Below, piece after piece: positions 1-56,546 of a DNA stretch of 56,546 bases. The number at the start of each line of letters is the position of its first letter. Positions within the stretch are counted from its first letter, which is position 1. Source of the DNA: a virus; the IMG/VR virus record IMGVR_UViG_3300025030_000128, positions 1 to 56,546 of that record. One strand, written 5' to 3'. The position numbers and the translations under genes were made by a program. The notes beneath the pieces are model-generated. The model made no database searches. It saw only the letters and a list, made by a program, of their open reading frames with translations, and was not told the DNA's origin.

Positions 1-1852
1 CGCCGGCATCATCACCCAGGAAGGTATGAACGCCGCGGCAACGTATGCCCAACAGACCGGCAAGACGCGCAAGGCCCGGACCCTTGGTTATCTCAAGGGC
101 TGGAACCCGGCTGGCATGGTCCGCAACACCGAACGCATCGCCAGCCTCTTTGATTACGTCCTGGCTAACCCGGACAAGGCAGACGACAAAGCGGTTCAGG
201 ACGAAGCCCGCAAGCTGTTCAATGCTGACTATATTCCCTTCCTCAAAATCTTCGAGGCTTTTGGGATGACAGGCGGGCTCTACAAGCATCAGGACCGCAG
301 TCTTCAGACGGCGAGCGCCGGTAAGATGCAGTACCGCAGCAGCAAGCACCGCTTCGAGATTGACGCTCAGGGCAAGGGTCAATTCGTCAAGGGGAGCATG
401 GAGCTGCAGAAGGGTCTTCCGGCGATGCGCAAGTCGGTCAAGAAGATCTTCGAACAGACCTTGGAAGAAGAACCGAATGCTAAGATCTTTGCCTTCTTCA
501 AGGCGGGCGAGCTCTCCATCCTTGAAGGAACGTCGGCCTGGCTGATGGAATACTTCATCCCGCGCATGAAGATGGCGATGTTCGCCCGCGAGTACCTGAT
601 GAACATCACCCGCCACGAAGCGGCCATTGTTCAAGGGACCATGAGCAAACAGCAGGTCGCCATTTCGACCATGCTCTTCATTGAGAGCAAAGCTGGTGAG
701 CAGAACTGGCAGAACATGTGGCTGGAGCCGACGATGAAGACGGCGCTGCAGATGGCGTTCCGGTCCTTCACCTGGATCTTTGGTGACGTCTCAGCCATGA
801 GCAAGTCCGGCGAGGAGATGATCAAGTGGGGCTGGGTCAATGTCGTCCGTGGTAACGCCCTCAACGAGAATCGCTATAAGCTGACCGAGAAGGGGTGGTG
901 GGCAATCAACTCCATGGTCGGGCATCTCATGGTTCGGGCCGCTCTTGGCACTCTCTTCTATCTCTCAGTGGCTGGTGGGGATGACGACGAGTATGTGCCC
1001 GACGATCCCAATACGCCATGGTTGACGACCGCCCTCTTCCCCCGGATGAATAAACATGATCCTTACGACCGGCTGCAGTTCGGTTCGTACATCACGGAGA
1101 TGTATAAATATTCGTCACACCTGGGAGCCTTCGGGAATGAAGCCGACGTCAAGAAGTTGATCAGCGGTCGCTACTCGGATCTACTCAGCCAGGGCTACGA
1201 AGCTTTCGTCAAGGGCTCCGACTGGCAAGGGGTAGAGATTGTCTCGGAGAACGACAAGCCCGGGATCGCCTTTGGCAAGAAGCTCTTTCACACCCTGGCC
1301 GTTACCCCGATCTCTCTCGGATCGATTTATGACGACTACAAGGCGAAGGGATTCAGTGCCGAGCGGACGGCTCTTTCCTTTGCCGGCTTGACCAGCGCGC
1401 CCGCCACGTCCAAGCGGTCGCCGGCCACGAACAAAGCCTATGCCATTGCCCGTAGCGCCAGCGACGAATACACGATCACCGAGGAGAAGGCCGAACAGAG
1501 GCTCGACCTCAAGCGGGCAATGTTCGCCGTGCAGCAGGGTAACACTGCCATGGTCGACAAGCTGATTACAACCGGGGCCGTCTCTCCCGAACAGTACCGC
1601 AAAGCCCTGACCAAGATCCCGCTGATCAATGGCAAGCCCAACCTGCAATACCAGAACCCGCTGCAGCAGGTCCTCCGCCGCCTGACGATTGAACAAGCCT
1701 TGGAGGTCTGGGAAGAAATGAATGAGACCGAGAAGAAGCAGATGCGGGGCGCCATTGAGGCCAAGTACATCAACTCGGCCAACCGCAAGAACATGAGTGA
1801 CAATGTGCGGAAAGAGGTTCATAAGAAGATGAAGAAGTACGGCATTCTCTAA
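1..1852 (+). CDS. C-terminal part of giant polyvalent virion protein (continues from the right edge)
   Basis: This frame is open from base 2 with no start of its own and joins exactly, in phase, to the frame that runs off position 56546. Together they make 3186 codons (3185 residues). The part here is roughly residues 2570-3185. It is rich in long helices and has a hydrophobic stretch near 905-970. It matches the helical C-terminal regions common in large phage polyvalent or ejected proteins, possibly an LPD38-type domain, but that is a guess from general appearance. The internal ATG at 26 has no convincing ribosome binding site, so I do not treat it as a separate gene. A hairpin terminator follows 22 bases after the stop. 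Confidence 0.85.
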   Translation, partial: AGIITQEGMNAAATYAQQTGKTRKARTLGYLKGWNPAGMVRNTERIASLFDYVLANPDKADDKAVQDEARKLFNADYIPFLKIFEAFGMTGGLYKHQDRSLQTASAGKMQYRSSKHRFEIDAQGKGQFVKGSMELQKGLPAMRKSVKKIFEQTLEEEPNAKIFAFFKAGELSILEGTSAWLMEYFIPRMKMAMFAREYLMNITRHEAAIVQGTMSKQQVAISTMLFIESKAGEQNWQNMWLEPTMKTALQMAFRSFTWIFGDVSAMSKSGEEMIKWGWVNVVRGNALNENRYKLTEKGWWAINSMVGHLMVRAALGTLFYLSVAGGDDDEYVPDDPNTPWLTTALFPRMNKHDPYDRLQFGSYITEMYKYSSHLGAFGNEADVKKLISGRYSDLLSQGYEAFVKGSDWQGVEIVSENDKPGIAFGKKLFHTLAVTPISLGSIYDDYKAKGFSAERTALSFAGLTSAPATSKRSPATNKAYAIARSASDEYTITEEKAEQRLDLKRAMFAVQQGNTAMVDKLITTGAVSPEQYRKALTKIPLINGKPNLQYQNPLQQVLRRLTIEQALEVWEEMNETEKKQMRGAIEAKYINSANRKNMSDNVRKEVHKKMKKYGIL

Positions 1853-1873
1853 GCCGGGACACAGAGCTGAAAA

Positions 1874-1910
1874 AAATACCCAGGCGCCCGCAAAGGGAAC
1901 CTGGGTATTT
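1874..1910. terminator. Bidirectional intrinsic terminator
   Basis: An 11-bp perfect stem (AAATACCCAGG / CCTGGGTATTT) with a 15-base loop lies between the converging ends of the giant plus-strand gene and the last minus-strand gene. It is flanked by A and T runs on both sides, so it could stop transcription from either direction. Confidence 0.8.
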
Positions 1911-1912
1911 CA

Positions 1913-1965
1913 GTTTCAACCAACCGCACGACCGGACAAGCCGGTCAGCGGGCGGGCCGTTATGG
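1913..1965 (-). repeat. attC-like site S1 (last of cluster A, degenerate R')
   Basis: Read on the minus strand the site opens with CCATAAC, overlapping the stop codon of the 1960-2169 gene. It contains a GACCGG/CCGGTC hairpin with a CTTGT loop flanked by CCGC/GCGG, and closes with GTTGAAAC. The R'' box is good and the R' box deviates from GTTRRRY, so this is called a degenerate integron attC-like site. Confidence 0.45.
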
Positions 1966-2169
1966 CGCGTCTACGCACGCGGTCAGGACACACCCGGACG
2001 CATCCAGATTGCCGTCATAGTGAAGCTCTACATCCTCGGCGGACCATACCGGGTCTCTTGCGCCTATGTCGAGTTGTAGTGTCACAACGATCTCTTCCGG
2101 GCTCTCCCCGCATTCTCTGGCACGTTCAATTGCCGAGTCCACAGCCTCTTTCAGCTCTTTCAAGTTCAT
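1960..2169 (-). CDS. Small acidic protein of unknown function, 69 aa (cassette gene)
   Basis: The ATG at 2169 is preceded by a GGAG ribosome site; an upstream in-frame ATG at 2214 lies inside the attC-like site S2 and has no such site. The protein starts MNLKELKEAVDSAIERARE and looks like a helical N-terminus followed by a short beta region. I do not recognise a family. It is the last gene of the minus-strand block and sits between attC-like sites S2 and S1, as a gene does in an integron cassette. Confidence 0.7.
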   Translation of the reverse strand: MNLKELKEAVDSAIERARECGESPEEIVVTLQLDIGARDPVWSAEDVELHYDGNLDASGCVLTACVDAP

Positions 2170-2193
2170 AATTTCGTCTCCGTTGGAGGGTGC

Positions 2194-2257
2194 GCCATAA
2201 CCAGAAAAATACACTCTGGCTGCGCTGCGCTTGCAGGTGATTTACTAGCCGTTAGTT
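2194..2257 (-). repeat. attC-like site S2
   Basis: On the minus strand: R'' CTAAC overlapping the upstream stop, spacer, then AAAT-CAC pairing with GTG-T-ATTT (the T is extrahelical), a variable loop, and R' GTTATGG. The four-plus-three base-pair arrangement with one bulged T is the same as in sites S5 and S10, though the bases differ. Confidence 0.65.
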
Positions 2258-2530
2258 TGCTTCCAACATGTCCAACTCGATATGCTGGAGTGCGCCCATG
2301 ATGACTGCCGCCTGATCTACGAGGTCGCGCCGGTCGCTGAACGTCATGTCGTCACGAAATTTACCGCTGAAACAGAGGGTATATTTATCCTGCTCAACCG
2401 GGGCCATAGTCCCGTCATGCCGTCCACAGCAAAAAAAACTCTGTTCGCCCTTGACCATCTCGGATTGTATTTGCCCGTATGGTTGGCACGTAGTTAGATT
2501 CCTCAAGCATTTTTCAGGGTATTTCAACAT
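2252..2530 (-). CDS. Unknown protein, 92 aa (cassette gene)
   Basis: The start at 2530 is chosen because AAAGGA lies 6-7 bases upstream; the longer frame to 2644 overlaps the neighbouring gene. The protein has an FCCGRHDGT segment and an acidic helical C-terminus. No family is recognised. It lies between attC-like sites S3 and S2. Confidence 0.65.
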   Translation of the reverse strand: MLKYPEKCLRNLTTCQPYGQIQSEMVKGEQSFFCCGRHDGTMAPVEQDKYTLCFSGKFRDDMTFSDRRDLVDQAAVIMGALQHIELDMLEAN

Positions 2531-2550
2531 TTGATGTCCTTTCCGGCACC

Positions 2551-2617
2551 GCAAACTAACCAGTGCTCGGAAGCCGCCCGGTGAGGCCTGGCGGTCCACC
2601 GCCCATGCCGTTATCGG
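2551..2617 (-). repeat. attC-like site S3
   Basis: On the minus strand it opens with GATAAC and closes with CACTG-GTTAG. The inner part is GC-rich with an obvious GGCGGT/ACCGCC hairpin, but the canonical L''/L' pairing is less clear than in S2, S5 and S10. Confidence 0.5.
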
Positions 2618-2618
2618 T

Positions 2619-2837
2619 CTACTTCTCTCCCGGCAGCTTCTCATAATCCGACTTTCTGAGATCGGATAGCGCCCTTGTCAAATCCATACTCGCACGCTTG
2701 ATTGCTCCGGTTTCTCTCGGGTATGAATAGGTGTAACTATCAGGCTTCTTCTCTCCGAATTGGCCTTCAAGATTGCTGATTGTAACTTGCAGCCGCTTCA
2801 TTTCGGCCTTCACTTTTTCGAGTCTGATACGTTTCAC
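2619..2837 (-). CDS. Small basic, probably coiled-coil protein, 72 aa (cassette gene)
   Basis: A GTG start at 2837 follows GGAGG closely. The protein opens with KRIRLEKVKAEMKRLQ, a likely amphipathic helix or coiled coil, and ends with a charged helix. Function unknown. It is flanked by attC-like sites S4 and S3. Confidence 0.65.
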   Translation of the reverse strand: MKRIRLEKVKAEMKRLQVTISNLEGQFGEKKPDSYTYSYPRETGAIKRASMDLTRALSDLRKSDYEKLPGEK

Positions 2838-2863
2838 AAATCCTCCTTGCTGGCTACCGGAAT

Positions 2864-2926
2864 CCGATAACCAGCGCTGTGCAGCAGGCCGGAAAAGCCC
2901 GGCTGCTGACGCTTGATCGTTATGCC
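2864..2926 (-). repeat. attC-like site S4
   Basis: On the minus strand: R'' GCATAAC, spacer GATCAA, stem GCGT-CAGCAGCCGG, loop GCTTTT, then CCGG, a bulged C, CTGCTG, an extrahelical C, an imperfect match to GCGT, spacer GCTG and R' GTTATCG. The spacers resemble those of S5 and S10. Confidence 0.65.
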
Positions 2927-3159
2927 CCGCCGGGAAAACATTCGTCCCCGACACAAATTACCTTGGTGTAGTCGTACTGTTTCAATACCGGGAGATTGAC
3001 CGGATCGTTTACCTGCAACCTCGACACTTCGCGCTCCAACCTGCGAATCTCGGCCCATATCTCTACGGGCGTAGCAACCCTTCCGTCGTCGTGGCGGATA
3101 GCTACGCAAACGGGGTCGTCTCTACCCAGATGTTTGTTGCATGGCGACAGATGTAGCAT
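2920..3159 (-). CDS. Unknown protein, 79 aa (cassette gene)
   Basis: The ATG at 3159 follows AGGAGG with good spacing. The sequence contains WAEIRRLEREVSRLQV, a probable coiled coil, and two C-terminal-half cysteines. No family is recognised. The stop overlaps attC-like site S4, and S5 lies just upstream of the start. Confidence 0.7.
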   Translation of the reverse strand: MLHLSPCNKHLGRDDPVCVAIRHDDGRVATPVEIWAEIRRLEREVSRLQVNDPVNLPVLKQYDYTKVICVGDECFPGGA

Positions 3160-3173
3160 TTTACCTCCTGTCT

Positions 3174-3232
3174 GGCATAACCAGCGGGTACACGGGATCG
3201 CTACGCTCACCCGTGACCCTTGTCGTTATGTA
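3174..3232 (-). repeat. attC-like site S5 (best example)
   Basis: On the minus strand: R'' CATAAC; spacer GACAA; L'' GGGT-CAC-GGG; a 13-base variable terminal segment; L' CCC-GTG, extrahelical T, ACCC; spacer GCTG; R' GTTATG. Both R boxes pair over 6 bp and the L boxes over 10 bp around one unpaired T. This is the layout expected of a folded integron attC site. Confidence 0.75.
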
Positions 3233-3237
3233 TAAAA

Positions 3238-3456
3238 TTAATCGTCGTAATTCCACCAAGCATCTTTGATCCCAAATTCCACCGATATACCGTCTTCAGA
3301 TAGAGTAACATCATGTCCGTACTGGTTTTTCGCCTCTCTGTTACCCCTACAATCCGGTTCATCCTGAAACCCGCCTGTCAACCGTTCAATTTCAGCTTTA
3401 TCGGCCTCAGTTTCGGGGGTAATAATTAGAGTTCCATCGTCAAAAGATAATTTCAT
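3238..3456 (-). CDS. Unknown protein with TPETEA motif, 72 aa (cassette gene)
   Basis: The ATG at 3456 follows CGGAGG. The N-terminus MKLSFDDGTLIITPETEAD resembles that of the plus-strand gene at 23515 (MKVELSRDGVLALTPETEA), so the genome carries two members of one small family, on opposite strands. The fold looks like a short beta hairpin plus a helix. Function unknown. It is followed by attC-like site S5. Confidence 0.7.
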   Translation of the reverse strand: MKLSFDDGTLIITPETEADKAEIERLTGGFQDEPDCRGNREAKNQYGHDVTLSEDGISVEFGIKDAWWNYDD

Positions 3457-3471
3457 GTAGCACCTCCGAGA

Positions 3472-3517
3472 TTTATGGGCATCAGTGCTTCACTCACCCG
3501 TGACCATTGTCGTTAAA
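3472..3517 (-). repeat. Truncated attC-like site S6
   Basis: The first half on the minus strand (TTTAAC, then GACAATGGTCACGGGTGAG) is nearly the same as the first half of S5, but no matching second half or GTTAT box follows. It sits directly after the resolvase gene and looks like a half-site left by recombination or deletion. Confidence 0.45.
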
Positions 3518-3974
3518 GATTCTTTCTTCGGCCGTATTCCGCAAGCAAAATTGCCTCGGCTACCCCGTCATGAGGATTACGACATCGCGGCTGAACCAAC
3601 GTCGCCTTCGGGAAAAGATTTTCGCAAACAATAATGCTTGCCCCTTTTCCTTTGTCGGTCCCGGCCAGGATTGCCTTTTTCCATGCCTGCGGGGTTGGCT
3701 CAATAATCACAAAGTCGAGAGCCGTGCAAATACCGAGGATGATCCCACACCCCTTGCCGAACTTGAATGTACTGGCGACCCCCTGTTTCGGCATGGAGTG
3801 GACAAGTTCGACGACAACCGTAATATTTTTGTAAGTCATTCCAGCCGCGCGGAGAAAGTCGGATATCCCCCTGCGTGTTTCCGGCATGGGAATGTGCTCA
3901 AGAAGAAGACCGTCTTCCGTCAGAACAGCGAGCCCGCCCTTTTGTCCGGGGTCTATCCCAATATATGCTTTCAT
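3513..3974 (-). CDS. RuvC-like Holliday junction resolvase
   Basis: This 153-residue protein has the RNase H-fold resolvase pattern: an N-terminal GIDPGQKGG (first catalytic Asp at residue 8), a strand ending VVVE (catalytic Glu about residue 55), and a C-terminal HDGVAEAILLAEYG motif supplying the last acidic residues. In phages such proteins resolve branched DNA during recombination and packaging. Its start overlaps the stop of the metallopeptidase gene (ATGA), so the two are probably co-translated. The half attC-like site S6 follows the stop. Confidence 0.85.
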   Translation of the reverse strand: MKAYIGIDPGQKGGLAVLTEDGLLLEHIPMPETRRGISDFLRAAGMTYKNITVVVELVHSMPKQGVASTFKFGKGCGIILGICTALDFVIIEPTPQAWKKAILAGTDKGKGASIIVCENLFPKATLVQPRCRNPHDGVAEAILLAEYGRRKNL

Positions 3975-4456
3975 TTTCCCTCCTGGTAGGAAAGACCCTG
4001 ATGTAAGAAGTGGGCGAGCAGATCAACAAACTTCTCGTTCTCCCTCAGCTCGTGCTCACCCATGAAGAAAAGGGCGAAATGGATTGTCTCGTGCCAAAGC
4101 GATTCTTCCTGCAGCGTCGGATGGATGTCGCCGGCAAGCAGAATGCGCAGGTTGGGGTAGTCGCTGTAGCCGCCCAGTTGTTTGTCAGCGAAGAGGGTGG
4201 GCATGATCAGCACTTCGATCTTCAGACCGGCAAGAGAGATGTTTTTGGGTATTGTCATTGGATTCCTTTTTATCGAGATAAATAAAAGCGGACGCTTAAA
4301 TTCTTCGAAAAGCCTTCTGCTCTCTTCTTTACGACTTTTGACATAAACATCTTTGAACCACTTATTAAAGCTTTCTTGCTCTGCGCGGTCTATCTTTGCG
4401 AGTCTTTTTTGCCAAGCATAAGGCCACCAGAAGAATCCCAATATTTTATCGAGCAT
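3971..4456 (-). CDS. Zincin-like metallopeptidase with extra N-terminal segment
   Basis: This 161-residue protein carries HETIH (residues about 123-127) followed by MGEHELRENEKFVDLL, the pattern of small phage metallopeptidases related to the ImmA/IrrE type. Relatives usually begin near the internal MTIPKNISLAGLKIEVL (ATG at 4258), and here that ATG has a good AAAAGGA ribosome site. The 66 residues before it, starting MLDKILGFFWWPYAWQKR, are more AT-rich and have their own AAGGGG site. The gene therefore looks like an in-frame fusion of a small membrane-prone protein with a peptidase that may also be made alone. The substrate is unknown. Confidence 0.7.
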   Translation of the reverse strand: MLDKILGFFWWPYAWQKRLAKIDRAEQESFNKWFKDVYVKSRKEESRRLFEEFKRPLLFISIKRNPMTIPKNISLAGLKIEVLIMPTLFADKQLGGYSDYPNLRILLAGDIHPTLQEESLWHETIHFALFFMGEHELRENEKFVDLLAHFLHQGLSYQEGK

Positions 4457-4468
4457 TACACGGCCCCC

Positions 4469-4801
4469 TTATTTTTCCAGTTCAAGCCTCTGCTGCCGCT
4501 CGTGCTCCGGGATAATGTCGTGGTCGACTTCTTCCCCGGTGTCCTGGCGGAAGAGAGTGCGAGTGCCGGCGGCCCAGTTGTAATCCCACTGGCACTCGAC
4601 GCTGCGCTGCTCTTCTCCGCTGTCGACGATCTTAGAGAGGCATTCGGCCCGCTCGGAGTAAGGCTTGATGGCGGCGTTGATTTCCTTGCGCTTCTCTTCG
4701 AGCTTGCCCTTCTCGACCAGGCAGGCCGCCAACTCCTTTCCGTAGGCTTCTGACTCTCTTAGGGTGATCTTGACTGGCAGGTAGCGTGTGGCGGTTTGCA
4801 T
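4469..4801 (-). CDS. Coiled-coil protein of unknown function, 110 aa
   Basis: The ATG at 4801 follows AAGGAGG; the longer upstream frame runs antiparallel to nothing useful and overlaps the nuclease gene. The protein has a charged helical middle (KLEEKRKEINAAIKPYSER) and an acidic C-terminus. It lies just downstream of the Cas4-like nuclease gene and may be its partner, but that is only an inference from position. Confidence 0.75.
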   Translation of the reverse strand: MQTATRYLPVKITLRESEAYGKELAACLVEKGKLEEKRKEINAAIKPYSERAECLSKIVDSGEEQRSVECQWDYNWAAGTRTLFRQDTGEEVDHDIIPEHERQQRLELEK

Positions 4802-4823
4802 TGTTGTTCCTCCTTGGTTGGGG

Positions 4824-5807
4824 TTAAAATAGACAAGGTTCGAGGTCGGCAGCCAGAGGCTTTCCTTCGGCAGCCGAGAGGCGACGGTTCTGGGCACAGA
4901 CTTCGGAAACGTCGCAATGCTCCGCGCAGCGGGTGCGACCAGACCACCGTTCGACAATCTCGTACTCGGTGTGCGATAGGCCCTTCTCGTTGAAGATGGC
5001 GGTCGCCTCGGCCATGGTATCGGCCTTGCGGTAGGCACGATCCCGACTACCTCGCTTGTAGATCGCCACGTCCATCAACCGCTGCCACATTTCTTTCTTG
5101 CTGCAGGGTGGCAGCTCTTCGTCTGAGAGGTGTTCGCAGTTGAGGATAGCCTGCACCCTTGCCTTAACGTACATCTCCTGCTCAGCGAAGCTCCAGAGCC
5201 TCAGGGGGACCTTGATGATCGAGGCGGGCGGGTAGTTCTGTGGATCCTTGGCGAGCTCGCTCTTCTTCCAGTCTCCGATGAAGGCCCAGACATTCAACCT
5301 CTCGACGGTCTTTCCTTTGAGTCGAAGAAGGTAGGCATATGTGTTTTGGCCGGCTTCCCAATCCTCGTAACCCTCTTTTTTCCCCAACAGAATCTTGTAG
5401 ACCATACAGTTTTTGTAGTCCCGGATCTCGGGCTCTTCGAAGCAATCCAGCTTTCCAGAGACCACACGACCGAGGACGTCTGCGTAGATACGCTCCTCAA
5501 CCACAGAGTTCATGGTTGGGTGCCAGCTATCTTCGAGGATCTGATGACTGACGCTGCCGCGGAACTGCCAGTATTTGTCGATGACGTCGAAGGTCTTAAG
5601 CTTGTCGGGGTGCCGGCGCTTGAGCACGGTCATTTGGGTTGGAGCGGTCAGAGTCGAGGCGGATTCGTCGAAACTTTCTTCGTCTGTGTTGGTATATCGG
5701 TCCTTCAAAATTGCTCGACAGATTTCCGGAGGTAAGGAATGTTTGTTTGTATAGCGCCGGCCGCCTACTTCAAATATGCCGGTGTAATCGATTGCTGCTT
5801 CCGTCAT
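4824..5807 (-). CDS. PD-(D/E)XK nuclease, Cas4/RecB-like
   Basis: The 327-residue protein (ATG at 5807 after AGGGAG) shows the core GKLDCFEEPEIRDYKNC, fitting the D...(E/D)xK active site of the RecB/Cas4 nuclease family. A C-terminal cysteine cluster, RTRCAEHCDVSEVC, suggests an iron-sulfur cluster as in Cas4 and AddB. Such phage enzymes process DNA ends in recombination or degrade host DNA. It lies directly downstream of the PP-loop gene (10-base gap) and upstream of a coiled-coil gene and the resolvase, forming a likely recombination module. Confidence 0.75.
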   Translation of the reverse strand: MTEAAIDYTGIFEVGGRRYTNKHSLPPEICRAILKDRYTNTDEESFDESASTLTAPTQMTVLKRRHPDKLKTFDVIDKYWQFRGSVSHQILEDSWHPTMNSVVEERIYADVLGRVVSGKLDCFEEPEIRDYKNCMVYKILLGKKEGYEDWEAGQNTYAYLLRLKGKTVERLNVWAFIGDWKKSELAKDPQNYPPASIIKVPLRLWSFAEQEMYVKARVQAILNCEHLSDEELPPCSKKEMWQRLMDVAIYKRGSRDRAYRKADTMAEATAIFNEKGLSHTEYEIVERWSGRTRCAEHCDVSEVCAQNRRLSAAEGKPLAADLEPCLF

Positions 5808-5817
5808 GGTTTTCTCC

Positions 5818-6753
5818 CTAGAAGAGTTGGTCGGCCAGTTGGCCGTGAAAGTGGTTCTCTGTTTTTGAACAGGCGCATCCACCGATCAGGTCAGCCAGTC
5901 GATAGCTGACGTGCGGGCCGTCAAAGGTAAACCCCCTCTTGCCCTTGTTGCAGTTGTCGTTCAGTGCCATCCAGTCGAGCTTGTCCGGATGGGTGAAGGA
6001 CATCTTGTTGGCGACCAGGTATTCGGTGATGGATCCCGGGCGGCCGTCTCTTTTTCTTGACCGCCTCCAGAGTCCTTCGATCTTCCGGTTGTAGGGTTCG
6101 GCCACCACTTCCACCCGCACGATGCGGCCGAGCTCGTCTTCTGAGAGATCGTCCAGTTCGTGCGGCTTCATGTTTGGGCAGAAGATGCAGCTCGACTTGG
6201 GCGGGACCGGCAAACTGGCTTCGACAATGCGGGCTTTGCACTCTTCCCGATCCCATCCCCAGTCCTGTAGAGGGTAGACGTTGTCGCAGCCCTGAGTGGC
6301 ATGGGCTTTGTCGCCGGCCCGCAGTTGGCGGTATTCCTCCCCCGCCTCGAAGCCGATCGCTTTGATGATGTGACCGCGAATGTTTTCCTTCTCCCACCGT
6401 CTCTGCGGCTGAATCTTCCACTTGTCCGTGCAGCTGCCGCGATTGAACGTGGCCCCCGGAAGAGTGGCGTTCATCACCATGTTCCCTTCGATAGTCGTGT
6501 AGGGGCTATACTTCGGGATGTATTTGACCACGGTGACCGGCGGGAAGTGATGCTTGGCCAAGTACTCTTGTATGATTGGAAGGTAATTGTAGGTTGACTG
6601 CTTCTCTGCCCCGACGTCCGCGAAGAGAATGAAATCCGGGCGGATCCCCCTGGCTACGTAGCCGGCAATGATAGCGGTCGAGTCAACCCCGAGCCCATAG
6701 GCCAGTCCGAGGATCGACTTCTGATTGGTCTCAAACAGGTCAATCTGGCTCAT
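5818..6753 (-). CDS. PP-loop ATPase, PAPS-reductase/DndC-like
   Basis: The 311-residue protein starts at 6753 after AGGAG. LGLAYGLGVDSTAIIAG near the N-terminus is a variant of the SGGxDS PP-loop of the adenine nucleotide alpha hydrolase superfamily, and DFILFADVGAEKQSTYNYL follows as in PAPS-reductase-like proteins. The C-terminal half has a CIFCPNMKP cysteine pair that could bind metal. In phages this family is widespread; proposed roles include nucleotide or DNA modification, and there is no evidence that it reduces sulfate. It overlaps the preceding Cys-rich gene by 14 bases. Confidence 0.75.
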   Translation of the reverse strand: MSQIDLFETNQKSILGLAYGLGVDSTAIIAGYVARGIRPDFILFADVGAEKQSTYNYLPIIQEYLAKHHFPPVTVVKYIPKYSPYTTIEGNMVMNATLPGATFNRGSCTDKWKIQPQRRWEKENIRGHIIKAIGFEAGEEYRQLRAGDKAHATQGCDNVYPLQDWGWDREECKARIVEASLPVPPKSSCIFCPNMKPHELDDLSEDELGRIVRVEVVAEPYNRKIEGLWRRSRKRDGRPGSITEYLVANKMSFTHPDKLDWMALNDNCNKGKRGFTFDGPHVSYRLADLIGGCACSKTENHFHGQLADQLF

Positions 6754-6898
6754 CTCTTGGCTCCTGGAGGGTGGGGTAGGAAAGACGTTGTGGCTGGTAG
6801 GCGGGCTTGAGTGGTGGGGCTGTCCTGGTATCGCAGTCACCGCAGCATTCCTGCTGGTTGCACATGCGAGCCCCAGTCTTGGGGCAGATACGGCACAT
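6740..6898 (-). CDS. Cys-rich mini-protein, 52 aa
   Basis: The ATG at 6898 has AAAGGA upstream. Six cysteines lie in the first 25 residues (MCRICPKTGARMCNQQECC, then GDC), probably a zinc-binding knuckle, followed by a proline-rich tail. Its end overlaps the start of the PP-loop gene, so it may act with that protein. Function unknown. Confidence 0.65.
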   Translation of the reverse strand: MCRICPKTGARMCNQQECCGDCDTRTAPPLKPAYQPQRLSYPTLQEPRDEPD

Positions 6899-6917
6899 GA
6901 TGTATTCCTTTCTTCGG

Positions 6918-7235
6918 CTATTTGTCCAGCGGGATCTCTCCTGTGTAGAGATTGTGGTACTCCTTCTCCAGATCGACCGCGGCTGCATTCAAGACGTCAA
7001 TGAAGACATCCTGGTTGAGAACTAGGTACTTTTTGGAGAGCGTCTGCATCTGTGTATGGATCTCCGCCTTGGTGTCGGCCTGATAGCTGGCGAGCTGCTG
7101 AACGCAGACATCACCTCGGCTGTTGGCGGTTTCGAGGACTCCTCTGTGAATGCGCATAGAAATGCCTGCGCCGACGACGAAGCCAACGAACAGGCCGACA
7201 ATGAAGGCTGTGGATAGGTGTTTTGATACGATCAT
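6918..7235 (-). CDS. Single-pass membrane protein, 105 aa
   Basis: The ATG at 7235 follows GGAGG and overlaps the upstream stop (ATGA). After a short basic start, residues 7-28 (STAFIVGLFVGFVVGAGI) form a clear membrane helix, and the rest is a helical soluble domain. The layout resembles a type II membrane protein such as an inner-membrane spanin or an inhibitor, but nothing identifies it. Confidence 0.7.
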   Translation of the reverse strand: MIVSKHLSTAFIVGLFVGFVVGAGISMRIHRGVLETANSRGDVCVQQLASYQADTKAEIHTQMQTLSKKYLVLNQDVFIDVLNAAAVDLEKEYHNLYTGEIPLDK

Positions 7236-7465
7236 TTGTCCTCCATCTTGGCGCGGATAGCGGCGGCAATACATTTATGGTCTGTGCAATAAACCGGCCC
7301 TTCGTCTGCCCCAATGTCAGCAATCACCGCCGCTTCCCTAAGTCCTCCAAGACGACCGGCGTTGAAGCAGTTCCTACGCACCTCCGTTTGATGCCCGTCG
7401 AGAAGCAGGGCGTATTCGTTACTATAGTGTAGTTTTCCGTACTCTTTGGCGAACTTTTCAAACAT
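7232..7465 (-). CDS. Unknown protein, 77 aa, paralogue of the 7975 gene
   Basis: Two adjacent ATGs (7468, 7465) follow GGAGG; 7465 gives the better spacing. FNAGRLGGLREAA and the C-terminal AIRAKMEDK match FTAGRLEGLREAA and AIRAKMEE of the 7975-8271 protein, so the two genes are duplicates. The family is common in phage early regions and has no known function. Confidence 0.7.
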   Translation of the reverse strand: MFEKFAKEYGKLHYSNEYALLLDGHQTEVRRNCFNAGRLGGLREAAVIADIGADEGPVYCTDHKCIAAAIRAKMEDK

Positions 7466-7507
7466 CATCTCTACCTCCCGCGCCATAACCATGACGCTGC
7501 AATTAGG

Positions 7508-7558
7508 TTAATTTTCTTCGTCCTTCCATCCAAGAAAGCGGGCGAGGAGTTCGGTCAT
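7508..7558 (-). CDS. Possible 16-aa peptide
   Basis: An ATG with GGGAG eight bases upstream opens a 17-codon frame (MTELLARFLGWKDEEN). It fills part of an otherwise empty 138-base gap between two genes. The evidence is only the ribosome site and amphipathic composition. Confidence 0.25.
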   Translation of the reverse strand: MTELLARFLGWKDEEN

Positions 7559-7603
7559 TTCTTCGGCTCCCAATGTGTCGGGTTAATTGGTAGACCGATC
7601 ATT

Positions 7604-7972
7604 TCATTGAGGCAGTCGCAGCACGGCGAGTTCGGCGCGGAGCGCCTTTAACTCTTCCCGGTAGTTTTCAACCGCCAGCAATTCGCTGGCAAGGTTTTCA
7701 TACTCCTCGGTCATGGCGGCGAGAGCGGATTCGGCGGCTTCGGCACGAGCAAGGCAATTCGCGGCGGTCGTTGACATTCTCGCGTTATCATCTTCCAGCC
7801 GCTCAATCTCCTCCTGCGCCGCGCTGAGTTGCGCGGTGAGGGATTCGGTGAGTTTAGCGGCGAAGCCCTTCAGGTATGAGGAAGACGATCCTCCGATTAG
7901 TACCTCGGGGATGTATTGGTGAATCCCAGATTCGTATACAGCCTTCATAATCTGTTCTTCCGTTGGCCTCAT
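7604..7972 (-). CDS. Coiled-coil protein, 122 aa
   Basis: The ATG at 7972 follows GGAGG. From about residue 45 the protein is a long heptad-like helix (LSAAQEEIERLEDDNARM onward) to the end, so it is probably an oligomer. The N-terminus, with PTEEQIMKAVYESG, may be a small folded domain. It has the look of a phage protein of unknown function. Confidence 0.7.
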   Translation of the reverse strand: MRPTEEQIMKAVYESGIHQYIPEVLIGGSSSSYLKGFAAKLTESLTAQLSAAQEEIERLEDDNARMSTTAANCLARAEAAESALAAMTEEYENLASELLAVENYREELKALRAELAVLRLPQ

Positions 7973-7974
7973 CT

Positions 7975-8271
7975 CTATTCCTCCATCTTGGCGCGGATAG
8001 CGGTTTTATGTATCGCAACGACATCGACCTCTTGCCCGATGTAGGGCGTCAGAGCGAACGATACCAATTCTAGTCGTCCTTCTCCACCAACCTTTTTCTG
8101 TACCGGCTGAGAGAATATCCTGATGGCGTTATTTGGTTCTCCTTCTGCCGCCTCCCTGAGTCCTTCGAGACGGCCAGCGGTGAAGGCGCGCTTCGCAATC
8201 TCCCGGCCTCCCGGCCACGGTCGGTTGTCTGACTCGGGGCGGGAAAATGGCCACCACTCGGCGAATGTCAT
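7975..8271 (-). CDS. Unknown protein, 98 aa, paralogue of the 7232 gene
   Basis: The ATG at 8271 follows CAGGAG and overlaps the TGA of the broken gene upstream, a sign of old translational coupling. It shares two motifs with the 7232-7465 protein (GRLxGLREAA and AIRAKME). Function unknown. Confidence 0.7.
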   Translation of the reverse strand: MTFAEWWPFSRPESDNRPWPGGREIAKRAFTAGRLEGLREAAEGEPNNAIRIFSQPVQKKVGGEGRLELVSFALTPYIGQEVDVVAIHKTAIRAKMEE

Positions 8272-8387
8272 GGCTTGTTCTCCTGTTCTTTAAGCGTCCA
8301 GACGCGGACGAAGCGGCCGTGGTTGCTCTTCCAGGTTGAGGCTTGGGTACGAAGCACGATCCATTCGTCCTTGGAAAAGATTGCTCT
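8268..8387 (-). pseudogene. C-terminal remnant of a gene cut by the HNH endonuclease insertion
   Basis: Directly after the HNH stop, the same frame continues for 39 codons, from KDEWIVLRTQASTWKSNHGR to ENKP and a TGA. It has strongly coding-like codon use but no start codon. Its TGA overlaps the ATG of the next gene, as intact neighbours here do. The simplest reading is that the HNH gene replaced the front of this gene. No other copy of the missing part is visible. Confidence 0.6.
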
Positions 8388-8957
8388 TTAATAAAGGGCT
8401 GAATAAATGACAGCACGTTCATCGCTATAGCCGCGTTTTATTCTGTCATAGATTCTGTCTCTCTTAATTCCGTAATGTTCCGCCCATTGAGTTATATTTT
8501 TTGTTACGCCCTCAATTGTAATTAAGTGGCATTGTCGGCTATTGTTACCTTGTTCTTTTTTTGTAGACCACTTAACATTTTCCGGCTCATAGTTTCCGTC
8601 GTTTTTAATGCGGTCAACTGAATGATCTCTTGATGGACGCTGACCAATATCTTTTTTGAATGCTAGGAAATCGTTCTTCCATTTATCGCAAACGACAATT
8701 CCCCTTCCGCCATAATTATTATAGTGCACGTGATTCTTATTATAGCAACGCTCTAACATTTTCGACCATAAACGGAAAAGGTTTGTCTTTGTTTCGTTGT
8801 GCTTTACCCTGTTACAACCACAGGATTTTGAAAGCCCGCGGGTAAGCGAGCTTTTGTATATATCTTTGACGACACCGCAATCGCATTTGCACGTAAGGTG
8901 ATGTTTCTTTGTGCTAATCCCGATGACTAAGAGTTTTCCATATTTATTTCCTATCAT
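8388..8957 (-). CDS. HNH homing-type endonuclease
   Basis: This 189-residue protein (ATG at 8957 after GGGAG) has an N-terminal CKCDCG...CGC cysteine segment, then YNNYGGRGIVVCDKW and DHSVDRIKNDGNYEPENVKW, the HNH/NUMOD-type pattern of phage homing endonucleases, and a C-terminal helix-turn-helix-like end (ITQWAEHYGIKRDRIYDRIK). It is clearly more AT-rich than the genes around it, a sign of recent arrival. Its start lies within the end of the upstream gene and its end abuts a gene remnant. Confidence 0.85.
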   Translation of the reverse strand: MIGNKYGKLLVIGISTKKHHLTCKCDCGVVKDIYKSSLTRGLSKSCGCNRVKHNETKTNLFRLWSKMLERCYNKNHVHYNNYGGRGIVVCDKWKNDFLAFKKDIGQRPSRDHSVDRIKNDGNYEPENVKWSTKKEQGNNSRQCHLITIEGVTKNITQWAEHYGIKRDRIYDRIKRGYSDERAVIYSALY

Positions 8958-9306
8958 CTTCTTGCTCCCGGAGAAGAAGTTCGAGGCGGGCGAGGCTATT
9001 CCAGACCTCATGAGAGAGATGTAGGAGCCCACTGTCCTGAGCATGGGTCTCTCCCTTACAGATGTCCAGCTCGTGTCTCATTTGGGCGTCTGCGTAGCGG
9101 AGCTGCCCGTTGGGGATGGTGTGCCAGGTATCCCATCCGTGCTTCGTGGCGCCGAACTCGGAGACTCTGGCGACTTGCTCCAGGGCTCTAGGAAAGTAGC
9201 GCAGGACAGAGTGGATGTGGGCCTTGCCGTTGTCATGTTTGGCGCCAGGGTCGACAAGGAAAGATTTCCATGGATACAGTTTGGCGTCCTCTTCTTGGTC
9301 GCTCAT
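8944..9306 (-). CDS. dATP/dGTP diphosphohydrolase-like protein (DUF5664 type)
   Basis: The 120-residue sequence has the family signature in order: KHDNGKAHIHSVLRYFPRAL, VSEFGATKHGW, a central RYADAQMRHELDICKGE, and DSGLLHLSHEVWNSLARLEL. The acidic and His residues fit an all-alpha NTP pyrophosphohydrolase active site, as in MazG-type enzymes. The likely role is trimming dNTP pools during infection. Its start overlaps the stop of the previous gene (ATGA), and its last codons overlap the HNH start. Confidence 0.75.
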   Translation of the reverse strand: MSDQEEDAKLYPWKSFLVDPGAKHDNGKAHIHSVLRYFPRALEQVARVSEFGATKHGWDTWHTIPNGQLRYADAQMRHELDICKGETHAQDSGLLHLSHEVWNSLARLELLLREQEDDRK

Positions 9307-9572
9307 TTGTTCCTCGCTGCAAGATAGTGGTAGGAGGGCTCAGAAGGCTTCCAGATGCGGCCGTCCGCTCCCTTGTAGTAAGGACGCGGGCAGCCCTTGC
9401 GATTGCCTCCACAACAGTCCTGGGCGTACTGCTTGGGGTTGAAGAGATGACGGAGGCCTTCGGCGTGGACGATCTGGGTGAGGGTGGAATGATTGGTGCC
9501 AATAACGAGGGCGGTCGCCCTGATGCTCATGCCAAGGCCGGCATAATATGTGATCTCTTCTTTGAGGGTCAT
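9303..9572 (-). CDS. Small helix-turn-helix protein, 89 aa
   Basis: The ATG at 9572 overlaps the upstream stop. MSIRATALVIGTNHSTLTQI has the spacing of a helix-turn-helix, so the protein may bind DNA. The C-terminal half has CCGGNRKGC and an aromatic tail. It could be a regulator of the early block; the sequence does not say of which genes. Confidence 0.6.
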   Translation of the reverse strand: MTLKEEITYYAGLGMSIRATALVIGTNHSTLTQIVHAEGLRHLFNPKQYAQDCCGGNRKGCPRPYYKGADGRIWKPSEPSYHYLAARNK

Positions 9573-9772
9573 ATTGGCAACGTTTCGATCTCGTCGGCGG
9601 CCCAACGAAGGTAGTCCGCGTACTCTTCCTTCGACCGCCACCTGGTCATATTGTCGAGAGAAACGACGAGGAAGCGGCGGCTGCCTGACATTTCGACCGT
9701 GACGGCGAGAGACTGGTAAGTTTCAGCTTTGTTGCCGCGGTCTGCGGTGAAGCGTTGCTCGGTGAGTTTCAT
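9569..9772 (-). CDS. Unknown protein, 67 aa
   Basis: It starts MKLTEQRFTADRGNKAETY and ends in a helical EYADYLRWAADEIETLPI. The start lies just 3' of attC-like site S8, whose sequence supplies its leader; no strong ribosome site is visible. Its stop overlaps the next start. No family recognised. Confidence 0.65.
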   Translation of the reverse strand: MKLTEQRFTADRGNKAETYQSLAVTVEMSGSRRFLVVSLDNMTRWRSKEEYADYLRWAADEIETLPI

Positions 9773-9822
9773 GGTTTCAACTTTCTCATGGAGCGGACAA
9801 GCCGCTCATGCTTTAGTTATCC
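9773..9822 (-). repeat. attC-like site S8 (cluster B)
   Basis: On the minus strand: GATAAC, spacer, GCAT-GAGCGG, loop CTTGT, CCGCTC, extrahelical C, ATGA, and a closing GTTGAAAC. The bulged base falls in the same place relative to the stem as in S2, S5 and S10. Its R' matches the one of S1. Confidence 0.55.
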
Positions 9823-9824
9823 TT

Positions 9825-10196
9825 CTATTTGCCTCGGAACATATCACCCACAATTTTAAACGCTTGTTCCAGCCGCTGCATTGCTTGTTCGGCCTGTAAT
9901 CGCTTGCGTTCAGCCTTGGCTACCCTTCGTTTTTCCACATTTTCAGGCTTCCAGTATGTGGCGTGGCGTTTATCCTGGATTGCCTTTTTCTTGGTTGCAA
10001 TAGATTCCTGAATCGTTGCCTCTTTTTCATAATCAACCATCCGCCGCGCCTGGTTGCCCTCTTCACAAACAGTGCAAAGAGCATAGTCCAGTTGGTTGTG
10101 ATATGTCGGCACCACGCAGCAATCCTCACAGACAGGTTCACCGCAAATATGACAGGTGAAATCGGTTTTATTCTCTTCGCAAACGTGGCAAATCAT
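9825..10196 (-). CDS. Zinc-finger protein with coiled-coil tail, 123 aa (cassette gene)
   Basis: The ATG at 10196 follows GGGAGAAG. The first 60 residues carry four CxxC pairs (CHVC, CHIC, CEDC, CTVC), a B-box-like or double zinc ribbon, and the rest is a long basic helix. It sits between attC-like sites S9 and S8. Probably binds nucleic acid or a protein partner; function unknown. Confidence 0.7.
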   Translation of the reverse strand: MICHVCEENKTDFTCHICGEPVCEDCCVVPTYHNQLDYALCTVCEEGNQARRMVDYEKEATIQESIATKKKAIQDKRHATYWKPENVEKRRVAKAERKRLQAEQAMQRLEQAFKIVGDMFRGK

Positions 10197-10226
10197 GAAA
10201 ACTTCTCCCTCGATTGCCACCCCGAA

Positions 10227-10280
10227 GGATAACAATCGGCTGGACGGGTCAAGCCCGTCATCCTCTAGCCGTTATGGCGC
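10227..10280 (-). repeat. attC-like site S9b
   Basis: On the minus strand: CATAAC, spacer, GACGGG, loop CTTGA, CCCGTC, extrahelical C, AGCC, spacer GATT, GTTATC. R'' and R' pair over 5 bp. A second hairpin directly on its 5' side (10271-10320, TGGCGCA/TGCGCCA after CTTTAAC) may be a separate or composite site. Confidence 0.6.
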
Positions 10281-10311
10281 AAGGCCAGCATCGACCCTGC
10301 GCCACGTTCAG

Positions 10312-10530
10312 TTAAAGCAAAATACCCCAATCTTCGGACAGCATATCGAGATTGTTCGGGTTCCACGGAAACAGTTTTCCGGCAACGTCGCTCATGTAAA
10401 TGTACGAGTGTCCCATTTTGCTGTTTTCGTCGCAAACCTGAAGAGCTAACCACATTCCCTTGCCATTCCAGCCATCACGACTTACTTTGCTTCCGAGCTT
10501 GAGTGCTTCCAACGCTTGTCCGAAATTCAT
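10312..10530 (-). CDS. DUF2829 protein, Tad2-like anti-Thoeris candidate (cassette gene)
   Basis: The 72-residue protein (ATG at 10530 after AAAGGAG) matches the DUF2829 pattern end to end: NFGQALEALKLGSKVSRDGW, NGKGMWL, then a YIYM strand, FPWNPNNLDMLSEDWGIL. Members of this family include Tad2, which binds and sequesters the signalling nucleotide of type I Thoeris defence. That function is established for some members and only inferred here. The gene lies between attC-like sites S10 and S9, so it sits in a cassette-like unit. It is near the short end of the family's length. Confidence 0.75.
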   Translation of the reverse strand: MNFGQALEALKLGSKVSRDGWNGKGMWLALQVCDENSKMGHSYIYMSDVAGKLFPWNPNNLDMLSEDWGILL

Positions 10531-10560
10531 ACTGTTCTCCTTTGTAGTTTGGTTGCCCAT

Positions 10561-10623
10561 GCGCCATAACCAGCGCATAGACACCGGCTCCCGCTGGTCG
10601 CGGGTCATGCTTGTCGTTATCCC
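10561..10623 (-). repeat. attC-like site S10
   Basis: On the minus strand: GATAAC; spacer GACAA; GCAT-GAC; inner hairpin CCGC/GCGG; GTC, extrahelical T, ATGC; spacer GCTG; GTTATG. Spacers and bulge are identical to S5 while both stem segments have changed in a paired way, so folding seems to be conserved. Confidence 0.75.
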
Positions 10624-11051
10624 TGATGGTGTAAGTAGCGCCCAATCTTAGAGTGCTTCACTTGCCGGGCTGCCTGAATCCGGCCAGAATCAATATCCTT
10701 CCCTGCATATTGCCCAGCGGCTAACAGGTCTAGCGCGGCCAGCACATCACCGCATTCGCGCTCCAACAGCTCCCTATTAGTTGGGCCTCCGTCAGGGTGC
10801 CGGGACTCGTAGCCATGCCTGAGAATTTTCCCGACAGCCTGAATTACCTCGCCGCATTCTTCCGCCAATAGTGCAAGTCGTTCGACCTCCGCAAGGGAAA
10901 GGAACGGGATAACCAGTGAATCGACCGGAGGTTTATCCTTGTCGCACTGGCACTGCATGGTTGATGTATCTACCGTCGATTTACACATTTCGTTCTCCCG
11001 GTCATTCACAGACCCGTTAAATAGATCCCTGGCCCCATTAAATCTCCGCAT
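10617..11051 (-). CDS. MazG-like nucleotide pyrophosphohydrolase
   Basis: The core LALLAEECGEVIQAVGKI with a later ELLERECGDVLAALDLL gives the EExxE...ExxD metal-binding pattern of MazG-type enzymes, which hydrolyse NTPs or dNTPs to monophosphates. ATG at 11051 follows CAGGAG (144 residues); an ATG at 10988 after GGGAG would give 123 residues and is an equal choice. A short Cys pair near residue 34 is unexplained. The stop overlaps attC-like site S10, and a long structured noncoding region lies upstream. Confidence 0.75.
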   Translation of the reverse strand: MRRFNGARDLFNGSVNDRENEMCKSTVDTSTMQCQCDKDKPPVDSLVIPFLSLAEVERLALLAEECGEVIQAVGKILRHGYESRHPDGGPTNRELLERECGDVLAALDLLAAGQYAGKDIDSGRIQAARQVKHSKIGRYLHHQG

Positions 11052-11504
11052 GGTGTCTCCTGACCTTCCGAGACCTGCGCAGAGAAACTTAGACCGGCGG
11101 CATATAGACTGATTGCTGGCCGGGAGACTCACATACCCTGTATCGACCGCCCGTATCGTGGGCTAAACGCTCCGCCTTCCCCTTGTGGTGTTGGGAAGAA
11201 CCATTACAGCCATGCGTATGATAGGTCGTTTGCTCCGGGGCTAAGAGCGGGTAAGCGGTCTTTGGTGCGACTTCCTTGCCAGCCTTCCGTCCTCAGTTTG
11301 GGACATTTGGTGAGGCCCACTGGCGAGGCCAAGAGCGGGCAAAGCAAAACCCGCAAAACCACTTCGCCTTGGACGGGCAGAGAAGGGATTTACGGGTGCG
11401 GGTTTTGCTGTGTTCAGTGTTTGGAAGTTTACAACAGATGCCCGTCCAAAGGCAAGGACATGTTACTTAGGGCTGAAAAAAAAGTCAAACTTTATCTTTG
11501 GCGA
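11052..11504 (-). ncRNA. Structured noncoding region with a predicted pseudoknot
   Basis: No convincing gene fits these approximately 450 bases on either strand. Two perfect or near-perfect inverted repeats interlock: 11344-11355 pairs with 11397-11408 (12 bp, GCAAAACCCGCA), and 11366-11379 pairs with 11439-11453 (14 bp with one bulge). The order A-B-A'-B' makes an H-type pseudoknot. Nearby is an imperfect direct repeat GGCYAAGAGCGGGYAA at 11239-11254 and 11327-11342. A run of eight T (minus strand) occurs near 11478. A structured RNA on the minus strand is the best guess; the direction is not proven. Confidence 0.45.
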
Positions 11505-11765
11505 TCAGAGATGACAGAGAATGTTGCGGACGTTTTTGCGGGATTTGCGAACGAAGGAAGGGCTACAACCTTGGCAATCCCACTGCCAGGCTCCTTCTTT
11601 CAGCAAGGCAACGAGCGTGTCCTTGACAAGCCTGTAGGTGCCTTCTTCTTCGGCGGCAACATCGATGCAGCCGGTGGCGATTACCTTGCGGGCGTTTTCT
11701 CTGGCCCGCTCGAAAGATTTTTTCAGTAGTTCGTCAACCTTGTCGAGAAATTCTTGGTCAGTCAT
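11505..11765 (-). CDS. Unknown helical protein, 86 aa
   Basis: The ATG at 11765 follows AGGAG and overlaps the end of the previous gene. The protein opens with a helical EFLDKVDELLKKSFERAREN and ends with a DCQGC pair and a basic tail. The family is not recognised. It precedes the structured noncoding region. Confidence 0.65.
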   Translation of the reverse strand: MTDQEFLDKVDELLKKSFERARENARKVIATGCIDVAAEEEGTYRLVKDTLVALLKEGAWQWDCQGCSPSFVRKSRKNVRNILCHL

Positions 11766-12093
11766 TGTTTTTCTCCTCTGGTCGTTTGATTTCGCCAACT
11801 GTGCTGCCGTTGAAGGTGTAGGCGACGATCGGCGGAACAACGGTGGTGCCGAGCAGATCCTTCACTTCCCGGGCCGAGATCGACACGCCGCGGTCGGCGT
11901 ACTTGTCGACCAGCACTGGATCGTTCGAGACGAAGGCGACCGCCTTGTCGTTCTGATACAAGGCCGCTATCACCTTCTTGTCAGTCGAGAGCATGTAGTC
12001 AACCACACTCTTTCCCAATAGGTCGTTGGCCGGGATTGGGTTCCAGTGCGGCCGGTTGTCGATGATCTCCAGCTGTTTGATTTCGACTCTCAT
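11758..12093 (-). CDS. Unknown protein, 111 aa
   Basis: The ATG at 12093 has AGGAA upstream. The sequence alternates strands and helices (KKVIAALYQNDKAVAFVSND, VSISAREVKDLLG) and looks like a folded alpha/beta domain. No family recognised. It overlaps the next gene by 8 bases. Confidence 0.7.
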   Translation of the reverse strand: MRVEIKQLEIIDNRPHWNPIPANDLLGKSVVDYMLSTDKKVIAALYQNDKAVAFVSNDPVLVDKYADRGVSISAREVKDLLGTTVVPPIVAYTFNGSTVGEIKRPEEKNND

Positions 12094-12105
12094 CTTTTCC
12101 TTTCT

Positions 12106-12576
12106 TTAGGTGGCCAGATACTTGACCGCATCAACAAATGACATCTGATCACGATCGATCAGTGTATCAAGGGCTGAGAAGTAGCGGTTACAGGACCCAC
12201 ACCAGGCGATCCCCTTCTTGCTCATGAAGGTGAGCGACGGCCGCTTGTCGTCGTGGCACCAGGCGAAGGCTTTCCCGAAGCGGTCGAACTGAATCACCGC
12301 GGTCACAGGGACGGCCCGGGCCGCCTCGATCATGGCGTCGGTAATCTGGTTGGTCTGTTGGGGTACAGAAAACTCTCCGCCTTCGTTCTTAGTCAGGTAG
12401 GCGATCTCGTCGAGGATTTCTTTGGCGAAGTGGAGAGCAACCGGAGAACCGTCGAGGATCAGGGCGCCGAGGTAGGGGGTGAGGAATCTCTTTCTCATGC
12501 GACTAGCGGCGAGCTTGTTGATCTCGAACTCCTTGGCCTTGCGGAAGGTAAGCGCGGGGTCTTTATTGGCGAACAT
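12106..12576 (-). CDS. Stand-alone CHC2-type primase zinc-finger protein
   Basis: In the 156-residue protein the C-terminal half reads FAWCHDDKRPSL, then GIAWCGSCNRYF and MSFVDAVKYL. This is the C-H-C-C pattern of the DnaG/T7 primase zinc-binding domain, with the usual PS after the first half and FxDAV after the second. No TOPRIM or primase catalytic domain follows in this gene or nearby. It may recognise primer sites in concert with a partner, or load the host primase. The N-terminal half is helical and unplaced. Confidence 0.7.
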   Translation of the reverse strand: MFANKDPALTFRKAKEFEINKLAASRMRKRFLTPYLGALILDGSPVALHFAKEILDEIAYLTKNEGGEFSVPQQTNQITDAMIEAARAVPVTAVIQFDRFGKAFAWCHDDKRPSLTFMSKKGIAWCGSCNRYFSALDTLIDRDQMSFVDAVKYLAT

Positions 12577-12584
12577 GGATTCTC

Positions 12585-12749
12585 CTACTGATCGAGCGGA
12601 TGCCCTTCCGCTTCGTGGTCCTCAACACAGCATTCGCAGTAGTACTTCCCTCCGTCCACCGCATAGACCTCTTCTGGCTGAATGCGGTCCCGGCAGTCGA
12701 GACAAATCTTTTCGGTGTCGGAGGTACGGCGGGCAAGATTTGGTATAAT
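12585..12749 (-). CDS. Zinc-ribbon mini-protein with apparent non-canonical start
   Basis: A frame of about 54 residues with coding-like sequence (EKICLDCRDRIQPEEVYAV, then YYCECCVEDHE) encodes a CxxC...CxxC zinc ribbon. Upstream, the frame runs back to the TAA of the 12762 gene through AAA AAG GAA ATA ATT ATA with no ATG, GTG, TTG or CTG; the first GTG lies after the first zinc pair. An AAGGA ribosome site stands right before ATT (12749) and ATA (12746). Either a rare AUU/AUA start is used, or the start was mutated, or the upstream TAA is read through. Confidence 0.55.
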   Translation of the reverse strand: MIPNLARRTSDTEKICLDCRDRIQPEEVYAVDGGKYYCECCVEDHEAEGHPLDQ

Positions 12750-12761
12750 TATTTCCTTTTT

Positions 12762-12974
12762 TTAAGTAGGTCTTCCATCGCACATTGGGCAAGCGTGAGA
12801 GCCTGGGTTTCTTTTGAAATACTCAATGATTCGTAAAGAACCTCCACCTTCAGCGCATGGATCGCCTTCGCAGTAAGCACAAGTTCCATTCAGGCCGCGA
12901 GGATAATCTGCGATATAAAGAACTTCGAGCTGTTCTTTTGTTCCATCTCCTGAGAGATAATCAACTACTGACAT
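12762..12974 (-). CDS. Cys-rich small protein, 70 aa
   Basis: Starts MSVVDYLSGDGTKEQLEVLY. Cysteines fall as CAYCEGDPC and CPMC near the end, a likely zinc ribbon. Weak ribosome site in an A-rich leader. It directly follows the helicase gene. Function unknown. Confidence 0.65.
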   Translation of the reverse strand: MSVVDYLSGDGTKEQLEVLYIADYPRGLNGTCAYCEGDPCAEGGGSLRIIEYFKRNPGSHACPMCDGRPT

Positions 12975-12986
12975 ATTTTTTTCCTT

Positions 12987-13850
12987 TCAGAATGGGCAAT
13001 CGTGGTAGACGGGAATGGAATACTCTTTGTCGCTGAGGCATTTGAAGCGGCCGGTCTTGCGTTCGTAGTCGAGATGGACAGAACCGATCTGCCCCATCCA
13101 CTTGAGCTTCACCTTGGCCGCCTCAATTTCGATTTGGTTCTTTGTCCTGTCGGGACGGTGGGCGATGAAAGCATAGTCCACCTTGTTCCACCACATTGCC
13201 CCGCCTGAGATGTCAGAGACGGTGCATCGTGGCATTTTCCCCGTCTTGTCTTTCATGGCAGACTTGGGATGAGCGACGATGTTGACCAGAATGTTTTGCC
13301 GGCGGGCGAAGTAAGAGATTTCGGTTAGTATCTCGGCCAGGTATTCGTCCTCTCTTTGTTCCCGGCCCCGGGCATGCGAGCAGCCGTTCCAGGGATCGAT
13401 CACTAGGCAGTCGAGACCGCCTATTTCCATCTTCCGTTTTGCTTTTTCGAGGATCTGCTTGGGTGAAGGCAGGTCGTCCTCAATGTTGATCCAGGAGAAC
13501 GAGTCGTTGATGCGGGCGAGCACTTCTTTGCACTCGGTCTCAGTGAACTGCTTGACCCATTTGCCGACAATCTTTTCCGCCAGCTTGGCGATATGCTCCT
13601 GCACCGGGTAGTTTTCCGGCGAGAAGTACAGTGTTTTCCAGCCGTGCATGATCGAAGCGTTGACCAGAACCGCGTCGAGCCATTCGCTCTTGCCGCTACC
13701 GGGGTATCCGGTTACCACTCCGAGATATCCCTTGGCCAGCTTGAAAAGTTCATCGAGGTCCTGGTAGCCAGATGAGTAGGTCTTGCGGAAGGTTGTTTCA
13801 GTGCGGAGCTTGTGAAATTCTCCGGCAAGTTCGTTCGCAGAAATAATCAA
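12987..13850 (-). CDS. DnaB/Twinkle-type replicative helicase ATPase domain
   Basis: This 287-residue RecA-fold protein has Walker A GYPGSGKSEW (about residues 48-57) and Walker B LDCLVIDPWNG, with a later SDISGGAMWWNKVDYAFIAH, the SF4 helicase arrangement. It lacks the N-terminal domain of DnaB and is about as long as the helicase half of T7 gp4. A TTG start at 13850 follows GGAGG. It would unwind DNA at the fork together with the zinc-finger protein and the loader-like protein encoded nearby. Confidence 0.85.
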   Translation of the reverse strand: MIISANELAGEFHKLRTETTFRKTYSSGYQDLDELFKLAKGYLGVVTGYPGSGKSEWLDAVLVNASIMHGWKTLYFSPENYPVQEHIAKLAEKIVGKWVKQFTETECKEVLARINDSFSWINIEDDLPSPKQILEKAKRKMEIGGLDCLVIDPWNGCSHARGREQREDEYLAEILTEISYFARRQNILVNIVAHPKSAMKDKTGKMPRCTVSDISGGAMWWNKVDYAFIAHRPDRTKNQIEIEAAKVKLKWMGQIGSVHLDYERKTGRFKCLSDKEYSIPVYHDCPF

Positions 13851-13939
13851 GGGGTTCCTCCCAGTAAGGTTTCAATCCACTGACCGGGGCAGATGATAAC
13901 AAAGGTTGGATGGAAAATTCCACCGTTGGTTTTTTGACG

Positions 13940-14446
13940 CTATTTGAATTCTTCCCAATTCATTTTATTGGCGCCGGTTTCGAGCTCGGTTTTCATGTCC
14001 GGGTTTTCATCTTCAAAGCGGCGCTGGTTGAGGTAGGTCGTGGCCATGGGAATGTACTTGCCGTTCTCCTCCGTCCACTGCTCGGTGGTCTTCTGCCAAG
14101 CGATGCGGTCGAGGCAGATATCGAGTAAGGCCGGCTCTGGGATGCGCAAGGTATAGACTGCTTTCTGCCAGGCGCGGTAGGCGGGCGCCTTTCCCGACTT
14201 AACCCCGCCGCGCGACGGGTATGCCTCCCAGAAGGCATTGAAGGCCGCTGAGTAGCCCTCACCCCTAGCCTGTTTCTTCCGAGGTTCAGGAAGGGCTTCC
14301 GCCCAACTTGGGATGTCCGTACCCCGGATCATCCTGTCGACCATGTTGGTGATGAAGGCTCCGCGGGCGGCCAGAAGATTTGACGTACCTTTCCCGATAG
14401 TAATCAATGCATCCCGTAATTTCTCCGGATCGATTCGGTAGAGCAT
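13940..14446 (-). CDS. Helicase-loader / replisome-organiser-type protein
   Basis: The C-terminal part, FWEAYPSRGGVKSGKAPAYR, then a helix and YIPMATTYLNQRRFEDE, is the typical end of phage replication proteins that recruit the helicase (FWxxYPxxxGK...YIPxxxTxLNxxR). The N-terminal winged-helix origin-binding domain of larger members is absent; the protein has 168 residues. ATG at 14446 is preferred over the overlapping GTG at 14449 on spacing from AAGGAGG. Confidence 0.7.
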   Translation of the reverse strand: MLYRIDPEKLRDALITIGKGTSNLLAARGAFITNMVDRMIRGTDIPSWAEALPEPRKKQARGEGYSAAFNAFWEAYPSRGGVKSGKAPAYRAWQKAVYTLRIPEPALLDICLDRIAWQKTTEQWTEENGKYIPMATTYLNQRRFEDENPDMKTELETGANKMNWEEFK

Positions 14447-14709
14447 CACGCCTCCTTGGCCAGCTTTTTCTGCAGGCGGGCCAGTTCTTTTTCGTCGTTC
14501 TGCTTCTCTTTGGCGGTGAGGAGCGCGTCGATATCACAGCCCGTATCAGGTTCGACGATCACGCCGATGCAGTCTGAACCAACGAAATGCGAGACGTAAA
14601 TGCGGACGTCATTGGAGTAGAGATCAACCTTTACATCGGCACTGCGGGTGTTGTGAAATTTGGCCCACTCAAGGGCGGCGACCATCTGGTCAATGCGAGT
14701 TTGGTTCAT
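14446..14709 (-). CDS. Unknown protein, 87 aa
   Basis: Starts MNQTRIDQMVAALEWAKFHN with a good ribosome site. A central beta stretch (VKVDLYSNDVRIYVSHFVG) is followed by a charged C-terminal helix. It overlaps the loader-like gene by one base and follows a terminator. Function unknown. Confidence 0.7.
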   Translation of the reverse strand: MNQTRIDQMVAALEWAKFHNTRSADVKVDLYSNDVRIYVSHFVGSDCIGVIVEPDTGCDIDALLTAKEKQNDEKELARLQKKLAKEA

Positions 14710-14731
14710 GGTGTCTCTCCTTTGAGAAAGA

Positions 14732-14761
14732 AGCGCCCGCCTGGGTGAGCAAGCGGGCGCT
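14732..14761 (-). terminator. Intrinsic terminator
   Basis: On the minus strand a 9-bp GC stem AGCGCCCGC/GCGGGCGCT with a 12-base loop is followed by TCTTTCTC. It lies between the SSB-like gene and the next gene, and could reduce transcription into the helicase operon. Confidence 0.6.
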
Positions 14762-14787
14762 GTTTGACTTCTGGTTGTAGGAATGGA

Positions 14788-15423
14788 TCAGAACGGCGGC
14801 TTCTCGTTGCCCATGCTGAAGCCGTCATCGTGGCTGTCACTTTGCTCCGATGGCATGGCGCCTTTGGTCTCCAGCGACTCTTCGATTACTTTTCGGACCC
14901 ACGGATACAACTTCTCCATCAGCTCCTTGTTACCACGGTCTTCGATGGCGAAGTCGACCAGGTCATTGACGCGGTCGGCGACGGTCATTCCTTTGGCCAG
15001 CGGCATGATCGACAGCACGTTGTTGAAGAACTTCTTTGCGTCCTTCTTGCTTGCGACCTTAGCGATGTTCAGCATACAGGGGGCGTCGAGGATGTTCTTC
15101 ATTGCGAAGCCCTGCAGTTCTTCAGCGGTGAAGTCCCGGCCACGCCAGGACTTGAGGTCGCTGCGCAGAATGGCCTTGTCGCCGAGTGAAAGGGTATAGC
15201 GTTTGTTGACAACGAACGGCCGCCCGTCCTGCATCAGTTCACCCGAAAGCTCCCAGACGATCAGAACTTCGTGCTTGACCGATCCGGCCTTGGCCTGCGG
15301 GTGGGTGTTGGGATGACTGCCGAGATCGACGATCTGGATGCAGCGGCCTGGGTAGACCCCGCCTTCCAGCAGTTCGTAGTCCTTGGTCTCGGTGTAGTTT
15401 CCAGCGGTGGCTGTGACTCCCAT
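14788..15423 (-). CDS. SSB-like phage replication protein
   Basis: The 211-residue protein (ATG at 15423 after AAGGAG) resembles a common phage family: YPGRCIQIVDLGSHPNTHPQ, KHEVLIVWELSGELMQDGRP, RYTLSLGDKAILRSDLKSWR and GRDFTAEELQGF. The tail is acidic and ends SMGNEKPPF, as in single-strand DNA binding proteins that use an acidic, aromatic tip for partner binding. The SSB role is inferred from this layout and its place beside replication genes. Confidence 0.6.
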   Translation of the reverse strand: MGVTATAGNYTETKDYELLEGGVYPGRCIQIVDLGSHPNTHPQAKAGSVKHEVLIVWELSGELMQDGRPFVVNKRYTLSLGDKAILRSDLKSWRGRDFTAEELQGFAMKNILDAPCMLNIAKVASKKDAKKFFNNVLSIMPLAKGMTVADRVNDLVDFAIEDRGNKELMEKLYPWVRKVIEESLETKGAMPSEQSDSHDDGFSMGNEKPPF

Positions 15424-15446
15424 AAATCTTTCTCCTTGGTTGTGCC

Positions 15447-15917
15447 TTACGGCTGTTGAAGGGCCTGAATGAGCGGAATCAGTTCCGCCGAATAGGATTT
15501 GACGCAGGCCCAGATTTCCATTGATGTTGGCAGCGGTCGTTTGTTGGGAAACATCCACACCCCGTCGACGTCCCGCAGATTGAGGCGGTCGCCGTCAATG
15601 TGTCTAAGGATGCAGTCGAGGTAGTTTGTCATGGTGCTCTTGAGTTTGAGATACTGGACGGCGCCGGTCAGGATGTCAACAAGGTGGGAGTCGTGCTCGT
15701 GGGCCGCCCGTATGGCCTCGAATGTCCTGATTTTAACATCTGGCAGATGGATTTGGAAGTGCCTTGCAAAGAAGTGCTGGATCTGCTTGGGGGAGTCCCA
15801 GTTGATCGCCGGCAGAAGTTCCAGGGTGAAGTCGATGGAGGCCCGGTACTCAGTCTTCAGTTGGCGGACTCGTTCGATGTCGAAGATGAGGTAGGGAGCG
15901 ACCGCCTCTTCAGCCAT
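15447..15917 (-). CDS. Fragment-like protein resembling the thumb of family-A DNA polymerase
   Basis: Within 156 residues the order FDIERVRQLKTEYRASIDFT, LPAINWDSPKQIQHFF, a stretch of about 30 residues, and LVDILTGAVQYLKLKSTMTN follows the region between the exonuclease and palm domains of Pol I-type enzymes (the NWNSPKQ signature, then the K-x-x-ST thumb helix). No palm or fingers motif (DYSQIE, HDE) is present here or nearby. It could be a remnant or a small protein reusing this fold. Overlaps the upstream gene by 8 bases. Confidence 0.5.
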   Translation of the reverse strand: MAEEAVAPYLIFDIERVRQLKTEYRASIDFTLELLPAINWDSPKQIQHFFARHFQIHLPDVKIRTFEAIRAAHEHDSHLVDILTGAVQYLKLKSTMTNYLDCILRHIDGDRLNLRDVDGVWMFPNKRPLPTSMEIWACVKSYSAELIPLIQALQQP

Positions 15918-16461
15918 GGCCTTCCTCCAGCTTTGACAGTTCCTTCTTCAGCTCTTCTACCCGGCGGGCATCAAGTTCTTTCTGAACCTGGGCCTTGTAG
16001 TGATTGAAGAGAATCTTGTACTGCACTCGCGCCTCAGATGCGTTTTCGTGGGTAAAATAAAGCGCGTGGTTGGCGGAGTCGATGTATTTCGGGTTCAGCT
16101 TTTTCAGCTCGACGAAGAAGGTATTGAAGCTCTGGGTTGGGTAGTCGTTATGGAAGGAGTAAGCGCCACAGGGGAAGGAAATGCGGTAAAGCCATTCGTC
16201 TTCTGGTTGGCTGTCGTCGTCGGACCAAGAGATAGTGCGGCAATGTTTTGCACCCCAGAGAGCTAGGTCGGAATATTCGTCGACTTTGAGATAGTCGCCG
16301 AAGACGGTTGTCAGTTCCATCTTGAACTTTTCTTTCAACTCTTCCGTAAGGATGACGGCCTCAACCGCATACCTGTTGTCGATCGATTCTTTCAGAATGC
16401 CTTTAGCGAGAAGGTCATTCAACATCTCCAAGAGTTTTTGGTAGTGCTGGATTTTGGTCAT
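15910..16461 (-). CDS. Unknown protein, 183 aa
   Basis: The ATG at 16461 follows AAAGGAA. The protein is mixed alpha/beta, with a helical start (KIQHYQKLLEMLNDLLAKGI), a tryptophan-rich middle and a long charged helical C-terminus ending in KELSKLEEGHG. No family recognised. Confidence 0.7.
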   Translation of the reverse strand: MTKIQHYQKLLEMLNDLLAKGILKESIDNRYAVEAVILTEELKEKFKMELTTVFGDYLKVDEYSDLALWGAKHCRTISWSDDDSQPEDEWLYRISFPCGAYSFHNDYPTQSFNTFFVELKKLNPKYIDSANHALYFTHENASEARVQYKILFNHYKAQVQKELDARRVEELKKELSKLEEGHG

Positions 16462-16513
16462 TGCGTTTCCTTTCTTGGTTGTCTTTGGGCTTAGGGGAAA
16501 GCGAAAGGCGGGG

Positions 16514-17020
16514 TCAAGAACGGTTCCAGGTAACCTCTCTGACCTTCTTCCGAAGGGCGAAGAACTTGTCGGTGCGGGCCGGATCTTCTTGGGTGACATT
16601 TTCAATGAAGTGCCAGCAGTCCTGAATCGTATCGAGCAGGACTTGCTCGTCGAGCTTCTTCGTTCTCGGGGTCACCCCTTCGATTAGATCCAGCTCCCGC
16701 TCCATCGTATTGATCGCGCCCGCCAAATCGCCTTCTTCCCAACAGGCGAGGACATTGCGGCAGGCGTCTCTCAAGGCTTGGTGGGGAATAGGCGGGCGTG
16801 GTTGGTTCATGGCTTTGCTGCTTACAAGCTGACGTTCGGCCTTTAAGATAGCTTCGTTTTCCTCGTATTCTTTTTGCGCCTCTTCTTGGGTTTTTTCGAA
16901 GCTGAGACAGGTACGTTGAGAGCTTAAGTTTTGGTGCCGTCGGAAGGTGTTGTCTTTGTTTAAGGAGCGTTTTGCGCGGCACCAAGGGCAGAATACTTTA
17001 CGATATTTTGTAACCGTCAC
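16514..17020 (-). CDS. FCPWC zinc-finger protein fused to helical domain, 168 aa
   Basis: A GTG start at 17020 follows GGAGG and overlaps the upstream stop. The N-terminus KVFCPWCRAKRSLNKDNTFR is very similar to that of the 18098 gene (RKFCPWCRSKKALTKAGVFR), so both carry the same small zinc-binding module. From about residue 80 a separate helical domain follows (RDACRNVLACWEEGDLAGAI onward). Likely a fusion of two modules. Confidence 0.65.
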   Translation of the reverse strand: MTVTKYRKVFCPWCRAKRSLNKDNTFRRHQNLSSQRTCLSFEKTQEEAQKEYEENEAILKAERQLVSSKAMNQPRPPIPHQALRDACRNVLACWEEGDLAGAINTMERELDLIEGVTPRTKKLDEQVLLDTIQDCWHFIENVTQEDPARTDKFFALRKKVREVTWNRS

Positions 17021-17385
17021 TTGTCTACCTCCTCTGAAAAGTGGGTTTCGGCCATGCGGGCGCACATCTCGAAGTCGATGCCGTTGGCGTGGCAGTAGTG
17101 ACGCAGATCGGCCAGCATTTCTGTGATAATCTCGTCGTCGACTTCAAGGCCGTCGATGTAGTCAGGATGTGCGATGCAGTATGCCCCGATGGCGTGCTCC
17201 GCTCGATCTGCTCTGGACTGGTTACTCGGTTCATCCTTCTTTTCGATGCAGTGGTTGCACAGACGCCACAGGCCGTTCATGCTGTCCATGTTGGGCTCAT
17301 CCCCTTGGTACGTCGTTAGAGTGGTCACAATAGCCCCACAGCTGTCGCAGACCAAGGTTTCGCCTTTGATCTCTCGCCCGCCCAT
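17017..17385 (-). CDS. Cys-containing unknown protein, 122 aa
   Basis: The ATG at 17385 follows AAAGGAG. Two CxxC pairs (CDSC and CNHC) in the first 50 residues suggest a zinc ribbon; the C-terminal half is acidic and helical with CHANGIDFEMCARMAETHF. Co-translated with the next gene (GTGA overlap). Confidence 0.65.
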   Translation of the reverse strand: MGGREIKGETLVCDSCGAIVTTLTTYQGDEPNMDSMNGLWRLCNHCIEKKDEPSNQSRADRAEHAIGAYCIAHPDYIDGLEVDDEIITEMLADLRHYCHANGIDFEMCARMAETHFSEEVDK

Positions 17386-17460
17386 ATTCTCTCCTTTCAT
17401 AGGCCCGATTGCCTTGATGCTACCCCCTGTCGCCAAGGGGCAGACTCAAATCAATTGAGA

Positions 17461-18066
17461 TTACCAGGACGCCCTGTATTCGAAGTCGCAGTCCTTGAGC
17501 AAAGGATCAGACAGCGCCTTGGTGATGATCTCCACGGTGTTCTGAAGGTCCTGGATGTACCACATGTCATAGTCGGTCGAGCCGAAGAAGAGGCCTTCCG
17601 TGGTGGGCAACTTCTCCATGGCGGCTTCCGCCCCGAAAACGATCTTTCCGTCGATGATGATGTCTTCCCACTTGCCATTGGCAAAGTGCTGGCCGTTGCG
17701 CACTTTGCCGTCGATCAGCAGCGACTTCGACAGAACTTCTTCGCACAGCCGCTTAAGCTCTTCGAGTTGCGACCGCTCGACATGAACCGGTTGGCAGTCG
17801 TCTTCTCCTTCAGCCACCTGGTCGACAAACCATTTGTGAATCGCATTGGCCTTGCGCCAGTAGCCAACCCGCAATGTGATGTCTTCGACTTGGGAAAGGT
17901 TGGTCATCTGGATAAAGGGTTCTTCCGGGCCGGTCGGCTCGTACTCGTTTTTGTCGTGGTTGTACTTGACCGGCCGTTTTTTAATGTCAATCGTTCCGGT
18001 AATGCCGTTGTGCTCGTAGCAGCCGCCGATGTAGAGCTTTGCCGACAAAAATTGATCCAAACCCAT
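17461..18066 (-). CDS. Conserved-looking phage protein, 201 aa
   Basis: It begins MGLDQFLSAKLYIGG and contains VGYWRKANAIHKWFVDQVAE and EDDCQPVHVERSQLEELKRL. This set of motifs recurs in phage proteins of unknown function. The conserved Trp, His and Cys residues could be catalytic, but I cannot name a reaction. Good ribosome site (AAGGAGG). Confidence 0.7.
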   Translation of the reverse strand: MGLDQFLSAKLYIGGCYEHNGITGTIDIKKRPVKYNHDKNEYEPTGPEEPFIQMTNLSQVEDITLRVGYWRKANAIHKWFVDQVAEGEDDCQPVHVERSQLEELKRLCEEVLSKSLLIDGKVRNGQHFANGKWEDIIIDGKIVFGAEAAMEKLPTTEGLFFGSTDYDMWYIQDLQNTVEIITKALSDPLLKDCDFEYRASW

Positions 18067-18097
18067 AGTAGTCCTCCTTGGTAAGTGGTTAGGGTTT

Positions 18098-18289
18098 CTA
18101 CTTCTTGTCTTGTGCAGAGCAGGCCGCCTCGTAGATCTTGAACGTCCTCACAGCCTCTTCAGGGGCCCTCTGTGACCCTCGGCAGGGATGGTTGCGGCCA
18201 GGGGCATCGTTGTGGTAGCGAAAGACGCCCGCCTTCGTCAATGCCTTCTTGCTGCGGCACCAGGGGCAGAACTTACGAAGAGACGTCAT
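18098..18289 (-). CDS. FCPWC zinc-finger mini-protein, 63 aa
   Basis: The ATG at 18289 overlaps the upstream stop (ATGA). CPWCRSKKALTKAGVFRYHN with a later HPC suggests a CxxC...HxC zinc site. It is the short paralogue of the N-terminus of the 16514 protein. Confidence 0.65.
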   Translation of the reverse strand: MTSLRKFCPWCRSKKALTKAGVFRYHNDAPGRNHPCRGSQRAPEEAVRTFKIYEAACSAQDKK

Positions 18290-18498
18290 TGTCCTCTCCC
18301 TCGGCTCCAGGGTTGGCTGTCGGGCCGACACCACGGACAAAGCGATATTGCATGCCCATTGCACCTAGCGAATGCTCCTTGGCTATCTGCGTCGCCAGGG
18401 TAGACGGTTTTGCAGTCGACACATTGGACCGATGGGTCAGAGCCCGCCGATCGTCCGTCTGGATGATGCGTGTATCTCACGAGCTTTCCAGTTTTCAT
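18286..18498 (-). CDS. Cys/His-rich small protein, 70 aa
   Basis: Starts MKTGKLVRYTHHPDGRSAGS; CVDC, a CNGH segment and CPWC follow, giving two probable zinc sites. The CPWC end again resembles the neighbouring zinc-finger family. Ribosome site AAGGAA. Confidence 0.6.
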   Translation of the reverse strand: MKTGKLVRYTHHPDGRSAGSDPSVQCVDCKTVYPGDADSQGAFARCNGHAISLCPWCRPDSQPWSRGRGQ

Positions 18499-18788
18499 GG
18501 TGCATTCCTTTCGTCGTAAATTCTGTTGAGTTCAGCGATCGCCCATTCGTAGTCGAGACCGTACAACTTGGCAAACGACCGCTTACCGAGGTCGTGCCGC
18601 GCTCTGTGGTGCTCATTACAGAGAGGAAGGCAGCGACGGTCAGAACACTTTAGTCCTTTGGCGCCGCCGCCCTTCTCGGGCTCGTGGTGAGGTTCAATTG
18701 GGCCAGGTTTGTGACAGATGAGGCAGATGGTGTTGCGGATCCAGGCTTTGTATTTCTCGTCACGGAGCGTCTGTGGCTTGGGGAACAT
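18495..18788 (-). CDS. HNH nuclease-like protein
   Basis: The 97-residue protein has CLICHKPGPIEPHHEPEKGG, KCSDRRCLPLCNEHHRARHD and a C-terminal FAKLYGLDYEWAI. This is the pattern of phage HNH proteins of the DUF968/NinX-like type, where two Cys pairs hold a zinc and the HH/H residues form the active site. The role is probably recombination or DNA processing. Its start lies within the end of the 18760 gene (29-base overlap). Confidence 0.75.
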   Translation of the reverse strand: MFPKPQTLRDEKYKAWIRNTICLICHKPGPIEPHHEPEKGGGAKGLKCSDRRCLPLCNEHHRARHDLGKRSFAKLYGLDYEWAIAELNRIYDERNAP

Positions 18789-18936
18789 GAGTTAATCCTT
18801 TGGTAGGAATGAGCGTGGCGACCAGCAGGCACTGTTTACAGACAAGCACGCCGAGGCCTTCAGCGGCCCGCATGGCAATCTCAAAATCACGAGATCCACA
18901 CCGCACGCATTCGTAGATTTCTTCTCCGCTTTCCAT
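18760..18936 (-). CDS. Zinc-ribbon mini-protein, 58 aa
   Basis: ATG at 18936 after AAAGGAG. MESGEEIYECVRCGSRDFEI and a later VCKQC form a CxxC...CxxC ribbon. Stops inside the next gene. Function unknown. Confidence 0.65.
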   Translation of the reverse strand: MESGEEIYECVRCGSRDFEIAMRAAEGLGVLVCKQCLLVATLIPTKGLTHVPQATDAP

Positions 18937-18955
18937 AGGTTCTCCTTTCGTTGGG

Positions 18956-19087
18956 TTAAAAAAGATAGTCTTTGTAGTCTCGCAAAATTTCGCGAATCTC
19001 TTCCACCATCGCTCTCGGCCCCATCGTGCAAAAATACAGAGGAACCATCACAAGCAAAACCAATACAAGTTTTATGAATCGAAACAT
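18956..19087 (-). CDS. Small secreted or membrane peptide, 43 aa
   Basis: ATG at 19087 after CAGGAGG. MFRFIKLVLVLLVMVPLYFC is a clear membrane or signal segment ending in Cys; a short acidic helical tail follows. It could be a small lipoprotein or inner-membrane peptide. Confidence 0.65.
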   Translation of the reverse strand: MFRFIKLVLVLLVMVPLYFCTMGPRAMVEEIREILRDYKDYLF

Positions 19088-19129
19088 TTGATCCTCCTGT
19101 TGCTAGGGTAGGGGGTTGAGCCCTCTAGG

Positions 19130-19155
19130 GTGCCTCCCTCCGAAGAGGGAAGCAC
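19130..19155 (-). other. Stable hairpin with UUCG-type loop after the DUF932 gene
   Basis: An 11-bp stem (GTGCTTCCCTC / GAGGGAGGCAC, one G-T pair) closes a TTCG loop 10 bases after the DUF932 stop. No T-run follows, so it is more likely an RNA-stabilising or partial-termination structure than a full terminator. Confidence 0.5.
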
Positions 19156-19164
19156 GAACAGGGT

Positions 19165-19989
19165 TCAAGCGGCCTGCTTCAATTCTGCCATGCGCTCCGC
19201 CATCAGCCAAAGCGCTTTATTCAATTTCACGTCCTGGTCAACACCAGTAATGGCCCGGGTGGTCATGCGGCGACGGGTGCGGCCCTGAGACTGACCGTGG
19301 ATGCCGCCCTTGACGATGTTCTCCTGCACCTTGTTGAGCGTTGTGAAAAGGCTGAGGTCCTTGTCCTCGTATCTCCGGGAGTTCAACAACTGCACCGGAT
19401 TGATCGGCGGAGCTTCAGGATAGCGAAGCGATAAAGCGGCCTCGGCGAAGATCCCCTGCTCATTGGGCGTGAGGGTAATCGCTTGGAACTGTTCGACCTG
19501 ATCCTGAATCCGCGGGACTTCTCCGCCGATAGCAAAGGCCGCCCGCATCGCTTCTTCCAACACGCTGCCGCTGTGCCGAATGGAGACCTTCTCAAACGTC
19601 GAGTCCGCTACGATCATTCCGTTGGAACAGACTAGGCGAAAGAGGCCGGCGTGCATTTGATAGGCAGAAGCCCCGTCGTGCGAGTTGACCAGGATGATCT
19701 CGGGGAAGAGATCGCCCTTCATCGGAGCGGCGTCCGCATGTCTAAGGCGAATGAGGTGCTTGACGTAGCCATGCTTGTCGTCGATCCGGGTGCGGGCTTC
19801 AAAGGCCCTGAAGGGCTGATAGCCTTCGCTGCGCATCGCTTCAATGACGTCGATAGTTGGAACGAAGCCGTACTTGTCCGACATCTTGTGATAGGGCTCC
19901 AGGGCGAAGATACTGGGCGCCATACGCATCAGCATGGCGTTGTCGAGCGGGGTCGTACCTGTGCTGCGGGACTGGCGTATGAAGCTCAT
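19165..19989 (-). CDS. DUF932 phage protein
   Basis: The 274-residue sequence has the family's central block ILVNSHDGASAYQMHAGLFR, then LVCSNGMIV, with a conserved N-terminal region on both sides of KHLIRLRH and a helical C-terminus. DUF932 proteins are widespread in phages and plasmids; their molecular role is not known. It overlaps the upstream gene (ATGA). Confidence 0.85.
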   Translation of the reverse strand: MSFIRQSRSTGTTPLDNAMLMRMAPSIFALEPYHKMSDKYGFVPTIDVIEAMRSEGYQPFRAFEARTRIDDKHGYVKHLIRLRHADAAPMKGDLFPEIILVNSHDGASAYQMHAGLFRLVCSNGMIVADSTFEKVSIRHSGSVLEEAMRAAFAIGGEVPRIQDQVEQFQAITLTPNEQGIFAEAALSLRYPEAPPINPVQLLNSRRYEDKDLSLFTTLNKVQENIVKGGIHGQSQGRTRRRMTTRAITGVDQDVKLNKALWLMAERMAELKQAA

Positions 19990-20180
19990 GGTTGATCTCC
20001 TTTCAGGGCGATGATGCGGGTGTGCATCTCGGCGATGGCGCTGTGCGGGCTCTTTTTCCCCATTTCTTTGTAGGTGGCCGAAACGATCATGGCGGCCTTA
20101 TACTTGGCGCGACTGAAGCCCGCTTCGTAGCCTTCCTGGCGGGCCTGCTCCAACCTGATTCGATCTTCGTCATTACTCAT
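19986..20180 (-). CDS. Small helical protein, 64 aa
   Basis: MSNDEDRIRLEQARQEGYEA continues as a helix rich in Ala, Arg and Lys. It overlaps its neighbours at both ends, so it is co-translated with the SGNH lipoprotein and the DUF932 gene. Function unknown. Confidence 0.65.
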   Translation of the reverse strand: MSNDEDRIRLEQARQEGYEAGFSRAKYKAAMIVSATYKEMGKKSPHSAIAEMHTRIIALKGDQP

Positions 20181-20797
20181 TGGGTAACCTCCGGAAAGAG
20201 GACCGCCTTCATTACCAGGTAACCACTGTCGCCCGGGTGAATGCCGTCGTAGAGATAGAGGATCTGGCCATAGTCGTTGAGAAACAAGGGGTAGAGGTTG
20301 ATGTACTCGACTGAAGGGTAGTTCACGAGCATCTTCTGAATCTGCTGGTTGGTCTCGACGATGGTGGTCAAGGGAATGCGGTCGGTCGGCAAGATGCTTT
20401 CGACGTGGATCTTGGTCGACGATGGCAACTGCAGGATCATCTTCTCGATGTTCTCGACGACATGTTGTGTCGGCCTGTCCCAGCCTTCACCAAAGGCACA
20501 GAGATCGTTGACGCCGATCATCAAGTATAACTCGTCAGGTTCTTCCTTGACGACCAGCCAGAAGCGCGCCAGGACGTCGGTGGTCTTGTCGCCCGGGACA
20601 CCGCGGTTGATGGCGCCTTCGGGAAGATACTGTTGCGGCCAGCCGGCGGTGATACTGTCGCCCAGCATCATGATTCCGCCGCGGTGATTTTCCGAAGCCC
20701 AGCGCGGCACCAACCAGGTTCCCGGCTTGGGGTCTTCCGAGTCACCACCACCACAGGCTGACAAGAGCAGGGCAACCAGAACAATCCATCGCTTCAT
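20177..20797 (-). CDS. SGNH/GDSL hydrolase lipoprotein
   Basis: The N-terminus MKRWIVLVALLLSACGGGDS is a lipoprotein signal with an LSAC lipobox. The mature part has the SGNH blocks: MMLGDSITAGW (Ser), NRGVPGD (Gly), MIGVNDL (Asn) and DGIHPGDSGY (Asp-His). It should be an esterase or lipase anchored in the host envelope, about 206 residues. Its place among early genes suggests it modifies the host surface from inside, for example to exclude other phages, though this is an inference. A separate SGNH protein is encoded with the tail genes. Confidence 0.85.
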   Translation of the reverse strand: MKRWIVLVALLLSACGGGDSEDPKPGTWLVPRWASENHRGGIMMLGDSITAGWPQQYLPEGAINRGVPGDKTTDVLARFWLVVKEEPDELYLMIGVNDLCAFGEGWDRPTQHVVENIEKMILQLPSSTKIHVESILPTDRIPLTTIVETNQQIQKMLVNYPSVEYINLYPLFLNDYGQILYLYDGIHPGDSGYLVMKAVLFPEVTQ

Positions 20798-21147
20798 CGA
20801 TCATCTCCTTGAGCTTCAGTCGCCTCAACAAAAGCGATACCGATCTCTTCACTAAGGTTGAGACCGTCAAGATAGACGACAAAGGCGCTGTAGACGCGAT
20901 AGACGACTCCGGGGCCGATCCCGCCAGCTGCCTTGATCACATCTGCCGCGAACATCGCCGCATAGTCCATCACCGGGTCGATATCATAATCCTTAATTGA
21001 CCACAAGACCGACTCGCGCGTGGCGCCTTTGATATCGAAGAGGCACGTCTGCTTATCCAAGCCCGCCTCCTTGAGCCTGTCCTTAACCCAAGTGGGTACT
21101 TCATCTCTCAAGGCCGCCAATAGATCAACCTGTTTTGAAATTCTCAC
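20794..21147 (-). CDS. Unknown protein, 117 aa
   Basis: A GTG start at 21147 follows AAGGAGGT; the frame upstream to 21240 would overlap the promoter region. The protein is helical (KQVDLLAALRDEVPTWVKDR) with a VYRVYSAFVVYLDGL strand-like centre. It precedes and overlaps the SGNH lipoprotein gene. No family recognised. Confidence 0.65.
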   Translation of the reverse strand: MRISKQVDLLAALRDEVPTWVKDRLKEAGLDKQTCLFDIKGATRESVLWSIKDYDIDPVMDYAAMFAADVIKAAGGIGPGVVYRVYSAFVVYLDGLNLSEEIGIAFVEATEAQGDDR

Positions 21148-21199
21148 ACAACACCTCCTTTTTTTGGTTGTATTCACCGTCTGCCTGGTTACAAGAGGC

Positions 21200-21205
21200 A
21201 TTATA
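21200..21205 (-). promoter_or_regulatory. Likely -10 box upstream of the 20794 operon
   Basis: A perfect TATAAT stands 53 bases before the GTG start, with TTGAAG-type -35 candidates 14-17 bases upstream on the minus strand. A terminator ends the previous unit just beyond, so a promoter here makes sense. The -35 is imperfect. Confidence 0.4.
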
Positions 21206-21336
21206 AGCCTTATCTTCAACTTCAAAGATACCCCCGGCATTCAGGACAATACTTCATCGAAGATTCTTTCTACTGGAGAGAAGAACGAAAATCCGTCAAT
21301 AGATACCGAAAGCAACCGGTCAGAGCAACGCAGAAA

Positions 21337-21365
21337 AGGGCGACCCCCGAAGGAGCCGCCCCAGT
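21337..21365 (-). terminator. Intrinsic terminator
   Basis: On the minus strand, GGGCGGCTCC-TTCG-GGGGTCGCCC is followed by TTTTC, right after the stop of the 49-residue gene. The stem has one or two mismatched pairs and a UUCG-type loop. Confidence 0.6.
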
Positions 21366-21366
21366 C

Positions 21367-21516
21367 TTACCGCTTTAGTAACAGGTAGACGTTGCCTTTC
21401 TGTTCGATGCGTTTACAGTCGCCGATAGGGATGTGTTTCCCTTGAAGGTTGGGAACGGCGCGCTCGATCTGGTCTTGTTGATAGTGTGCACGGATACTGG
21501 TCGGAATGAATTTCAT
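21367..21516 (-). CDS. Small protein, 49 aa
   Basis: ATG at 21516 after AAGGAGG. MKFIPTSIRAHYQQDQIERA continues into a beta-like C-terminus. It is followed at once by a terminator. Function unknown. Confidence 0.6.
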   Translation of the reverse strand: MKFIPTSIRAHYQQDQIERAVPNLQGKHIPIGDCKRIEQKGNVYLLLKR

Positions 21517-21547
21517 GGGTGGCCTCCTTGGCGGTCGAAGAGAATGC

Positions 21548-21610
21548 CTACGGCCTGGTAGCGCAGTAAATCAGCACCACCAGACCGCAGGCGAGCAGGA
21601 AAACTGCCAC
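21548..21610 (-). CDS. Possible 20-aa membrane peptide
   Basis: A GTG frame encodes VAVFLLACGLVVLIYCATRP, a single membrane helix, in the gap between two genes. No good ribosome site is visible, so the call is weak. Confidence 0.25.
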   Translation of the reverse strand: MAVFLLACGLVVLIYCATRP

Positions 21611-21616
21611 TTAGAA

Positions 21617-21940
21617 CTAGACTTCGCCATTGCCGGCTTCGCAGCCTTCCGCGGATGTGGTGGTCATACCGGCGATGTAGGCATCGACGTCGAACGGAAT
21701 TGCTTCACCGACTTCACGGCTGAGGACCTTGCACGAGCCGGTGGGGATGAGGTACTGGCCGACCTGAGCCAGACCTTCCATTTCGATCACGAAGCCTTCG
21801 CGCTGGCAGGGAGTGGCCTCACCGAAGAGTTTCTTGGGCAAGCGGATCGACGGGGAGTTGTTGCCGAGTTCTTTGATGCGGGCGAGGACGTTGGAGGAGG
21901 TTTCCGAGACGTGGTTGACGGCGGCGTGGAAAACTTTCAT
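21617..21940 (-). CDS. Unknown protein, 107 aa
   Basis: Starts MKVFHAAVNHVSETSSNVLA after AGGAG. It contains PSIRLPKKLFGEATPCQREG and looks like a compact alpha/beta domain. No family recognised. Near the start of the minus-strand block, so probably expressed early. Confidence 0.65.
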   Translation of the reverse strand: MKVFHAAVNHVSETSSNVLARIKELGNNSPSIRLPKKLFGEATPCQREGFVIEMEGLAQVGQYLIPTGSCKVLSREVGEAIPFDVDAYIAGMTTTSAEGCEAGNGEV

Positions 21941-22007
21941 GGTGATTCTCCTTCTGCGCAGTCGTGCGCGGTTGAGTGCCCAGTATTGGGCGGGATGATG
22001 GATCGGA

Positions 22008-22034
22008 GACGAAAACCCCGGAACAAAACGGGAG
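22008..22034 (-). repeat. Leader repeat copy 1
   Basis: GACGAAAACCCCG on the plus strand begins a small hairpin (CCCG/CGGG). A near copy lies at 22444-22470. Both lie upstream of a minus-strand gene start (94 to 28 bases), so they may be leader or termination elements. Confidence 0.35.
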
Positions 22035-22051
22035 CCTTCATTTTAAGAAGA

Positions 22052-22237
22052 TCATCGGGTTGGCAGTCCGCAGACTGAACACGAGGCCGCCCAGACATCC
22101 GTTTGTCGTTTGCAGCGGCGGCAATAGGCGAAATGGGCTGGTTTGACGGTGATGGGAAGGTGGGCCGCTGCGAGCCTCATAACCTCTTTAGCTGCGTCGT
22201 AGCAGTCAAGCATGGCGCCGTTGACGATGGTTTGCAT
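22052..22237 (-). CDS. Zinc-ribbon mini-protein, 61 aa
   Basis: ATG at 22237 after AGGAGG. A helical front (MLDCYDAAKEVMRLAAAHLP) precedes CRRCKRQTDVWAASCSVCG, a CxxC...CxxC zinc ribbon. Function unknown. Confidence 0.7.
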   Translation of the reverse strand: MQTIVNGAMLDCYDAAKEVMRLAAAHLPITVKPAHFAYCRRCKRQTDVWAASCSVCGLPTR

Positions 22238-22245
22238 AAGTCCTC

Positions 22246-22416
22246 CTAGTCGATGGGTGGTAGACAGGGGTTCGCCCGCCTGATTGACTCGTAGGCCGCT
22301 TCAGCACAGGTATCGCAGAAGCAAGGCTCGTGAGCTTCGACCGCATAGAGTCTTCCGAGGTTGAAGATTAAGAGAGCGGCCAAACAAGCGGTAAGGATAG
22401 CGGCGGTGAGTTTCAC
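22246..22416 (-). CDS. Small secreted or membrane protein, 56 aa
   Basis: A GTG start at 22416 follows AAGGAG. KLTAAILTACLAALLIFNLG is a signal or membrane segment; CFCDTCAE and a final Cys follow. It is the first gene of the minus-strand block, next to the divergent control region. Confidence 0.6.
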   Translation of the reverse strand: MKLTAAILTACLAALLIFNLGRLYAVEAHEPCFCDTCAEAAYESIRRANPCLPPID

Positions 22417-22443
22417 GGTTGTCTCCTTGTGATGAAGGGAAAG

Positions 22444-22470
22444 GAACGAAAACCCCGAGACAAGACTGGG
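22444..22470 (-). repeat. Leader repeat copy 2
   Basis: GAACGAAAACCCCG plus a CCC/GGG hairpin, related to 22008-22034, 28 bases upstream of the GTG of the first minus-strand gene. Confidence 0.35.
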
Positions 22471-22756
22471 AATCTCGACCTTGAAAGGTTAAGCCCAGAA
22501 GTTAAGCCCGCCCGCCTACTTCTCTGTCTTTTTTTACCCATTAGAACTCAAGTAAAGTAGTCTCTGAAAGTTCAAGAAAGCTCAATGAAATCAACAGTGA
22601 AGTGTTATCTATTATTAAATAAAACTCCGTTGTCACTCCAACTATGCTAAATTACTCACATTATACACATAATGGAGTAGCGGCCGAAGTGGCGACCGAG
22701 CCCCTTTTTGCCCCTTCCGAAGGCCCGAGAGTGTCATGCGAGTATTCAGAAAACCA

Positions 22757-22785
22757 TTGACTTGTCCGTACAGGAAGACTAAGGT
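22757..22785 (+). promoter_or_regulatory. Candidate promoter for the RHH gene
   Basis: TTGACT at 22757-22762, a 17-base spacer and TAAGGT at 22780-22785. The -35 is good and the -10 is poor. The spacer contains the left arm of the inverted repeat, consistent with repression. Confidence 0.4.
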
Positions 22786-22807
22786 TTGATCCAACCTGTA
22801 CGTACGG
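22766..22807. promoter_or_regulatory. Inverted-repeat operator candidate
   Basis: CCGTACAGG at 22766-22774 is repeated in inverse at 22795-22802 (CCTGTACG), directly followed by another TACGG, just before the ribosome site of the RHH gene. Ribbon-helix-helix proteins often bind such repeats at their own promoter. Confidence 0.5.
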
Positions 22808-22816
22808 AGGAGAGAA

Positions 22817-23143
22817 ATGCAAGAACGAATCGAACTAAGGATTGATGCCGAGAAGAAGCAGAAGTGGGCTGAGGCGGCCTCTGCCGTAGGGATGTCGCTG
22901 TCTGACTTCATCAGGGAAGCAACCGACCAAAGGGCAGCGACGGGAGTTGAGGCCGCACCAAAGGCTGTGTCCCCAAAGGCCAAGGTAGCCACCCAGAAGG
23001 CACCCCCCCCGGTGAAGACGGCAGCGCAGGCAGCGGCCCAGGTTGCGACTGTGGCGGCCAGCAAGCCCTACAGCAAACCACATCACGGCATGTGCGTGTG
23101 TGACGAATGCGAAGCCAAGCGGCCAGTCAGGTTGATCCGCTGA
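22817..23143 (+). CDS. Ribbon-helix-helix regulator with Cys-rich tail
   Basis: Residues 1-38 (RIELRIDAEKKQKWAEAASA, then GMSLSDFIREA) match the Arc/CopG-type ribbon-helix-helix fold. A long Ala/Pro/Lys-rich linker follows, and the C-terminus has HHGMCVCDECEAKRP, a small metal-binding knuckle. It is the first plus-strand gene, behind a candidate promoter and inverted repeat, so autoregulation and control of the early-to-late switch are plausible inferences. Ribosome site GGAGGAG. Confidence 0.8.
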   Translation: MQERIELRIDAEKKQKWAEAASAVGMSLSDFIREATDQRAATGVEAAPKAVSPKAKVATQKAPPPVKTAAQAAAQVATVAASKPYSKPHHGMCVCDECEAKRPVRLIR

Positions 23144-23145
23144 CC

Positions 23146-23179
23146 ACCACCCCCGCACCCCCTGCGCAAGGGGGGTGGT
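23146..23179 (+). other. Strong hairpin after the RHH gene
   Basis: A 9-bp stem ACCACCCCC/GGGGGTGGT begins three bases after the stop. No T-run follows, so it may be an attenuator or a 3'-end stabiliser. Confidence 0.45.
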
Positions 23180-23245
23180 GAAATAAATGAATCCCCTCGT
23201 TAGAATCTACGTAGAATTTTTCTCGCGTGACATGGAGTTTTTTAG

Positions 23246-23518
23246 ATGATCAAATATCGGATTATTCAGGCTCGTTTTTTGGCGCACATGACAAGCGATG
23301 ATTATTTGCTTGAGGGGATAGCAATACCGACCAGGGCGTTTGAGCGGCGAGGCTTTGGGCCGATGGGGTTTTCGGTGGTAATACACCCGTCGCACATTTT
23401 GGAGGGGAAAAAGGGCGTGGCGTTTCGGAAGGAGCTGGACGCCAACCTTCAGATAGCGTGGGGGCGGAAGCCGAATAAGGATGGAAGTGTGACATATGAT
23501 ATGGAGGTCGACAAATGA
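23246..23518 (+). CDS. Unknown protein, 90 aa
   Basis: MIKYRIIQARFLAHMTSDDY begins a mostly beta protein ending in YDMEVDK. Weak ribosome site (GGAG, 9 bases off). It overlaps the next gene by four bases. No family recognised. Confidence 0.6.
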   Translation: MIKYRIIQARFLAHMTSDDYLLEGIAIPTRAFERRGFGPMGFSVVIHPSHILEGKKGVAFRKELDANLQIAWGRKPNKDGSVTYDMEVDK

Positions 23519-23682
23519 AAGTCGAATTGAGTAGAGATGGGGTTTTGGCGCTTACTCCTGAGACAGAGGCAGAGGCACAGGATTTGAACAGGTGGTTCGC
23601 GGCGTACATGGGCCACGGAACGGAGACGGAGGGGTATTGGGGATCTCTCAGGATAAAGAAGTTTGAATTGTGCCCGCTATGA
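23515..23682 (+). CDS. TPETEA-motif protein, 55 aa
   Basis: MKVELSRDGVLALTPETEAE resembles the cassette gene at 3238. It overlaps its neighbours by ATGA at both ends, so it is translated with them. Function unknown. Confidence 0.65.
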   Translation: MKVELSRDGVLALTPETEAEAQDLNRWFAAYMGHGTETEGYWGSLRIKKFELCPL

Positions 23683-24179
23683 ACAGCCCAGAAGATCGCA
23701 GTAAAGGCGGGCAGGCCCGGGCAGGGAAGGCGCGGGTTGGCGTTCTGGAGGGACAGATCCCCGAGCGGGAGATGATCGTTCTGGAGAAGCGGTTTGTGGA
23801 GGGGGCGACGCTGGAGGAGTGCGCGCGGGCGGCCGGGTACGAGGGGAATGTAGGGACGATGAAGGTGCGGGCGCATCAGATCATCGACAAGCATAAGAAC
23901 GCGAACGGAGAGCTGCTACTGGCGATGTCGAAGCGGGGGATCGATGCCGGCACCCTGGCGGACAAGATTGTTGAAGGTCTGCAGTCGACTATGTTCGTGA
24001 AGAAGAAGGTCGACAAGGACCGGGAGGAGTTAGTGGAGGTCCCAGACAATCACGCCCGCCACAAGTTTGTGGAGACGGTGGTGGATATCTCAGGAGCCCG
24101 GGCGCCGAAGAAGATCGAGATCGAGTCGAAGTCGTTTGAGCAGAGACTTTTGGAGATTACATTACGGAGGGAAGGATGA
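23679..24179 (+). CDS. Terminase small subunit-like protein
   Basis: The 166-residue protein has a basic start, a helix-turn-helix-like segment (EGATLEECARAAGYEGNVGT), a central helical stretch and a C-terminal KKIEIESKSFEQRLLEITLR. Layout and position, three genes ahead of the large terminase, fit a DNA-recognising small subunit. The match is by architecture only. Confidence 0.6.
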   Translation: MNSPEDRSKGGQARAGKARVGVLEGQIPEREMIVLEKRFVEGATLEECARAAGYEGNVGTMKVRAHQIIDKHKNANGELLLAMSKRGIDAGTLADKIVEGLQSTMFVKKKVDKDREELVEVPDNHARHKFVETVVDISGARAPKKIEIESKSFEQRLLEITLRREG

Positions 24180-24865
24180 AATTTGCCAAAGCGGACGTCC
24201 CTATTTTCAACCGCAGCGTCGTGATGTGCACAGAGTGCAGTGAGGCCGAAGCGATTTGCTTTTTCCAAAAATGGGCGAAGGAGAGGGCGAACCACACCCC
24301 ATTTCTTGTCGCTTTGAATTCTTCTGGATGGTGCCAAACAAACGACGGGGATGTCTACCTGTGGGCGCGGGACAAGGACCGCTACTCGGTAGAGCTTCAC
24401 GAAGTCGTTCATGCCGCTTTCCACCTTTGCTCTTCTGTTGATGCACCGCCCCAAGAAGAGATGATCTGCCGGCTGGTCGAATTTCTAAAGATCAACCTGC
24501 TTGACGAATTGGTCGAACACGACGAGATGACGAAAGACCGCTTCTTGCTTTTGCTCCCGAAGATCAGAGAGGCGGCGAGAGAACACGGCTATGCGGTCGG
24601 GCTGCATGGCAGCCTGGCCCGGGACTTCGACCTGATTGCCGTGGCCTGGACAGAAGAGGCCGCTCACCCGGAGGTCGTAGCCGAAGCCATCAAAATTGCT
24701 GCCGGTGGGATGGATCGGTGGCGAGTTCATCCGGCGAGACCAAACGCCCATCCGAAACCACACGGCCGTCTCTGCTACTGCTTTGACTTCGACAAGCACG
24801 ATCCAAACAACCGCGGCTATTGCGACCTGAGTGTTGTTCACCCTGGCTTCAAGGAGGCGACATGA
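24176..24865 (+). CDS. Fusion of a zincin-like domain and a nucleotidyltransferase-like domain
   Basis: Residues 1-115 contain VELHEVVHAAFHLC, an HExxH metallopeptidase-type site. Residues 120-229, from MTKDRFLLLLPKIREAAREH, include VGLHGSLARDFDLIAVAWTE, the GSxxRxxDxD-like core of a small phage nucleotidyltransferase-fold family, and PHGRLCYCF and CDLSVVHP near the end. Each half resembles a stand-alone phage protein, so this is probably an in-frame fusion. Roles unknown. It overlaps the small terminase gene by four bases. Confidence 0.65.
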   Translation: MKFAKADVPIFNRSVVMCTECSEAEAICFFQKWAKERANHTPFLVALNSSGWCQTNDGDVYLWARDKDRYSVELHEVVHAAFHLCSSVDAPPQEEMICRLVEFLKINLLDELVEHDEMTKDRFLLLLPKIREAAREHGYAVGLHGSLARDFDLIAVAWTEEAAHPEVVAEAIKIAAGGMDRWRVHPARPNAHPKPHGRLCYCFDFDKHDPNNRGYCDLSVVHPGFKEAT

Positions 24866-25143
24866 CTATTTTAAGTTTCCTGCAAAAACTAAAACAGCTC
24901 TTCGCCTGGCTTCCGTGGAACAAGCGGACGAACGCCTGGTCGATCCCGGCGAACGCGATTGTCGCCGGCCGCATCATTACCATGGAGCAGCTGCTGTCGT
25001 GGGGCGTACCTGAGTCGGAGCTGTGGAATCTGCACAAGGCCTTTGTGGGAAAGCGGCACACCCTGAGAGCGATGAAGATCGACGGGGAAGACTGCTACCG
25101 GGTGATGAGGATTCGGTACTACGGCGAGCGGAGGATCAAGTGA
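24862..25143 (+). CDS. Unknown basic protein, 93 aa
   Basis: ATG at 24862 after AAGGAGG, overlapping the upstream stop. MTILSFLQKLKQLFAWLPWN is an amphipathic or membrane-prone front; the rest is basic and may bind nucleic acid. No family recognised. Confidence 0.65.
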   Translation: MTILSFLQKLKQLFAWLPWNKRTNAWSIPANAIVAGRIITMEQLLSWGVPESELWNLHKAFVGKRHTLRAMKIDGEDCYRVMRIRYYGERRIK

Positions 25144-25565
25144 GCGACAAGCGAGCGGTACTCAACGTCGCGCGGGCGATCAATGCTCTGCCGGAGCAAA
25201 GGCTCCTCACGGTCTTCACTCCGGTAGAGGGGCTTGGAGGCAGCACGAAGCGCATTCTGACTACCATCAGCCGGGAAACAGCGGTCAACATCATCAGCGA
25301 TCTTGGCGGCGTGGACGTCAGTGATGACGACTGCTGCAGGTCGGGATTCGGGATCTGCTTCCCTCTGATGAGCGGGGGCGAAATCCGCTGGTTCTTCGTC
25401 GAGACACGGCAAGACTTCTGCCCGTTCTGCCAGGGCGCCAAGACGGTCAGAAACGAAGCCGACTTCGAGATCGTCAGTGAGGAATGTTGGGTCTGCGATG
25501 GCGTCGGCCGCATCCTCACAGCACCTCTTCCCCAGAGGCCGAAGAAGACGGAGCTGGTCGCATGA
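25140..25565 (+). CDS. Zinc-finger protein, DnaJ-type CxxCxG pairs, 141 aa
   Basis: A GTG start overlaps the upstream stop. CPFCQG and CWVCDGVGR near the C-terminus form two CxxCxG units as in the DnaJ zinc finger. The first 90 residues include ISRETAVNIISDLGGVDVSD. It lies just before and overlaps the large terminase gene. Function unknown. Confidence 0.65.
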   Translation: MSDKRAVLNVARAINALPEQRLLTVFTPVEGLGGSTKRILTTISRETAVNIISDLGGVDVSDDDCCRSGFGICFPLMSGGEIRWFFVETRQDFCPFCQGAKTVRNEADFEIVSEECWVCDGVGRILTAPLPQRPKKTELVA

Positions 25566-27382
25566 GTGAAGAAGAACAGGGACCGCCCGACATTTCAGAG
25601 GAGGAGCTGGTCGAACTGCTCGACCGCTACCGAACCGACTTTGAATTTGCCGCCCCGAGGCTACTGAAGGTTCTGAACATGAAGGGCAAGATCGTTTCAT
25701 TCGTTCTGAACGGACCGCAGCGAGTGCTCAACAAAATCATCGAGGACATCGCTACCCGCCGCCTCGTTCGTCTCATCCTCCTCAAAGCCCGCCGCGTGGG
25801 ATGGTCCACCCTCATCTCCGCCCGCAACTTCCACAAGACAAGCTGGAACTTTAACCGCCTTGCTTCCCAGGTAACCCACGAACCGGACGCCACCGAGGTC
25901 CTGTTTGGGATGGTGAAGCGCTTCTATGACTTCACCCCCGAGTGGCTACGGCCCTCAACCCGCTACAACAACGCTCGCCTTCTGGACTTCAACACCAAAG
26001 ATGGGAAAGGGCTGGGAAGTGGGTTCCGTGTGGCCACCGCCGCCAAGGAAGACTTTGGTTCTGGCCAGTTGATCCATTATTTTCACGGATCCGAGGTCTC
26101 CAAATGGCCCGAAGAGACGGTCAAGGACCTGATCACGTCGGTGTTGCAGTGCGTGCCAGACGATCCCGACACCGAGGTCATCTTTGAGTCGACCGCCAAA
26201 GGAATCGGTGGGGAATACTTCGACCGCTTCTGGGGCGCCCGCTTCCGCGTCAAGGTCGTGAAGATGAATCCCCCAAGTCTGGATCATCTCTACGGATATG
26301 ACGCCGCCGGGAAGTACGACGTCTCCCGAGCAGCCGAAGAGATTGAGGCGGCCGCGGAATTGGAAGAGGCGATTAACGAAGACGCCAAGGCCGAGAACAT
26401 CTACACCGCGATCTTCGTGCCTTGGTTCTGCTTCGAAGAATACCAGACAAAGCCCTACCCAACCTTCGCCAACGATCTGACCGACGAAGAGAAAGAGATC
26501 CAGAAGACTTACGGGCTAACCCTGGCACAGCTCTACTGGCGCCGTCTGACCATTGCCAACAAGTGCAACGGCAGCATCGACATCTTCAACCAAGAATATC
26601 CGGACTGTCCTGAGCATGCCTTCCTGGCCGCCGGCAGGCCCGTCTTTGACAACGCCAAGCTCATGCGCCTGCGCAATGCCGTACCGAAACCGGTCGCCCG
26701 CTACGAACTCGCCCAGTCGATAAACCAATTTATCTCCAACCCCAAAGGCGCCCTGCTCGTCTGGGAAGAACCGAAGGCAGGACAGAACTACATCATCTCA
26801 GCGGACGTCGCCGAAGGCTTGGAGCATGGCGACTTCTCCTCGGCCGACGTCATCAACCACGCCACCGGGATCCAGGTCGCTCAGTGGCATGGCCATACCG
26901 ACCCCGACCTCTTCGCCTACGTCCTTGCCGCCCTGGGAAAGCGTTACAACACCGCACTCTTGGCGCCCGAGCGTAACAATCACGGCCTGACGGTGGTGAA
27001 ATGGCTGCATGAGATCATCCAATACCCCAATCTCTACGTCGAAATGGTCCCGGATCCCCCGGGAAAGCCCCGCAAACGCTACGGCTGGCTCACATCGAGC
27101 GCCACCAAGCCGATGATTATCGACGTTTTGGTGCGGGAAGTCAGGGACGATTGCCATGGCATCGCCTGTGCGGCCACGTTTGACGAAATGATGGCGTTCA
27201 AAGTGCAGGGAAATGGCAAAACCGAGGCCGATCGCGGCCGCTTTGACGACCGCGTTATCTCTCTGGCCATTGGCAAGTACCTCCGCACCGCGATTCCACT
27301 CCCGGAGGCCGCCATTCCCGACCACATCAAACAGCGGGAGGAGCGAACCGAACGAAAAAGATCACCTCTTGGTTGGACATGA
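25562..27382 (+). CDS. Terminase large subunit
   Basis: The 606-residue protein has an ATPase half with LLKARRVGWSTL (deviant Walker A, about residue 78) and EVIFESTAKG (Walker B and following motif). The nuclease half has ISADVAEGLEHGDFSSADVI (first Asp), LLAPERNNHG and FDDRVISLAIG (last Asp pair). These are the expected metal ligands of the RNase H-fold nuclease. It packages DNA into the prohead. ATG at 25562 overlaps the previous gene. Confidence 0.9.
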   Translation: MSEEEQGPPDISEEELVELLDRYRTDFEFAAPRLLKVLNMKGKIVSFVLNGPQRVLNKIIEDIATRRLVRLILLKARRVGWSTLISARNFHKTSWNFNRLASQVTHEPDATEVLFGMVKRFYDFTPEWLRPSTRYNNARLLDFNTKDGKGLGSGFRVATAAKEDFGSGQLIHYFHGSEVSKWPEETVKDLITSVLQCVPDDPDTEVIFESTAKGIGGEYFDRFWGARFRVKVVKMNPPSLDHLYGYDAAGKYDVSRAAEEIEAAAELEEAINEDAKAENIYTAIFVPWFCFEEYQTKPYPTFANDLTDEEKEIQKTYGLTLAQLYWRRLTIANKCNGSIDIFNQEYPDCPEHAFLAAGRPVFDNAKLMRLRNAVPKPVARYELAQSINQFISNPKGALLVWEEPKAGQNYIISADVAEGLEHGDFSSADVINHATGIQVAQWHGHTDPDLFAYVLAALGKRYNTALLAPERNNHGLTVVKWLHEIIQYPNLYVEMVPDPPGKPRKRYGWLTSSATKPMIIDVLVREVRDDCHGIACAATFDEMMAFKVQGNGKTEADRGRFDDRVISLAIGKYLRTAIPLPEAAIPDHIKQREERTERKRSPLGWT

Positions 27383-27393
27383 GAATATTTTGG

Positions 27394-27421
27394 TTGACAA
27401 TTGAGTAACATTTGGTAGTAA
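27394..27421 (+). promoter_or_regulatory. Promoter before the 27451 gene
   Basis: A perfect TTGACA at 27394-27399 with a 16-base spacer and TAGTAA at 27416-27421. It lies between the terminase gene and a small gene, in an AT-rich gap. Confidence 0.5.
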
Positions 27422-27450
27422 ATGGTGTTAATTTTGACTCAGGAGGTTCA

Positions 27451-27609
27451 ATGGTCCGCTCATCCGACCTCTCAAAAGACGAAAAAGCCGGACTCGAAGC
27501 CCTGTTGAAGCGGCTTCAGCTCATGCCAGCTAAAAGTTGCCAGATCATTCTCCATTGTGCCCAAGGCACAGTCCAGACCATCGAATACGCGCAGTTGAAA
27601 CTGAAGTAG
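27451..27609 (+). CDS. Small unknown protein, 52 aa
   Basis: ATG at 27451 after AGGAGG. MVRSSDLSKDEKAGLEALLK begins a helix; CQIILHCAQGTVQTIEYAQ is a beta hairpin. It has its own promoter and terminator, so it may be an independent unit between terminase and portal. Confidence 0.6.
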   Translation: MVRSSDLSKDEKAGLEALLKRLQLMPAKSCQIILHCAQGTVQTIEYAQLKLK

Positions 27610-27653
27610 CACGACATAACGGCAAGTTTCACCCGCCTACCGCGGTCAATGAA

Positions 27654-27695
27654 GCCCGGATGATGACTTAATTGTCATTGTTCGGGCTTTTTGCT
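27654..27695 (+). terminator. Strong intrinsic terminator
   Basis: A 14-bp stem with a few G-T pairs (GCCCGGATGATGAC / GTCATTGTTCGGGC), loop TTAATT, followed by TTTTTGCTTTT. It separates the small gene from the portal gene. Confidence 0.85.
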
Positions 27696-27711
27696 TTTCA
27701 GGAGTGGCGCG

Positions 27712-29799
27712 ATGCAAGCAATCCCGACGGGAACACCAGGCGTCAGCTCACTCGGTCTGGTGAAGATCCGCACCAACGAAGCCCTCGAAGCCGAAAAAAC
27801 CACTGCCGCCACTCCCTCCACCCAACGTATCGTCGACTCCCTGACTTCCCATCTCAACGGCAAGCTCTTCGCTTCCAAGCGGGCCAAAGAACCGATTGAG
27901 CGACAGATGCTTAAGAACATGCGTCAGGTCTACGGTCAATATGAGCCGGAGAAGCTGGCCGCAATTCGTAACATGGGCGGCAGCGAAGTCTACATTCTCC
28001 TGACCATGACCAAATATCGGGCGGCAATCGCCTGGGTCAACGATATCCTCCGCCCGGTTGGTGACCGCCCCTGGACCATTGCCCCCACCCCCAAAGCCGA
28101 CCTTCCCCCAACCGCCGAACAGCAGATCAAAGCCGAAGGGCAACTTCTTCTCCAGACGGTGATGAAGCAGCTGGCCGCCATGGGACAGAACGCCGACCCG
28201 TCTTACCTGCAGAGCAAAATCCAGAAGTTCGAGCAGGAAGTCAGAGACGACGTTCAGCAGAATATTCAGAAGGAAGCCAAGGTTCGCGCCGAACGCATGG
28301 CAATCAAGATCGATGACCAGATGACCGAAGGTGGCTGGGACGATGCGTTTTGGGCCTTCATCTCCGACCTGATTATGCTCAAGGCCGGCATTCTTAAAGG
28401 CCCGGTTGTCCGCCGCAAGCCGATTGAAAGCTACGTCGAGCGTAATGGCGACTGGGAAATCGACGTCGTCAACAAGCTGGTGCCCGAGTTCGACCGCGTT
28501 TCCCCCTTTGATTACTACCCCCTCTCCGGAGCGACCTCGGCCAAGGATGGCGGCTTCGAACGGCATCATCTCAACCGTGGGGATTTGGTCTCGCTGATCG
28601 GCGTCCCTGGCTACAACGAGGCGAAGATCCGACTGGCCCTGACCGATTATGCCACCGGTCGCCGGGAGATGCTGTCGACCGATACCGAGCTGGCGATGCT
28701 GCGGGACGGACAGACACAGTCGCTGCTCGACTCCGAGCGGATTGAAGCCTGGGAGTTCTGGGGTTCGGTACAGGGCAGTCTGATCCAGAGCTGGGGCTTG
28801 CCGGTCGCCGATGCAGAAATGGAGTACGAGGTCAATGCTTGGATGGTTGGCGAGCACGTCATCCGGTTGATTCTCAACCCCGACAAGCTCGGCCGCAAGC
28901 CGTATGCCATTGATTCCTTCGAGCGGGTTCCTGGTTCCATCTGGGGTAAAGGTCTGCCGGAGCTGATGGCTGACGTGCAGGATGTCTGCAACGCCACCGC
29001 GCGGGCGATCGTCAATAATGCCGGGCTCGCTTCCGGCCCCCAGGTTGAAGTCGACAAGAGCCGCTGTGGCGATAAAGAAGAAATCTGGCCGTGGAAGATC
29101 TGGCCGTCGACCAACGCCCAGATGTCCGATCAGCCAGCAGTCAGGTTCACCCAGCCAACAGTGGTGGTTGGCCCGCTTCTCGAAGTCTTCAACACCTTCT
29201 CCTCGATGGCCGACGACCAGACCGGCGTACCCAAGTGGGCGCACGGCGGTCAATCCGGAGGCGCCGATGAGACCGCTTCGGGCCTTTCCATGCGCATGAC
29301 CTACGCCGCCCGAGGGATCAAGGAAGTCATTGCTCACGTCGACTGTGTGATCAAGGACATCGTCACCCGCACCTACAGCTACAACATGCTCTACGACCCG
29401 GACAAGACGATCAAGGGCGATGCCCGTATTGTCGCCCGCGGATCTTCCTCCCTCTTGGCCAAGGAACAGAGACTGGTTCGTACCAACGAGTTTCTGGCAG
29501 CCACCAACAACCCGCTCGATTCGCAAATCATGGGACTGCCCGGGAGAGCCAAGCTCCTTCGCCAGGCCGCCAAGCTCCTCGACATCGATACCACCGGCAT
29601 CATCCCCGACACCGAGAGCGAGCTGGAGCAGTTACAAGCCCTGGTCGAACAGGCGGAAGCCGCCGGAGCCTCGCCCCCGGGAGGCAGTCAGCCGGGATCT
29701 GGGGCCGCGCCCCCACCTACTCCCCAGACCACTGACGCCGCCGGCAACCCGGCAGGCGGGACTGATACCAACACTTTCCAAAACCCGGAAGGAGCATAA
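27712..29799 (+). CDS. Portal protein
   Basis: The 695-residue protein, its length and its position after the terminase fit a podovirus portal. Recognisable parts are the N-terminal helical region ending YILLTMTKYRAAIAWVNDIL, a central wing (DRVSPFDYYPLSGATSAKDG), PGSIWGKGLPELMADVQDVC with the ring-forming helices, and an Ala/Pro/Gly-rich tail. The ATG at 27712 follows AGGAG. It forms the ring through which DNA enters and leaves the head. Confidence 0.85.
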   Translation: MQAIPTGTPGVSSLGLVKIRTNEALEAEKTTAATPSTQRIVDSLTSHLNGKLFASKRAKEPIERQMLKNMRQVYGQYEPEKLAAIRNMGGSEVYILLTMTKYRAAIAWVNDILRPVGDRPWTIAPTPKADLPPTAEQQIKAEGQLLLQTVMKQLAAMGQNADPSYLQSKIQKFEQEVRDDVQQNIQKEAKVRAERMAIKIDDQMTEGGWDDAFWAFISDLIMLKAGILKGPVVRRKPIESYVERNGDWEIDVVNKLVPEFDRVSPFDYYPLSGATSAKDGGFERHHLNRGDLVSLIGVPGYNEAKIRLALTDYATGRREMLSTDTELAMLRDGQTQSLLDSERIEAWEFWGSVQGSLIQSWGLPVADAEMEYEVNAWMVGEHVIRLILNPDKLGRKPYAIDSFERVPGSIWGKGLPELMADVQDVCNATARAIVNNAGLASGPQVEVDKSRCGDKEEIWPWKIWPSTNAQMSDQPAVRFTQPTVVVGPLLEVFNTFSSMADDQTGVPKWAHGGQSGGADETASGLSMRMTYAARGIKEVIAHVDCVIKDIVTRTYSYNMLYDPDKTIKGDARIVARGSSSLLAKEQRLVRTNEFLAATNNPLDSQIMGLPGRAKLLRQAAKLLDIDTTGIIPDTESELEQLQALVEQAEAAGASPPGGSQPGSGAAPPPTPQTTDAAGNPAGGTDTNTFQNPEGA

Positions 29800-29802
29800 G
29801 CC

Positions 29803-30756
29803 ATGCCCGCCTTATTTCCTCTTGAAGCAACGATGAATCCCATTGAGCGCGTAACCGGCGCCATTGCCACCATCGATACCAATCACGGCCAAATTCATGC
29901 CGGCAACGCCTTCAGTTTGAGCACGGGCAAGATTAGCATTGCCGCTGCCGCAGTTGTCGACCTGACCTTCACGATCCCGGAAGACGTCTATGTCCATTTT
30001 CAGCAGTTTGACGTCACGACAGATGGCGGCAACGAGCTGACCATCACGCTCTTCGACGAGACCGTGCTGAACGCCACCCCCGCCGGTACGCTGATCACTC
30101 CGATCAATCGCAACCGGCAAGGACACGGCAAACGCGCTTTCGGCATTCTGACCTTTGCCGGCGTCGTTACCAACAACGATACCGTCACTATCGGCGACCG
30201 CACCTACACCTTCAAGTCGACCCTGACCGGGGCCGCCAACGAGATTCTGATCGGCGCTAACGCCCCTGCTTCCGTCGCCAATATAGTTGCCGCCATCAAC
30301 GCCGCTTCCGGCGCTGGCACGACTTACGGAACCGGCACGGTGGTCAACGCCGATGTTTTTGCTTATGACGGTCCGGGCGACACGGTTGGAGTTGTGGCCA
30401 AGGCACGGGGCACTGCCAGCAACAGTATCGCCACGACCGAGACCCTGACCAACGCCGCCAGCATTTGGGGCGCCGCGACTCTCACCGGTGGCGCCGATCC
30501 GACCGTCAGTTCCGGCTCCAGTGTCACGGTGCGCCAGGGACCGACTATCGACTACGTCGGCTACGACCAGCTTGACACGATCTGGATGCCAAAACCGGCC
30601 GCCGCCGCCGCGCAACGAATGGAGATCAAGAGCGAAGCGCAGGAGTGGAATTTCAAGAACGCCCGCACAACCACCATGCGCCTGACCAACACCGGCACGT
30701 CGACCGCCGTTGTCGTTTGCGTCCGCCCCCTCTGGTATGAAGAGGTCGCCGCATGA
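29803..30756 (+). CDS. Head decoration or structural protein with beta repeat domain
   Basis: ATG at 29803 after AAGGAG. Residues about 125-225 (DTVTIGDRTYTFKSTLTGAA through GTASNSIATTETLTNAAS) match a beta-rich domain often found in phage head or tail accessory proteins. The flanking parts also look beta-rich. Position after the portal supports a capsid-surface or connector role. Confidence 0.6.
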   Translation: MPALFPLEATMNPIERVTGAIATIDTNHGQIHAGNAFSLSTGKISIAAAAVVDLTFTIPEDVYVHFQQFDVTTDGGNELTITLFDETVLNATPAGTLITPINRNRQGHGKRAFGILTFAGVVTNNDTVTIGDRTYTFKSTLTGAANEILIGANAPASVANIVAAINAASGAGTTYGTGTVVNADVFAYDGPGDTVGVVAKARGTASNSIATTETLTNAASIWGAATLTGGADPTVSSGSSVTVRQGPTIDYVGYDQLDTIWMPKPAAAAAQRMEIKSEAQEWNFKNARTTTMRLTNTGTSTAVVVCVRPLWYEEVAA

Positions 30757-30998
30757 TTGACGCCTTAATTCGAGAACTGGCCGAGCTGGATGGCGGCGAA
30801 CTGCACAAGGCGCTCTTGCAGCGCCGGCAGGAAGTCGTTGCCGGATGGACGGCCTCAGACGATGACCGTCGAGACCTGATCTCCAAAGGGGAGAAGAGGA
30901 TCCTCGACCAGCTGATCGGAGACATCGAGAACGCCAAGAACGAAGTCAAGAAAAGCCGGCAAGGGGCCGAGCGGACATTGATGAGTCAGGCGTTCTGA
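30753..30998 (+). CDS. Small helical protein, 81 aa
   Basis: MIDALIRELAELDGGELHKA is a helical start and the rest is charged helix, so probably a dimer. ATGA overlap with the previous gene. Lies between structural genes; could be a capsid-assembly accessory. Confidence 0.65.
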   Translation: MIDALIRELAELDGGELHKALLQRRQEVVAGWTASDDDRRDLISKGEKRILDQLIGDIENAKNEVKKSRQGAERTLMSQAF

Positions 30999-31091
30999 CT
31001 GAGCGGGACCCGCCAGTCAACACCACTTTGGGGAGAGTAACCGCACCCCGCAACGGCCATACCCCACCGGGAGGCCAAAGGAGACGAGGAA

Positions 31092-32003
31092 ATGGCATTC
31101 GAGAACGATGAGACCAAAGCCGAACGTGAACTGGAAGTCCTGGAGCGTCAGCATGCCGCTACGCAAGCCCCCGACCCCGCCGCTGTCAAGCCTGAGCCCG
31201 AGGGCCAGACCGAGAAGCCGGCCGGAGAGGTCGAGAAACCCGCCGAGACTGCACCCGCGAAGACCGAAGACGACGGCTACAAGCAGCGTTATCAGACCCT
31301 TCAGGGAATCATGCGGTCGGAACGTGCGAAATGGGACGCGGAACGCGCCGAACTGATCGCCCAGATCCAGAAACTGCAGGCCCGCCCGCCCCAGAACGAC
31401 AGCGTCGAAGTGGAAGAAGACTACCGTTCTTCCCTCGTCAGCGACGAAGTCCGCCAGAGTCTCGCTTATCGGAGAATGGCGGAACTCAACGGGCAGCGGC
31501 ATGCCGAGATTCACTTCGAGTCGATGGCCGCCATGCAACCCAAGGAACAGCCCAAGGAGAAAGCAAAGGGTCCGAGTCAGGACTTCTTCAGCAACCTCTC
31601 GCAGCTGGCGCCGAAATGGCAGGTCCTCAACCAGGATCCCAAGTTCTTGAGCTTCCTCGCACAGACCGCCCCCTACAGCGGGGGGATGACTTTGCAGACC
31701 AAGCTCGACCAGGCTGTCCAGGCCGGCGATGCCGCTTCGGCCGCCCAGTTCTTCCTGGATTTCGAAGACAACAACCGTGAAGCCCCTCCGGCCCGTCAGG
31801 TGCCCGAGGAGCTGGTCACCCCACCCCGTCGTAGCTCGGCCGCTCAAACGGCAGCCGATACCCACAAAGGCAAGGTCTATACGACTGCCGAGTGGAACGC
31901 CGGGTGGAAGAAGTTGGAGCTCGACAACATGCCGGCGAAGGCCGCCGCCGAACTCGAACTCGACCTGACCAATGCTCCATCGGAAGGACGTGTCGTTGGG
32001 TAA
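31092..32003 (+). CDS. Capsid scaffolding-like protein
   Basis: The 303-residue protein is highly charged, with a Pro/Glu/Lys-rich region (residues 20-60), a coiled coil (KWDAERAELIAQIQKLQARP) and a C-terminal helical segment rich in Ala and Glu. No catalytic motif is seen. This composition and the place immediately before the major capsid gene are typical of scaffolding proteins. Confidence 0.75.
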   Translation: MAFENDETKAERELEVLERQHAATQAPDPAAVKPEPEGQTEKPAGEVEKPAETAPAKTEDDGYKQRYQTLQGIMRSERAKWDAERAELIAQIQKLQARPPQNDSVEVEEDYRSSLVSDEVRQSLAYRRMAELNGQRHAEIHFESMAAMQPKEQPKEKAKGPSQDFFSNLSQLAPKWQVLNQDPKFLSFLAQTAPYSGGMTLQTKLDQAVQAGDAASAAQFFLDFEDNNREAPPARQVPEELVTPPRRSSAAQTAADTHKGKVYTTAEWNAGWKKLELDNMPAKAAAELELDLTNAPSEGRVVG

Positions 32004-32027
32004 TCCCTTACCCTACGGAGAAACGCC

Positions 32028-33083
32028 ATGAAACACATCGACCGCTTTATTTTCGGCAATCTGCCGATGCTTCTCTGGATGGTGGTGGGCATTGCCCTCG
32101 TCGCCATCTTTGGTGACGCTGCCGCCCTGTGGTGCACCGTTCCCGCCGCCGCCGGTTATCCCACCGGGGGCTCGGCCGGCGCCAGCAAGTACACCCCGCA
32201 GATCTACGCCAAGAAACTCTTGGTCAAGTTCTACAAGAAAACTGTCTTCGGCGAGATCGCCAATCGTGATTACGAAGGCAGCATCACCGGCCAGGGCGAC
32301 AAGGTCCTGATCCGCACCCGCCCCTCGGTCACCGTCTACAAGTACTACAAAGGGATGGATCTCAACGAGAAACGTAAAGCGCTTGAGCCCCCGAACGTCG
32401 AACTGATCATCGACCAGGCCCTCGGCTACTCGGTGGCTATCGACAGCATCGACAAGATCCAGAACGATGTCAATGCCCTGGACGAGTGGGCACAGGATGG
32501 CTCCGAGAATCTCGGCATCGAGATGGACCGCGACATTCTCAATACCATCTATGCCGACGCCGCCACGACCAATAAGGGCGCGACTGCCGGGGCTGTTTCC
32601 GGTGGGTACAATATCGGCGCCGCCGGGTCTCCGGTTGCCCTGACCAAGTCGAACATCCTCGACTACATCGTCTACTGCGACAGCGTTCTCTCCGAGAACA
32701 ACGTCCCGGTGCCCGACCGCTTCATCATCATCCCCGAGTGGGCCAAGTCCTGCATTAACACCTCGGATCTGCGCAGCGCGCTCTTTACCGGTGACGCCGG
32801 CAACCAGAACCTGCGCAACGGCAAGATCGGTGGCATCAGCAACTTCACCGTCTACGCCAGCAACAACCTGACCGCGGTGACCGATGCCGCCGACGGAAAC
32901 AGCTCCTGCTACAACATCCTCTTCGGCCAGAAGTCGGCCCTGACCTTCGCGTCTCAGTTGGTCAAGAACCGCACCCTTGAACTCCAGAACACCTGGGGGC
33001 ATGTCATGGAAGGCTTGCACGTCTATGGCTACAAGGTCGTCAAGTCCGATGCGCTCGGTGTGCTCTACGCCAAGAAGGGTTAA
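32028..33083 (+). CDS. Major capsid protein with hydrophobic leader
   Basis: From about residue 55, the sequence KYTPQIYAKKLLVKFYKKTV, then GDKVLIRTRPSVTVYKYYKG and an Ile/Asp-rich centre, is that of an HK97/P22-type coat protein; the C-terminus FTVYASNNLTAV through VSSDALGVLYAKKG-like end also fits. Unusual is the first 45 residues: MKHIDRFIFGNLPMLLWMVV and onward form a membrane-like helix. No later Met with a ribosome site offers another start. The leader could be cleaved during assembly. Ribosome site GGAG. Confidence 0.8.
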   Translation: MKHIDRFIFGNLPMLLWMVVGIALVAIFGDAAALWCTVPAAAGYPTGGSAGASKYTPQIYAKKLLVKFYKKTVFGEIANRDYEGSITGQGDKVLIRTRPSVTVYKYYKGMDLNEKRKALEPPNVELIIDQALGYSVAIDSIDKIQNDVNALDEWAQDGSENLGIEMDRDILNTIYADAATTNKGATAGAVSGGYNIGAAGSPVALTKSNILDYIVYCDSVLSENNVPVPDRFIIIPEWAKSCINTSDLRSALFTGDAGNQNLRNGKIGGISNFTVYASNNLTAVTDAADGNSSCYNILFGQKSALTFASQLVKNRTLELQNTWGHVMEGLHVYGYKVVKSDALGVLYAKKG

Positions 33084-33092
33084 CCTCTCACG

Positions 33093-33121
33093 CCTTCCCC
33101 CGTCCTAGTGGCGGGGGAGGG
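33093..33121 (+). other. GC hairpin after the capsid gene
   Basis: CCTTCCCCCG pairs with CGGGGGAGGG over 10 bp, 10 bases after the capsid stop. No T-run follows. It may protect the abundant capsid mRNA or partly stop transcription. Confidence 0.45.
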
Positions 33122-33132
33122 CAAGGAGAACC

Positions 33133-33363
33133 ATGATGGGATTCAAACAGTTTCGTGATATGGCGGCACAGGCCAAAGCCAAACCCGCCATGAAAACCGC
33201 CACCAAACCGGTTGGCGGATTCGGCGCCATCGTAAGTGCCATCAAGGCCGGTACGCCCGGTCTCGCTACTGCCCGCAAAGGTCCCGGGTTGGCACTCAAG
33301 TCCGGCGAAGCTCCGAAGCTCGCTCCAGGCCCAACCCGGATGCGCAAAAAGCGCGGCTGGTAA
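33133..33363 (+). CDS. Small basic Ala/Pro/Lys-rich protein, 76 aa
   Basis: MMGFKQFRDMAAQAKAKPAM and an RMRKKRGW end make it strongly basic, likely unstructured, perhaps DNA- or capsid-binding. AAGGAG site. No family recognised. Confidence 0.65.
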   Translation: MMGFKQFRDMAAQAKAKPAMKTATKPVGGFGAIVSAIKAGTPGLATARKGPGLALKSGEAPKLAPGPTRMRKKRGW

Positions 33364-33394
33364 ACCTTACTCACACCTTCAAGGAGAATAGATC

Positions 33395-33844
33395 ATGGCC
33401 AATCTTCCCGCTTCTGGTTACCTCGTTGCCGACAAGATCGTCAAGCGTGACGTCGGCGCCAAACTTCCCTACAGCATCGAGCGCGAGTTCGATCTGGCGA
33501 CTCTGTTGGCCGCCGTCATTGCCGACGCCGACGTTGTCAATCTCTTTCAGTTGCCGGCGGAGCACGTCATTGTGGCGACCGCACTGGAAACCCTGACGGC
33601 CGGCACCAAGGATGCTACCACCTTTACCCTGCAACTGCGGGTCGGCACCACCGCTCTCGGCGCCGCTCTTGACGCCACCGCAGCCGGCAAAGCCATCGGC
33701 GGTAACGCCACCTACAACATGCCACTGGTTTCGGCTGCCGCCGCTACCGTCAACCTCGTCGCCGCGGTCTCGGGGGGTAATGCCCTGGTCACCGCCAATC
33801 CGGTCGTCCGCATCAAACTGCTCGTCTGCGACATGGGCGACTAA
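33395..33844 (+). CDS. Structural protein, decoration-like, 149 aa
   Basis: MANLPASGYLVADKIVKRDV begins a beta-rich Ala/Thr/Val protein with no charged core. It is placed right after the capsid genes and resembles small head decoration proteins. Ribosome site AAGGAG. Confidence 0.6.
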   Translation: MANLPASGYLVADKIVKRDVGAKLPYSIEREFDLATLLAAVIADADVVNLFQLPAEHVIVATALETLTAGTKDATTFTLQLRVGTTALGAALDATAAGKAIGGNATYNMPLVSAAAATVNLVAAVSGGNALVTANPVVRIKLLVCDMGD

Positions 33845-33856
33845 GGGGAGGCCACT

Positions 33857-34201
33857 ATGCAATTCGTCAATTTCGTCTGTCACAACCTCGAAGTTATTGG
33901 GACCACGATTCTTCGCGGAGCCCAAACGGTTGCTGGAGCCCTTACTGTCAGTGGCCTCATCTCGGCCTCTGAGGGTGTCAAGCTTTCGGCGACTGCCGCT
34001 TCCGGGGTCACGGTGCTTCTAACCGATAGCGCCGGGAAAGCACTGCTGGCCACCGGAGAAACGGTGCCATCAGATGCCGGAACAATCTACGCCAAGGGGT
34101 GCCTTTTCATCGACACCAACGTAGCGACCGGCACGACCGGACTCTACTGTAATAAGGGCACGTCGGCGTCGTGCGTCTTCACTGCCGTTACTCAGGCCTA
34201 A
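33857..34201 (+). CDS. Small beta-rich structural protein, 114 aa
   Basis: Repeating short beta stretches (GTTILRGAQTVAGALTVSGL onward) suggest a spike, fibre or decoration protein; the end GLYCNKGTSASCVFTAV resembles phage fibre termini. A terminator follows. Confidence 0.55.
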   Translation: MQFVNFVCHNLEVIGTTILRGAQTVAGALTVSGLISASEGVKLSATAASGVTVLLTDSAGKALLATGETVPSDAGTIYAKGCLFIDTNVATGTTGLYCNKGTSASCVFTAVTQA

Positions 34202-34206
34202 CAACG

Positions 34207-34233
34207 GGCGGGGGTGAAAGCCCCCGCCTTTTT
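34207..34233 (+). terminator. Intrinsic terminator
   Basis: A perfect 8-bp stem GGCGGGGG/CCCCCGCC with loop TGAAAG and then TTTTT, six bases after the stop. Confidence 0.85.
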
Positions 34234-34248
34234 CCAAGGAGATCCCGA

Positions 34249-34593
34249 ATGGCCCCCAATTATCTGCGGAAAATCGGCACGAACGAATGCTTCGCATACA
34301 GCCCCTTTCTTGAGGCTCGCGGAGACATGACTGAGTGGATCGGACCGCTGCCGTGGGAGAATAAAGCTTCGGTCGTCGTACCGGTGGCTGCCATTGCCAT
34401 TCCGGTTATTGAAGGGCCCGTAGTTATTCCTACCCGCGAGCCCATCGAAGAACTGGTTGGCAACAACATCGTTGAAGCGCCTGCCGAGGTTGTCAGGGCC
34501 CCTGAAGAGGTCAACCCCCTGGCCTGCACCATCTGTGGTTTCGTCGCCAAGAATGCCAGTGGCGTTCGCATGCACATGAAAAAACACGCTTAA
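34249..34593 (+). CDS. Protein with C-terminal C2H2-type zinc finger, 114 aa
   Basis: ATG at 34249 after AAGGAG. The final 21 residues have the CxxC-12-HxxxH spacing of a C2H2 finger (CTICGFVAKNASGVRMHMKK, then H). The middle is Pro/Val-rich linker. It sits in the head gene block; it may be a virion protein or a DNA-binding factor. Confidence 0.65.
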   Translation: MAPNYLRKIGTNECFAYSPFLEARGDMTEWIGPLPWENKASVVVPVAAIAIPVIEGPVVIPTREPIEELVGNNIVEAPAEVVRAPEEVNPLACTICGFVAKNASGVRMHMKKHA

Positions 34594-34605
34594 TCGGAGC
34601 CCGCC

Positions 34606-35208
34606 ATGACTCTTGACCAGCTACTCACCACCATCCTGCCGCGCTTCGGAGTCGAGCCGCCTATTCTCGCCTTCATCGATGCGGCGAACGCTGTTCAAGA
34701 TGTCATTGCCCAGAGACTCTGGTTGGAGAAGTCCGACCTGTTGCGAACCACTCTGTCGGGCACACTGGCAATTGACGCCAGTACTTACGCGCTGGCATCC
34801 GGCACGTTGGGCCTGGCGGAGTGGCCCTGGATCACCAATACCGAAATCACCCCGGGCCGCCGGGTCCGGCCGCTTGATCCGGAAGACCGCTACCTCTACA
34901 CCGACTCCGGGCATCCCAAGTTCTTTCAGCAGCGCGGGCTGACGCTAACCTTCTACCCGCCCGCCCTGATCGAAACCACCATCAAGGCGGAAGTCTACAC
35001 CCGTCCGGCCGCCTTCACCCTTATTGCCAACACGATCCCCTGGGACGGACTGTTCGATCAGGTGTTTGTTGAGGCCGTTCCCCGCTTCACCCTCTCCGGA
35101 GGGATGATCACCATCACCCAGGAACTCGAATCTTTCATCGTGCAACGTGTCGATATGCTGGTGGATCACCGGCCCGCCAAAGACATTCACTGGCACTACC
35201 CCGCCTGA
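34606..35208 (+). CDS. Head-tail connector or adaptor-like protein, 200 aa
   Basis: A helical N-terminus (DQLLTTILPRFGVEPPILAF) is followed by a beta-rich body. The pattern and place between the capsid and tail genes fit a connector of the gp4/gp6 kind, but no sequence motif proves it. Confidence 0.5.
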   Translation: MTLDQLLTTILPRFGVEPPILAFIDAANAVQDVIAQRLWLEKSDLLRTTLSGTLAIDASTYALASGTLGLAEWPWITNTEITPGRRVRPLDPEDRYLYTDSGHPKFFQQRGLTLTFYPPALIETTIKAEVYTRPAAFTLIANTIPWDGLFDQVFVEAVPRFTLSGGMITITQELESFIVQRVDMLVDHRPAKDIHWHYPA

Positions 35209-35222
35209 TCTGGAGAGAGACC

Positions 35223-35525
35223 ATGCAATCAGAAGTCATTGTCGCGCAAATTGTAGGCGGGATCATTGTGGTTGAGGCGATCAAGTACTTGGCTGTCAAG
35301 TATATCAAGAAGGCGGACGCGGACTACAAGACGGTTGAGGACTGCGCCCGCTGTCGCAAAGAATGCCAAGAGGTTCGCGATCGACAAGGCAAAGAAGACC
35401 GCCGTGTGCGAACCGAGAGCGATAATGACATCGACCGGGCATTGTCGGAGATTCGCGGAATCCTGTTGGTCGTCGCTTTGAAAAGTGGTGTTCCCCCGGA
35501 GGAACTGAGAGATCTCACGCGATGA
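35223..35525 (+). CDS. Membrane-anchored protein, 100 aa, possible lysis accessory
   Basis: Residues 4-26 (EVIVAQIVGGIIVVEAIKYL) form a membrane helix; the rest is a highly charged helix with CARCRKEC. It is followed by the holin-like and DUF5675 genes, so a role in lysis is possible. Confidence 0.55.
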   Translation: MQSEVIVAQIVGGIIVVEAIKYLAVKYIKKADADYKTVEDCARCRKECQEVRDRQGKEDRRVRTESDNDIDRALSEIRGILLVVALKSGVPPEELRDLTR

Positions 35526-35686
35526 CGTGCCACTGCAATAAGTTCAACAAGCCCCGCTGCTGCGTCAAAGACTGTCTGGGCAAAGTGACGGTCGAGCGCG
35601 GCTCCAACGGCTGCTACCCATGCCACTGCTACGACGGCCACGAGCGCTGCATCCAGAATGGACAACTGAGAGGAGACCGCCGATGA
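35522..35686 (+). CDS. Very Cys-rich mini-protein, 54 aa
   Basis: MTCHCNKFNKPRCCVKDCLG and CYPCHCYDGHERC carry ten cysteines and three histidines in all. It could be a disulfide-knotted or multi-zinc peptide. Both ends overlap neighbouring genes by ATGA. Function unknown. Confidence 0.6.
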   Translation: MTCHCNKFNKPRCCVKDCLGKVTVERGSNGCYPCHCYDGHERCIQNGQLRGDRR

Positions 35687-36111
35687 ACATCAAGATTATT
35701 CGGAGCGCACACAGCGACCAGGGAACCCGGGGGATCCTCGTGACCCCCAACGGAGAGTTCTGTAAAACCTTCGAACTACCCTGGCGCGACAACCTTCCGA
35801 AGCTCTCTTGCATCCCCTGCGGAACTTACGACGTCAAAGCCCGCTACTCACCGAAGTTTGGCACCTGTTACGAGGTGCAGGGTGTACCTGGGAGAAAATA
35901 CATTCTGATTCACTCGGGAAACCTCGCAGGAGACACCACAAAGGGCTATCGGTCGCACGTTGAGGGCTGCATATTGCTCGGCAAGTATCACGGCCAATTA
36001 TGCCAGCAGGACGCCGTGCTGTACTCGGGTCTGATCGTGCGGGAGTTCTTCGAGATGATGGGCGGGAAACCTTTTCGACTGACTGTGGAGGACGCAACAT
36101 GTGGCAATTAA
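35683..36111 (+). CDS. DUF5675-type protein, probable lysis or wall-active enzyme
   Basis: The 142-residue protein has the family pattern: CIPCGTYDVKARYSPKFG, YEVQGVPGRKYILIHSGN, then VEGCILLG. The His of IHSGN and the Cys of GCI are placed like a cysteine-type L,D-transpeptidase-fold active site. Family members occur in phage lysis modules; activity is not proven. It overlaps both neighbours. Confidence 0.7.
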   Translation: MNIKIIRSAHSDQGTRGILVTPNGEFCKTFELPWRDNLPKLSCIPCGTYDVKARYSPKFGTCYEVQGVPGRKYILIHSGNLAGDTTKGYRSHVEGCILLGKYHGQLCQQDAVLYSGLIVREFFEMMGGKPFRLTVEDATCGN

Positions 36112-36608
36112 TTTTAGGCCCGCTTCTTGGGACCATCGGTGGCATTGCAACGAAGTGGATGGAAGGCAAAGAGAAAAAAGCCGACCGTGCGCATGAGCTT
36201 GCCGTCATGGACAAAGAGGCGGAGCTGGCTGATCGTCGCCTGAAGATGGAAGGGGAGTTGAAACGGGAAGAAATGGACGCCGCCTCCTTTTCTGCAAGCT
36301 ACCAGTTCAATAACGACAATCTGACCCCGGAGCATGTGAAGTTGTCGAAGGGGCAGTTGTGGCTGGCGATCTTCGTCGATGCCCTGAACCGGCTGATCCG
36401 CCCGCTGATGACGGTTTGGTATCAGTTCGCCCTGGCCGGCTGCTTTATCTGGGCGGCCCTTCTTTTGCAGCGTCTCGGAGTTGGCGCACTCGACGTTAAA
36501 GAAGCACAAGGGATGATGCACGAAATCGTCTATAGCGTCATTGGAACGGCGGAAACGATTTTGCTCTGGTGGTTTGGTATCCGCGGGACCAGCAAGCGCG
36601 GCAAGTGA
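36099..36608 (+). CDS. Holin-like membrane protein, 169 aa
   Basis: ATG at 36099, inside the end of the previous gene. A hydrophobic start (WQLILGPLLGTIGGIATKWM), a charged helix with EEMDAASFSASY, then two membrane segments (FALAGCFIWAALLLQRLGVG and SVIGTAETILLWWFG). This is the layout of the three-helix phage holin-like family. It would form pores at the end of infection. Confidence 0.7.
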   Translation: MWQLILGPLLGTIGGIATKWMEGKEKKADRAHELAVMDKEAELADRRLKMEGELKREEMDAASFSASYQFNNDNLTPEHVKLSKGQLWLAIFVDALNRLIRPLMTVWYQFALAGCFIWAALLLQRLGVGALDVKEAQGMMHEIVYSVIGTAETILLWWFGIRGTSKRGK

Positions 36609-36654
36609 GCCCGCCTAATTACCCTTCAGAAGCCTAAGTAAGGAGCACGGCCAG

Positions 36655-38925
36655 ATGGAGAGACGGACACACATCGAGACGGGAGCCATTCCGGCCATTG
36701 CCGCTAGTACTGAGGTCGCGGTCTATACCGACTCCGGGCTGACGGTGCTGGCGACGCTGTACGCCGACGACGAAGTAACGCCGGTTGCCAACCCGGTCAT
36801 TGTCGACGCCAATGGGGAGTTTCATTATCGGGCGGCGGACGGGATTTATTGGGAGAAGATCGGCACGGAAGCGGCGGCGGAATTGATCATGCGGTCGTAT
36901 GTTGCCCCTCTTGCCGCCACCGACAAGCTCGAAGTCCGCCTCGCCGGTCAAGCCGCCCGCCTTAACGGTCTGCGTACCGACGCTGGGGCCTCACTGGCTA
37001 ACCCCTTCACCGTCGCGCAGGCAGGTGGGGTCAATTCATGGGCGGTGCGGGTGCCGACCAAGCGGCAGGTTGATCTTTATCACCAGGAGGGCGCCGCCAT
37101 CATCGACAGCCCCCGCCTGATTCGACCCGCCGTCGATCATTTCAGCGCCGATCTCACCGGCACCGTGCCGGAATCCTACATGTACGACGTGCGAGTCTTC
37201 GCCGAGATCACCGACCCTGGCACGGTCGAAGTACAGCCTAACGGCACCATCGAGGTGACATTCGGCGAGGCAGTCAGCGGCGTCACCTGCGGCGGCAACG
37301 GCACCGGCACACTGGAGGCCACCGACGGCACCAGCTATGCCCCCTCGGTCAGCGGCTCAGGCGCTGTCTATACCCTGGCCGCTCCGGTGGCCGGATGGAT
37401 TGAGGGCGCGGTGGTGACGATCACCATCAAGCCGACCATCGCCGCCGTGGCCGATTCCGCGCAGCTCTATGACGGCCTCGGGTTTTTGCTCGATGTTGCC
37501 ACCCTTGCCCCCGATGTGCAGGCCCCGGTTGTGACCGGCTTTGTCATCGAAGCGACCAGCGCCGACGCCACTATCGCCATCACCACTTTGACCGCCACCG
37601 ACGACCGCGCCGTGACCGCCTATCAGGTCAACACCAGCGCCACCCCGCCGGGAGCCGGTGCCGGGACCTGGCAGAGCGCATCGGCGTGGATCTCGGCAGG
37701 GTATCCGTCAGGGTTGACCGCTGGCCAGTCGCAGACCATTACCCTCTATGCCTGGGCCAAGGATGCCGCCGGCAACGTCAGCGCGGCACTATCCGATAGC
37801 TGTGACGTGGCGATCCCCGCCTATGTCGCCAGTTTCTCGGCCCAGCCGACCCTGACCGCCGCGCTCTATGACGGCGGCGCTTTCGGATTTACCGTCGCAG
37901 ATTCCGGTTCGCGTAATGTCGATATTGAGGCATGGACCGGCGCGGCCTGGGTGGCCAAGCTCTCCAATGTCGCCGCCGGAGCCAAGAGCGTCACCATCGA
38001 CGGCCTCACCGCTGGCAGCAAGGCGGGGCTCAAGTTCCGCGTCAGCCCGACCGGACTGGCCGAGTGGGTCGAATCTAATGCCATCGCCACCTTCAGCACC
38101 GTCGCCCCGACCCTGACCAGCGTCACCCCCGGCGACACCACCAATACCCTCGTTTTCGCCGACCATGCCAACGACACGGCGGACTCGTTCAACATCAAGT
38201 GGGGCACGGCCTCTGGTGCTCTCAGTAACACAATTACCGGCGTCACCAGCCCTTATACCCACACGGGCCGCACCAACGGGGTTGAATACTTCTACGCGAT
38301 GGTGGCCGTCGTGGGCGGGATTGAATCGACGCCGAGCAGCGAGTTGAGCGGGACGCCTGCCCCGTCGGTGACTTATGCCACATTCGACCCGGCAAAAAAA
38401 GGCGCCGGAGTTACCCTCAGTAACGGCAATCTTCGCGCGGTCGTTTCAACGAATAACTGGTATTCGGCTCTATTGAATGTAGGAAAAACCACAGGCAAGC
38501 GGGTTTTTGCGGTCACTCTAGTTAGTGCGACCAGCAGCCTCGATTGGATGATCGGGATGGGCAAGAGCACGACGCTTTTATCGTCGTATCTGGGCGCAAA
38601 TAGTGTCTCTATCAGTTGCCGCCCGGCGGAAGGCAAACAATACTTCAATGGAGCGTCTGGTGGCGTCATTTGGCCGGTAAACACTGGAACAGCCGGAATT
38701 ACTTTTGGTGTCTGTATTGACTTTGATGCTCGAACCATGTCAATCATTGGCTCCGATGGTGTGCACGATACTACCGCGTCGTCGGCTATCGATGGTACGG
38801 AAGCGCTGTTTGGCGGGATTGGCATTATCGCGCAGACGGGCTCTTGCACTATAGATATTAACTGCGGTCAGTCGGCAGCGCCTTTTGATATTCCGGCGGG
38901 CTACACTTGGGGGATTGAAGCGTGA
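36655..38925 (+). CDS. Tail adhesin with Ig/FN3-like and SPRY-like domains
   Basis: The 756-residue protein has an N-terminal particle-binding region (to about 180), Ig-like modules (180-390), FN3-like repeats (about 390-570, e.g. TPSSELSGTPAPS at the end), and a C-terminal part (575-756) with WMIGMGKSTTLLSSYLG and ITFGVCIDFDARTMSI that resembles a SPRY/jelly-roll sugar-binding domain. Likely host recognition. Its stop overlaps the SGNH start. Confidence 0.65.
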   Translation: MERRTHIETGAIPAIAASTEVAVYTDSGLTVLATLYADDEVTPVANPVIVDANGEFHYRAADGIYWEKIGTEAAAELIMRSYVAPLAATDKLEVRLAGQAARLNGLRTDAGASLANPFTVAQAGGVNSWAVRVPTKRQVDLYHQEGAAIIDSPRLIRPAVDHFSADLTGTVPESYMYDVRVFAEITDPGTVEVQPNGTIEVTFGEAVSGVTCGGNGTGTLEATDGTSYAPSVSGSGAVYTLAAPVAGWIEGAVVTITIKPTIAAVADSAQLYDGLGFLLDVATLAPDVQAPVVTGFVIEATSADATIAITTLTATDDRAVTAYQVNTSATPPGAGAGTWQSASAWISAGYPSGLTAGQSQTITLYAWAKDAAGNVSAALSDSCDVAIPAYVASFSAQPTLTAALYDGGAFGFTVADSGSRNVDIEAWTGAAWVAKLSNVAAGAKSVTIDGLTAGSKAGLKFRVSPTGLAEWVESNAIATFSTVAPTLTSVTPGDTTNTLVFADHANDTADSFNIKWGTASGALSNTITGVTSPYTHTGRTNGVEYFYAMVAVVGGIESTPSSELSGTPAPSVTYATFDPAKKGAGVTLSNGNLRAVVSTNNWYSALLNVGKTTGKRVFAVTLVSATSSLDWMIGMGKSTTLLSSYLGANSVSISCRPAEGKQYFNGASGGVIWPVNTGTAGITFGVCIDFDARTMSIIGSDGVHDTTASSAIDGTEALFGGIGIIAQTGSCTIDINCGQSAAPFDIPAGYTWGIEA

Positions 38926-39773
38926 GACGTTTAATAGCCGCCGTGGCGCTGGTGATGGTTACGGCTTTGGAAGGATTTGCGATGGATCAGGCGGTCAATG
39001 TCATCTGTGTCGGCGACTCAATCACCTACGGGTCGTATATTGATCAGGGCGGACTGCCTTACCCCAATCAACTGCTGACGCTGTTAGGCGCTGGCAACAC
39101 GGTTGTCAACCGGGGGCATCCAGCCTGGACGCTGGCGCAATTGGTTGCGAATTTTTCTACTGATGTCACCGTGGCTCTTTCCTCGACCAAAGAAAATGTC
39201 GTCATCCTTTTTGCCGGCACCAATGACCTCTATTTTTCTGCAGACCTACAATCAAACCCGCAACCGATAATTGACGACATGGTTGAATATATTGGCCTCG
39301 CTCACGGCGTCGGATCAAAAATCCTCATTGCTACCATGATTCAGCGGGGGAGTGTCGGGGCGGGAAGCATGGCCGGATATTGGTCGGCACGAGAAACCAT
39401 CAACTCTGCCATTATGTCTGATGCTGTGGATGTCTGGGGCGCCGATGGTATCTGTAATTTTGCCGGGACCGCCAGCCAATTTGAAACTCAATTTACGGGA
39501 AATGGACCGTCGGGATGGTACACCGACACTGCGCACCTTACCGGCGCCGCGTTGGCCTATCCGACGGCGGAAGCTTATGCCAAAACGCAGCTGCTCTATC
39601 CAGACGCGCCCACTTACACTAACTGGCTCGGTTATGCCCTCGATCCTGCCGGTACCGGGCCACAGGTCGGAAACCACGGGCGGCATGTGTTGGTCCTATC
39701 CAACGACCCGGCCGCCAGCTCGGTGCGGGTGGTGCGAGGTGGGGTGAGATATCGGCTGAGAAGGGCGGAGTGA
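38922..39773 (+). CDS. SGNH hydrolase with Sec-type signal peptide
   Basis: A GTG start gives MRRLIAAVALVMVTALEGFA, a signal peptide. The mature part has ICVGDSITYGS (Ser), NRGHPAW (Gly), LFAGTNDLYF (Asn) and DTAHLTGAALAYP (Asp-His), all four SGNH blocks. It probably deacetylates or de-esterifies surface sugars. It is co-translated with the adhesin. A Sec signal is odd for a virion enzyme, so it may instead be secreted from infected cells. Confidence 0.8.
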   Translation: MRRLIAAVALVMVTALEGFAMDQAVNVICVGDSITYGSYIDQGGLPYPNQLLTLLGAGNTVVNRGHPAWTLAQLVANFSTDVTVALSSTKENVVILFAGTNDLYFSADLQSNPQPIIDDMVEYIGLAHGVGSKILIATMIQRGSVGAGSMAGYWSARETINSAIMSDAVDVWGADGICNFAGTASQFETQFTGNGPSGWYTDTAHLTGAALAYPTAEAYAKTQLLYPDAPTYTNWLGYALDPAGTGPQVGNHGRHVLVLSNDPAASSVRVVRGGVRYRLRRAE

Positions 39774-39795
39774 TGCCACTACAGGAGGTAGCAGC

Positions 39796-39903
39796 GTGAT
39801 TACAATCTCAGGCGGAGGTAGCGGTAGCACAGAGCAACCGGCAAAACCAACCGGCGGTACTTACGGAAAACCTGGTACTCCAACTGGAGGCAGTTATGGG
39901 TAA
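39796..39903 (+). CDS. Gly/Pro/Thr-repeat mini-protein, 35 aa
   Basis: A GTG start at 39796 after AGGAGG. The frame has tandem units (KPTGGTYG, KPGTPTGGSYG) and ends on the start of the next gene. It looks like a flexible linker peptide and may be an erroneous or coupling ORF. Confidence 0.4.
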   Translation: MITISGGGSGSTEQPAKPTGGTYGKPGTPTGGSYG

Positions 39904-40777
39904 GATCTACATTGACATCCCCGCCGTTGCGCCCTACAAAGTGGCGGTTAAGACAGCGGCGACTGCCTACGCTGCACAGACGGAAATCTTCTATGATCTC
40001 TATTCCGGGCTGACACAGGCCGGAGGCAAGGTTGAGATCGACGATGCCGACATTTCCTCGTTGCTCTGGAGCTTCGTCTATTTCGAAGACGCCTATGGAC
40101 TCAGGGGGGAAGCGCTGATCATCCCGCCATCAGCCGTTGGTGGCGCCACCATCCTCGCCAAGAGCATCGTCGAGCGGGCGGGAATTATTCTCTCCGATGA
40201 ACCTGCGGTTGGCTGGACCAAGGCGAGCCTTTTGGACGACCTCAACGATGGCCAGCTGGAGCTGGCTACGCGGGTCTACGGCGCTTCGGTGGACACTTAT
40301 CTGCATACCCTGGTTCCGGGCCCCAATCAGGAGCTTCCTACCGGGTCGTTGCGGCTGCTGCGCCCGATCCGCAACATGGGCGCCAACGGCTCGACCCCTG
40401 GCCGCGCTATCGAACTCAAGCCTTTGGGGATCATGGACCGCCTCTATCCCCAGTGGACGTCATTGCCAGGGTCGGGAGAGGTTTTGGCTATCCTTTACAA
40501 TCCTCAAAATCCTTTGCTGTTCCAGACCTACCCGTCACAGCCTGCCTCGCCGCACCGTGTTGAGTTGGAGCGGTCGATTGTGCCGACTCCTTGCACGATG
40601 AATGGCGTTAATGGCTCTTCGGTGGATTCGGTGATTTCGGTCTCGGACGCCTGGACGGAAACGCTTTTGGCTTTTGTTCTCGGTCGGGCCTTCGGGAGAG
40701 AAACGACAGAGGCGAGCGCCGGTAAGAGCGCCGCCTGGATGGGACGATTCGACGCTGCAACCACGACAGGAGGCTAG
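39896..40777 (+). CDS. Tail adaptor-like protein with N-terminal extension
   Basis: From about residue 95 (ERAGIILSDEPAVGWTKASL, LDDLNDGQLELATRVYG) the sequence resembles the phage adaptor family that joins portal and tail tube. The first 90 residues (MGKIYIDIPAVAPYKVAVKT) form a separate beta domain. The tail tube gene follows directly. Confidence 0.6.
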   Translation: MGKIYIDIPAVAPYKVAVKTAATAYAAQTEIFYDLYSGLTQAGGKVEIDDADISSLLWSFVYFEDAYGLRGEALIIPPSAVGGATILAKSIVERAGIILSDEPAVGWTKASLLDDLNDGQLELATRVYGASVDTYLHTLVPGPNQELPTGSLRLLRPIRNMGANGSTPGRAIELKPLGIMDRLYPQWTSLPGSGEVLAILYNPQNPLLFQTYPSQPASPHRVELERSIVPTPCTMNGVNGSSVDSVISVSDAWTETLLAFVLGRAFGRETTEASAGKSAAWMGRFDAATTTGG

Positions 40778-40778
40778 A

Positions 40779-43115
40779 GTGCTGATTGCTCGCATCGACA
40801 AATTCCAGGGCCAGGCGCCCGGGATCGCCCCGCAACTGCTGCCGCCAAACGTGGCCCAGTCGAGCATCAATGTCGTGCGGGAGAATGGCAATCTGCGCCC
40901 GCTCAAATCTCCGGTCACGGTCAATACCCCGACTAAAGCCGGGACCAAGAAAAGCATCTATCTCTTCGCCAACCTCTACTGGTTTCATTGGACCGAAGAA
41001 GTCGACGTCGTCAAAGCCCCGATTCCTTTCGATACCCAGGAGCGTACCATCTTCACCGGGGTCAACGAGCCCAAGGTCACTGATGCTTCGATCGCTCTGG
41101 TTGGCGGCACAGATTATCCCATGGCGGCCTACAGCCTGGGGATCCCTGCTCCGACCGTGGCACCAGTGGTGAATTACACCCCGCCTACCTACATCTCCGA
41201 AACCCCGAAAGACATTACCGCAGTGAACTGGGCCGCAGGAGAAGTCACCCTGACCAGTACCGCGCATGGCATTCTCGATGGGCAGACCTTCAGTGCCGTC
41301 ATGCAGGGAACCGGGCTGACGCTTCTCGACAAGAAAACCCTGAGCCTCAGCCGCAAGACAGACGACGCACTGCTGGTTAAGGGCGTCACCACGGTTGCCA
41401 ATGGCAAGATCACCGCTATCACCAAGGCTAACCCCGCCAAAGTTACCCGGGCCGGTCACGGACTGCGTGACGGGGACGTGCTAAAATTCTCCATCTCGGC
41501 CGGTATGGTCGAGCTCCACGATTATGAAGGCGCAATCACGGTCGTCGACGCCAACAACTTCACCCTCGACGGGAAAGACACGACCGCCTACACAACTTTT
41601 ACCGCGGGAACCTATGAACTGAAAACCCGGGCCACGGTTTATGCCCCAGTTAACATTGTTTCCATCTCGAAGACACGGCCGACCAGTGTTGCTGCCGTCG
41701 ATCATGGTCTGGTCACCGGGGAACGGGTTTCGCTGTCGGTGGTTGGGATGACGCAGTTGGATGGTTGGACCGGGCAGGTCGTCAAAGGAACGGCGGGTGT
41801 GTTTTCGTTGCGGGATCTCGAAGGAGTAATGGTCGACTCGACCCTCTACGACACCTTCGTCTCGGGAACATTCACTCATCTGTGCCGGCTGGAACCGACG
41901 GCCGTTGCCGTGGATGCTCAAATTGAAACCACCGTCTATGTCGAAACCTTTCTCCGGCGCTGGAGCGGGATTGATGAAGAAGGCCCCCCAGGCCCGCCCT
42001 CGGCCAGCGTCGATATCAACTTCACGTCTGGCGAGTCGGTTGCCCTGACCGGGCTGAACGCGGCCCCTGATACTAAATACAACATCACCCATCGCCGTAT
42101 CTACCGGCTCAATACCGGCAGCAGCGCCACCGATTTCCAGCTCGTCACCGAACTGGCGATTGCCGTAACCGAATATGATGATGGCACGCTCTCCTCGACC
42201 CTCGACGAGGTCCTAACTTCGACCGAATACACCGCACCGCCAACCGATCTCAAAGGGATTCGGGCAATGCCCAATGGATCACTGGTCGGTTTTTCGATGT
42301 CGGCCAAGGCGATCTGTTTCTCGGTACCGTATCAGCCGCATGCTTGGCCGACCCGCTTCCGTTTGCATGTCGATTTCGAAACGGTCGGGGTCGAGGTCTT
42401 TGGCGGATCGGTCCTGGTGACCACCAAAGGTCAGCCTTACGTCGCTACCGGGGCGCAGCCGGGTTACATGACCATCGACAAGGCCGAGATTGCGCAAGCT
42501 TGTGTCAGCAGGCGTGGTATGGCCGATATGGGCGGGGTTATCGCTTATCCCTCTCCTGACGGTCTCATGCTCATAGGCTCAGGAATTGCCAAGAACATTA
42601 CGGAAAAGATCTACCGCCGGGAAGACTGGCAAGCCCTGCGCCCCAGCACCTTTCTCGCCGCCGCTCACAACGGCCGCTACTACGCCTTCTACGACACCGG
42701 CACCGCCACTGGCTGTCTCTCGATTGATATGGAAGACGGCACCATCGACGTGCACAACTACGCTGCTACTGCGGTTCACGTCGATCTTCTGAGCGACGAG
42801 CTTTATGCCCAGATCGGCAGCGTCATTCAGAAGTGGGATGCCGGCACCGCCCAGAACATCACCTGGAAAGGGCCACGCATCGATACCCCGACGAAGATCT
42901 GCCCCCGGGTTGCTCAGGTCAATGCAAAGACTTACCCTTGTACCCTGAAAGTCTATGCCGATGGCGTGCTGAAGCACACTCAGACCGTTGCCAGTGCTCT
43001 CCCGTTTCGGCTGACCGCCGGTTATCGGGCCGACAGTTTCGAAGTGGAAGTTTCAGGAACGGCGGAAGTTGAACAAGTTTCTTTGGCGGAAGCGATGGAG
43101 GACCTGGTGCAATGA
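40779..43115 (+). CDS. Tail tube / nozzle-like protein
   Basis: A GTG start at 40779 follows AGGAGG. The 778-residue, beta-rich protein starts LIARIDKFQGQAPGIAPQLL and contains GSLVGFSMSAKAICFSVPYQ, a set seen in podovirus tail tubular or nozzle proteins. Internal repeats similar to KTRPTSVAAVDHGLVTGERV (two or three related units between residues 180 and 390) suggest repeated beta modules. Confidence 0.6.
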   Translation: MLIARIDKFQGQAPGIAPQLLPPNVAQSSINVVRENGNLRPLKSPVTVNTPTKAGTKKSIYLFANLYWFHWTEEVDVVKAPIPFDTQERTIFTGVNEPKVTDASIALVGGTDYPMAAYSLGIPAPTVAPVVNYTPPTYISETPKDITAVNWAAGEVTLTSTAHGILDGQTFSAVMQGTGLTLLDKKTLSLSRKTDDALLVKGVTTVANGKITAITKANPAKVTRAGHGLRDGDVLKFSISAGMVELHDYEGAITVVDANNFTLDGKDTTAYTTFTAGTYELKTRATVYAPVNIVSISKTRPTSVAAVDHGLVTGERVSLSVVGMTQLDGWTGQVVKGTAGVFSLRDLEGVMVDSTLYDTFVSGTFTHLCRLEPTAVAVDAQIETTVYVETFLRRWSGIDEEGPPGPPSASVDINFTSGESVALTGLNAAPDTKYNITHRRIYRLNTGSSATDFQLVTELAIAVTEYDDGTLSSTLDEVLTSTEYTAPPTDLKGIRAMPNGSLVGFSMSAKAICFSVPYQPHAWPTRFRLHVDFETVGVEVFGGSVLVTTKGQPYVATGAQPGYMTIDKAEIAQACVSRRGMADMGGVIAYPSPDGLMLIGSGIAKNITEKIYRREDWQALRPSTFLAAAHNGRYYAFYDTGTATGCLSIDMEDGTIDVHNYAATAVHVDLLSDELYAQIGSVIQKWDAGTAQNITWKGPRIDTPTKICPRVAQVNAKTYPCTLKVYADGVLKHTQTVASALPFRLTAGYRADSFEVEVSGTAEVEQVSLAEAMEDLVQ

Positions 43116-44902
43116 GCGGCTTCGACTTCTCGAAGATCCGGCAGCTCTCCAATAAACCGACCGACCAGGAGTTAGTGGAGTTCTCCCGGGATATCCGCGC
43201 CGCTTTGCTGGAGCTCTACACCTTGTCGCAACAGCTTGGCGCCGTCGAGAGCAGTGTCGCCGATGCCGCTGCAACGGTTGCCGGCCTGGTGGCCGCCGCC
43301 GAAGAAGTCACCGTTATCGAATTACCGACCACTCCGACCGGACTATTGGCGACCCCGGACTTTGCCGCCATTGGTTTGTCGTGGGACATCCCTTCGTATC
43401 TGGGACATTCTTTCACACAGATCTGGCGGGCGACGACCGACGACTTCACAGCCGCCACCAAGATCGGAACGTCACAGCTCAACGTCTACAACGACGTGCT
43501 GCTCTCCACTGAGGTTCTGACGACCTATTACTACTGGGTGCAGCATGTCAATGGCTCCGGGGAAGTCAGTGCCTCCAGTACGGTCTCAGAGACGCCCAAC
43601 CCCTATTACATGGCGCCACCGACCGACCTCGTAATGGCCAGCGGCAGCGATCACCTCTACCTGACGGAAAGCGGCTCGGTTATCAGCCGGATCTTCTTGT
43701 CCTGGGCCGCTTCTCTCTCTTCGTTTGCCTCCGGGTATGAAGTCGAGTATAAGGCGCTCGGAAGCGAGGCTTGGCTGGCGCTGACGTCTACCGAAGTCAG
43801 TGCTTATCTGCAGCCGGTACAACCGGGAACCTTCTACGACATACGGGTCCGCGCCAAGAGCCCGTCGGCCAAGAGCGCCTGGCTAACCGGGACGCACATG
43901 GCTGTGGGTAAACTCGAACCTCCGCCCGCCCCTGACTACTTCCTGGTGACGACACAGGGCGACGGCACGCGCGAGTTTCGTTGGGAGCTGGCGAATCCAC
44001 CGGTCGACGTCCGGGTCGGGGGTGGCTTCAAAATCCGCTACAAATCCGGGACCGGCCACGTCTGGGCCGATATGACCGATCTGCATGGCGGGCTGCTCCT
44101 GGTTTCGCCCTACGAGGTCAATCAGTTGGGGGCGGGAGAATATACCTTCGCCCTCAAGACGGTTGATTCCACTGGCAACGAAAGCACGGACGCACTTTAC
44201 ATCGTTGCTACCATCGGCAGTCCGCGCCTCTCTGGTGTTTTGGCCGAAGTCTATCCGAGAGACTTGTCCTGGCCGGGAACCTTGACCAATTGCTACATCG
44301 AGACCAACGGGGATCTGGCGGCCGACGATCAGAAAGACTGGAGCGACTTCGACACTGACGTGGTCGATTGGGACAACTGGACCGCTTATGCACGCGACCC
44401 CTACCTGACGATTATCTACGAGCACCCAGTGATTGATGCCGGCTCGATTGCCAATATCGCTGTCGATATGTCGGTGATCACCAACGGCAGCGTGACCAAC
44501 GAAATCAGTACGAGCACAGACGATGTCACCTATGGCGCCTGGGCGGTAGCCGGCGGACTGGTCCTGGCCCGCTACATCAAAGCGAGAACAACCGTGACAA
44601 TTGGCTCAGGAGTCGCTAATATCACGGCAATTACCATCCGTTTGACCGCCGATACCATGATCGAAGACGTTGAAGACCTCGATTCGAGCCTTTTAACCCC
44701 AGAAGCGGGGGGTGGTTTCCGAATCCCCCTGACAAAAACATTCCTGATGATTCGCAAAGTCGACGTCGCCTTACAGAATGTCGGCGCCGGCTGCACCTGG
44801 GAACTGATCGACAAGTCCATTTCAGGCCCGCATATCAAAGTCTGGGACAGTACCAATACCCTGACCTACCCGCTGATCGACGCCACCATCAAAGGACTGT
44901 AA
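43112..44902 (+). CDS. FN3-domain tail protein, 596 aa
   Basis: After a helical N-terminus (residues 1-70), three FN3-like domains run to about residue 370 (for example PPTDLVMASGSDHLYL, FYDIRVRAKSPSAKSAWLTG). The C-terminal domain (LSWPGTLTNCYIETNGDLAA onward) resembles the ends of tail tip proteins. Probably part of the tail tip complex. It overlaps the tube gene by four bases. Confidence 0.65.
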   Translation: MSGFDFSKIRQLSNKPTDQELVEFSRDIRAALLELYTLSQQLGAVESSVADAAATVAGLVAAAEEVTVIELPTTPTGLLATPDFAAIGLSWDIPSYLGHSFTQIWRATTDDFTAATKIGTSQLNVYNDVLLSTEVLTTYYYWVQHVNGSGEVSASSTVSETPNPYYMAPPTDLVMASGSDHLYLTESGSVISRIFLSWAASLSSFASGYEVEYKALGSEAWLALTSTEVSAYLQPVQPGTFYDIRVRAKSPSAKSAWLTGTHMAVGKLEPPPAPDYFLVTTQGDGTREFRWELANPPVDVRVGGGFKIRYKSGTGHVWADMTDLHGGLLLVSPYEVNQLGAGEYTFALKTVDSTGNESTDALYIVATIGSPRLSGVLAEVYPRDLSWPGTLTNCYIETNGDLAADDQKDWSDFDTDVVDWDNWTAYARDPYLTIIYEHPVIDAGSIANIAVDMSVITNGSVTNEISTSTDDVTYGAWAVAGGLVLARYIKARTTVTIGSGVANITAITIRLTADTMIEDVEDLDSSLLTPEAGGGFRIPLTKTFLMIRKVDVALQNVGAGCTWELIDKSISGPHIKVWDSTNTLTYPLIDATIKGL

Positions 44903-44912
44903 GGAGATTCCC

Positions 44913-45512
44913 ATGGCCCTGCCTACTGACGACCTTACAACCGACCATCTCGACGCCGGAACCGACAGCCCCGCACAGGCGCGCAGTGAACTCTACGCCG
45001 CCGTGCTGAAGCTCAAGACGTTACTGGGCGTTCTCGCCACAGAGATTGTGGCTGTTGTTACCACTCACAATTCTGTAACAAATGCACACGCGGCAACATT
45101 TTCCGCTACCGCAAACCGCATGATTCTCCGCGATACAAACGGACGCGCAAAAATTGCAGATCCATCTGCCGACGACGACATCGCCACCAAGGGATCTTCC
45201 AATACCGCAATAGCGGCTTTGGCCATTGGTGTGAATCAGGCGTGGCAAGATGTTTCCGCTTCGCGAAGTATCGGTACTGAGTACACCAACGATACCGGCC
45301 GGCCGATCATGGTATCGGCGGGAGGAGATGCGGTTAACGGGTCCAACTCGTTATATTGCGGTTCGGTTACCGCCAGCATTCGCATTGCTCTTGGCAGCGC
45401 TCTTTCGTTTGACGGGACTACGGGAACGAACTTCGTAACGGGAATCATCCCCGCAGGACACAAATACAAGGTCACCGGCTCGGCCAAGACCTTCTGGGTG
45501 GAATTGCGCTAG
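44913..45512 (+). CDS. Tail fibre-like protein, 199 aa
   Basis: VTTHNSVTNAHAATFSATAN, RMILRDTNGRAKIADPSADD and DIATKG match the repeating shaft motif of phage tail fibres. The C-terminus is a small beta domain. Ribosome site AAGGAG. Confidence 0.65.
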   Translation: MALPTDDLTTDHLDAGTDSPAQARSELYAAVLKLKTLLGVLATEIVAVVTTHNSVTNAHAATFSATANRMILRDTNGRAKIADPSADDDIATKGSSNTAIAALAIGVNQAWQDVSASRSIGTEYTNDTGRPIMVSAGGDAVNGSNSLYCGSVTASIRIALGSALSFDGTTGTNFVTGIIPAGHKYKVTGSAKTFWVELR

Positions 45513-45518
45513 GAGAGA

Positions 45519-45911
45519 ATGATGATGCAGGCGGCCGACATTCGTACTTGTTGGGAGAAAATCAGGCCCGGGCTGGAAGAGCTCAAGGCCGAGATGAAGG
45601 CCGATTGGCGACCGGAGGACATCTACTCTCTGGTGCGGATGAAGAAGGCGACCCTCTACATGGACCCCGCCCTCTCTTCCGGGTTTGTCATTCTCTCCCG
45701 GATGGAGAATGAGTTTACCGGCGAGCCTTACCTTTTGGTCTTGGCGGCCTGGGCTCCCGGCGAAGAAGTGCGCGACGTCTATTTCCCCCAAATCGAAGCG
45801 GTCGCCCACACGGTCGGCGCAAAGTACATCGAATGCTGTTCCCCGAGGCGGGGTTTTGAGCGCACCGGCTGGACCGTGGAACACGTCTGCTACCGAAGGA
45901 GCCTGACATGA
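45519..45911 (+). CDS. Acetyltransferase-fold-like virion-region protein, 130 aa
   Basis: A helical start is followed by SGFVILSRMENEFTGEPYLL, VYFPQIEAVAHTVGAKYIEC and RRGFERTGWTVEHVCYRR, with the strand order of a small GNAT fold. Similar proteins occur just before internal virion proteins in podoviruses. No acetyl-CoA loop is clear, so activity is doubtful. Confidence 0.5.
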   Translation: MMMQAADIRTCWEKIRPGLEELKAEMKADWRPEDIYSLVRMKKATLYMDPALSSGFVILSRMENEFTGEPYLLVLAAWAPGEEVRDVYFPQIEAVAHTVGAKYIECCSPRRGFERTGWTVEHVCYRRSLT

Positions 45912-46510
45912 GCAAGAAAGAGACAGCCGTCGCCGCCACTCCGGAAGAGATTGCGTTGGCCGATATCTCCCGCCAGCAATTCAACCGCTACCAGAAGGTC
46001 CTGGCGCCATTTGAAGATGAATTTCTAAGAGAGTCGCGGATCACAGAGGGGGAGAAGCAGCAGATGCACGGCACCATCAATGCCGACGTCAAGCAGGCGG
46101 TCGCCACCGAATATCCCGGCGTGACTCCGGCCGGCGGGCGCAATGTACAGACCGCGGCGCGAGACCTGGCGGTGGGCGAGACCAAAGCCATGAGCTCCGC
46201 CCAGGCCGCCGGCAACATGCGCGCCGAGAATGCCGACGTTAAGGCGATCATGGATGGCATTCAGATGGGCCGGGGGCAGGCGATCGAAGCGGTGTCCGGT
46301 CTTGGAACCGAGGCCGCCTACTCGACCGACAAAGCGATCCGGGATGCCTTCGGTGACCAGCAAGAGCGCAACGACAACGCCGAGCTGATCGGCTCCGCCA
46401 TGGGCACCATCGCCTACGGCGCTGGCAAGATTACAGCACCGACCACCGCGAAAACCGACGCATCCGGCATTCCGCTTGATGCCTATGGCAATTATCAGTT
46501 TGACCCCTGA
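45908..46510 (+). CDS. Internal virion-like protein A, 200 aa
   Basis: A mostly helical protein. FNRYQKVLAPFEDEFLRESR resembles a segment of the next-but-one product (46534), so the two are paralogues. Gly/Ala-rich C-terminus may insert into membranes. Position suggests an ejected core protein. Confidence 0.55.
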   Translation: MSKKETAVAATPEEIALADISRQQFNRYQKVLAPFEDEFLRESRITEGEKQQMHGTINADVKQAVATEYPGVTPAGGRNVQTAARDLAVGETKAMSSAQAAGNMRAENADVKAIMDGIQMGRGQAIEAVSGLGTEAAYSTDKAIRDAFGDQQERNDNAELIGSAMGTIAYGAGKITAPTTAKTDASGIPLDAYGNYQFDP

Positions 46511-46533
46511 TACAGATAAAGGAGGACGCCGCC

Positions 46534-47127
46534 ATGGGCTTCGGAAGTAGCGTCGTAAAGAAACTCAAGAAGACCTTCATCCCCTCAAGCACCAAGCTGT
46601 CCTGGAACAATATCGAGGACAACTGGAACCCTTTTGTCGGTGGTCCTTCTGCCGGCGCCAAAGAACAGTTTGAAAAGATCTCTGGAGGTAAAAGCCAGAG
46701 CGAGGTCATTGACAAAACTATTGGCAGAAACAAGGGAATTACAGGAGTAACTACCGGAGGGCTGGCGCAAATCTACCGTAGCCAGTGGGCCGACTATCGC
46801 AAGCGTTTTGCCCCCCTGGAAAACGAGCTGATCGATACCTATCGCAATCGGGCGGTGCACGACAAGGCGATTGAGGCGGGCGCACAACAGGCCGCTATCT
46901 CTGCCGACGGCGCCGAAGAGTCTTACGACCGCAATGTGCAGCGCTTCGGGGTGGACACCGAACAGATGTCGCAGGAAGAAACCGACCGCGCTTTCGATCT
47001 GGCCCGCTCCAAAGCCATCGTCGATGCCAAGAACCGCACTCGTCAAGCTTTGGTCGACCGCGATCAGGGCATGCTCTCGGGTGGTATCACCACCGGGGGC
47101 GTTCGTAAGGAAGGAGTCGCCACATGA
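46534..47127 (+). CDS. Internal virion-like protein B, 197 aa
   Basis: MGFGSSVVKKLKKTFIPSST begins a basic region; WADYRKRFAPLENELIDTYR matches the paralogous segment of the 45908 product. The rest is helical. Likely ejected with DNA. Ribosome site AAAGGAGG. Confidence 0.55.
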   Translation: MGFGSSVVKKLKKTFIPSSTKLSWNNIEDNWNPFVGGPSAGAKEQFEKISGGKSQSEVIDKTIGRNKGITGVTTGGLAQIYRSQWADYRKRFAPLENELIDTYRNRAVHDKAIEAGAQQAAISADGAEESYDRNVQRFGVDTEQMSQEETDRAFDLARSKAIVDAKNRTRQALVDRDQGMLSGGITTGGVRKEGVAT

Positions 47128-47381
47128 ACATCACCGATCTTGGAGCCAATACGCGGCAGGTAGCGATTGCCGGTATGGAGAAGGCACACCGCCTCGGTCT
47201 CGACCGCGAACGGGCCAATGAAGAGATGGAGCGGGCCCATGATACAACCCAGAAGTCGATGGCGGGCAGCGGGCTGGCAACGGGCGCAATGATTGGTTCG
47301 TCGATTAGCCCCGGGATTGGCACCGTAGTTGGAGCTGTTATTGGTGGAGCGGCCGGCTACTTCGGCGCAGACCTTTTCTAG
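47124..47381 (+). CDS. Glycine-zipper membrane protein, 85 aa
   Basis: A charged helix is followed by TGAMIGSSISPGIGTVVGAV and IGGAAGYFGADLF, a glycine-zipper membrane segment such as pore-forming peptides and podovirus ejection-channel proteins have. It overlaps the previous gene by four bases. Confidence 0.6.
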   Translation: MNITDLGANTRQVAIAGMEKAHRLGLDRERANEEMERAHDTTQKSMAGSGLATGAMIGSSISPGIGTVVGAVIGGAAGYFGADLF

Positions 47382-47390
47382 GAGGATAAC

Positions 47391-48824
47391 ATGGCCGACC
47401 CCATTGCGCGGGCGATTCAATCTTACGGCGCCCTGAAGAACATTGAGCATCAGGACGCGATCAACGAACGGCAAGAGCAACAGATGGACCGTCAGGATCG
47501 TCTCGACGCGATTGCCATGGAAGACCGTGAAAAGGCGGCCGCAATTCAGACCGAGGACCGCGCCTGGCAGAAAAAGCAGCGGGCGGTACAGGAAAAGGAA
47601 TGGAATCTGAAAGAGCGGGAGCGGGCCAAGGGTGAAGTCAACAAGATCCTGCACTCGGCTCTCCTGGAGGCCAAGGGCGACGAATCCAAGATCAACTGGG
47701 GCGCTGTGGCCCCACAACTGAAACCGTACTATGACGCCGAACTGTTGCCGGAAAAGTTCAAGACCGTCTTCGAGCCTGACCGCCTTAATAAAGAACTGGG
47801 CGCCACCCGAGGGCTTCTGGATATGATGGCCACTGGTAAACTCGACCACACCAAAGGTTTGATGCTCTTGAATAGCAGCTTCAAGGGCGAGCTCTACGAG
47901 CGTGGTAAAAGGAATGGTGCTACTGGCTTCACCCTGGTCGATGCCGTCCCTTCCCCGAACGCCGACGGCTTTATGTTCGAGGCCGAACTGAACTACCCCA
48001 AAGGTTCTCGCCGCGCTCCCCTGACGGTCAATGCCGGAACCGAGGATCAGGGCGACAACGAAGTGAAGAATTTCCGCCTGGAGCATGAGGTCGCCCCCTA
48101 TGTCGTTTCGAAGTACCGGGCGCTGAAAGGGATCGAGGCCTACCTGCAGTCGGAAGGGGTGATCAAACCTAAAACCGAAAAGGGACGCAAGGTTATTGAA
48201 GTCGGAGATCCTGGCGCCAAGGAACTTGTCTACGCCGATACTGGCAAAAGAGTGCGGGCGCTGCCCCAGGGCCCCGGAGTAGTCAAGGACAACTCCGATT
48301 CGTCCAGTGGGCTCAAGCCCAATGAAGAGCGACAGATCCGCGGCGAAGTGCGCAAGATCCTGCAGTTCAATTTCATCGCCGACTATTTCAGCGCCGCCGA
48401 CATTGAGACGAAGAAGAAGCTGGTGGCGACGATCCCGGGCGCTTCAGTAAATCCCGAGACCGGCAAGATTGTCACCGATCCCAAATTCAACGTGCAATGG
48501 GATAGGGTCATTGCCGCCTTACCTCCCGAGGCACAGAAACAGTACAACCGTTCCGAGCAGTATGCCGGCCTGATGATTGGTCAGGGGCGCATGCTGGGCA
48601 ATCCTGCCGGCATTGCCACTGAGGCAATCAGTAAAGCCTCTCTTGCCGAAGCCCCGGGTCAACAACAGGCGATTCCGAGCCAGCCGGCACCACCAAGCAA
48701 GCCACCTTTTGATGTCGCCATTACCGAGGCCCGGGCCAAGCTCGCAAAGCGTCCGGACATGAAACAAGAGATCATGCGCAGAATCGATGCGATCTATGGC
48801 CAAGGCGCTTCGCAAAACATCTAG
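47391..48824 (+). CDS. Internal virion-like protein C, 477 aa
   Basis: The N-terminal 90 residues are a charged coiled coil (QEQQMDRQDRLDAIAMEDRE). A middle domain (100-270) with FMFEAELNYPKGSRRAPLTV follows, then a helical C-terminus. It lies between the membrane peptide and the giant polyvalent gene, typical of core or ejection proteins. Confidence 0.55.
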   Translation: MADPIARAIQSYGALKNIEHQDAINERQEQQMDRQDRLDAIAMEDREKAAAIQTEDRAWQKKQRAVQEKEWNLKERERAKGEVNKILHSALLEAKGDESKINWGAVAPQLKPYYDAELLPEKFKTVFEPDRLNKELGATRGLLDMMATGKLDHTKGLMLLNSSFKGELYERGKRNGATGFTLVDAVPSPNADGFMFEAELNYPKGSRRAPLTVNAGTEDQGDNEVKNFRLEHEVAPYVVSKYRALKGIEAYLQSEGVIKPKTEKGRKVIEVGDPGAKELVYADTGKRVRALPQGPGVVKDNSDSSSGLKPNEERQIRGEVRKILQFNFIADYFSAADIETKKKLVATIPGASVNPETGKIVTDPKFNVQWDRVIAALPPEAQKQYNRSEQYAGLMIGQGRMLGNPAGIATEAISKASLAEAPGQQQAIPSQPAPPSKPPFDVAITEARAKLAKRPDMKQEIMRRIDAIYGQGASQNI

Positions 48825-48840
48825 GATGGAGTGACACCCT

Positions 48841-51800
48841 ATGGGCATGTTCGATGATATTCCCGATGAGCCTACCGTCAGCTCTTCGCAACCCGCATCC
48901 TCTCAAACGATGTCGAGCGGGCTCTTCGATGACATCCCCGACGTTCCTGAAGTTGAAGATGCGCCAACGTCTGCAGACGGTTCGACCATGGGCGATTTCT
49001 TCCGCGACCTTCCCAATGCCGCTATCCGTACCGCGCAAAGTATTCCTGTTGGCGTCCGTAAGACAGCGGGCGCCATTGGCGTCTTAGGGGCTGACCTTGG
49101 CCTTCGTCCTGGTGATTCCGGAGGCGAAGACGGCCCCGTCGTAATGACCCCCGAAGAATCCCGTCAAGAGCTTCGCCAGGCTGACGCCGAGTCGCAACAA
49201 CTGCAGAGGGATTATCCGACCAAGACAGAGCTGGGCGGGTTGGTGGCTGGTGCTGGCGAGTCTATCGCCTATATGGCGCCGATGCTGCCCGCAGGACCCG
49301 GAGCGGCCGTGGCCGGCATGGCGGGACGAACCGCGATCGATACCTACGGCGAAGCCCGAGAGCTGGAAGGGAAGTCGGTTCAAAACGCTGGGATCGAGGC
49401 GGTCGTTTCCGGGACGGCCGAAGGCGCGCTGGAAATGGCGCCGACCGCCATGTTGTTCGATCTCTTCGGCAAGTCGGCCAATAAGTCTTTGGCCGGCAAG
49501 CTGGTCAAGTACTTTGCCGCCGAACAGGTTACCGAAGTTCCGACCACCTTAATTCAAAACGCCGCCGACATCTACACCTCGAACGATCCCCAGGCAGAAG
49601 AGAAGGCGATGCAGTATGCCCTCGACTACCGGGATTCGATTCTCGGAGGCTTTGCCGAGACTCCGGACATTACGGTCGATGGCCGCAAGTACAACGCCTA
49701 CAACGATATGGTCCAGACGATGAAGCAGACCGCAGTTCAGGCGGGCCTCATGGGAGCCCCTGCGGCCGGTCTGAGGGGCGTTCATAAGCTGGCCATAGGA
49801 GAGGCAGGGCGGGCGCAGGAGCGGGTTGACAAAGAGGCCTACGACGCTCTCAGTAAGCCTGACCGCAAGCAGTACGACGCTGCCGTGGAAGAGCAAGCGG
49901 CTGGCCGCAGTCTGAACCGGATGTTTGGCCGCTCGAACGAAATTGAACGCCGCGACATCGACCTCCTCAATCCCGAGGCAGAGTTCGACGTCGAGGCCTA
50001 CCTTAGAGGAGAGCAAAATGATCTGTCAGAATCCGAACTGCCGCTGTCTGGGAACGAGACCGGGACGCCTCTGCAAGAAGTGCGGACACAAACAGCCGGC
50101 GTAGACTCGCCTGTTGTTCCTCCCGTTCCTATTCCTCCGGTGGAATTAGTAGCACCTCAGACTTCCCCAATGCCCCTACAGCCGGCGATCGTACCCTGGC
50201 AGATGGCAGTGCCGCCCCCCGCAGAAGAGATTGCCCCAGAAGTCTTGCCCACTCAGACTCAACCCCTACAGGAGGAACCTACCAATGCGATGCCCACGGT
50301 GTCAGGAGCTAGTGAAGCGGGGCAGTCGATGCCCGAATTGCGGGAAGGTGGTTCGACCATAGGCGAAGCGACCGACGCCGAAGGAAACGAAACGGTTTTC
50401 GTTACACAACCCGGACCGCGCCTTCGTCCTGCCACTGAAGAAGAGATTGAAGAGTTTGCGGAATTGATGCGCGAAGCTGGCGTCAAGGAAGGGTCCGACT
50501 CTTGGAATAAGATGCTTGCCAGCAAGACTAACGGCATCAAGATCCGAGCGATCGACCCTCTCAGTGGCTACCAGGGCCGCTCCGAGTTTGGGCTGGCTCT
50601 GCCGAAGATCTGGGAGAGGCATGTTGAAGGGGTCCCAGTTACCATCACTGAGTTCGACATTGTTAATCTCGGCGGACTAAACGAGAATATCGGAGAGCCG
50701 GAAGCGAATAAGGTTCTGACGGACATCTACAAGATCTTCTCCGATACTCTCGTCTCTTTCGGGATCAAGGACGCGCAGCTCTTTCGCAATGGCGGCGACG
50801 AGGGCCAGGCGGTCTCGACCGCGCCGAAAGAACTTCAGGTGCAGGCCGTAGCCGAGGCCAAGAAGAGAATCGACGCCTACGTCAAAGAGAAAGGTCTGGA
50901 GAAGACTTTTGGCAAGACTGCCAAAGGCCAACCGAAGAACACGACGGAAATTGGGACCGGGATTTACCACGCAACCGAGTCATTCTCCGACTGGCCGAAC
51001 TTGCAAGACGCAATCGATGCTGTTAAACTTGGGGTGAACGAAGCAAAGCGAGCAGAGAAAGGGCTAGACGATGGGCGAACAAGCATTGAAAGACCTGGGA
51101 CTGTTCGAGCTGAAGGACAACCCGCAAGCACTGAAGGCGGAGATGTCCAAGATGCGCCAGGAGCTGGAGTCCCGCCGGCTCAAAACTCCTCGACCAACCT
51201 CTACTCAGGTATCCCCCTCCCGGAACTGAAGAAGCTCGCCGGCAATCTCAAAGCGGCCTATCCTCATCTGCTCAACCTCGGCTCCCAAGTCTATCAGGCG
51301 GGCCACACTACCCTCGACCAATTCAAGAAGGAAATGCAGCGTGTTTTGGGCGACCTCTACCGGTCGTTCAAGGATGCGATGATCCGCGTCTTCAATGACG
51401 TACGTGCCCGCCTGAAGGACGAGCGTGGCGTTGTCGGCAGGGACATCAATGAGCTTCGGAAAGACGAGGCCTCCGCCGATCAGGTCTCTCCCAAGGACAT
51501 GACCGACGATGATGTCCAAGTTGAAGACACGAGAGAAGCAAGAGTGCTTTTCGTTGGACTAGAATTAAGTAAAGCGAAGCGCCAAATTGAAAACGATCAA
51601 CTTTGGGAATCAACGGTCGATAAGCTTCGTTATCTTTATAGGGTTGTTCCGGACAAAGACCTTCGGGAAAAAATAACGGAGATGGCAAATCTTTATATTA
51701 AGGCTTTGGCCCCCGGTAAAACTTTCGGCTCAATCGAAGACAAGGAGCGTGAGGCGGCCAAACAGAGAATTGCAGAGAGGAAGGCAAAAGACGGGGCAAC

Positions 51801-54800
51801 CGAGTCTGTCGACCGCATAATTAAGATACCGAAAAAAAATGAATCTCCTGAGCTGGCAAAGAAGGACGAAGCGGACGCTGACCAAGTTACCCCCAAAAAG
51901 ATGACCGACGAAGAGCGCAAGGTCATGCACGAACGTCTGTTCGACGAGCAGTACCGTGCCCGCCGGGAAGAGAACGAAGATCAGATTGAGGAGACGGTCG
52001 ACTTTACCGACGAGGCGCCGATCAAAGACTCCCGCGACTACGAGGACAACTTCTTCCCTTCTGGGAAAGAGTTCTTCCCTTCTCGTTCTTCTGGGGTTCA
52101 AGACAAAGCGAAGCAGGCTCAGGTGCGGGAGCTGAAAGATTCGCAGGGCATGCAGATGGCGCAGGACGATGATGCCAAGCTCCGCAAGATCCGGCCGATG
52201 ACGATGATGGAATCAGAAGTCGTCCGCTCGAACGATGCCCTTGCCTCCGCAGGCCAGAATATTGAGAAGCGCGAAAGGGCGGCCGCCAAGAACAACGCGA
52301 CCGCCGATGCGTTTCAAGAGAAGTTCTGGCAGGCCCAGAAAGACGCCCTCACCTACGCCGCCAAGGAGCTTGCCCGCAATCCGCTCATGACCACTGCCGA
52401 GAAGGGCCGGCAGACGCTGATGCAGATTATCGGCAATGACCTGGCTCAGTTGGCCGAGACGTTCTACGCCGCCGACCTCATTGCCTTCATCGAGAAGAGC
52501 AAGAACGGGGGTCAGCTCGCTACCTTAACCGGCTACCCGGACGCCCTCACAGAGCTTCTGGACTACCAGGAAAGGTATTACGCGAGCGATGTCAACCAGA
52601 CGTCCGAGGAAGCGACCGACGAAGAGGCCGAGAACGCACCCCGCTCTATCGCCGACCGTAAAGCCGTGAATGCTGAGTATGAAGCGGAGCGGAAAGAGGA
52701 AGTACAAGAGGAAGATGTCGATACCGTTTCCAAGGAGGAGCTATCCGCTCACAGAGAAAAGCGGGATGCAGAAGAAAAGGCGACCGCGAAGAAGGAGGGC
52801 AAGCAGAAAAGAGCTGAACGTTCTTATGCTCGTCAACGGTTCGATAAGGCGGGCCTTGCTCTCTTCAAAAAGAAAGACACTGCCAACCAGCAGTTAATCT
52901 CTGAGAACTGGAAGGGCTTTTTCCTGGGGGTCGCCGATCATATTTTCAGCGGTAAGGTCAATGAGCTCAAGGATGTCGATCATGCGCTGATTGCTCACAA
53001 GATGGTCGGGACCAAGAAGGTGACGAAGGAGTTCCGCGATCTCTACATGCACGGCGACCGCAGCAAGGCGATTGAAATCGTCAAGGAGATGATGGAGCAC
53101 TCGATCCTTCTTCTCCCGTTTGAAAAGGAAATGACGTCGGATCTCTACCGCGGCGAAGTAGAGTTGCCGGCCCGGGTGCAGCCGAAAGAGAAGTTCGCTC
53201 CGGTCTATACCAAGCACGACGCCTTTATCGACAGTCACTGGGATGCCCTCGACAAGATCCTGAAGGACATTGTCCTCTCCTCTGGAAAGAACCAGGCCGC
53301 ACCAAAGCACCGTCAGGAATTGCCAGGCGGGCGTCCTGGGGGTCAGGTCTATGTCTGGAGTGTCATGCGGAAAGATTCGCCGCTGAATCTGAGCGAAGCG
53401 ATGAACCGGCTGTTCGACAAAACAGACTACGACGGCGCAACCCGCCAGAGTATCTTCGACGAGATGCTGCACCGCTCCGGGCTTACCGCCCTCAAAGGAT
53501 CCACCTACCCCGTCAGTGAGTTCGCCGAATCGAAGTATGCCGAAGGCGCCATGCAGCCGGTCGAACTGAATCCCGTTGACCAGACCGAAGAGACCCGGCT
53601 GCGCGAGGTTGCCGGCGTCAAGGTCAATGAAGATGGAAAGTTGTTGAACTATGACTTTGGCAACGACATTATCGACATGATCCGCGACGTTGTCTACTCC
53701 GACCTGGGGAACCAGATTGCCGAGGAGCGGGGCTTCCCTTCGAGGGATGCCTACGTCAAACATTTGGCGCAGAGATTCAACACTGGTTGGCCGAAGGTGA
53801 AGAACCACAAGGAGTCGGACGCGATCAAGAAGAAGCGTGGTCAGGCCCGGGAACTCTTTTACAAAGAAGACTTGCCACTGATCAAGGCTGCCCGCATGGA
53901 GCGCCAGTATCGGGACAAGAATCTACTCGACAAGGATTTCTTCGAGAAGATCGTCGCCTTGGCTCCTGAAGCCGAGATGAGCGCAGAAGAGGCTTACGGT
54001 ATCTGGATCCGGAGAGGAAACTACGGGGCAATCTATGCTGAGGTCAGGCGGCGGGCGGAAGAGAATCTACAGGCCAAGGCCGACAAGAACTTTGCTGTCC
54101 TCAAGGAGCTGCGGAGCAAGGGCGCCCGGGCCATCGCCGAAAGTATCCTGACTCCGGCACAGCAGAAGCAGTACGGCTTGGCACGGTCGTCAATGGAGAA
54201 AGGAAAGCCCAACTTCAAAGGGATCGACACCAAGGACCGTTCAGCTCTGGTTGCTGCGTTTCAGATTGAGCAGGACTTGCTGGCCGGCCGCGAAGCTGAA
54301 CTGGCCGATCTCAAGCTCGATCACGGCTACCCGGTCCAGGCAGAAGACGTCTTTCAGCGGGACCTCGATAACATCTTTGCCGAAGAAGCCAACATCGGCG
54401 GACTCAAGGTCGGCAAGTTGCGCAACGAGGCGGCCCAGAAGTTCTACCAGGCGGTCGCCAAAGCGTTCGGCGCCGAGCTGGTTGTCGTCTCTGATCCTTT
54501 TTACCGCTCCCGCTACATCGGCTCTACCGAGGGACAGAGCAAGATCGTCGTCAATGTCCAGGAGAGCAAGCAGATTGAAAAGCTCTTCGCTCACGAGCTG
54601 TTTCACCATGTTGTCAACCGGGCTGATCCTGCTGCCTACAGGGAGTTTGTGCGGGCGGTGAAGCTTGTGGTCGGGCAAGAGAAGTGGGACGCCGCACAGG
54701 CCCGCCTGCTTCGCCCTGATAGCCTTTCCGAGATGAGCATGAGCGAGGCGGTCGACGAAGTGCTGCGCGATCCCAACAATGAAGCACTCGACGAAGAGAT

Positions 54801-56546
54801 GTTGGCCGATCTCTTTACTGAGGTCTTCACTCAGACCGAGTTTTACAACGAGCTGGCCAAGACCATCCCGGGACGGACGATGGCCCAGAAAATCATCGGC
54901 CGCCTGGTCAATCTGGTCGCAAAGGTGCTTAAGTCGATTGACGGCAAGGCACGGTGGGGCTACGAAGAGATTCAGTTGCTCGGTCCTTCCCAGATGTCTC
55001 AGATTCTTTCTCTGGTTTCCGATCTCATGTCGTCCCTCGGGGGGGAGAAATATTCAGGCGAGCGCTACTTCATGCGGCTGCCGGAGAAGGGCGAAGCGGT
55101 TCCTCTGCCGTTCACCGGCCCGCTCGGCATGCCCAAGTGGTCGGATATCTTTCCCAAGGGAAGTAAAGCCCATACCGTCATTCTCGACGCCATTGAGCAA
55201 CTGGCCAAAGATTCAAAGAAAGCCCTGGGCCGACTGGCCCGAGTGATCATGGCCGACGTCGGGGCCGAGAAGAAGGTGCAGGATCTTGCCTATGCCCTGG
55301 CCTACACCGCCAATCAAAAGCTCGACTTTCTGGAAGCGACCGTTCTTGACAAACACAAGGACACCTTCGACAACTGGGTGGGTGAACGGATTCAGAAGGT
55401 CAAGGCTCAGGCCGATGCCGATCTCAAGGCGGGCAAGCTGAAACAGAGCTCCTATGACAAGGTCATGGAGGCCAATAAGCGCGAGTTCTACTTCGAATCG
55501 ATGCACGACGACTTCGTCCGCCGGCCGGATCCGAACCGCATTCGTCAATACCCTCAGACGGTCCGGGACGCCTTCGCCGACTTTAAGGAAGTGGCTGACG
55601 ACATCCACGCCGAACTGGTCAAGCTCGATCCGGAGATGGCCGAGCAATACCGGGAAACCCATCAGCTGCAGACGATCCGCTGGCAGAGCAAGGGGGCCCT
55701 TCCCTTTGACGACAGCTTTGCCTCTCTCTCCGCGCGGTCGAAGCTGGAAGGCGACAAGAACTTTCTCAAGACCAAAGACACCGAGCGGACCACCGCCGAG
55801 ATCCGCAAGGACGGTTTCGAGTACGACACCATCCATCCGCTTCAGATGGCGCGCAACTACATCCATGACGCCTACAAGCTCATCGCTTTCCGGGAGATGA
55901 TTCAGAACGCCTACCAGACCGATGTTGAGTTTGAGGTCCTGGGGAAAGACGGCAAGCGCACCACCGTCAAGAAAGAAGCCGCCAAGATTTTCGCCAACAC
56001 CTTCCAGGCTAACAAAGAAGGCTATCGCCCGGTCAACGACAACGCCACTCAGATCCTCATGGGACTGAATGGCGGCATTGGTTACCGGGTCAAAACCGAC
56101 CAGGGCTATCTGCGGGAAGACGGCGTTGAGATGGTCTTCGGGACGGAACATGAAGCCAACCAGAAAGCGATCTCGCACCGTCAACTCTTTGGCGGAGCTG
56201 CAAAGGTCGAAGCACAGCGCGGACAGAAGAAGGTGACCGAAGGACCCGGTTTCGTTGTCACGCATATCGGCAAGAATGGCGAACGAATCACCGGGAAGCG
56301 CTTTGACGCCGCCGCTGCCGCCCGCGAATATGCCGACAGTCTTGGTGAAGGGTACTTGGTGGAAAAGGAACTGATCGGCGCCGACTCGGTGCCGGTGGCG
56401 CGCATCTACTTCCACCCCGACCTGGCCCGGATGATCAACCGATTGACGGCAACCAACCATCTTCTTTCAGGATCCACTGGGAAGTATTTCGGGCGGCCGT
56501 TCATGGCGGTAAAGAACTACATGACCAAAATGGTCTTTGCGGTCTC
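48841..56546 (+). CDS. Giant polyvalent virion protein (N-terminal 2569 residues; continues at 1..1852)
   Basis: One frame, with no stop for 9.5 kb across the contig join. Repeated FDDIPD motifs sit at residues 4-9 and 28-33; a helical region runs to about 400; a proline-rich linker spans 420-480. A GGDEF-like domain (600-765) has FDIVNLGGLNENIG and FRNGGDEGQAV. A low-GC insert (about 900-1005) is flanked by near repeats. Long charged helices follow. A zincin motif, AHELFHHVVN, has H1918, E1919 and H1922. This resembles phage polyvalent proteins that are packaged and ejected with the DNA. ATG at 48841 follows a GGAG site. Confidence 0.85.
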   Translation, partial: MGMFDDIPDEPTVSSSQPASSQTMSSGLFDDIPDVPEVEDAPTSADGSTMGDFFRDLPNAAIRTAQSIPVGVRKTAGAIGVLGADLGLRPGDSGGEDGPVVMTPEESRQELRQADAESQQLQRDYPTKTELGGLVAGAGESIAYMAPMLPAGPGAAVAGMAGRTAIDTYGEARELEGKSVQNAGIEAVVSGTAEGALEMAPTAMLFDLFGKSANKSLAGKLVKYFAAEQVTEVPTTLIQNAADIYTSNDPQAEEKAMQYALDYRDSILGGFAETPDITVDGRKYNAYNDMVQTMKQTAVQAGLMGAPAAGLRGVHKLAIGEAGRAQERVDKEAYDALSKPDRKQYDAAVEEQAAGRSLNRMFGRSNEIERRDIDLLNPEAEFDVEAYLRGEQNDLSESELPLSGNETGTPLQEVRTQTAGVDSPVVPPVPIPPVELVAPQTSPMPLQPAIVPWQMAVPPPAEEIAPEVLPTQTQPLQEEPTNAMPTVSGASEAGQSMPELREGGSTIGEATDAEGNETVFVTQPGPRLRPATEEEIEEFAELMREAGVKEGSDSWNKMLASKTNGIKIRAIDPLSGYQGRSEFGLALPKIWERHVEGVPVTITEFDIVNLGGLNENIGEPEANKVLTDIYKIFSDTLVSFGIKDAQLFRNGGDEGQAVSTAPKELQVQAVAEAKKRIDAYVKEKGLEKTFGKTAKGQPKNTTEIGTGIYHATESFSDWPNLQDAIDAVKLGVNEAKRAEKGLDDGRTSIERPGTVRAEGQPASTEGGDVQDAPGAGVPPAQNSSTNLYSGIPLPELKKLAGNLKAAYPHLLNLGSQVYQAGHTTLDQFKKEMQRVLGDLYRSFKDAMIRVFNDVRARLKDERGVVGRDINELRKDEASADQVSPKDMTDDDVQVEDTREARVLFVGLELSKAKRQIENDQLWESTVDKLRYLYRVVPDKDLREKITEMANLYIKALAPGKTFGSIEDKEREAAKQRIAERKAKDGATESVDRIIKIPKKNESPELAKKDEADADQVTPKKMTDEERKVMHERLFDEQYRARREENEDQIEETVDFTDEAPIKDSRDYEDNFFPSGKEFFPSRSSGVQDKAKQAQVRELKDSQGMQMAQDDDAKLRKIRPMTMMESEVVRSNDALASAGQNIEKRERAAAKNNATADAFQEKFWQAQKDALTYAAKELARNPLMTTAEKGRQTLMQIIGNDLAQLAETFYAADLIAFIEKSKNGGQLATLTGYPDALTELLDYQERYYASDVNQTSEEATDEEAENAPRSIADRKAVNAEYEAERKEEVQEEDVDTVSKEELSAHREKRDAEEKATAKKEGKQKRAERSYARQRFDKAGLALFKKKDTANQQLISENWKGFFLGVADHIFSGKVNELKDVDHALIAHKMVGTKKVTKEFRDLYMHGDRSKAIEIVKEMMEHSILLLPFEKEMTSDLYRGEVELPARVQPKEKFAPVYTKHDAFIDSHWDALDKILKDIVLSSGKNQAAPKHRQELPGGRPGGQVYVWSVMRKDSPLNLSEAMNRLFDKTDYDGATRQSIFDEMLHRSGLTALKGSTYPVSEFAESKYAEGAMQPVELNPVDQTEETRLREVAGVKVNEDGKLLNYDFGNDIIDMIRDVVYSDLGNQIAEERGFPSRDAYVKHLAQRFNTGWPKVKNHKESDAIKKKRGQARELFYKEDLPLIKAARMERQYRDKNLLDKDFFEKIVALAPEAEMSAEEAYGIWIRRGNYGAIYAEVRRRAEENLQAKADKNFAVLKELRSKGARAIAESILTPAQQKQYGLARSSMEKGKPNFKGIDTKDRSALVAAFQIEQDLLAGREAELADLKLDHGYPVQAEDVFQRDLDNIFAEEANIGGLKVGKLRNEAAQKFYQAVAKAFGAELVVVSDPFYRSRYIGSTEGQSKIVVNVQESKQIEKLFAHELFHHVVNRADPAAYREFVRAVKLVVGQEKWDAAQARLLRPDSLSEMSMSEAVDEVLRDPNNEALDEEMLADLFTEVFTQTEFYNELAKTIPGRTMAQKIIGRLVNLVAKVLKSIDGKARWGYEEIQLLGPSQMSQILSLVSDLMSSLGGEKYSGERYFMRLPEKGEAVPLPFTGPLGMPKWSDIFPKGSKAHTVILDAIEQLAKDSKKALGRLARVIMADVGAEKKVQDLAYALAYTANQKLDFLEATVLDKHKDTFDNWVGERIQKVKAQADADLKAGKLKQSSYDKVMEANKREFYFESMHDDFVRRPDPNRIRQYPQTVRDAFADFKEVADDIHAELVKLDPEMAEQYRETHQLQTIRWQSKGALPFDDSFASLSARSKLEGDKNFLKTKDTERTTAEIRKDGFEYDTIHPLQMARNYIHDAYKLIAFREMIQNAYQTDVEFEVLGKDGKRTTVKKEAAKIFANTFQANKEGYRPVNDNATQILMGLNGGIGYRVKTDQGYLREDGVEMVFGTEHEANQKAISHRQLFGGAAKVEAQRGQKKVTEGPGFVVTHIGKNGERITGKRFDAAAAAREYADSLGEGYLVEKELIGADSVPVARIYFHPDLARMINRLTATNHLLSGSTGKYFGRPFMAVKNYMTKMVFAV
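50018..50104 (+). CDS. Nested zinc-ribbon mini-gene 1, 28 aa
   Basis: In the +1-shifted frame of the giant gene, an ATG after AGGAGAGCAAA opens MICQNPNCRCLGTRPGRLCK and ends with KCGHKQPA. Cysteines and one His form a plausible zinc ribbon. The giant protein's own frame is low-complexity here. The ribosome site and the zinc pattern together argue for a real nested gene. Confidence 0.5.
   Translation: MICQNPNCRCLGTRPGRLCKKCGHKQPA
50285..50362 (+). CDS. Nested zinc-ribbon mini-gene 2, 25 aa
   Basis: Same shifted frame as the first. AGGAGG ten bases ahead of an ATG begins MRCPRCQELVKRGSRCPNCG and ends KVVRP, a compact CxxC...CxxCG zinc ribbon. It overlaps the proline-rich linker of the giant protein. 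Confidence 0.5.
   Translation: MRCPRCQELVKRGSRCPNCGKVVRP
51071..51229 (+). CDS. Nested mini-gene 3, 52 aa
   Basis: Third ORF in the same shifted frame, MGEQALKDLGLFELKDNPQA then KMRQELESRRLKTPRP. The composition is that of a real helical protein, while the giant frame here is a low-complexity linker after the GGDEF-like domain. The ribosome site (AAGGG) is weaker. Confidence 0.4.
   Translation: MGEQALKDLGLFELKDNPQALKAEMSKMRQELESRRLKTPRPTSTQVSPSRN
51460..51915 (+). repeat. Near-repeat pair flanking a low-GC insert in the giant gene
   Basis: KDEASADQVSPKDMTDDD (51460-51513) and KDEADADQVTPKKMTDEE (51862-51915) agree at 13 of 18 residues. Between them, 51520-51860 is clearly richer in A and T than its surroundings. 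This looks like a domain acquired by recombination between repeats, or a tandem duplication that has diverged. Confidence 0.5.

Follow-up and report, generated by a model that had tools for sequence, protein, structure and literature searches.

Integrase-less integron-type cassette arrays with genes inverted relative to attC in a podovirus-like phage

Background

Integrons are regarded as bacterial gene-capture devices, whose cassettes are expressed from a promoter beside intI. The sedentary chromosomal and class 1 integrons of bacteria resemble the phage systems studied here in attC anatomy, in an R box divided between G and TT, and in the TIGR02249 integrase found in viral relatives. They differ in that bacterial cassette genes are co-directional with attC (51 of 55 in our count), whereas the genes of the phage set are mostly opposed to attC and read toward intI. 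In phages, arrays of attC sites and cassettes without an integrase (CALINs) have already been published, with methyltransferases among their cargo, and recombination by IntI1 has been shown for five of six phage attC sites (Qi et al. 2023, PMC9892861). Few arrays are reported in that study, and neither genes opposed to attC nor the "leader attC" reported below is described there. The array of Tetrasphaera phage TJE1 differs from our locus in having genes that run in the same direction as attC. The "reverse integron" of Treponema denticola is alike in that intI and the cassette genes point the same way, but this type is defined by the orientation of the integrase gene (PMC4909258); in the phages it is the genes that are inverted relative to attC itself, with the attC/IntI polarity remaining canonical.

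We analysed a stretch of 56,546 bases, the IMG/VR virus record IMGVR_UViG_3300025030_000128, which is referred to below as the window. The record is podovirus-like, with podovirus-type structural genes for a portal/head-tail adaptor, an internal virion protein and a terminase.

Two arrays of small genes and structured spacers

Within a long leftward (minus-strand) accessory region of the window, small genes alternate with structured spacers in two clusters, namely array A (1914-3518, five cassettes) and array B (9775-11022, three cassettes). Their sites and genes are as follows.

1914-1965, plus strand: attC S1, end site of array A; R'' TTTCAAC, extrahelical C, 6-bp stem GACCGG/CCGGTC, R' GTTATGG
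1960-2169, minus strand: A1 gene, 69 aa, no assigned function; TAA stop inside the R' box
2195-2257, plus strand: attC S2, stem and bulge anatomy weaker
2252-2530, minus strand: A2 gene, about 92 aa, no assigned function; stop inside the R' box
2554-2616, plus strand: attC S3, R boxes good, stem weak
2619-2837, minus strand: A3 gene, 72 aa, no assigned function
2865-2925, plus strand: attC S4, scored at 15.4 bits by the bacterial attC model, rank 2 in the window
2920-3159, minus strand: A4 gene, about 79 aa, no assigned function; stop inside the R' box
3175-3231, plus strand: attC S5, scored at 24.7 bits (E 5e-4) by the bacterial attC model, rank 1 in the window
3238-3456, minus strand: A5 gene, 72 aa, no assigned function
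3476-3518, plus strand: S6, decayed attC adjoining the RuvC-like gene; missing the AAC of R'' and part of its left arm but with the right half retained
3513-3974, minus strand: RuvC-like Holliday junction resolvase, flanking array A and not a cassette
9775-9822, plus strand: attC S8, end site of array B; R'' TTTCAAC, stem CAT-G-GAGCGG-A
9825-10196, minus strand: B1 gene, about 123 aa, no assigned function; cysteine pairs suggest a zinc ribbon
10227-10277, plus strand: attC S9
10312-10530, minus strand: B2 gene, Tad2-like (PF11195), Thoeris anti-defence family
10564-10622, plus strand: attC S10, 93% identical to a site in the unrelated phage contig L176
10617-10988, minus strand: B3 gene, weakly MazG-like, fused in frame to a leader peptide encoded by S11
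10907-11022, plus strand: attC S11, the "leader attC", 116 nt, long and strong; stem AAT-C-GACCGG-A

A PAPS-reductase-family gene (5818-6753) and an HNH endonuclease gene (8388-8957) lie near array B and outside it. An R'' box TTTCAAC opens the array-end site on the gene-downstream side at 1914 and 9775 of the window and also in phage contig L179 (8043-8092), and such an end site may mark the original insertion point.

No match to the tyrosine recombinases (PF00589) is detected anywhere in the 56.5-kb record, which may be incomplete; this agrees with the original prediction, for which no integron integrase was found. The record lacks the intI gene and attI of a complete integron, and its attC sites lie two or more to a stretch of a few kb with no intI nearby. 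Arrays A and B are thus integrase-less integron-type cassette arrays (CALINs).

Evidence that the spacers are attC sites

On the plus strand the sites begin with R'' TAAC, a 5-nt spacer (CAGCG or CAGTG in several of them), 3 bp, an extrahelical base (EHB), 6 bp and a loop. A second extrahelical base, A or G, is usual after the 6 bp, and the order R''-5-3-EHB-6-EHB is shown in nearly all sites. The return arm is followed by a spacer of 5-9 nt (CTTGTC in S5 and S10) and an R' box of GTTAT type rather than GTTRRRY, with the AAC/GTT core present; first-pass attC finders using strict GTTRRRY boxes overlooked most of these GTTAT-type sites. The stem with extrahelical bases on one arm is clear in S1, S4, S5, S8, S9, S10 and S11, weaker in S2, and absent in S3 and S6. 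The attC plan predicted earlier for the spacers of array A therefore holds for most of them but not for S3, which has a poor stem, or for S6, which is decayed, and because of these two part of the array may be inert. It had also been noticed that S5 and S10, read on the minus strand, have identical spacers and an identical bulged base; this is correct, and the outer stem stays paired although its sequence is GGGT/ACCC in one and GCAT/ATGC in the other.

The strongest test for attC, which is independent of the hairpin, is given by the ends of the cassettes. If a cassette is excised as a circle with one attC, its R'' must complement the far end of its own unit, hundreds of bases away. In seven of the eight cassettes the R'' box is reverse-complementary to the other end of its own cassette over 8-11 nt, at the following positions.

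Array A: 1959/2201 (10 nt), 2251/2560 (10), 2610/2871 (8), 2919/3181 (8)
Array B: 9816/10233 (10 nt), 10271/10570 (11), 10616/10913 (8)

Compared with block shuffles, four own-end matches of at least 10 nt are observed against 0.11 expected, and seven of at least 8 nt against 1.4 expected. They are confined to the two clusters, and the end sequences differ among most cassettes. In addition, when the halves of the nine sites are re-dealt, left halves pair less well with right halves of other sites than with those of their own (p = 2e-5). This test replaced the counting of base pairs, since a register chosen by pairing would make such counts circular; composite alignments for counting were made and left uncounted.

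An independent covariance model was built from 34 attC sites, all from bacterial chromosomal integrons located through their IntI; it is our own model and not that of IntegronFinder. Among all its matches in the window S5 comes first (24.7 bits, E 5e-4) and S4 second (15.4 bits, E 0.1), with weak matches to S8 and S10. S5 is the only site individually significant with this model and S4 is borderline, the others being identified by anatomy and end complementarity. As controls, the plasmid R388 scores 58 bits and known attC sites of Shewanella and Vibrio phages score 10-24 bits, so the scores in the window fall in the range of accepted phage attC. A second model made from phage sites acquired a poor automatic structure and was not used. 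The sites have no match in Rfam. On the whole, the sites are where they were predicted, and the spacers of both clusters are supported as integron-type attC sites bounding small gene cassettes.

Orientation of the genes relative to attC

The attC polarity had been placed on the minus strand in the original prediction, with the genes oriented as in host cassettes. Our analysis reverses both points. It is the plus-strand left arm that carries the extrahelical bases, the half-pairing score being 64.6 with the base there and 46.7 with it on the right arm, and the matches of the bacterial model are likewise on the plus strand, opposite to the strand predicted, with S5 and S4 at the top as just described. 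The eight cassette genes all lie on the minus strand, antiparallel to attC, while in cassettes of bacterial type the gene is co-directional with its attC. The attC body lies on the start-codon side of the gene, and the stop is usually in or beside the R' box at the other end of the cassette. The genes are inverted relative to the attC polarity given by both the bacterial attC model and the asymmetry of the extrahelical bases.

The spacer dialect of the window, TAACCAGYG...CTTGTCGTTA, was also found by an IMG/VR search in other phages. Arrays of this dialect are present in contigs L187, L186, L178, L179 and L182, the last of which comes from a 75-kb virus with ten sites at 25-47 bits. Several dialect contigs carry portal, primase or helicase genes, and the genes are mostly opposed to attC in these phages too. 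For an overall view we counted orientations by one objective rule on attC-model matches, in bacterial integron loci and in IMG/VR contigs with IntI (the best 80 of 270 stretches encoding IntI relatives). Same and opposed cassettes number 51 and 4 in bacterial integrons but 13 and 52 in these best 80 IMG/VR contigs (Fisher p 9e-17); by the majority orientation of each contig, the counts are 23 and 0 in bacteria against 3 and 26 in IMG/VR (p 1.5e-11). Among the contigs tested, L125, L137, L132 and L103 encode phage tail proteins. Opposed-strand genes with Pfam support include PAPS_reduct, Mom, N6_N4_Mtase and DNA_methylase (C5). Noise in ORF calling is ruled out as the source of the opposed genes, since bacterial loci scored by this rule come out at 51:4 and Pfam-matched genes are among those opposed. 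The inversion of genes against attC looks general. Its presence in this and many other phages, and not in bacteria, suggests an integron exchange system peculiar to phages.

The leader attC and the cargo of the arrays

The loop of S11, read on the gene strand, contains an RBS and a start codon and encodes the leader MCKSTVDTSTMQCQCDKDKPPVDSLV. This short reading frame, ending in ...PVDSLV, continues through the R box and is in frame with the adjacent gene. Such in-frame fusions are seen in seven of seven leader-attC cases, the window and six other phage contigs, with six different genes. The leader is nearly identical in the window, L275 and L276, and the gene that follows it in L276 is different. 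No precedent for a leader attC was found in the papers searched. The nearest idea is the short ORF in attI1.

As for the cargo, B2 matches PF11195 with 84.2 bits (E 9e-24; curated cut-off 25) and has 39% identity to a protein annotated as Tad2 in phage SPO1L3, and it is predicted from its sequence to be a Tad2-like anti-Thoeris protein. B3 has a weak MazG-like match (E 2e-4), and A1-A5 and B1 have no Pfam match above the cut-off. In other phages, DNA methylases, Mom and PAPS-reductase-like genes are frequent in the arrays of L187, L182/L285/L286, L125, L100 and L132. The PAPS-reductase family, to which the gene at 5818-6753 of the window belongs, is a recurrent cassette gene in such arrays.

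Exchange of cassettes between phages

Parts of cassettes are shared between otherwise different phages, and the edges of the shared blocks fall at the R' box as defined by the attC polarity. Block edges are found at 10269 and 10619 for B2/S10 of the window against L272, at 11019 for B3/S11 against L275, at 967 for L170 against L186, and at 974 for L170 against L188. L275 comes from a distant relative of the window phage (terminase 48% and portal 52% identity) and has the B3 cassette in common with it and, by tblastn, no other cassette gene. None of the other dialect phages tested gives a match to the window terminase, although one of them, G003, has an internal virion protein with a 40% match to that of the window. 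Single-protein scans of IMG/VR gave no close relatives of the window phage in which cassette gain or loss might be seen.

The comparison with L272 shows more than a simple crossover. Window 10269-10619 and L272 4621-5131 have the same attC, 5' UTR and 3' UTR (93-96%), but the ORF between ATG and TAA differs, being Tad2-like in the window (B2) and a RyR-domain protein in L272. For this swap inside conserved cassette flanks, crossover at R' alone is insufficient. The same is true of L276, where the leader attC is that of the window but the junction with another gene is at the opposite box.

The exchange was originally proposed to take place with host integrons. As far as can be read from the sequences, exchange is indeed visible, with other phages as partners and not host integrons: no plausible attC of the window dialect is found in 398 Pseudomonadota genomes, which give chance-like matches only.

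Integron integrases of viruses

A representative of the viral IntI belongs fully to TIGR02249, with 474 bits against a cut-off of 265. In a FastTree analysis, in which the viral set is the best 80 of 270, 40 viral IntI form one virus-only clade with support 100. After adding 30 bacterial IntI, namely the best matches to a viral IntI among the 398 Pseudomonadota genomes, the clade remains virus-only, with 50 rows and support 99. This addition rules out that the clade is an artefact of taking the 80 best IntI1 matches. Most but not all viral IntI fall inside it, for a sampled viral set and added bacterial IntI taken from Pseudomonadota genomes.

One 39.8-kb virus record (L188/L287) has an IntI (L279 1217-1945), canonical attC and one attC of the window dialect, and is a possible link between IntI-bearing and integrase-less phages. 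Virus Rctr41k (KX853513.1; 4680-5678 and 6641-10101), a phage from a DAMO/anammox enrichment, likewise has a true integron integrase (TIGR02249, 383 bits) with attC-like sites downstream, but in it the attC-like sites and the genes are both on the plus strand. Qi et al. 2023 (PMC9892861) do not list it in their table of complete integrons in phages.

Interpretation of the arrays

It is highly probable that both clusters are phage-associated CALINs with genes inverted relative to attC, served by IntI in trans and acting as an exchangeable store of accessory genes. The integrase would be supplied by the host, or by a co-infecting or resident phage. It would act on the folded bottom strand of attC, here the gene-coding minus strand, cutting it between G and TT, and cassettes would move as circles. 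Expression of the arrays would be part of the leftward operon of the phage. The store would include counter-defence genes, such as the Tad2-like gene here and the DNA methylases, Mom and PAPS-reductase-like genes in arrays of other phages.

The minus strand taken by itself does look canonical, with an RBS, a gene, a stop in the TAAC box, a stem and GTTA, and L276 and the window have different genes fused to the S11 leader at the R' of the minus strand. These features would fit ordinary host-integron cassettes captured by the phage, with co-directional genes and the minus strand as attC top strand. Such a capture is very unlikely, given that the independent model and the extrahelical bases put attC on the plus strand, that the block shared with L272 comprises the S10 body with the UTR of the downstream gene and ends at the plus-strand R', that same-dialect phage sites of 33-47 bits are unambiguously opposed to their genes, and that the Pseudomonadota genomes hold no plausible site of the dialect. 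Transcription terminators or RNA processing hairpins between operon genes, with no role in recombination, would also be intergenic, 3' of stop codons and foldable; the conserved unpaired spacers and bulges, the complementarity of ends across genes, the match to a model of DNA recombination sites and the missing Rfam match make this explanation scarcely credible.

A more serious alternative, though still an unlikely one, is that the arrays are relics, inherited from an IntI-bearing phage by mosaic homologous recombination and now immobile, with genes swapped through homology of the attC/UTR flanks. The degenerate S6 and S3, the record without IntI and the ORF swap between conserved UTRs in L272 are all in accordance with it, but seven cassettes retain matching R''/R' ends, most stems are intact, and several pairs of phages have shared blocks that end at R' boxes.

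Beyond the preferred reading of the two clusters as CALINs mobilised in trans, we lean slightly towards the existence of a phage integron lineage. It would have a virus-restricted IntI clade, a canonical attC polarity, inverted genes that read toward intI within phage operons, an exchangeable counter-defence library common to unrelated phages, and integrase-less satellites mobilised in trans, including a leader attC that adds a start codon and an N-terminal peptide. Anti-oriented cassettes, the leader attC and the virus-restricted IntI clade appear to be undescribed in the papers searched; a search of open-access PMC papers gave nothing further on phage or viral integrons with inverted cassettes, and the novelty is provisional.

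If this is true, phages would run a site-specific cassette economy of their own, plausibly for counter-defence genes, and the question is raised why in phages the recombinogenic strand is also the one that codes. New anti-defence genes could then be sought in any small gene flanked by sites of this kind, and the phage arrays, with their DNA methylases, Mom and PAPS-reductase-like genes, look like a mining ground for counter-defence genes.

Follow-up and report, generated by a model that had tools for sequence, protein, structure and literature searches.

Small zinc-ribbon-like genes are probably nested in the +1 frame of a giant polyvalent-type phage gene

Can the bases that encode a disordered linker of a giant phage protein also encode small proteins of their own? 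This question is raised by the virus record IMGVR_UViG_3300025030_000128, the 56,546 bases of which were analyzed as a whole and are referred to below as the window. A giant open reading frame (ORF) occupies its late region, after the virion genes and with a portal-like protein upstream, and reaches no stop codon before the end of the record. An earlier note on this DNA had described two ORFs within 50018-50362, in the same shifted frame and with strong ribosome sites, as clean zinc ribbons overlapping the proline-rich linker of the large protein, and had left open whether they are true overlapping genes or fossils of genes joined by stop loss. Inspection of the locus confirmed the coordinates, the ribosome sites (AGGAG-6-ATG and AGGAGG-9-ATG) and the location in a Pro/Gln/Glu-rich linker. 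Besides the two ribbons, there is a third ORF in the same +1 frame, which the note had missed. The features of the locus are the following.

48841-56544, plus strand: giant phage ORF of polyvalent type, at least 2,568 aa, start ATG at 48841
49981-50460, plus strand: disordered Pro/Gln/Glu-rich linker, giant-protein residues 381-540, covering both ribbon genes
50007-50011, plus strand: Shine-Dalgarno (SD) sequence AGGAG of putative nested ribbon gene 1, 6-nt spacer
50018-50104, plus strand: putative nested ribbon gene 1 (ORF1), 28 aa, +1 of the giant ORF, variant pattern CxxxxC.C...CxxC
50270-50275, plus strand: SD sequence AGGAGG of putative nested ribbon gene 2, 9-nt spacer
50285-50362, plus strand: putative nested ribbon gene 2 (ORF2), 25 aa, +1 of the giant ORF, CPRC...CPNC
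51058-51063, plus strand: weaker SD-like sequence AAAGGG of ORF3, 7-nt spacer
51071-51229, plus strand: third nested ORF (ORF3), 52 aa, frame +1, charged and, by eye, helical-looking

As read from the DNA alone, ORF1 (MICQNPNCRCLGTRPGRLCKKCGHKQPA) and ORF2 (MRCPRCQELVKRGSRCPNCGKVVRP) lie wholly inside the giant ORF in a different frame, each with its own ATG and SD. The entire 25-aa product of ORF2 is a ribbon, with two CxxC knuckles at ribbon spacing, and it matched the Pfam family Zn_ribbon_3 (PF13248) with an E value of 2.1e-5 and 24.3 bits; since this score is below the curated cut-off of 27 bits, we refer to it as ribbon-like and do not assign it to the family. A Pfam profile search with ORF1 returned no match, and its cysteine pattern is a variant ribbon form. 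The description as a clean zinc ribbon is thus apt for ORF2 (CxxC...CxxC) and not for ORF1. The giant protein matched no Pfam family above the cut-off, and some of its regions match other giant proteins. Inspection by eye revealed a metallopeptidase-like HExxH motif (FAHELFHHV) at window positions 54541-54690 and, at 50640-50810, a stretch (...FRNGGDEGQ...) with the look of a divergent GGDEF-type domain, for which there was no Pfam match above the cut-off.

Close relatives of the giant protein were found neither in viral contigs (two scans) nor in the phage collection. An alignment of terminases reached the contigs G001 (57% terminase identity) and G005 (48%). In the window, the start of the terminase ORF is overlapped by an ORF at 25023-25565; given the CxxC-rich stretch (FCPFCQ...CWVC) at the end of the latter, the terminase probably starts in fact later than 25484. 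Contig G005, which is also L103, has the gene order of the window, namely, a glycine-rich small gene, a gene of roughly 500 aa and the giant gene. At nt 1445 of this giant gene there is a +1 ribbon ORF with AAGGAG at 6 nt (MKQCPKCKHQMLKATKVCPRCKTKVA), the position of which corresponds to ORF2. A second +1 gene, of 66 aa, begins directly at TAAATG, and its product is similar to that of a small ORF standing alone in Aeromonas phage 1233 (46% over 37 aa, E = 2e-3). The giant gene of G001 (L087, complement 2035-12579) matches residues 784-923 of the window's giant protein and contains at its nt 3101-3436 a +1 ORF of 111 aa, with AAGGAGG at 8 nt, which underlies a Ser/Gly/Asp/Arg-rich linker and for which a homologue was not found.

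A comparison with 3,314 shifted-frame ORFs extended these observations. The top matches of ORF2 were the nested ribbons of L115, L109, L104 and L103, at a weak level of similarity (E = 0.009-0.03), and a profile comparison with other nested ribbons was weak also (E = 0.036). ORF3, the composition score of which is positive, had its top match in an L115 nested ORF at nt 3302 (E = 5e-4). Residues 570-782 of the giant protein match residues 960-1179 of L109 and 934-1118 of L115, and the three loci are colinear: a ribbon gene precedes the domain of the 570-782 type, and an ORF3-like nested gene is found at the domain end. ORF3 belongs with the two ribbon ORFs. No clear nested homologue of ORF1 was found among the shifted-frame ORFs compared. 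A scan with the L115 and L109 ribbons gave close matches in five contigs, both queries included, all five in the +1 frame of a giant ORF and two of them without a strong SD by the pattern used. The sixth match was a stand-alone ribbon-membrane protein and was set aside as unrelated. The search for the window ribbons as stand-alone genes, which the earlier note had proposed, retrieved weak matches alone from sequenced phages (E = 0.7-10).

The relatives permit the nested frame to be examined for selection. L104 is a relative of L103 close enough for codon-position counts; its nested stretch, formed by the ribbon and the 66-aa gene, lies in the same kind of linker, and both ORFs are intact. Differences between L103 and L104 at giant codon positions 1/2/3 amounted to 12/6/3 in the nested stretch and 24/11/96 in the flanks (position 3 versus the rest, Fisher P = 3.5e-7). 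Read in the giant frame, the changes were 4 synonymous and 18 nonsynonymous in the nested stretch, as compared to 96 and 34 in the flanks; read in the nested frame, those within the nested stretch were 12 synonymous and 9 nonsynonymous. The changes thus fall at the wobble position of the nested frame and not at that of the giant frame, which is the codon-level check that had been suggested, and the bases are therefore constrained as nested genes. Over 16 homologous nested pairs, one of which is a poor local match, the differences at nested positions 1/2/3 totaled 264/201/357, with the minimum at the giant frame's wobble position. Pairwise sums for the five nested ribbons of L194-L198 were 37/20/53, and the pair L196/L197, taken alone, is too short to be decisive. 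These codon-position results are independent of the composition model and of the shuffling used below. The nested genes in the relatives are under purifying selection.

This bears directly on the fossil reading, according to which the ribbons formerly stood as genes of their own between the domain genes, an upstream stop was lost, and the small frames are now unused. Their position in a linker and the hydrophilic shadow that they cast in the giant frame are as this reading would have it. However, the nested frame of the relatives is under purifying selection at present, with SD, start and stop intact, and a frame of 25-125 codons that had long been out of use would neither remain open nor retain its sequence through deep divergence. 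We consider fossils unlikely; of the earlier proposal, the unused frames are contradicted by the selection seen in the relatives, whereas joining by stop loss may survive as an origin. A pattern in which relatives keep the main frame but have interruptions in the shifted one, named in advance as evidence against true overlapping genes, is the opposite of what was seen: the nested ribbons of relatives are uninterrupted, and their conservation is in the nested frame.

A further alternative is that the cysteine patterns and SD sites arise by chance from the codon composition of the linker. Composition alone does make long +1 ORFs common, with a null mean of 76 SD-led ORFs of at least 25 aa in the 111 giant ORFs of the survey described below, and the codon usage of ribbon 2 (-0.153) is not distinctive. 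When synonymous codons of the window were shuffled with the giant protein sequence unchanged, two SD-led ribbon ORFs appeared in none of 2,000 whole-gene shuffles (one such ORF in 28) and in 1 of 20,000 shuffles restricted to the linker, in agreement with the earlier judgment that two ribbons are improbable by chance. The shuffles exclude chance for the ribbon pair and, given also that nested ribbons recur in relatives, we regard this explanation as very unlikely. The codon usage of ORF1 (0.156) is like that of real genes of the phage (median, 0.176) and exceeds the 95th percentile of open +1 stretches (0.024), as does that of ORF3 (0.063), which is gene-like. ORF1 is the least supported of the nested genes, its evidence being the shuffle test, the SD and codon usage.

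The survey covered 111 nonredundant ORFs of at least 900 aa, drawn from 80 loci retrieved by a scan with a polyvalent-type domain and from other loci. Ribbon ORFs satisfying a strict SD and ATG pattern numbered 8, in 6 of the 111 giant ORFs (shuffle mean, 0.225; maximum, 2 in 200 shuffles). Nested ORFs with SD and ATG that are at least 40 aa long and protein-like in composition numbered 35, in 28 of the 111, versus 1.4 expected. This ratio is approximate, since the giant ORFs themselves served to train the composition model and the shuffling does not keep the codons of domains apart from those of linkers. Ordinary genes from the same loci, 402 kb in total, yielded no ORF under this filter, versus the 35 in 782 kb of giant ORFs. 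Over these 35, the giant frame has 11.7% hydrophobic residues, as compared to 27.9% overall. No convincing nested gene was found in the giant genes of G012 and ctwe8250, and the feature is therefore not universal.

The recurrence of such genes is illustrated by a nested protein of about 120-131 aa with conserved PIWNEI and ALPEV motifs, which is located in the +1 frame of annotated giant coding sequences of Klebsiella phage ZX1, Serratia phage Parlo, Pseudomonas phage Skulduggery, Vibrio phages D274 and 1.232.O, and Ruegeria phage 45A6.

About 12000-12370 of each of L188-L193 (MW722080, MK618715, MF042361, OZ196038, KT820175, MG592596): PIWNEI/ALPEV nested gene

The family is annotated in none of these six sequenced isolates and a PHROGs profile search gave no match, so that current annotation misses it; other nested proteins had weak PHROGs matches or none. 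In viral contigs, 11 of 11 members are nested in the +1 frame. Among 17 members, mean identity is 38.7% in the nested frame versus 24.7% in the giant frame, and the nested-frame value is the higher in 135 of 136 pairs. A structure model is all-helical (pLDDT 76) and gave no fold match at an E value of 0.001. Bacterial genome assemblies yielded three matches, one of which is nested in a giant ORF. In the host-genome contig L211 (1492-2001), the giant frame hits a stop within the overlap and the nested frame is open. The member at 8001-8555 of L213 has no intact giant gene and adjoins bacterial genes; it is possibly a stand-alone form or a prophage remnant. Nested proteins of 99 aa (L151) and 64 aa (L168) had no match in the phage collection, so that the stand-alone origin expected for the 64-aa protein was not confirmed. 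A second nested family, of about 70 aa and ending in LH, was noted at nt 3083 of the L188 giant gene and nt 2390 of that of L189; the L188 copy has a subthreshold SHOCT match.

The layout of the nested ORFs also bears on +1 ribosomal frameshifting out of the giant frame, which would yield a truncated giant protein with a ribbon tail. In favor of such a mechanism, the frame is always +1 and some open sequence exists upstream of the ATG (in L194, 49 codons from stop to stop). Most such ribbons nevertheless have an SD and ATG that are well spaced (AAGGAG at 6 nt in L103, L104, L109 and L115), and in G005 the TAAATG at which the next gene begins is a layout for re-initiation, so that frameshifting appears quite implausible. 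Least probable of all is that internal initiation alone matters, for example by slowing giant-protein synthesis between domains, with functionless peptides: the sites do lie in linkers between domains, yet the nested amino acids, including the Cys ligands, are conserved beyond SD and start, and the 17 PIWNEI/ALPEV members average 39% identity in the nested frame versus 25% in the giant frame.

Taken together, these data argue that the two ribbon ORFs and ORF3 are probably genuine small genes, which overlap a giant phage gene of polyvalent type in its +1 frame. The selection is observed in the relatives, and for the window we infer overlapping genes. Under this explanation, ribosomes would start independently at each internal SD and ATG on the mRNA of the giant gene and produce small zinc-ribbon proteins, and other ribosomes would read the same bases in the giant frame as a disordered linker between domains. 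The nested frame would carry the constraint, and the giant frame would mainly have to stay open and hydrophilic. Small zinc ribbons usually bind nucleic acid or protein. The ribbons of the window would be translated in the phage and bind zinc, and their role would most likely be the binding of nucleic acid or protein late in infection. As to the origin, a cluster of domain genes and small genes may have merged into one ORF by stop loss, with the small genes living on inside; such a merger would be feasible since an ordinary gene, when read out of frame, can be free of stops and encode a hydrophilic sequence.

We consider it reasonably probable, at a lower level of confidence, that many disordered linkers of giant polyvalent genes are out-of-frame shadows of selected small genes, namely, zinc ribbons and several helical families, and that domain-joining linkers arose as by-products when gene clusters merged and the small genes among them were retained. 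Small genes recur in giant-gene linkers of many phages, and standard annotation misses them. If general, the arrangement would offer an origin for the long disordered linkers of polyvalent proteins and would provide new phage proteins with candidate roles in defence, ejection or regulation. The nested genes are open to direct tests in cultured phages, Parlo and Skulduggery among them.

To our knowledge, most of the nested genes known from phages are isolated cases, Rz1 in Rz being an example. In phage lambda, Rz1 lies within Rz in the +1 frame, and for spanins it has been proposed that the outer gene may be lengthened through loss of its stop (PMC6139136). The window shares with Rz/Rz1, both products of which are used, complete nesting on the same strand, the +1 frame and an own start site. 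However, Rz/Rz1 is one pair of interacting lysis proteins with a short host gene, whereas the window has several unrelated small genes in linkers of one giant gene, without an evident lipoprotein or lysis role. Ribbon 2 has the two CxxC knuckles of Zn_ribbon_3 (PF13248) and differs from that family in scoring below its curated cut-off, in being a ribbon-only protein of 25 aa and in lying inside another gene. Like the genes of polyvalent proteins (Iyer et al. 2017, PMC5512222), the host gene in the window is giant, apparently multidomain and located in the late region, and domains of polyvalent type occur in relatives with nested genes (in Serratia phage Parlo, LPD39, SLT, helicase and methyltransferase). 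A term search of PMC5512222 retrieved nothing on overlapping genes, on linkers or on low complexity, with "nested" and "reading frame" in irrelevant uses only, and no report of nested genes in polyvalent proteins was found in the open-licence literature. Embedded genes as such are already known; nested small genes in polyvalent giant genes appear, from the literature covered, to be a new form of them.
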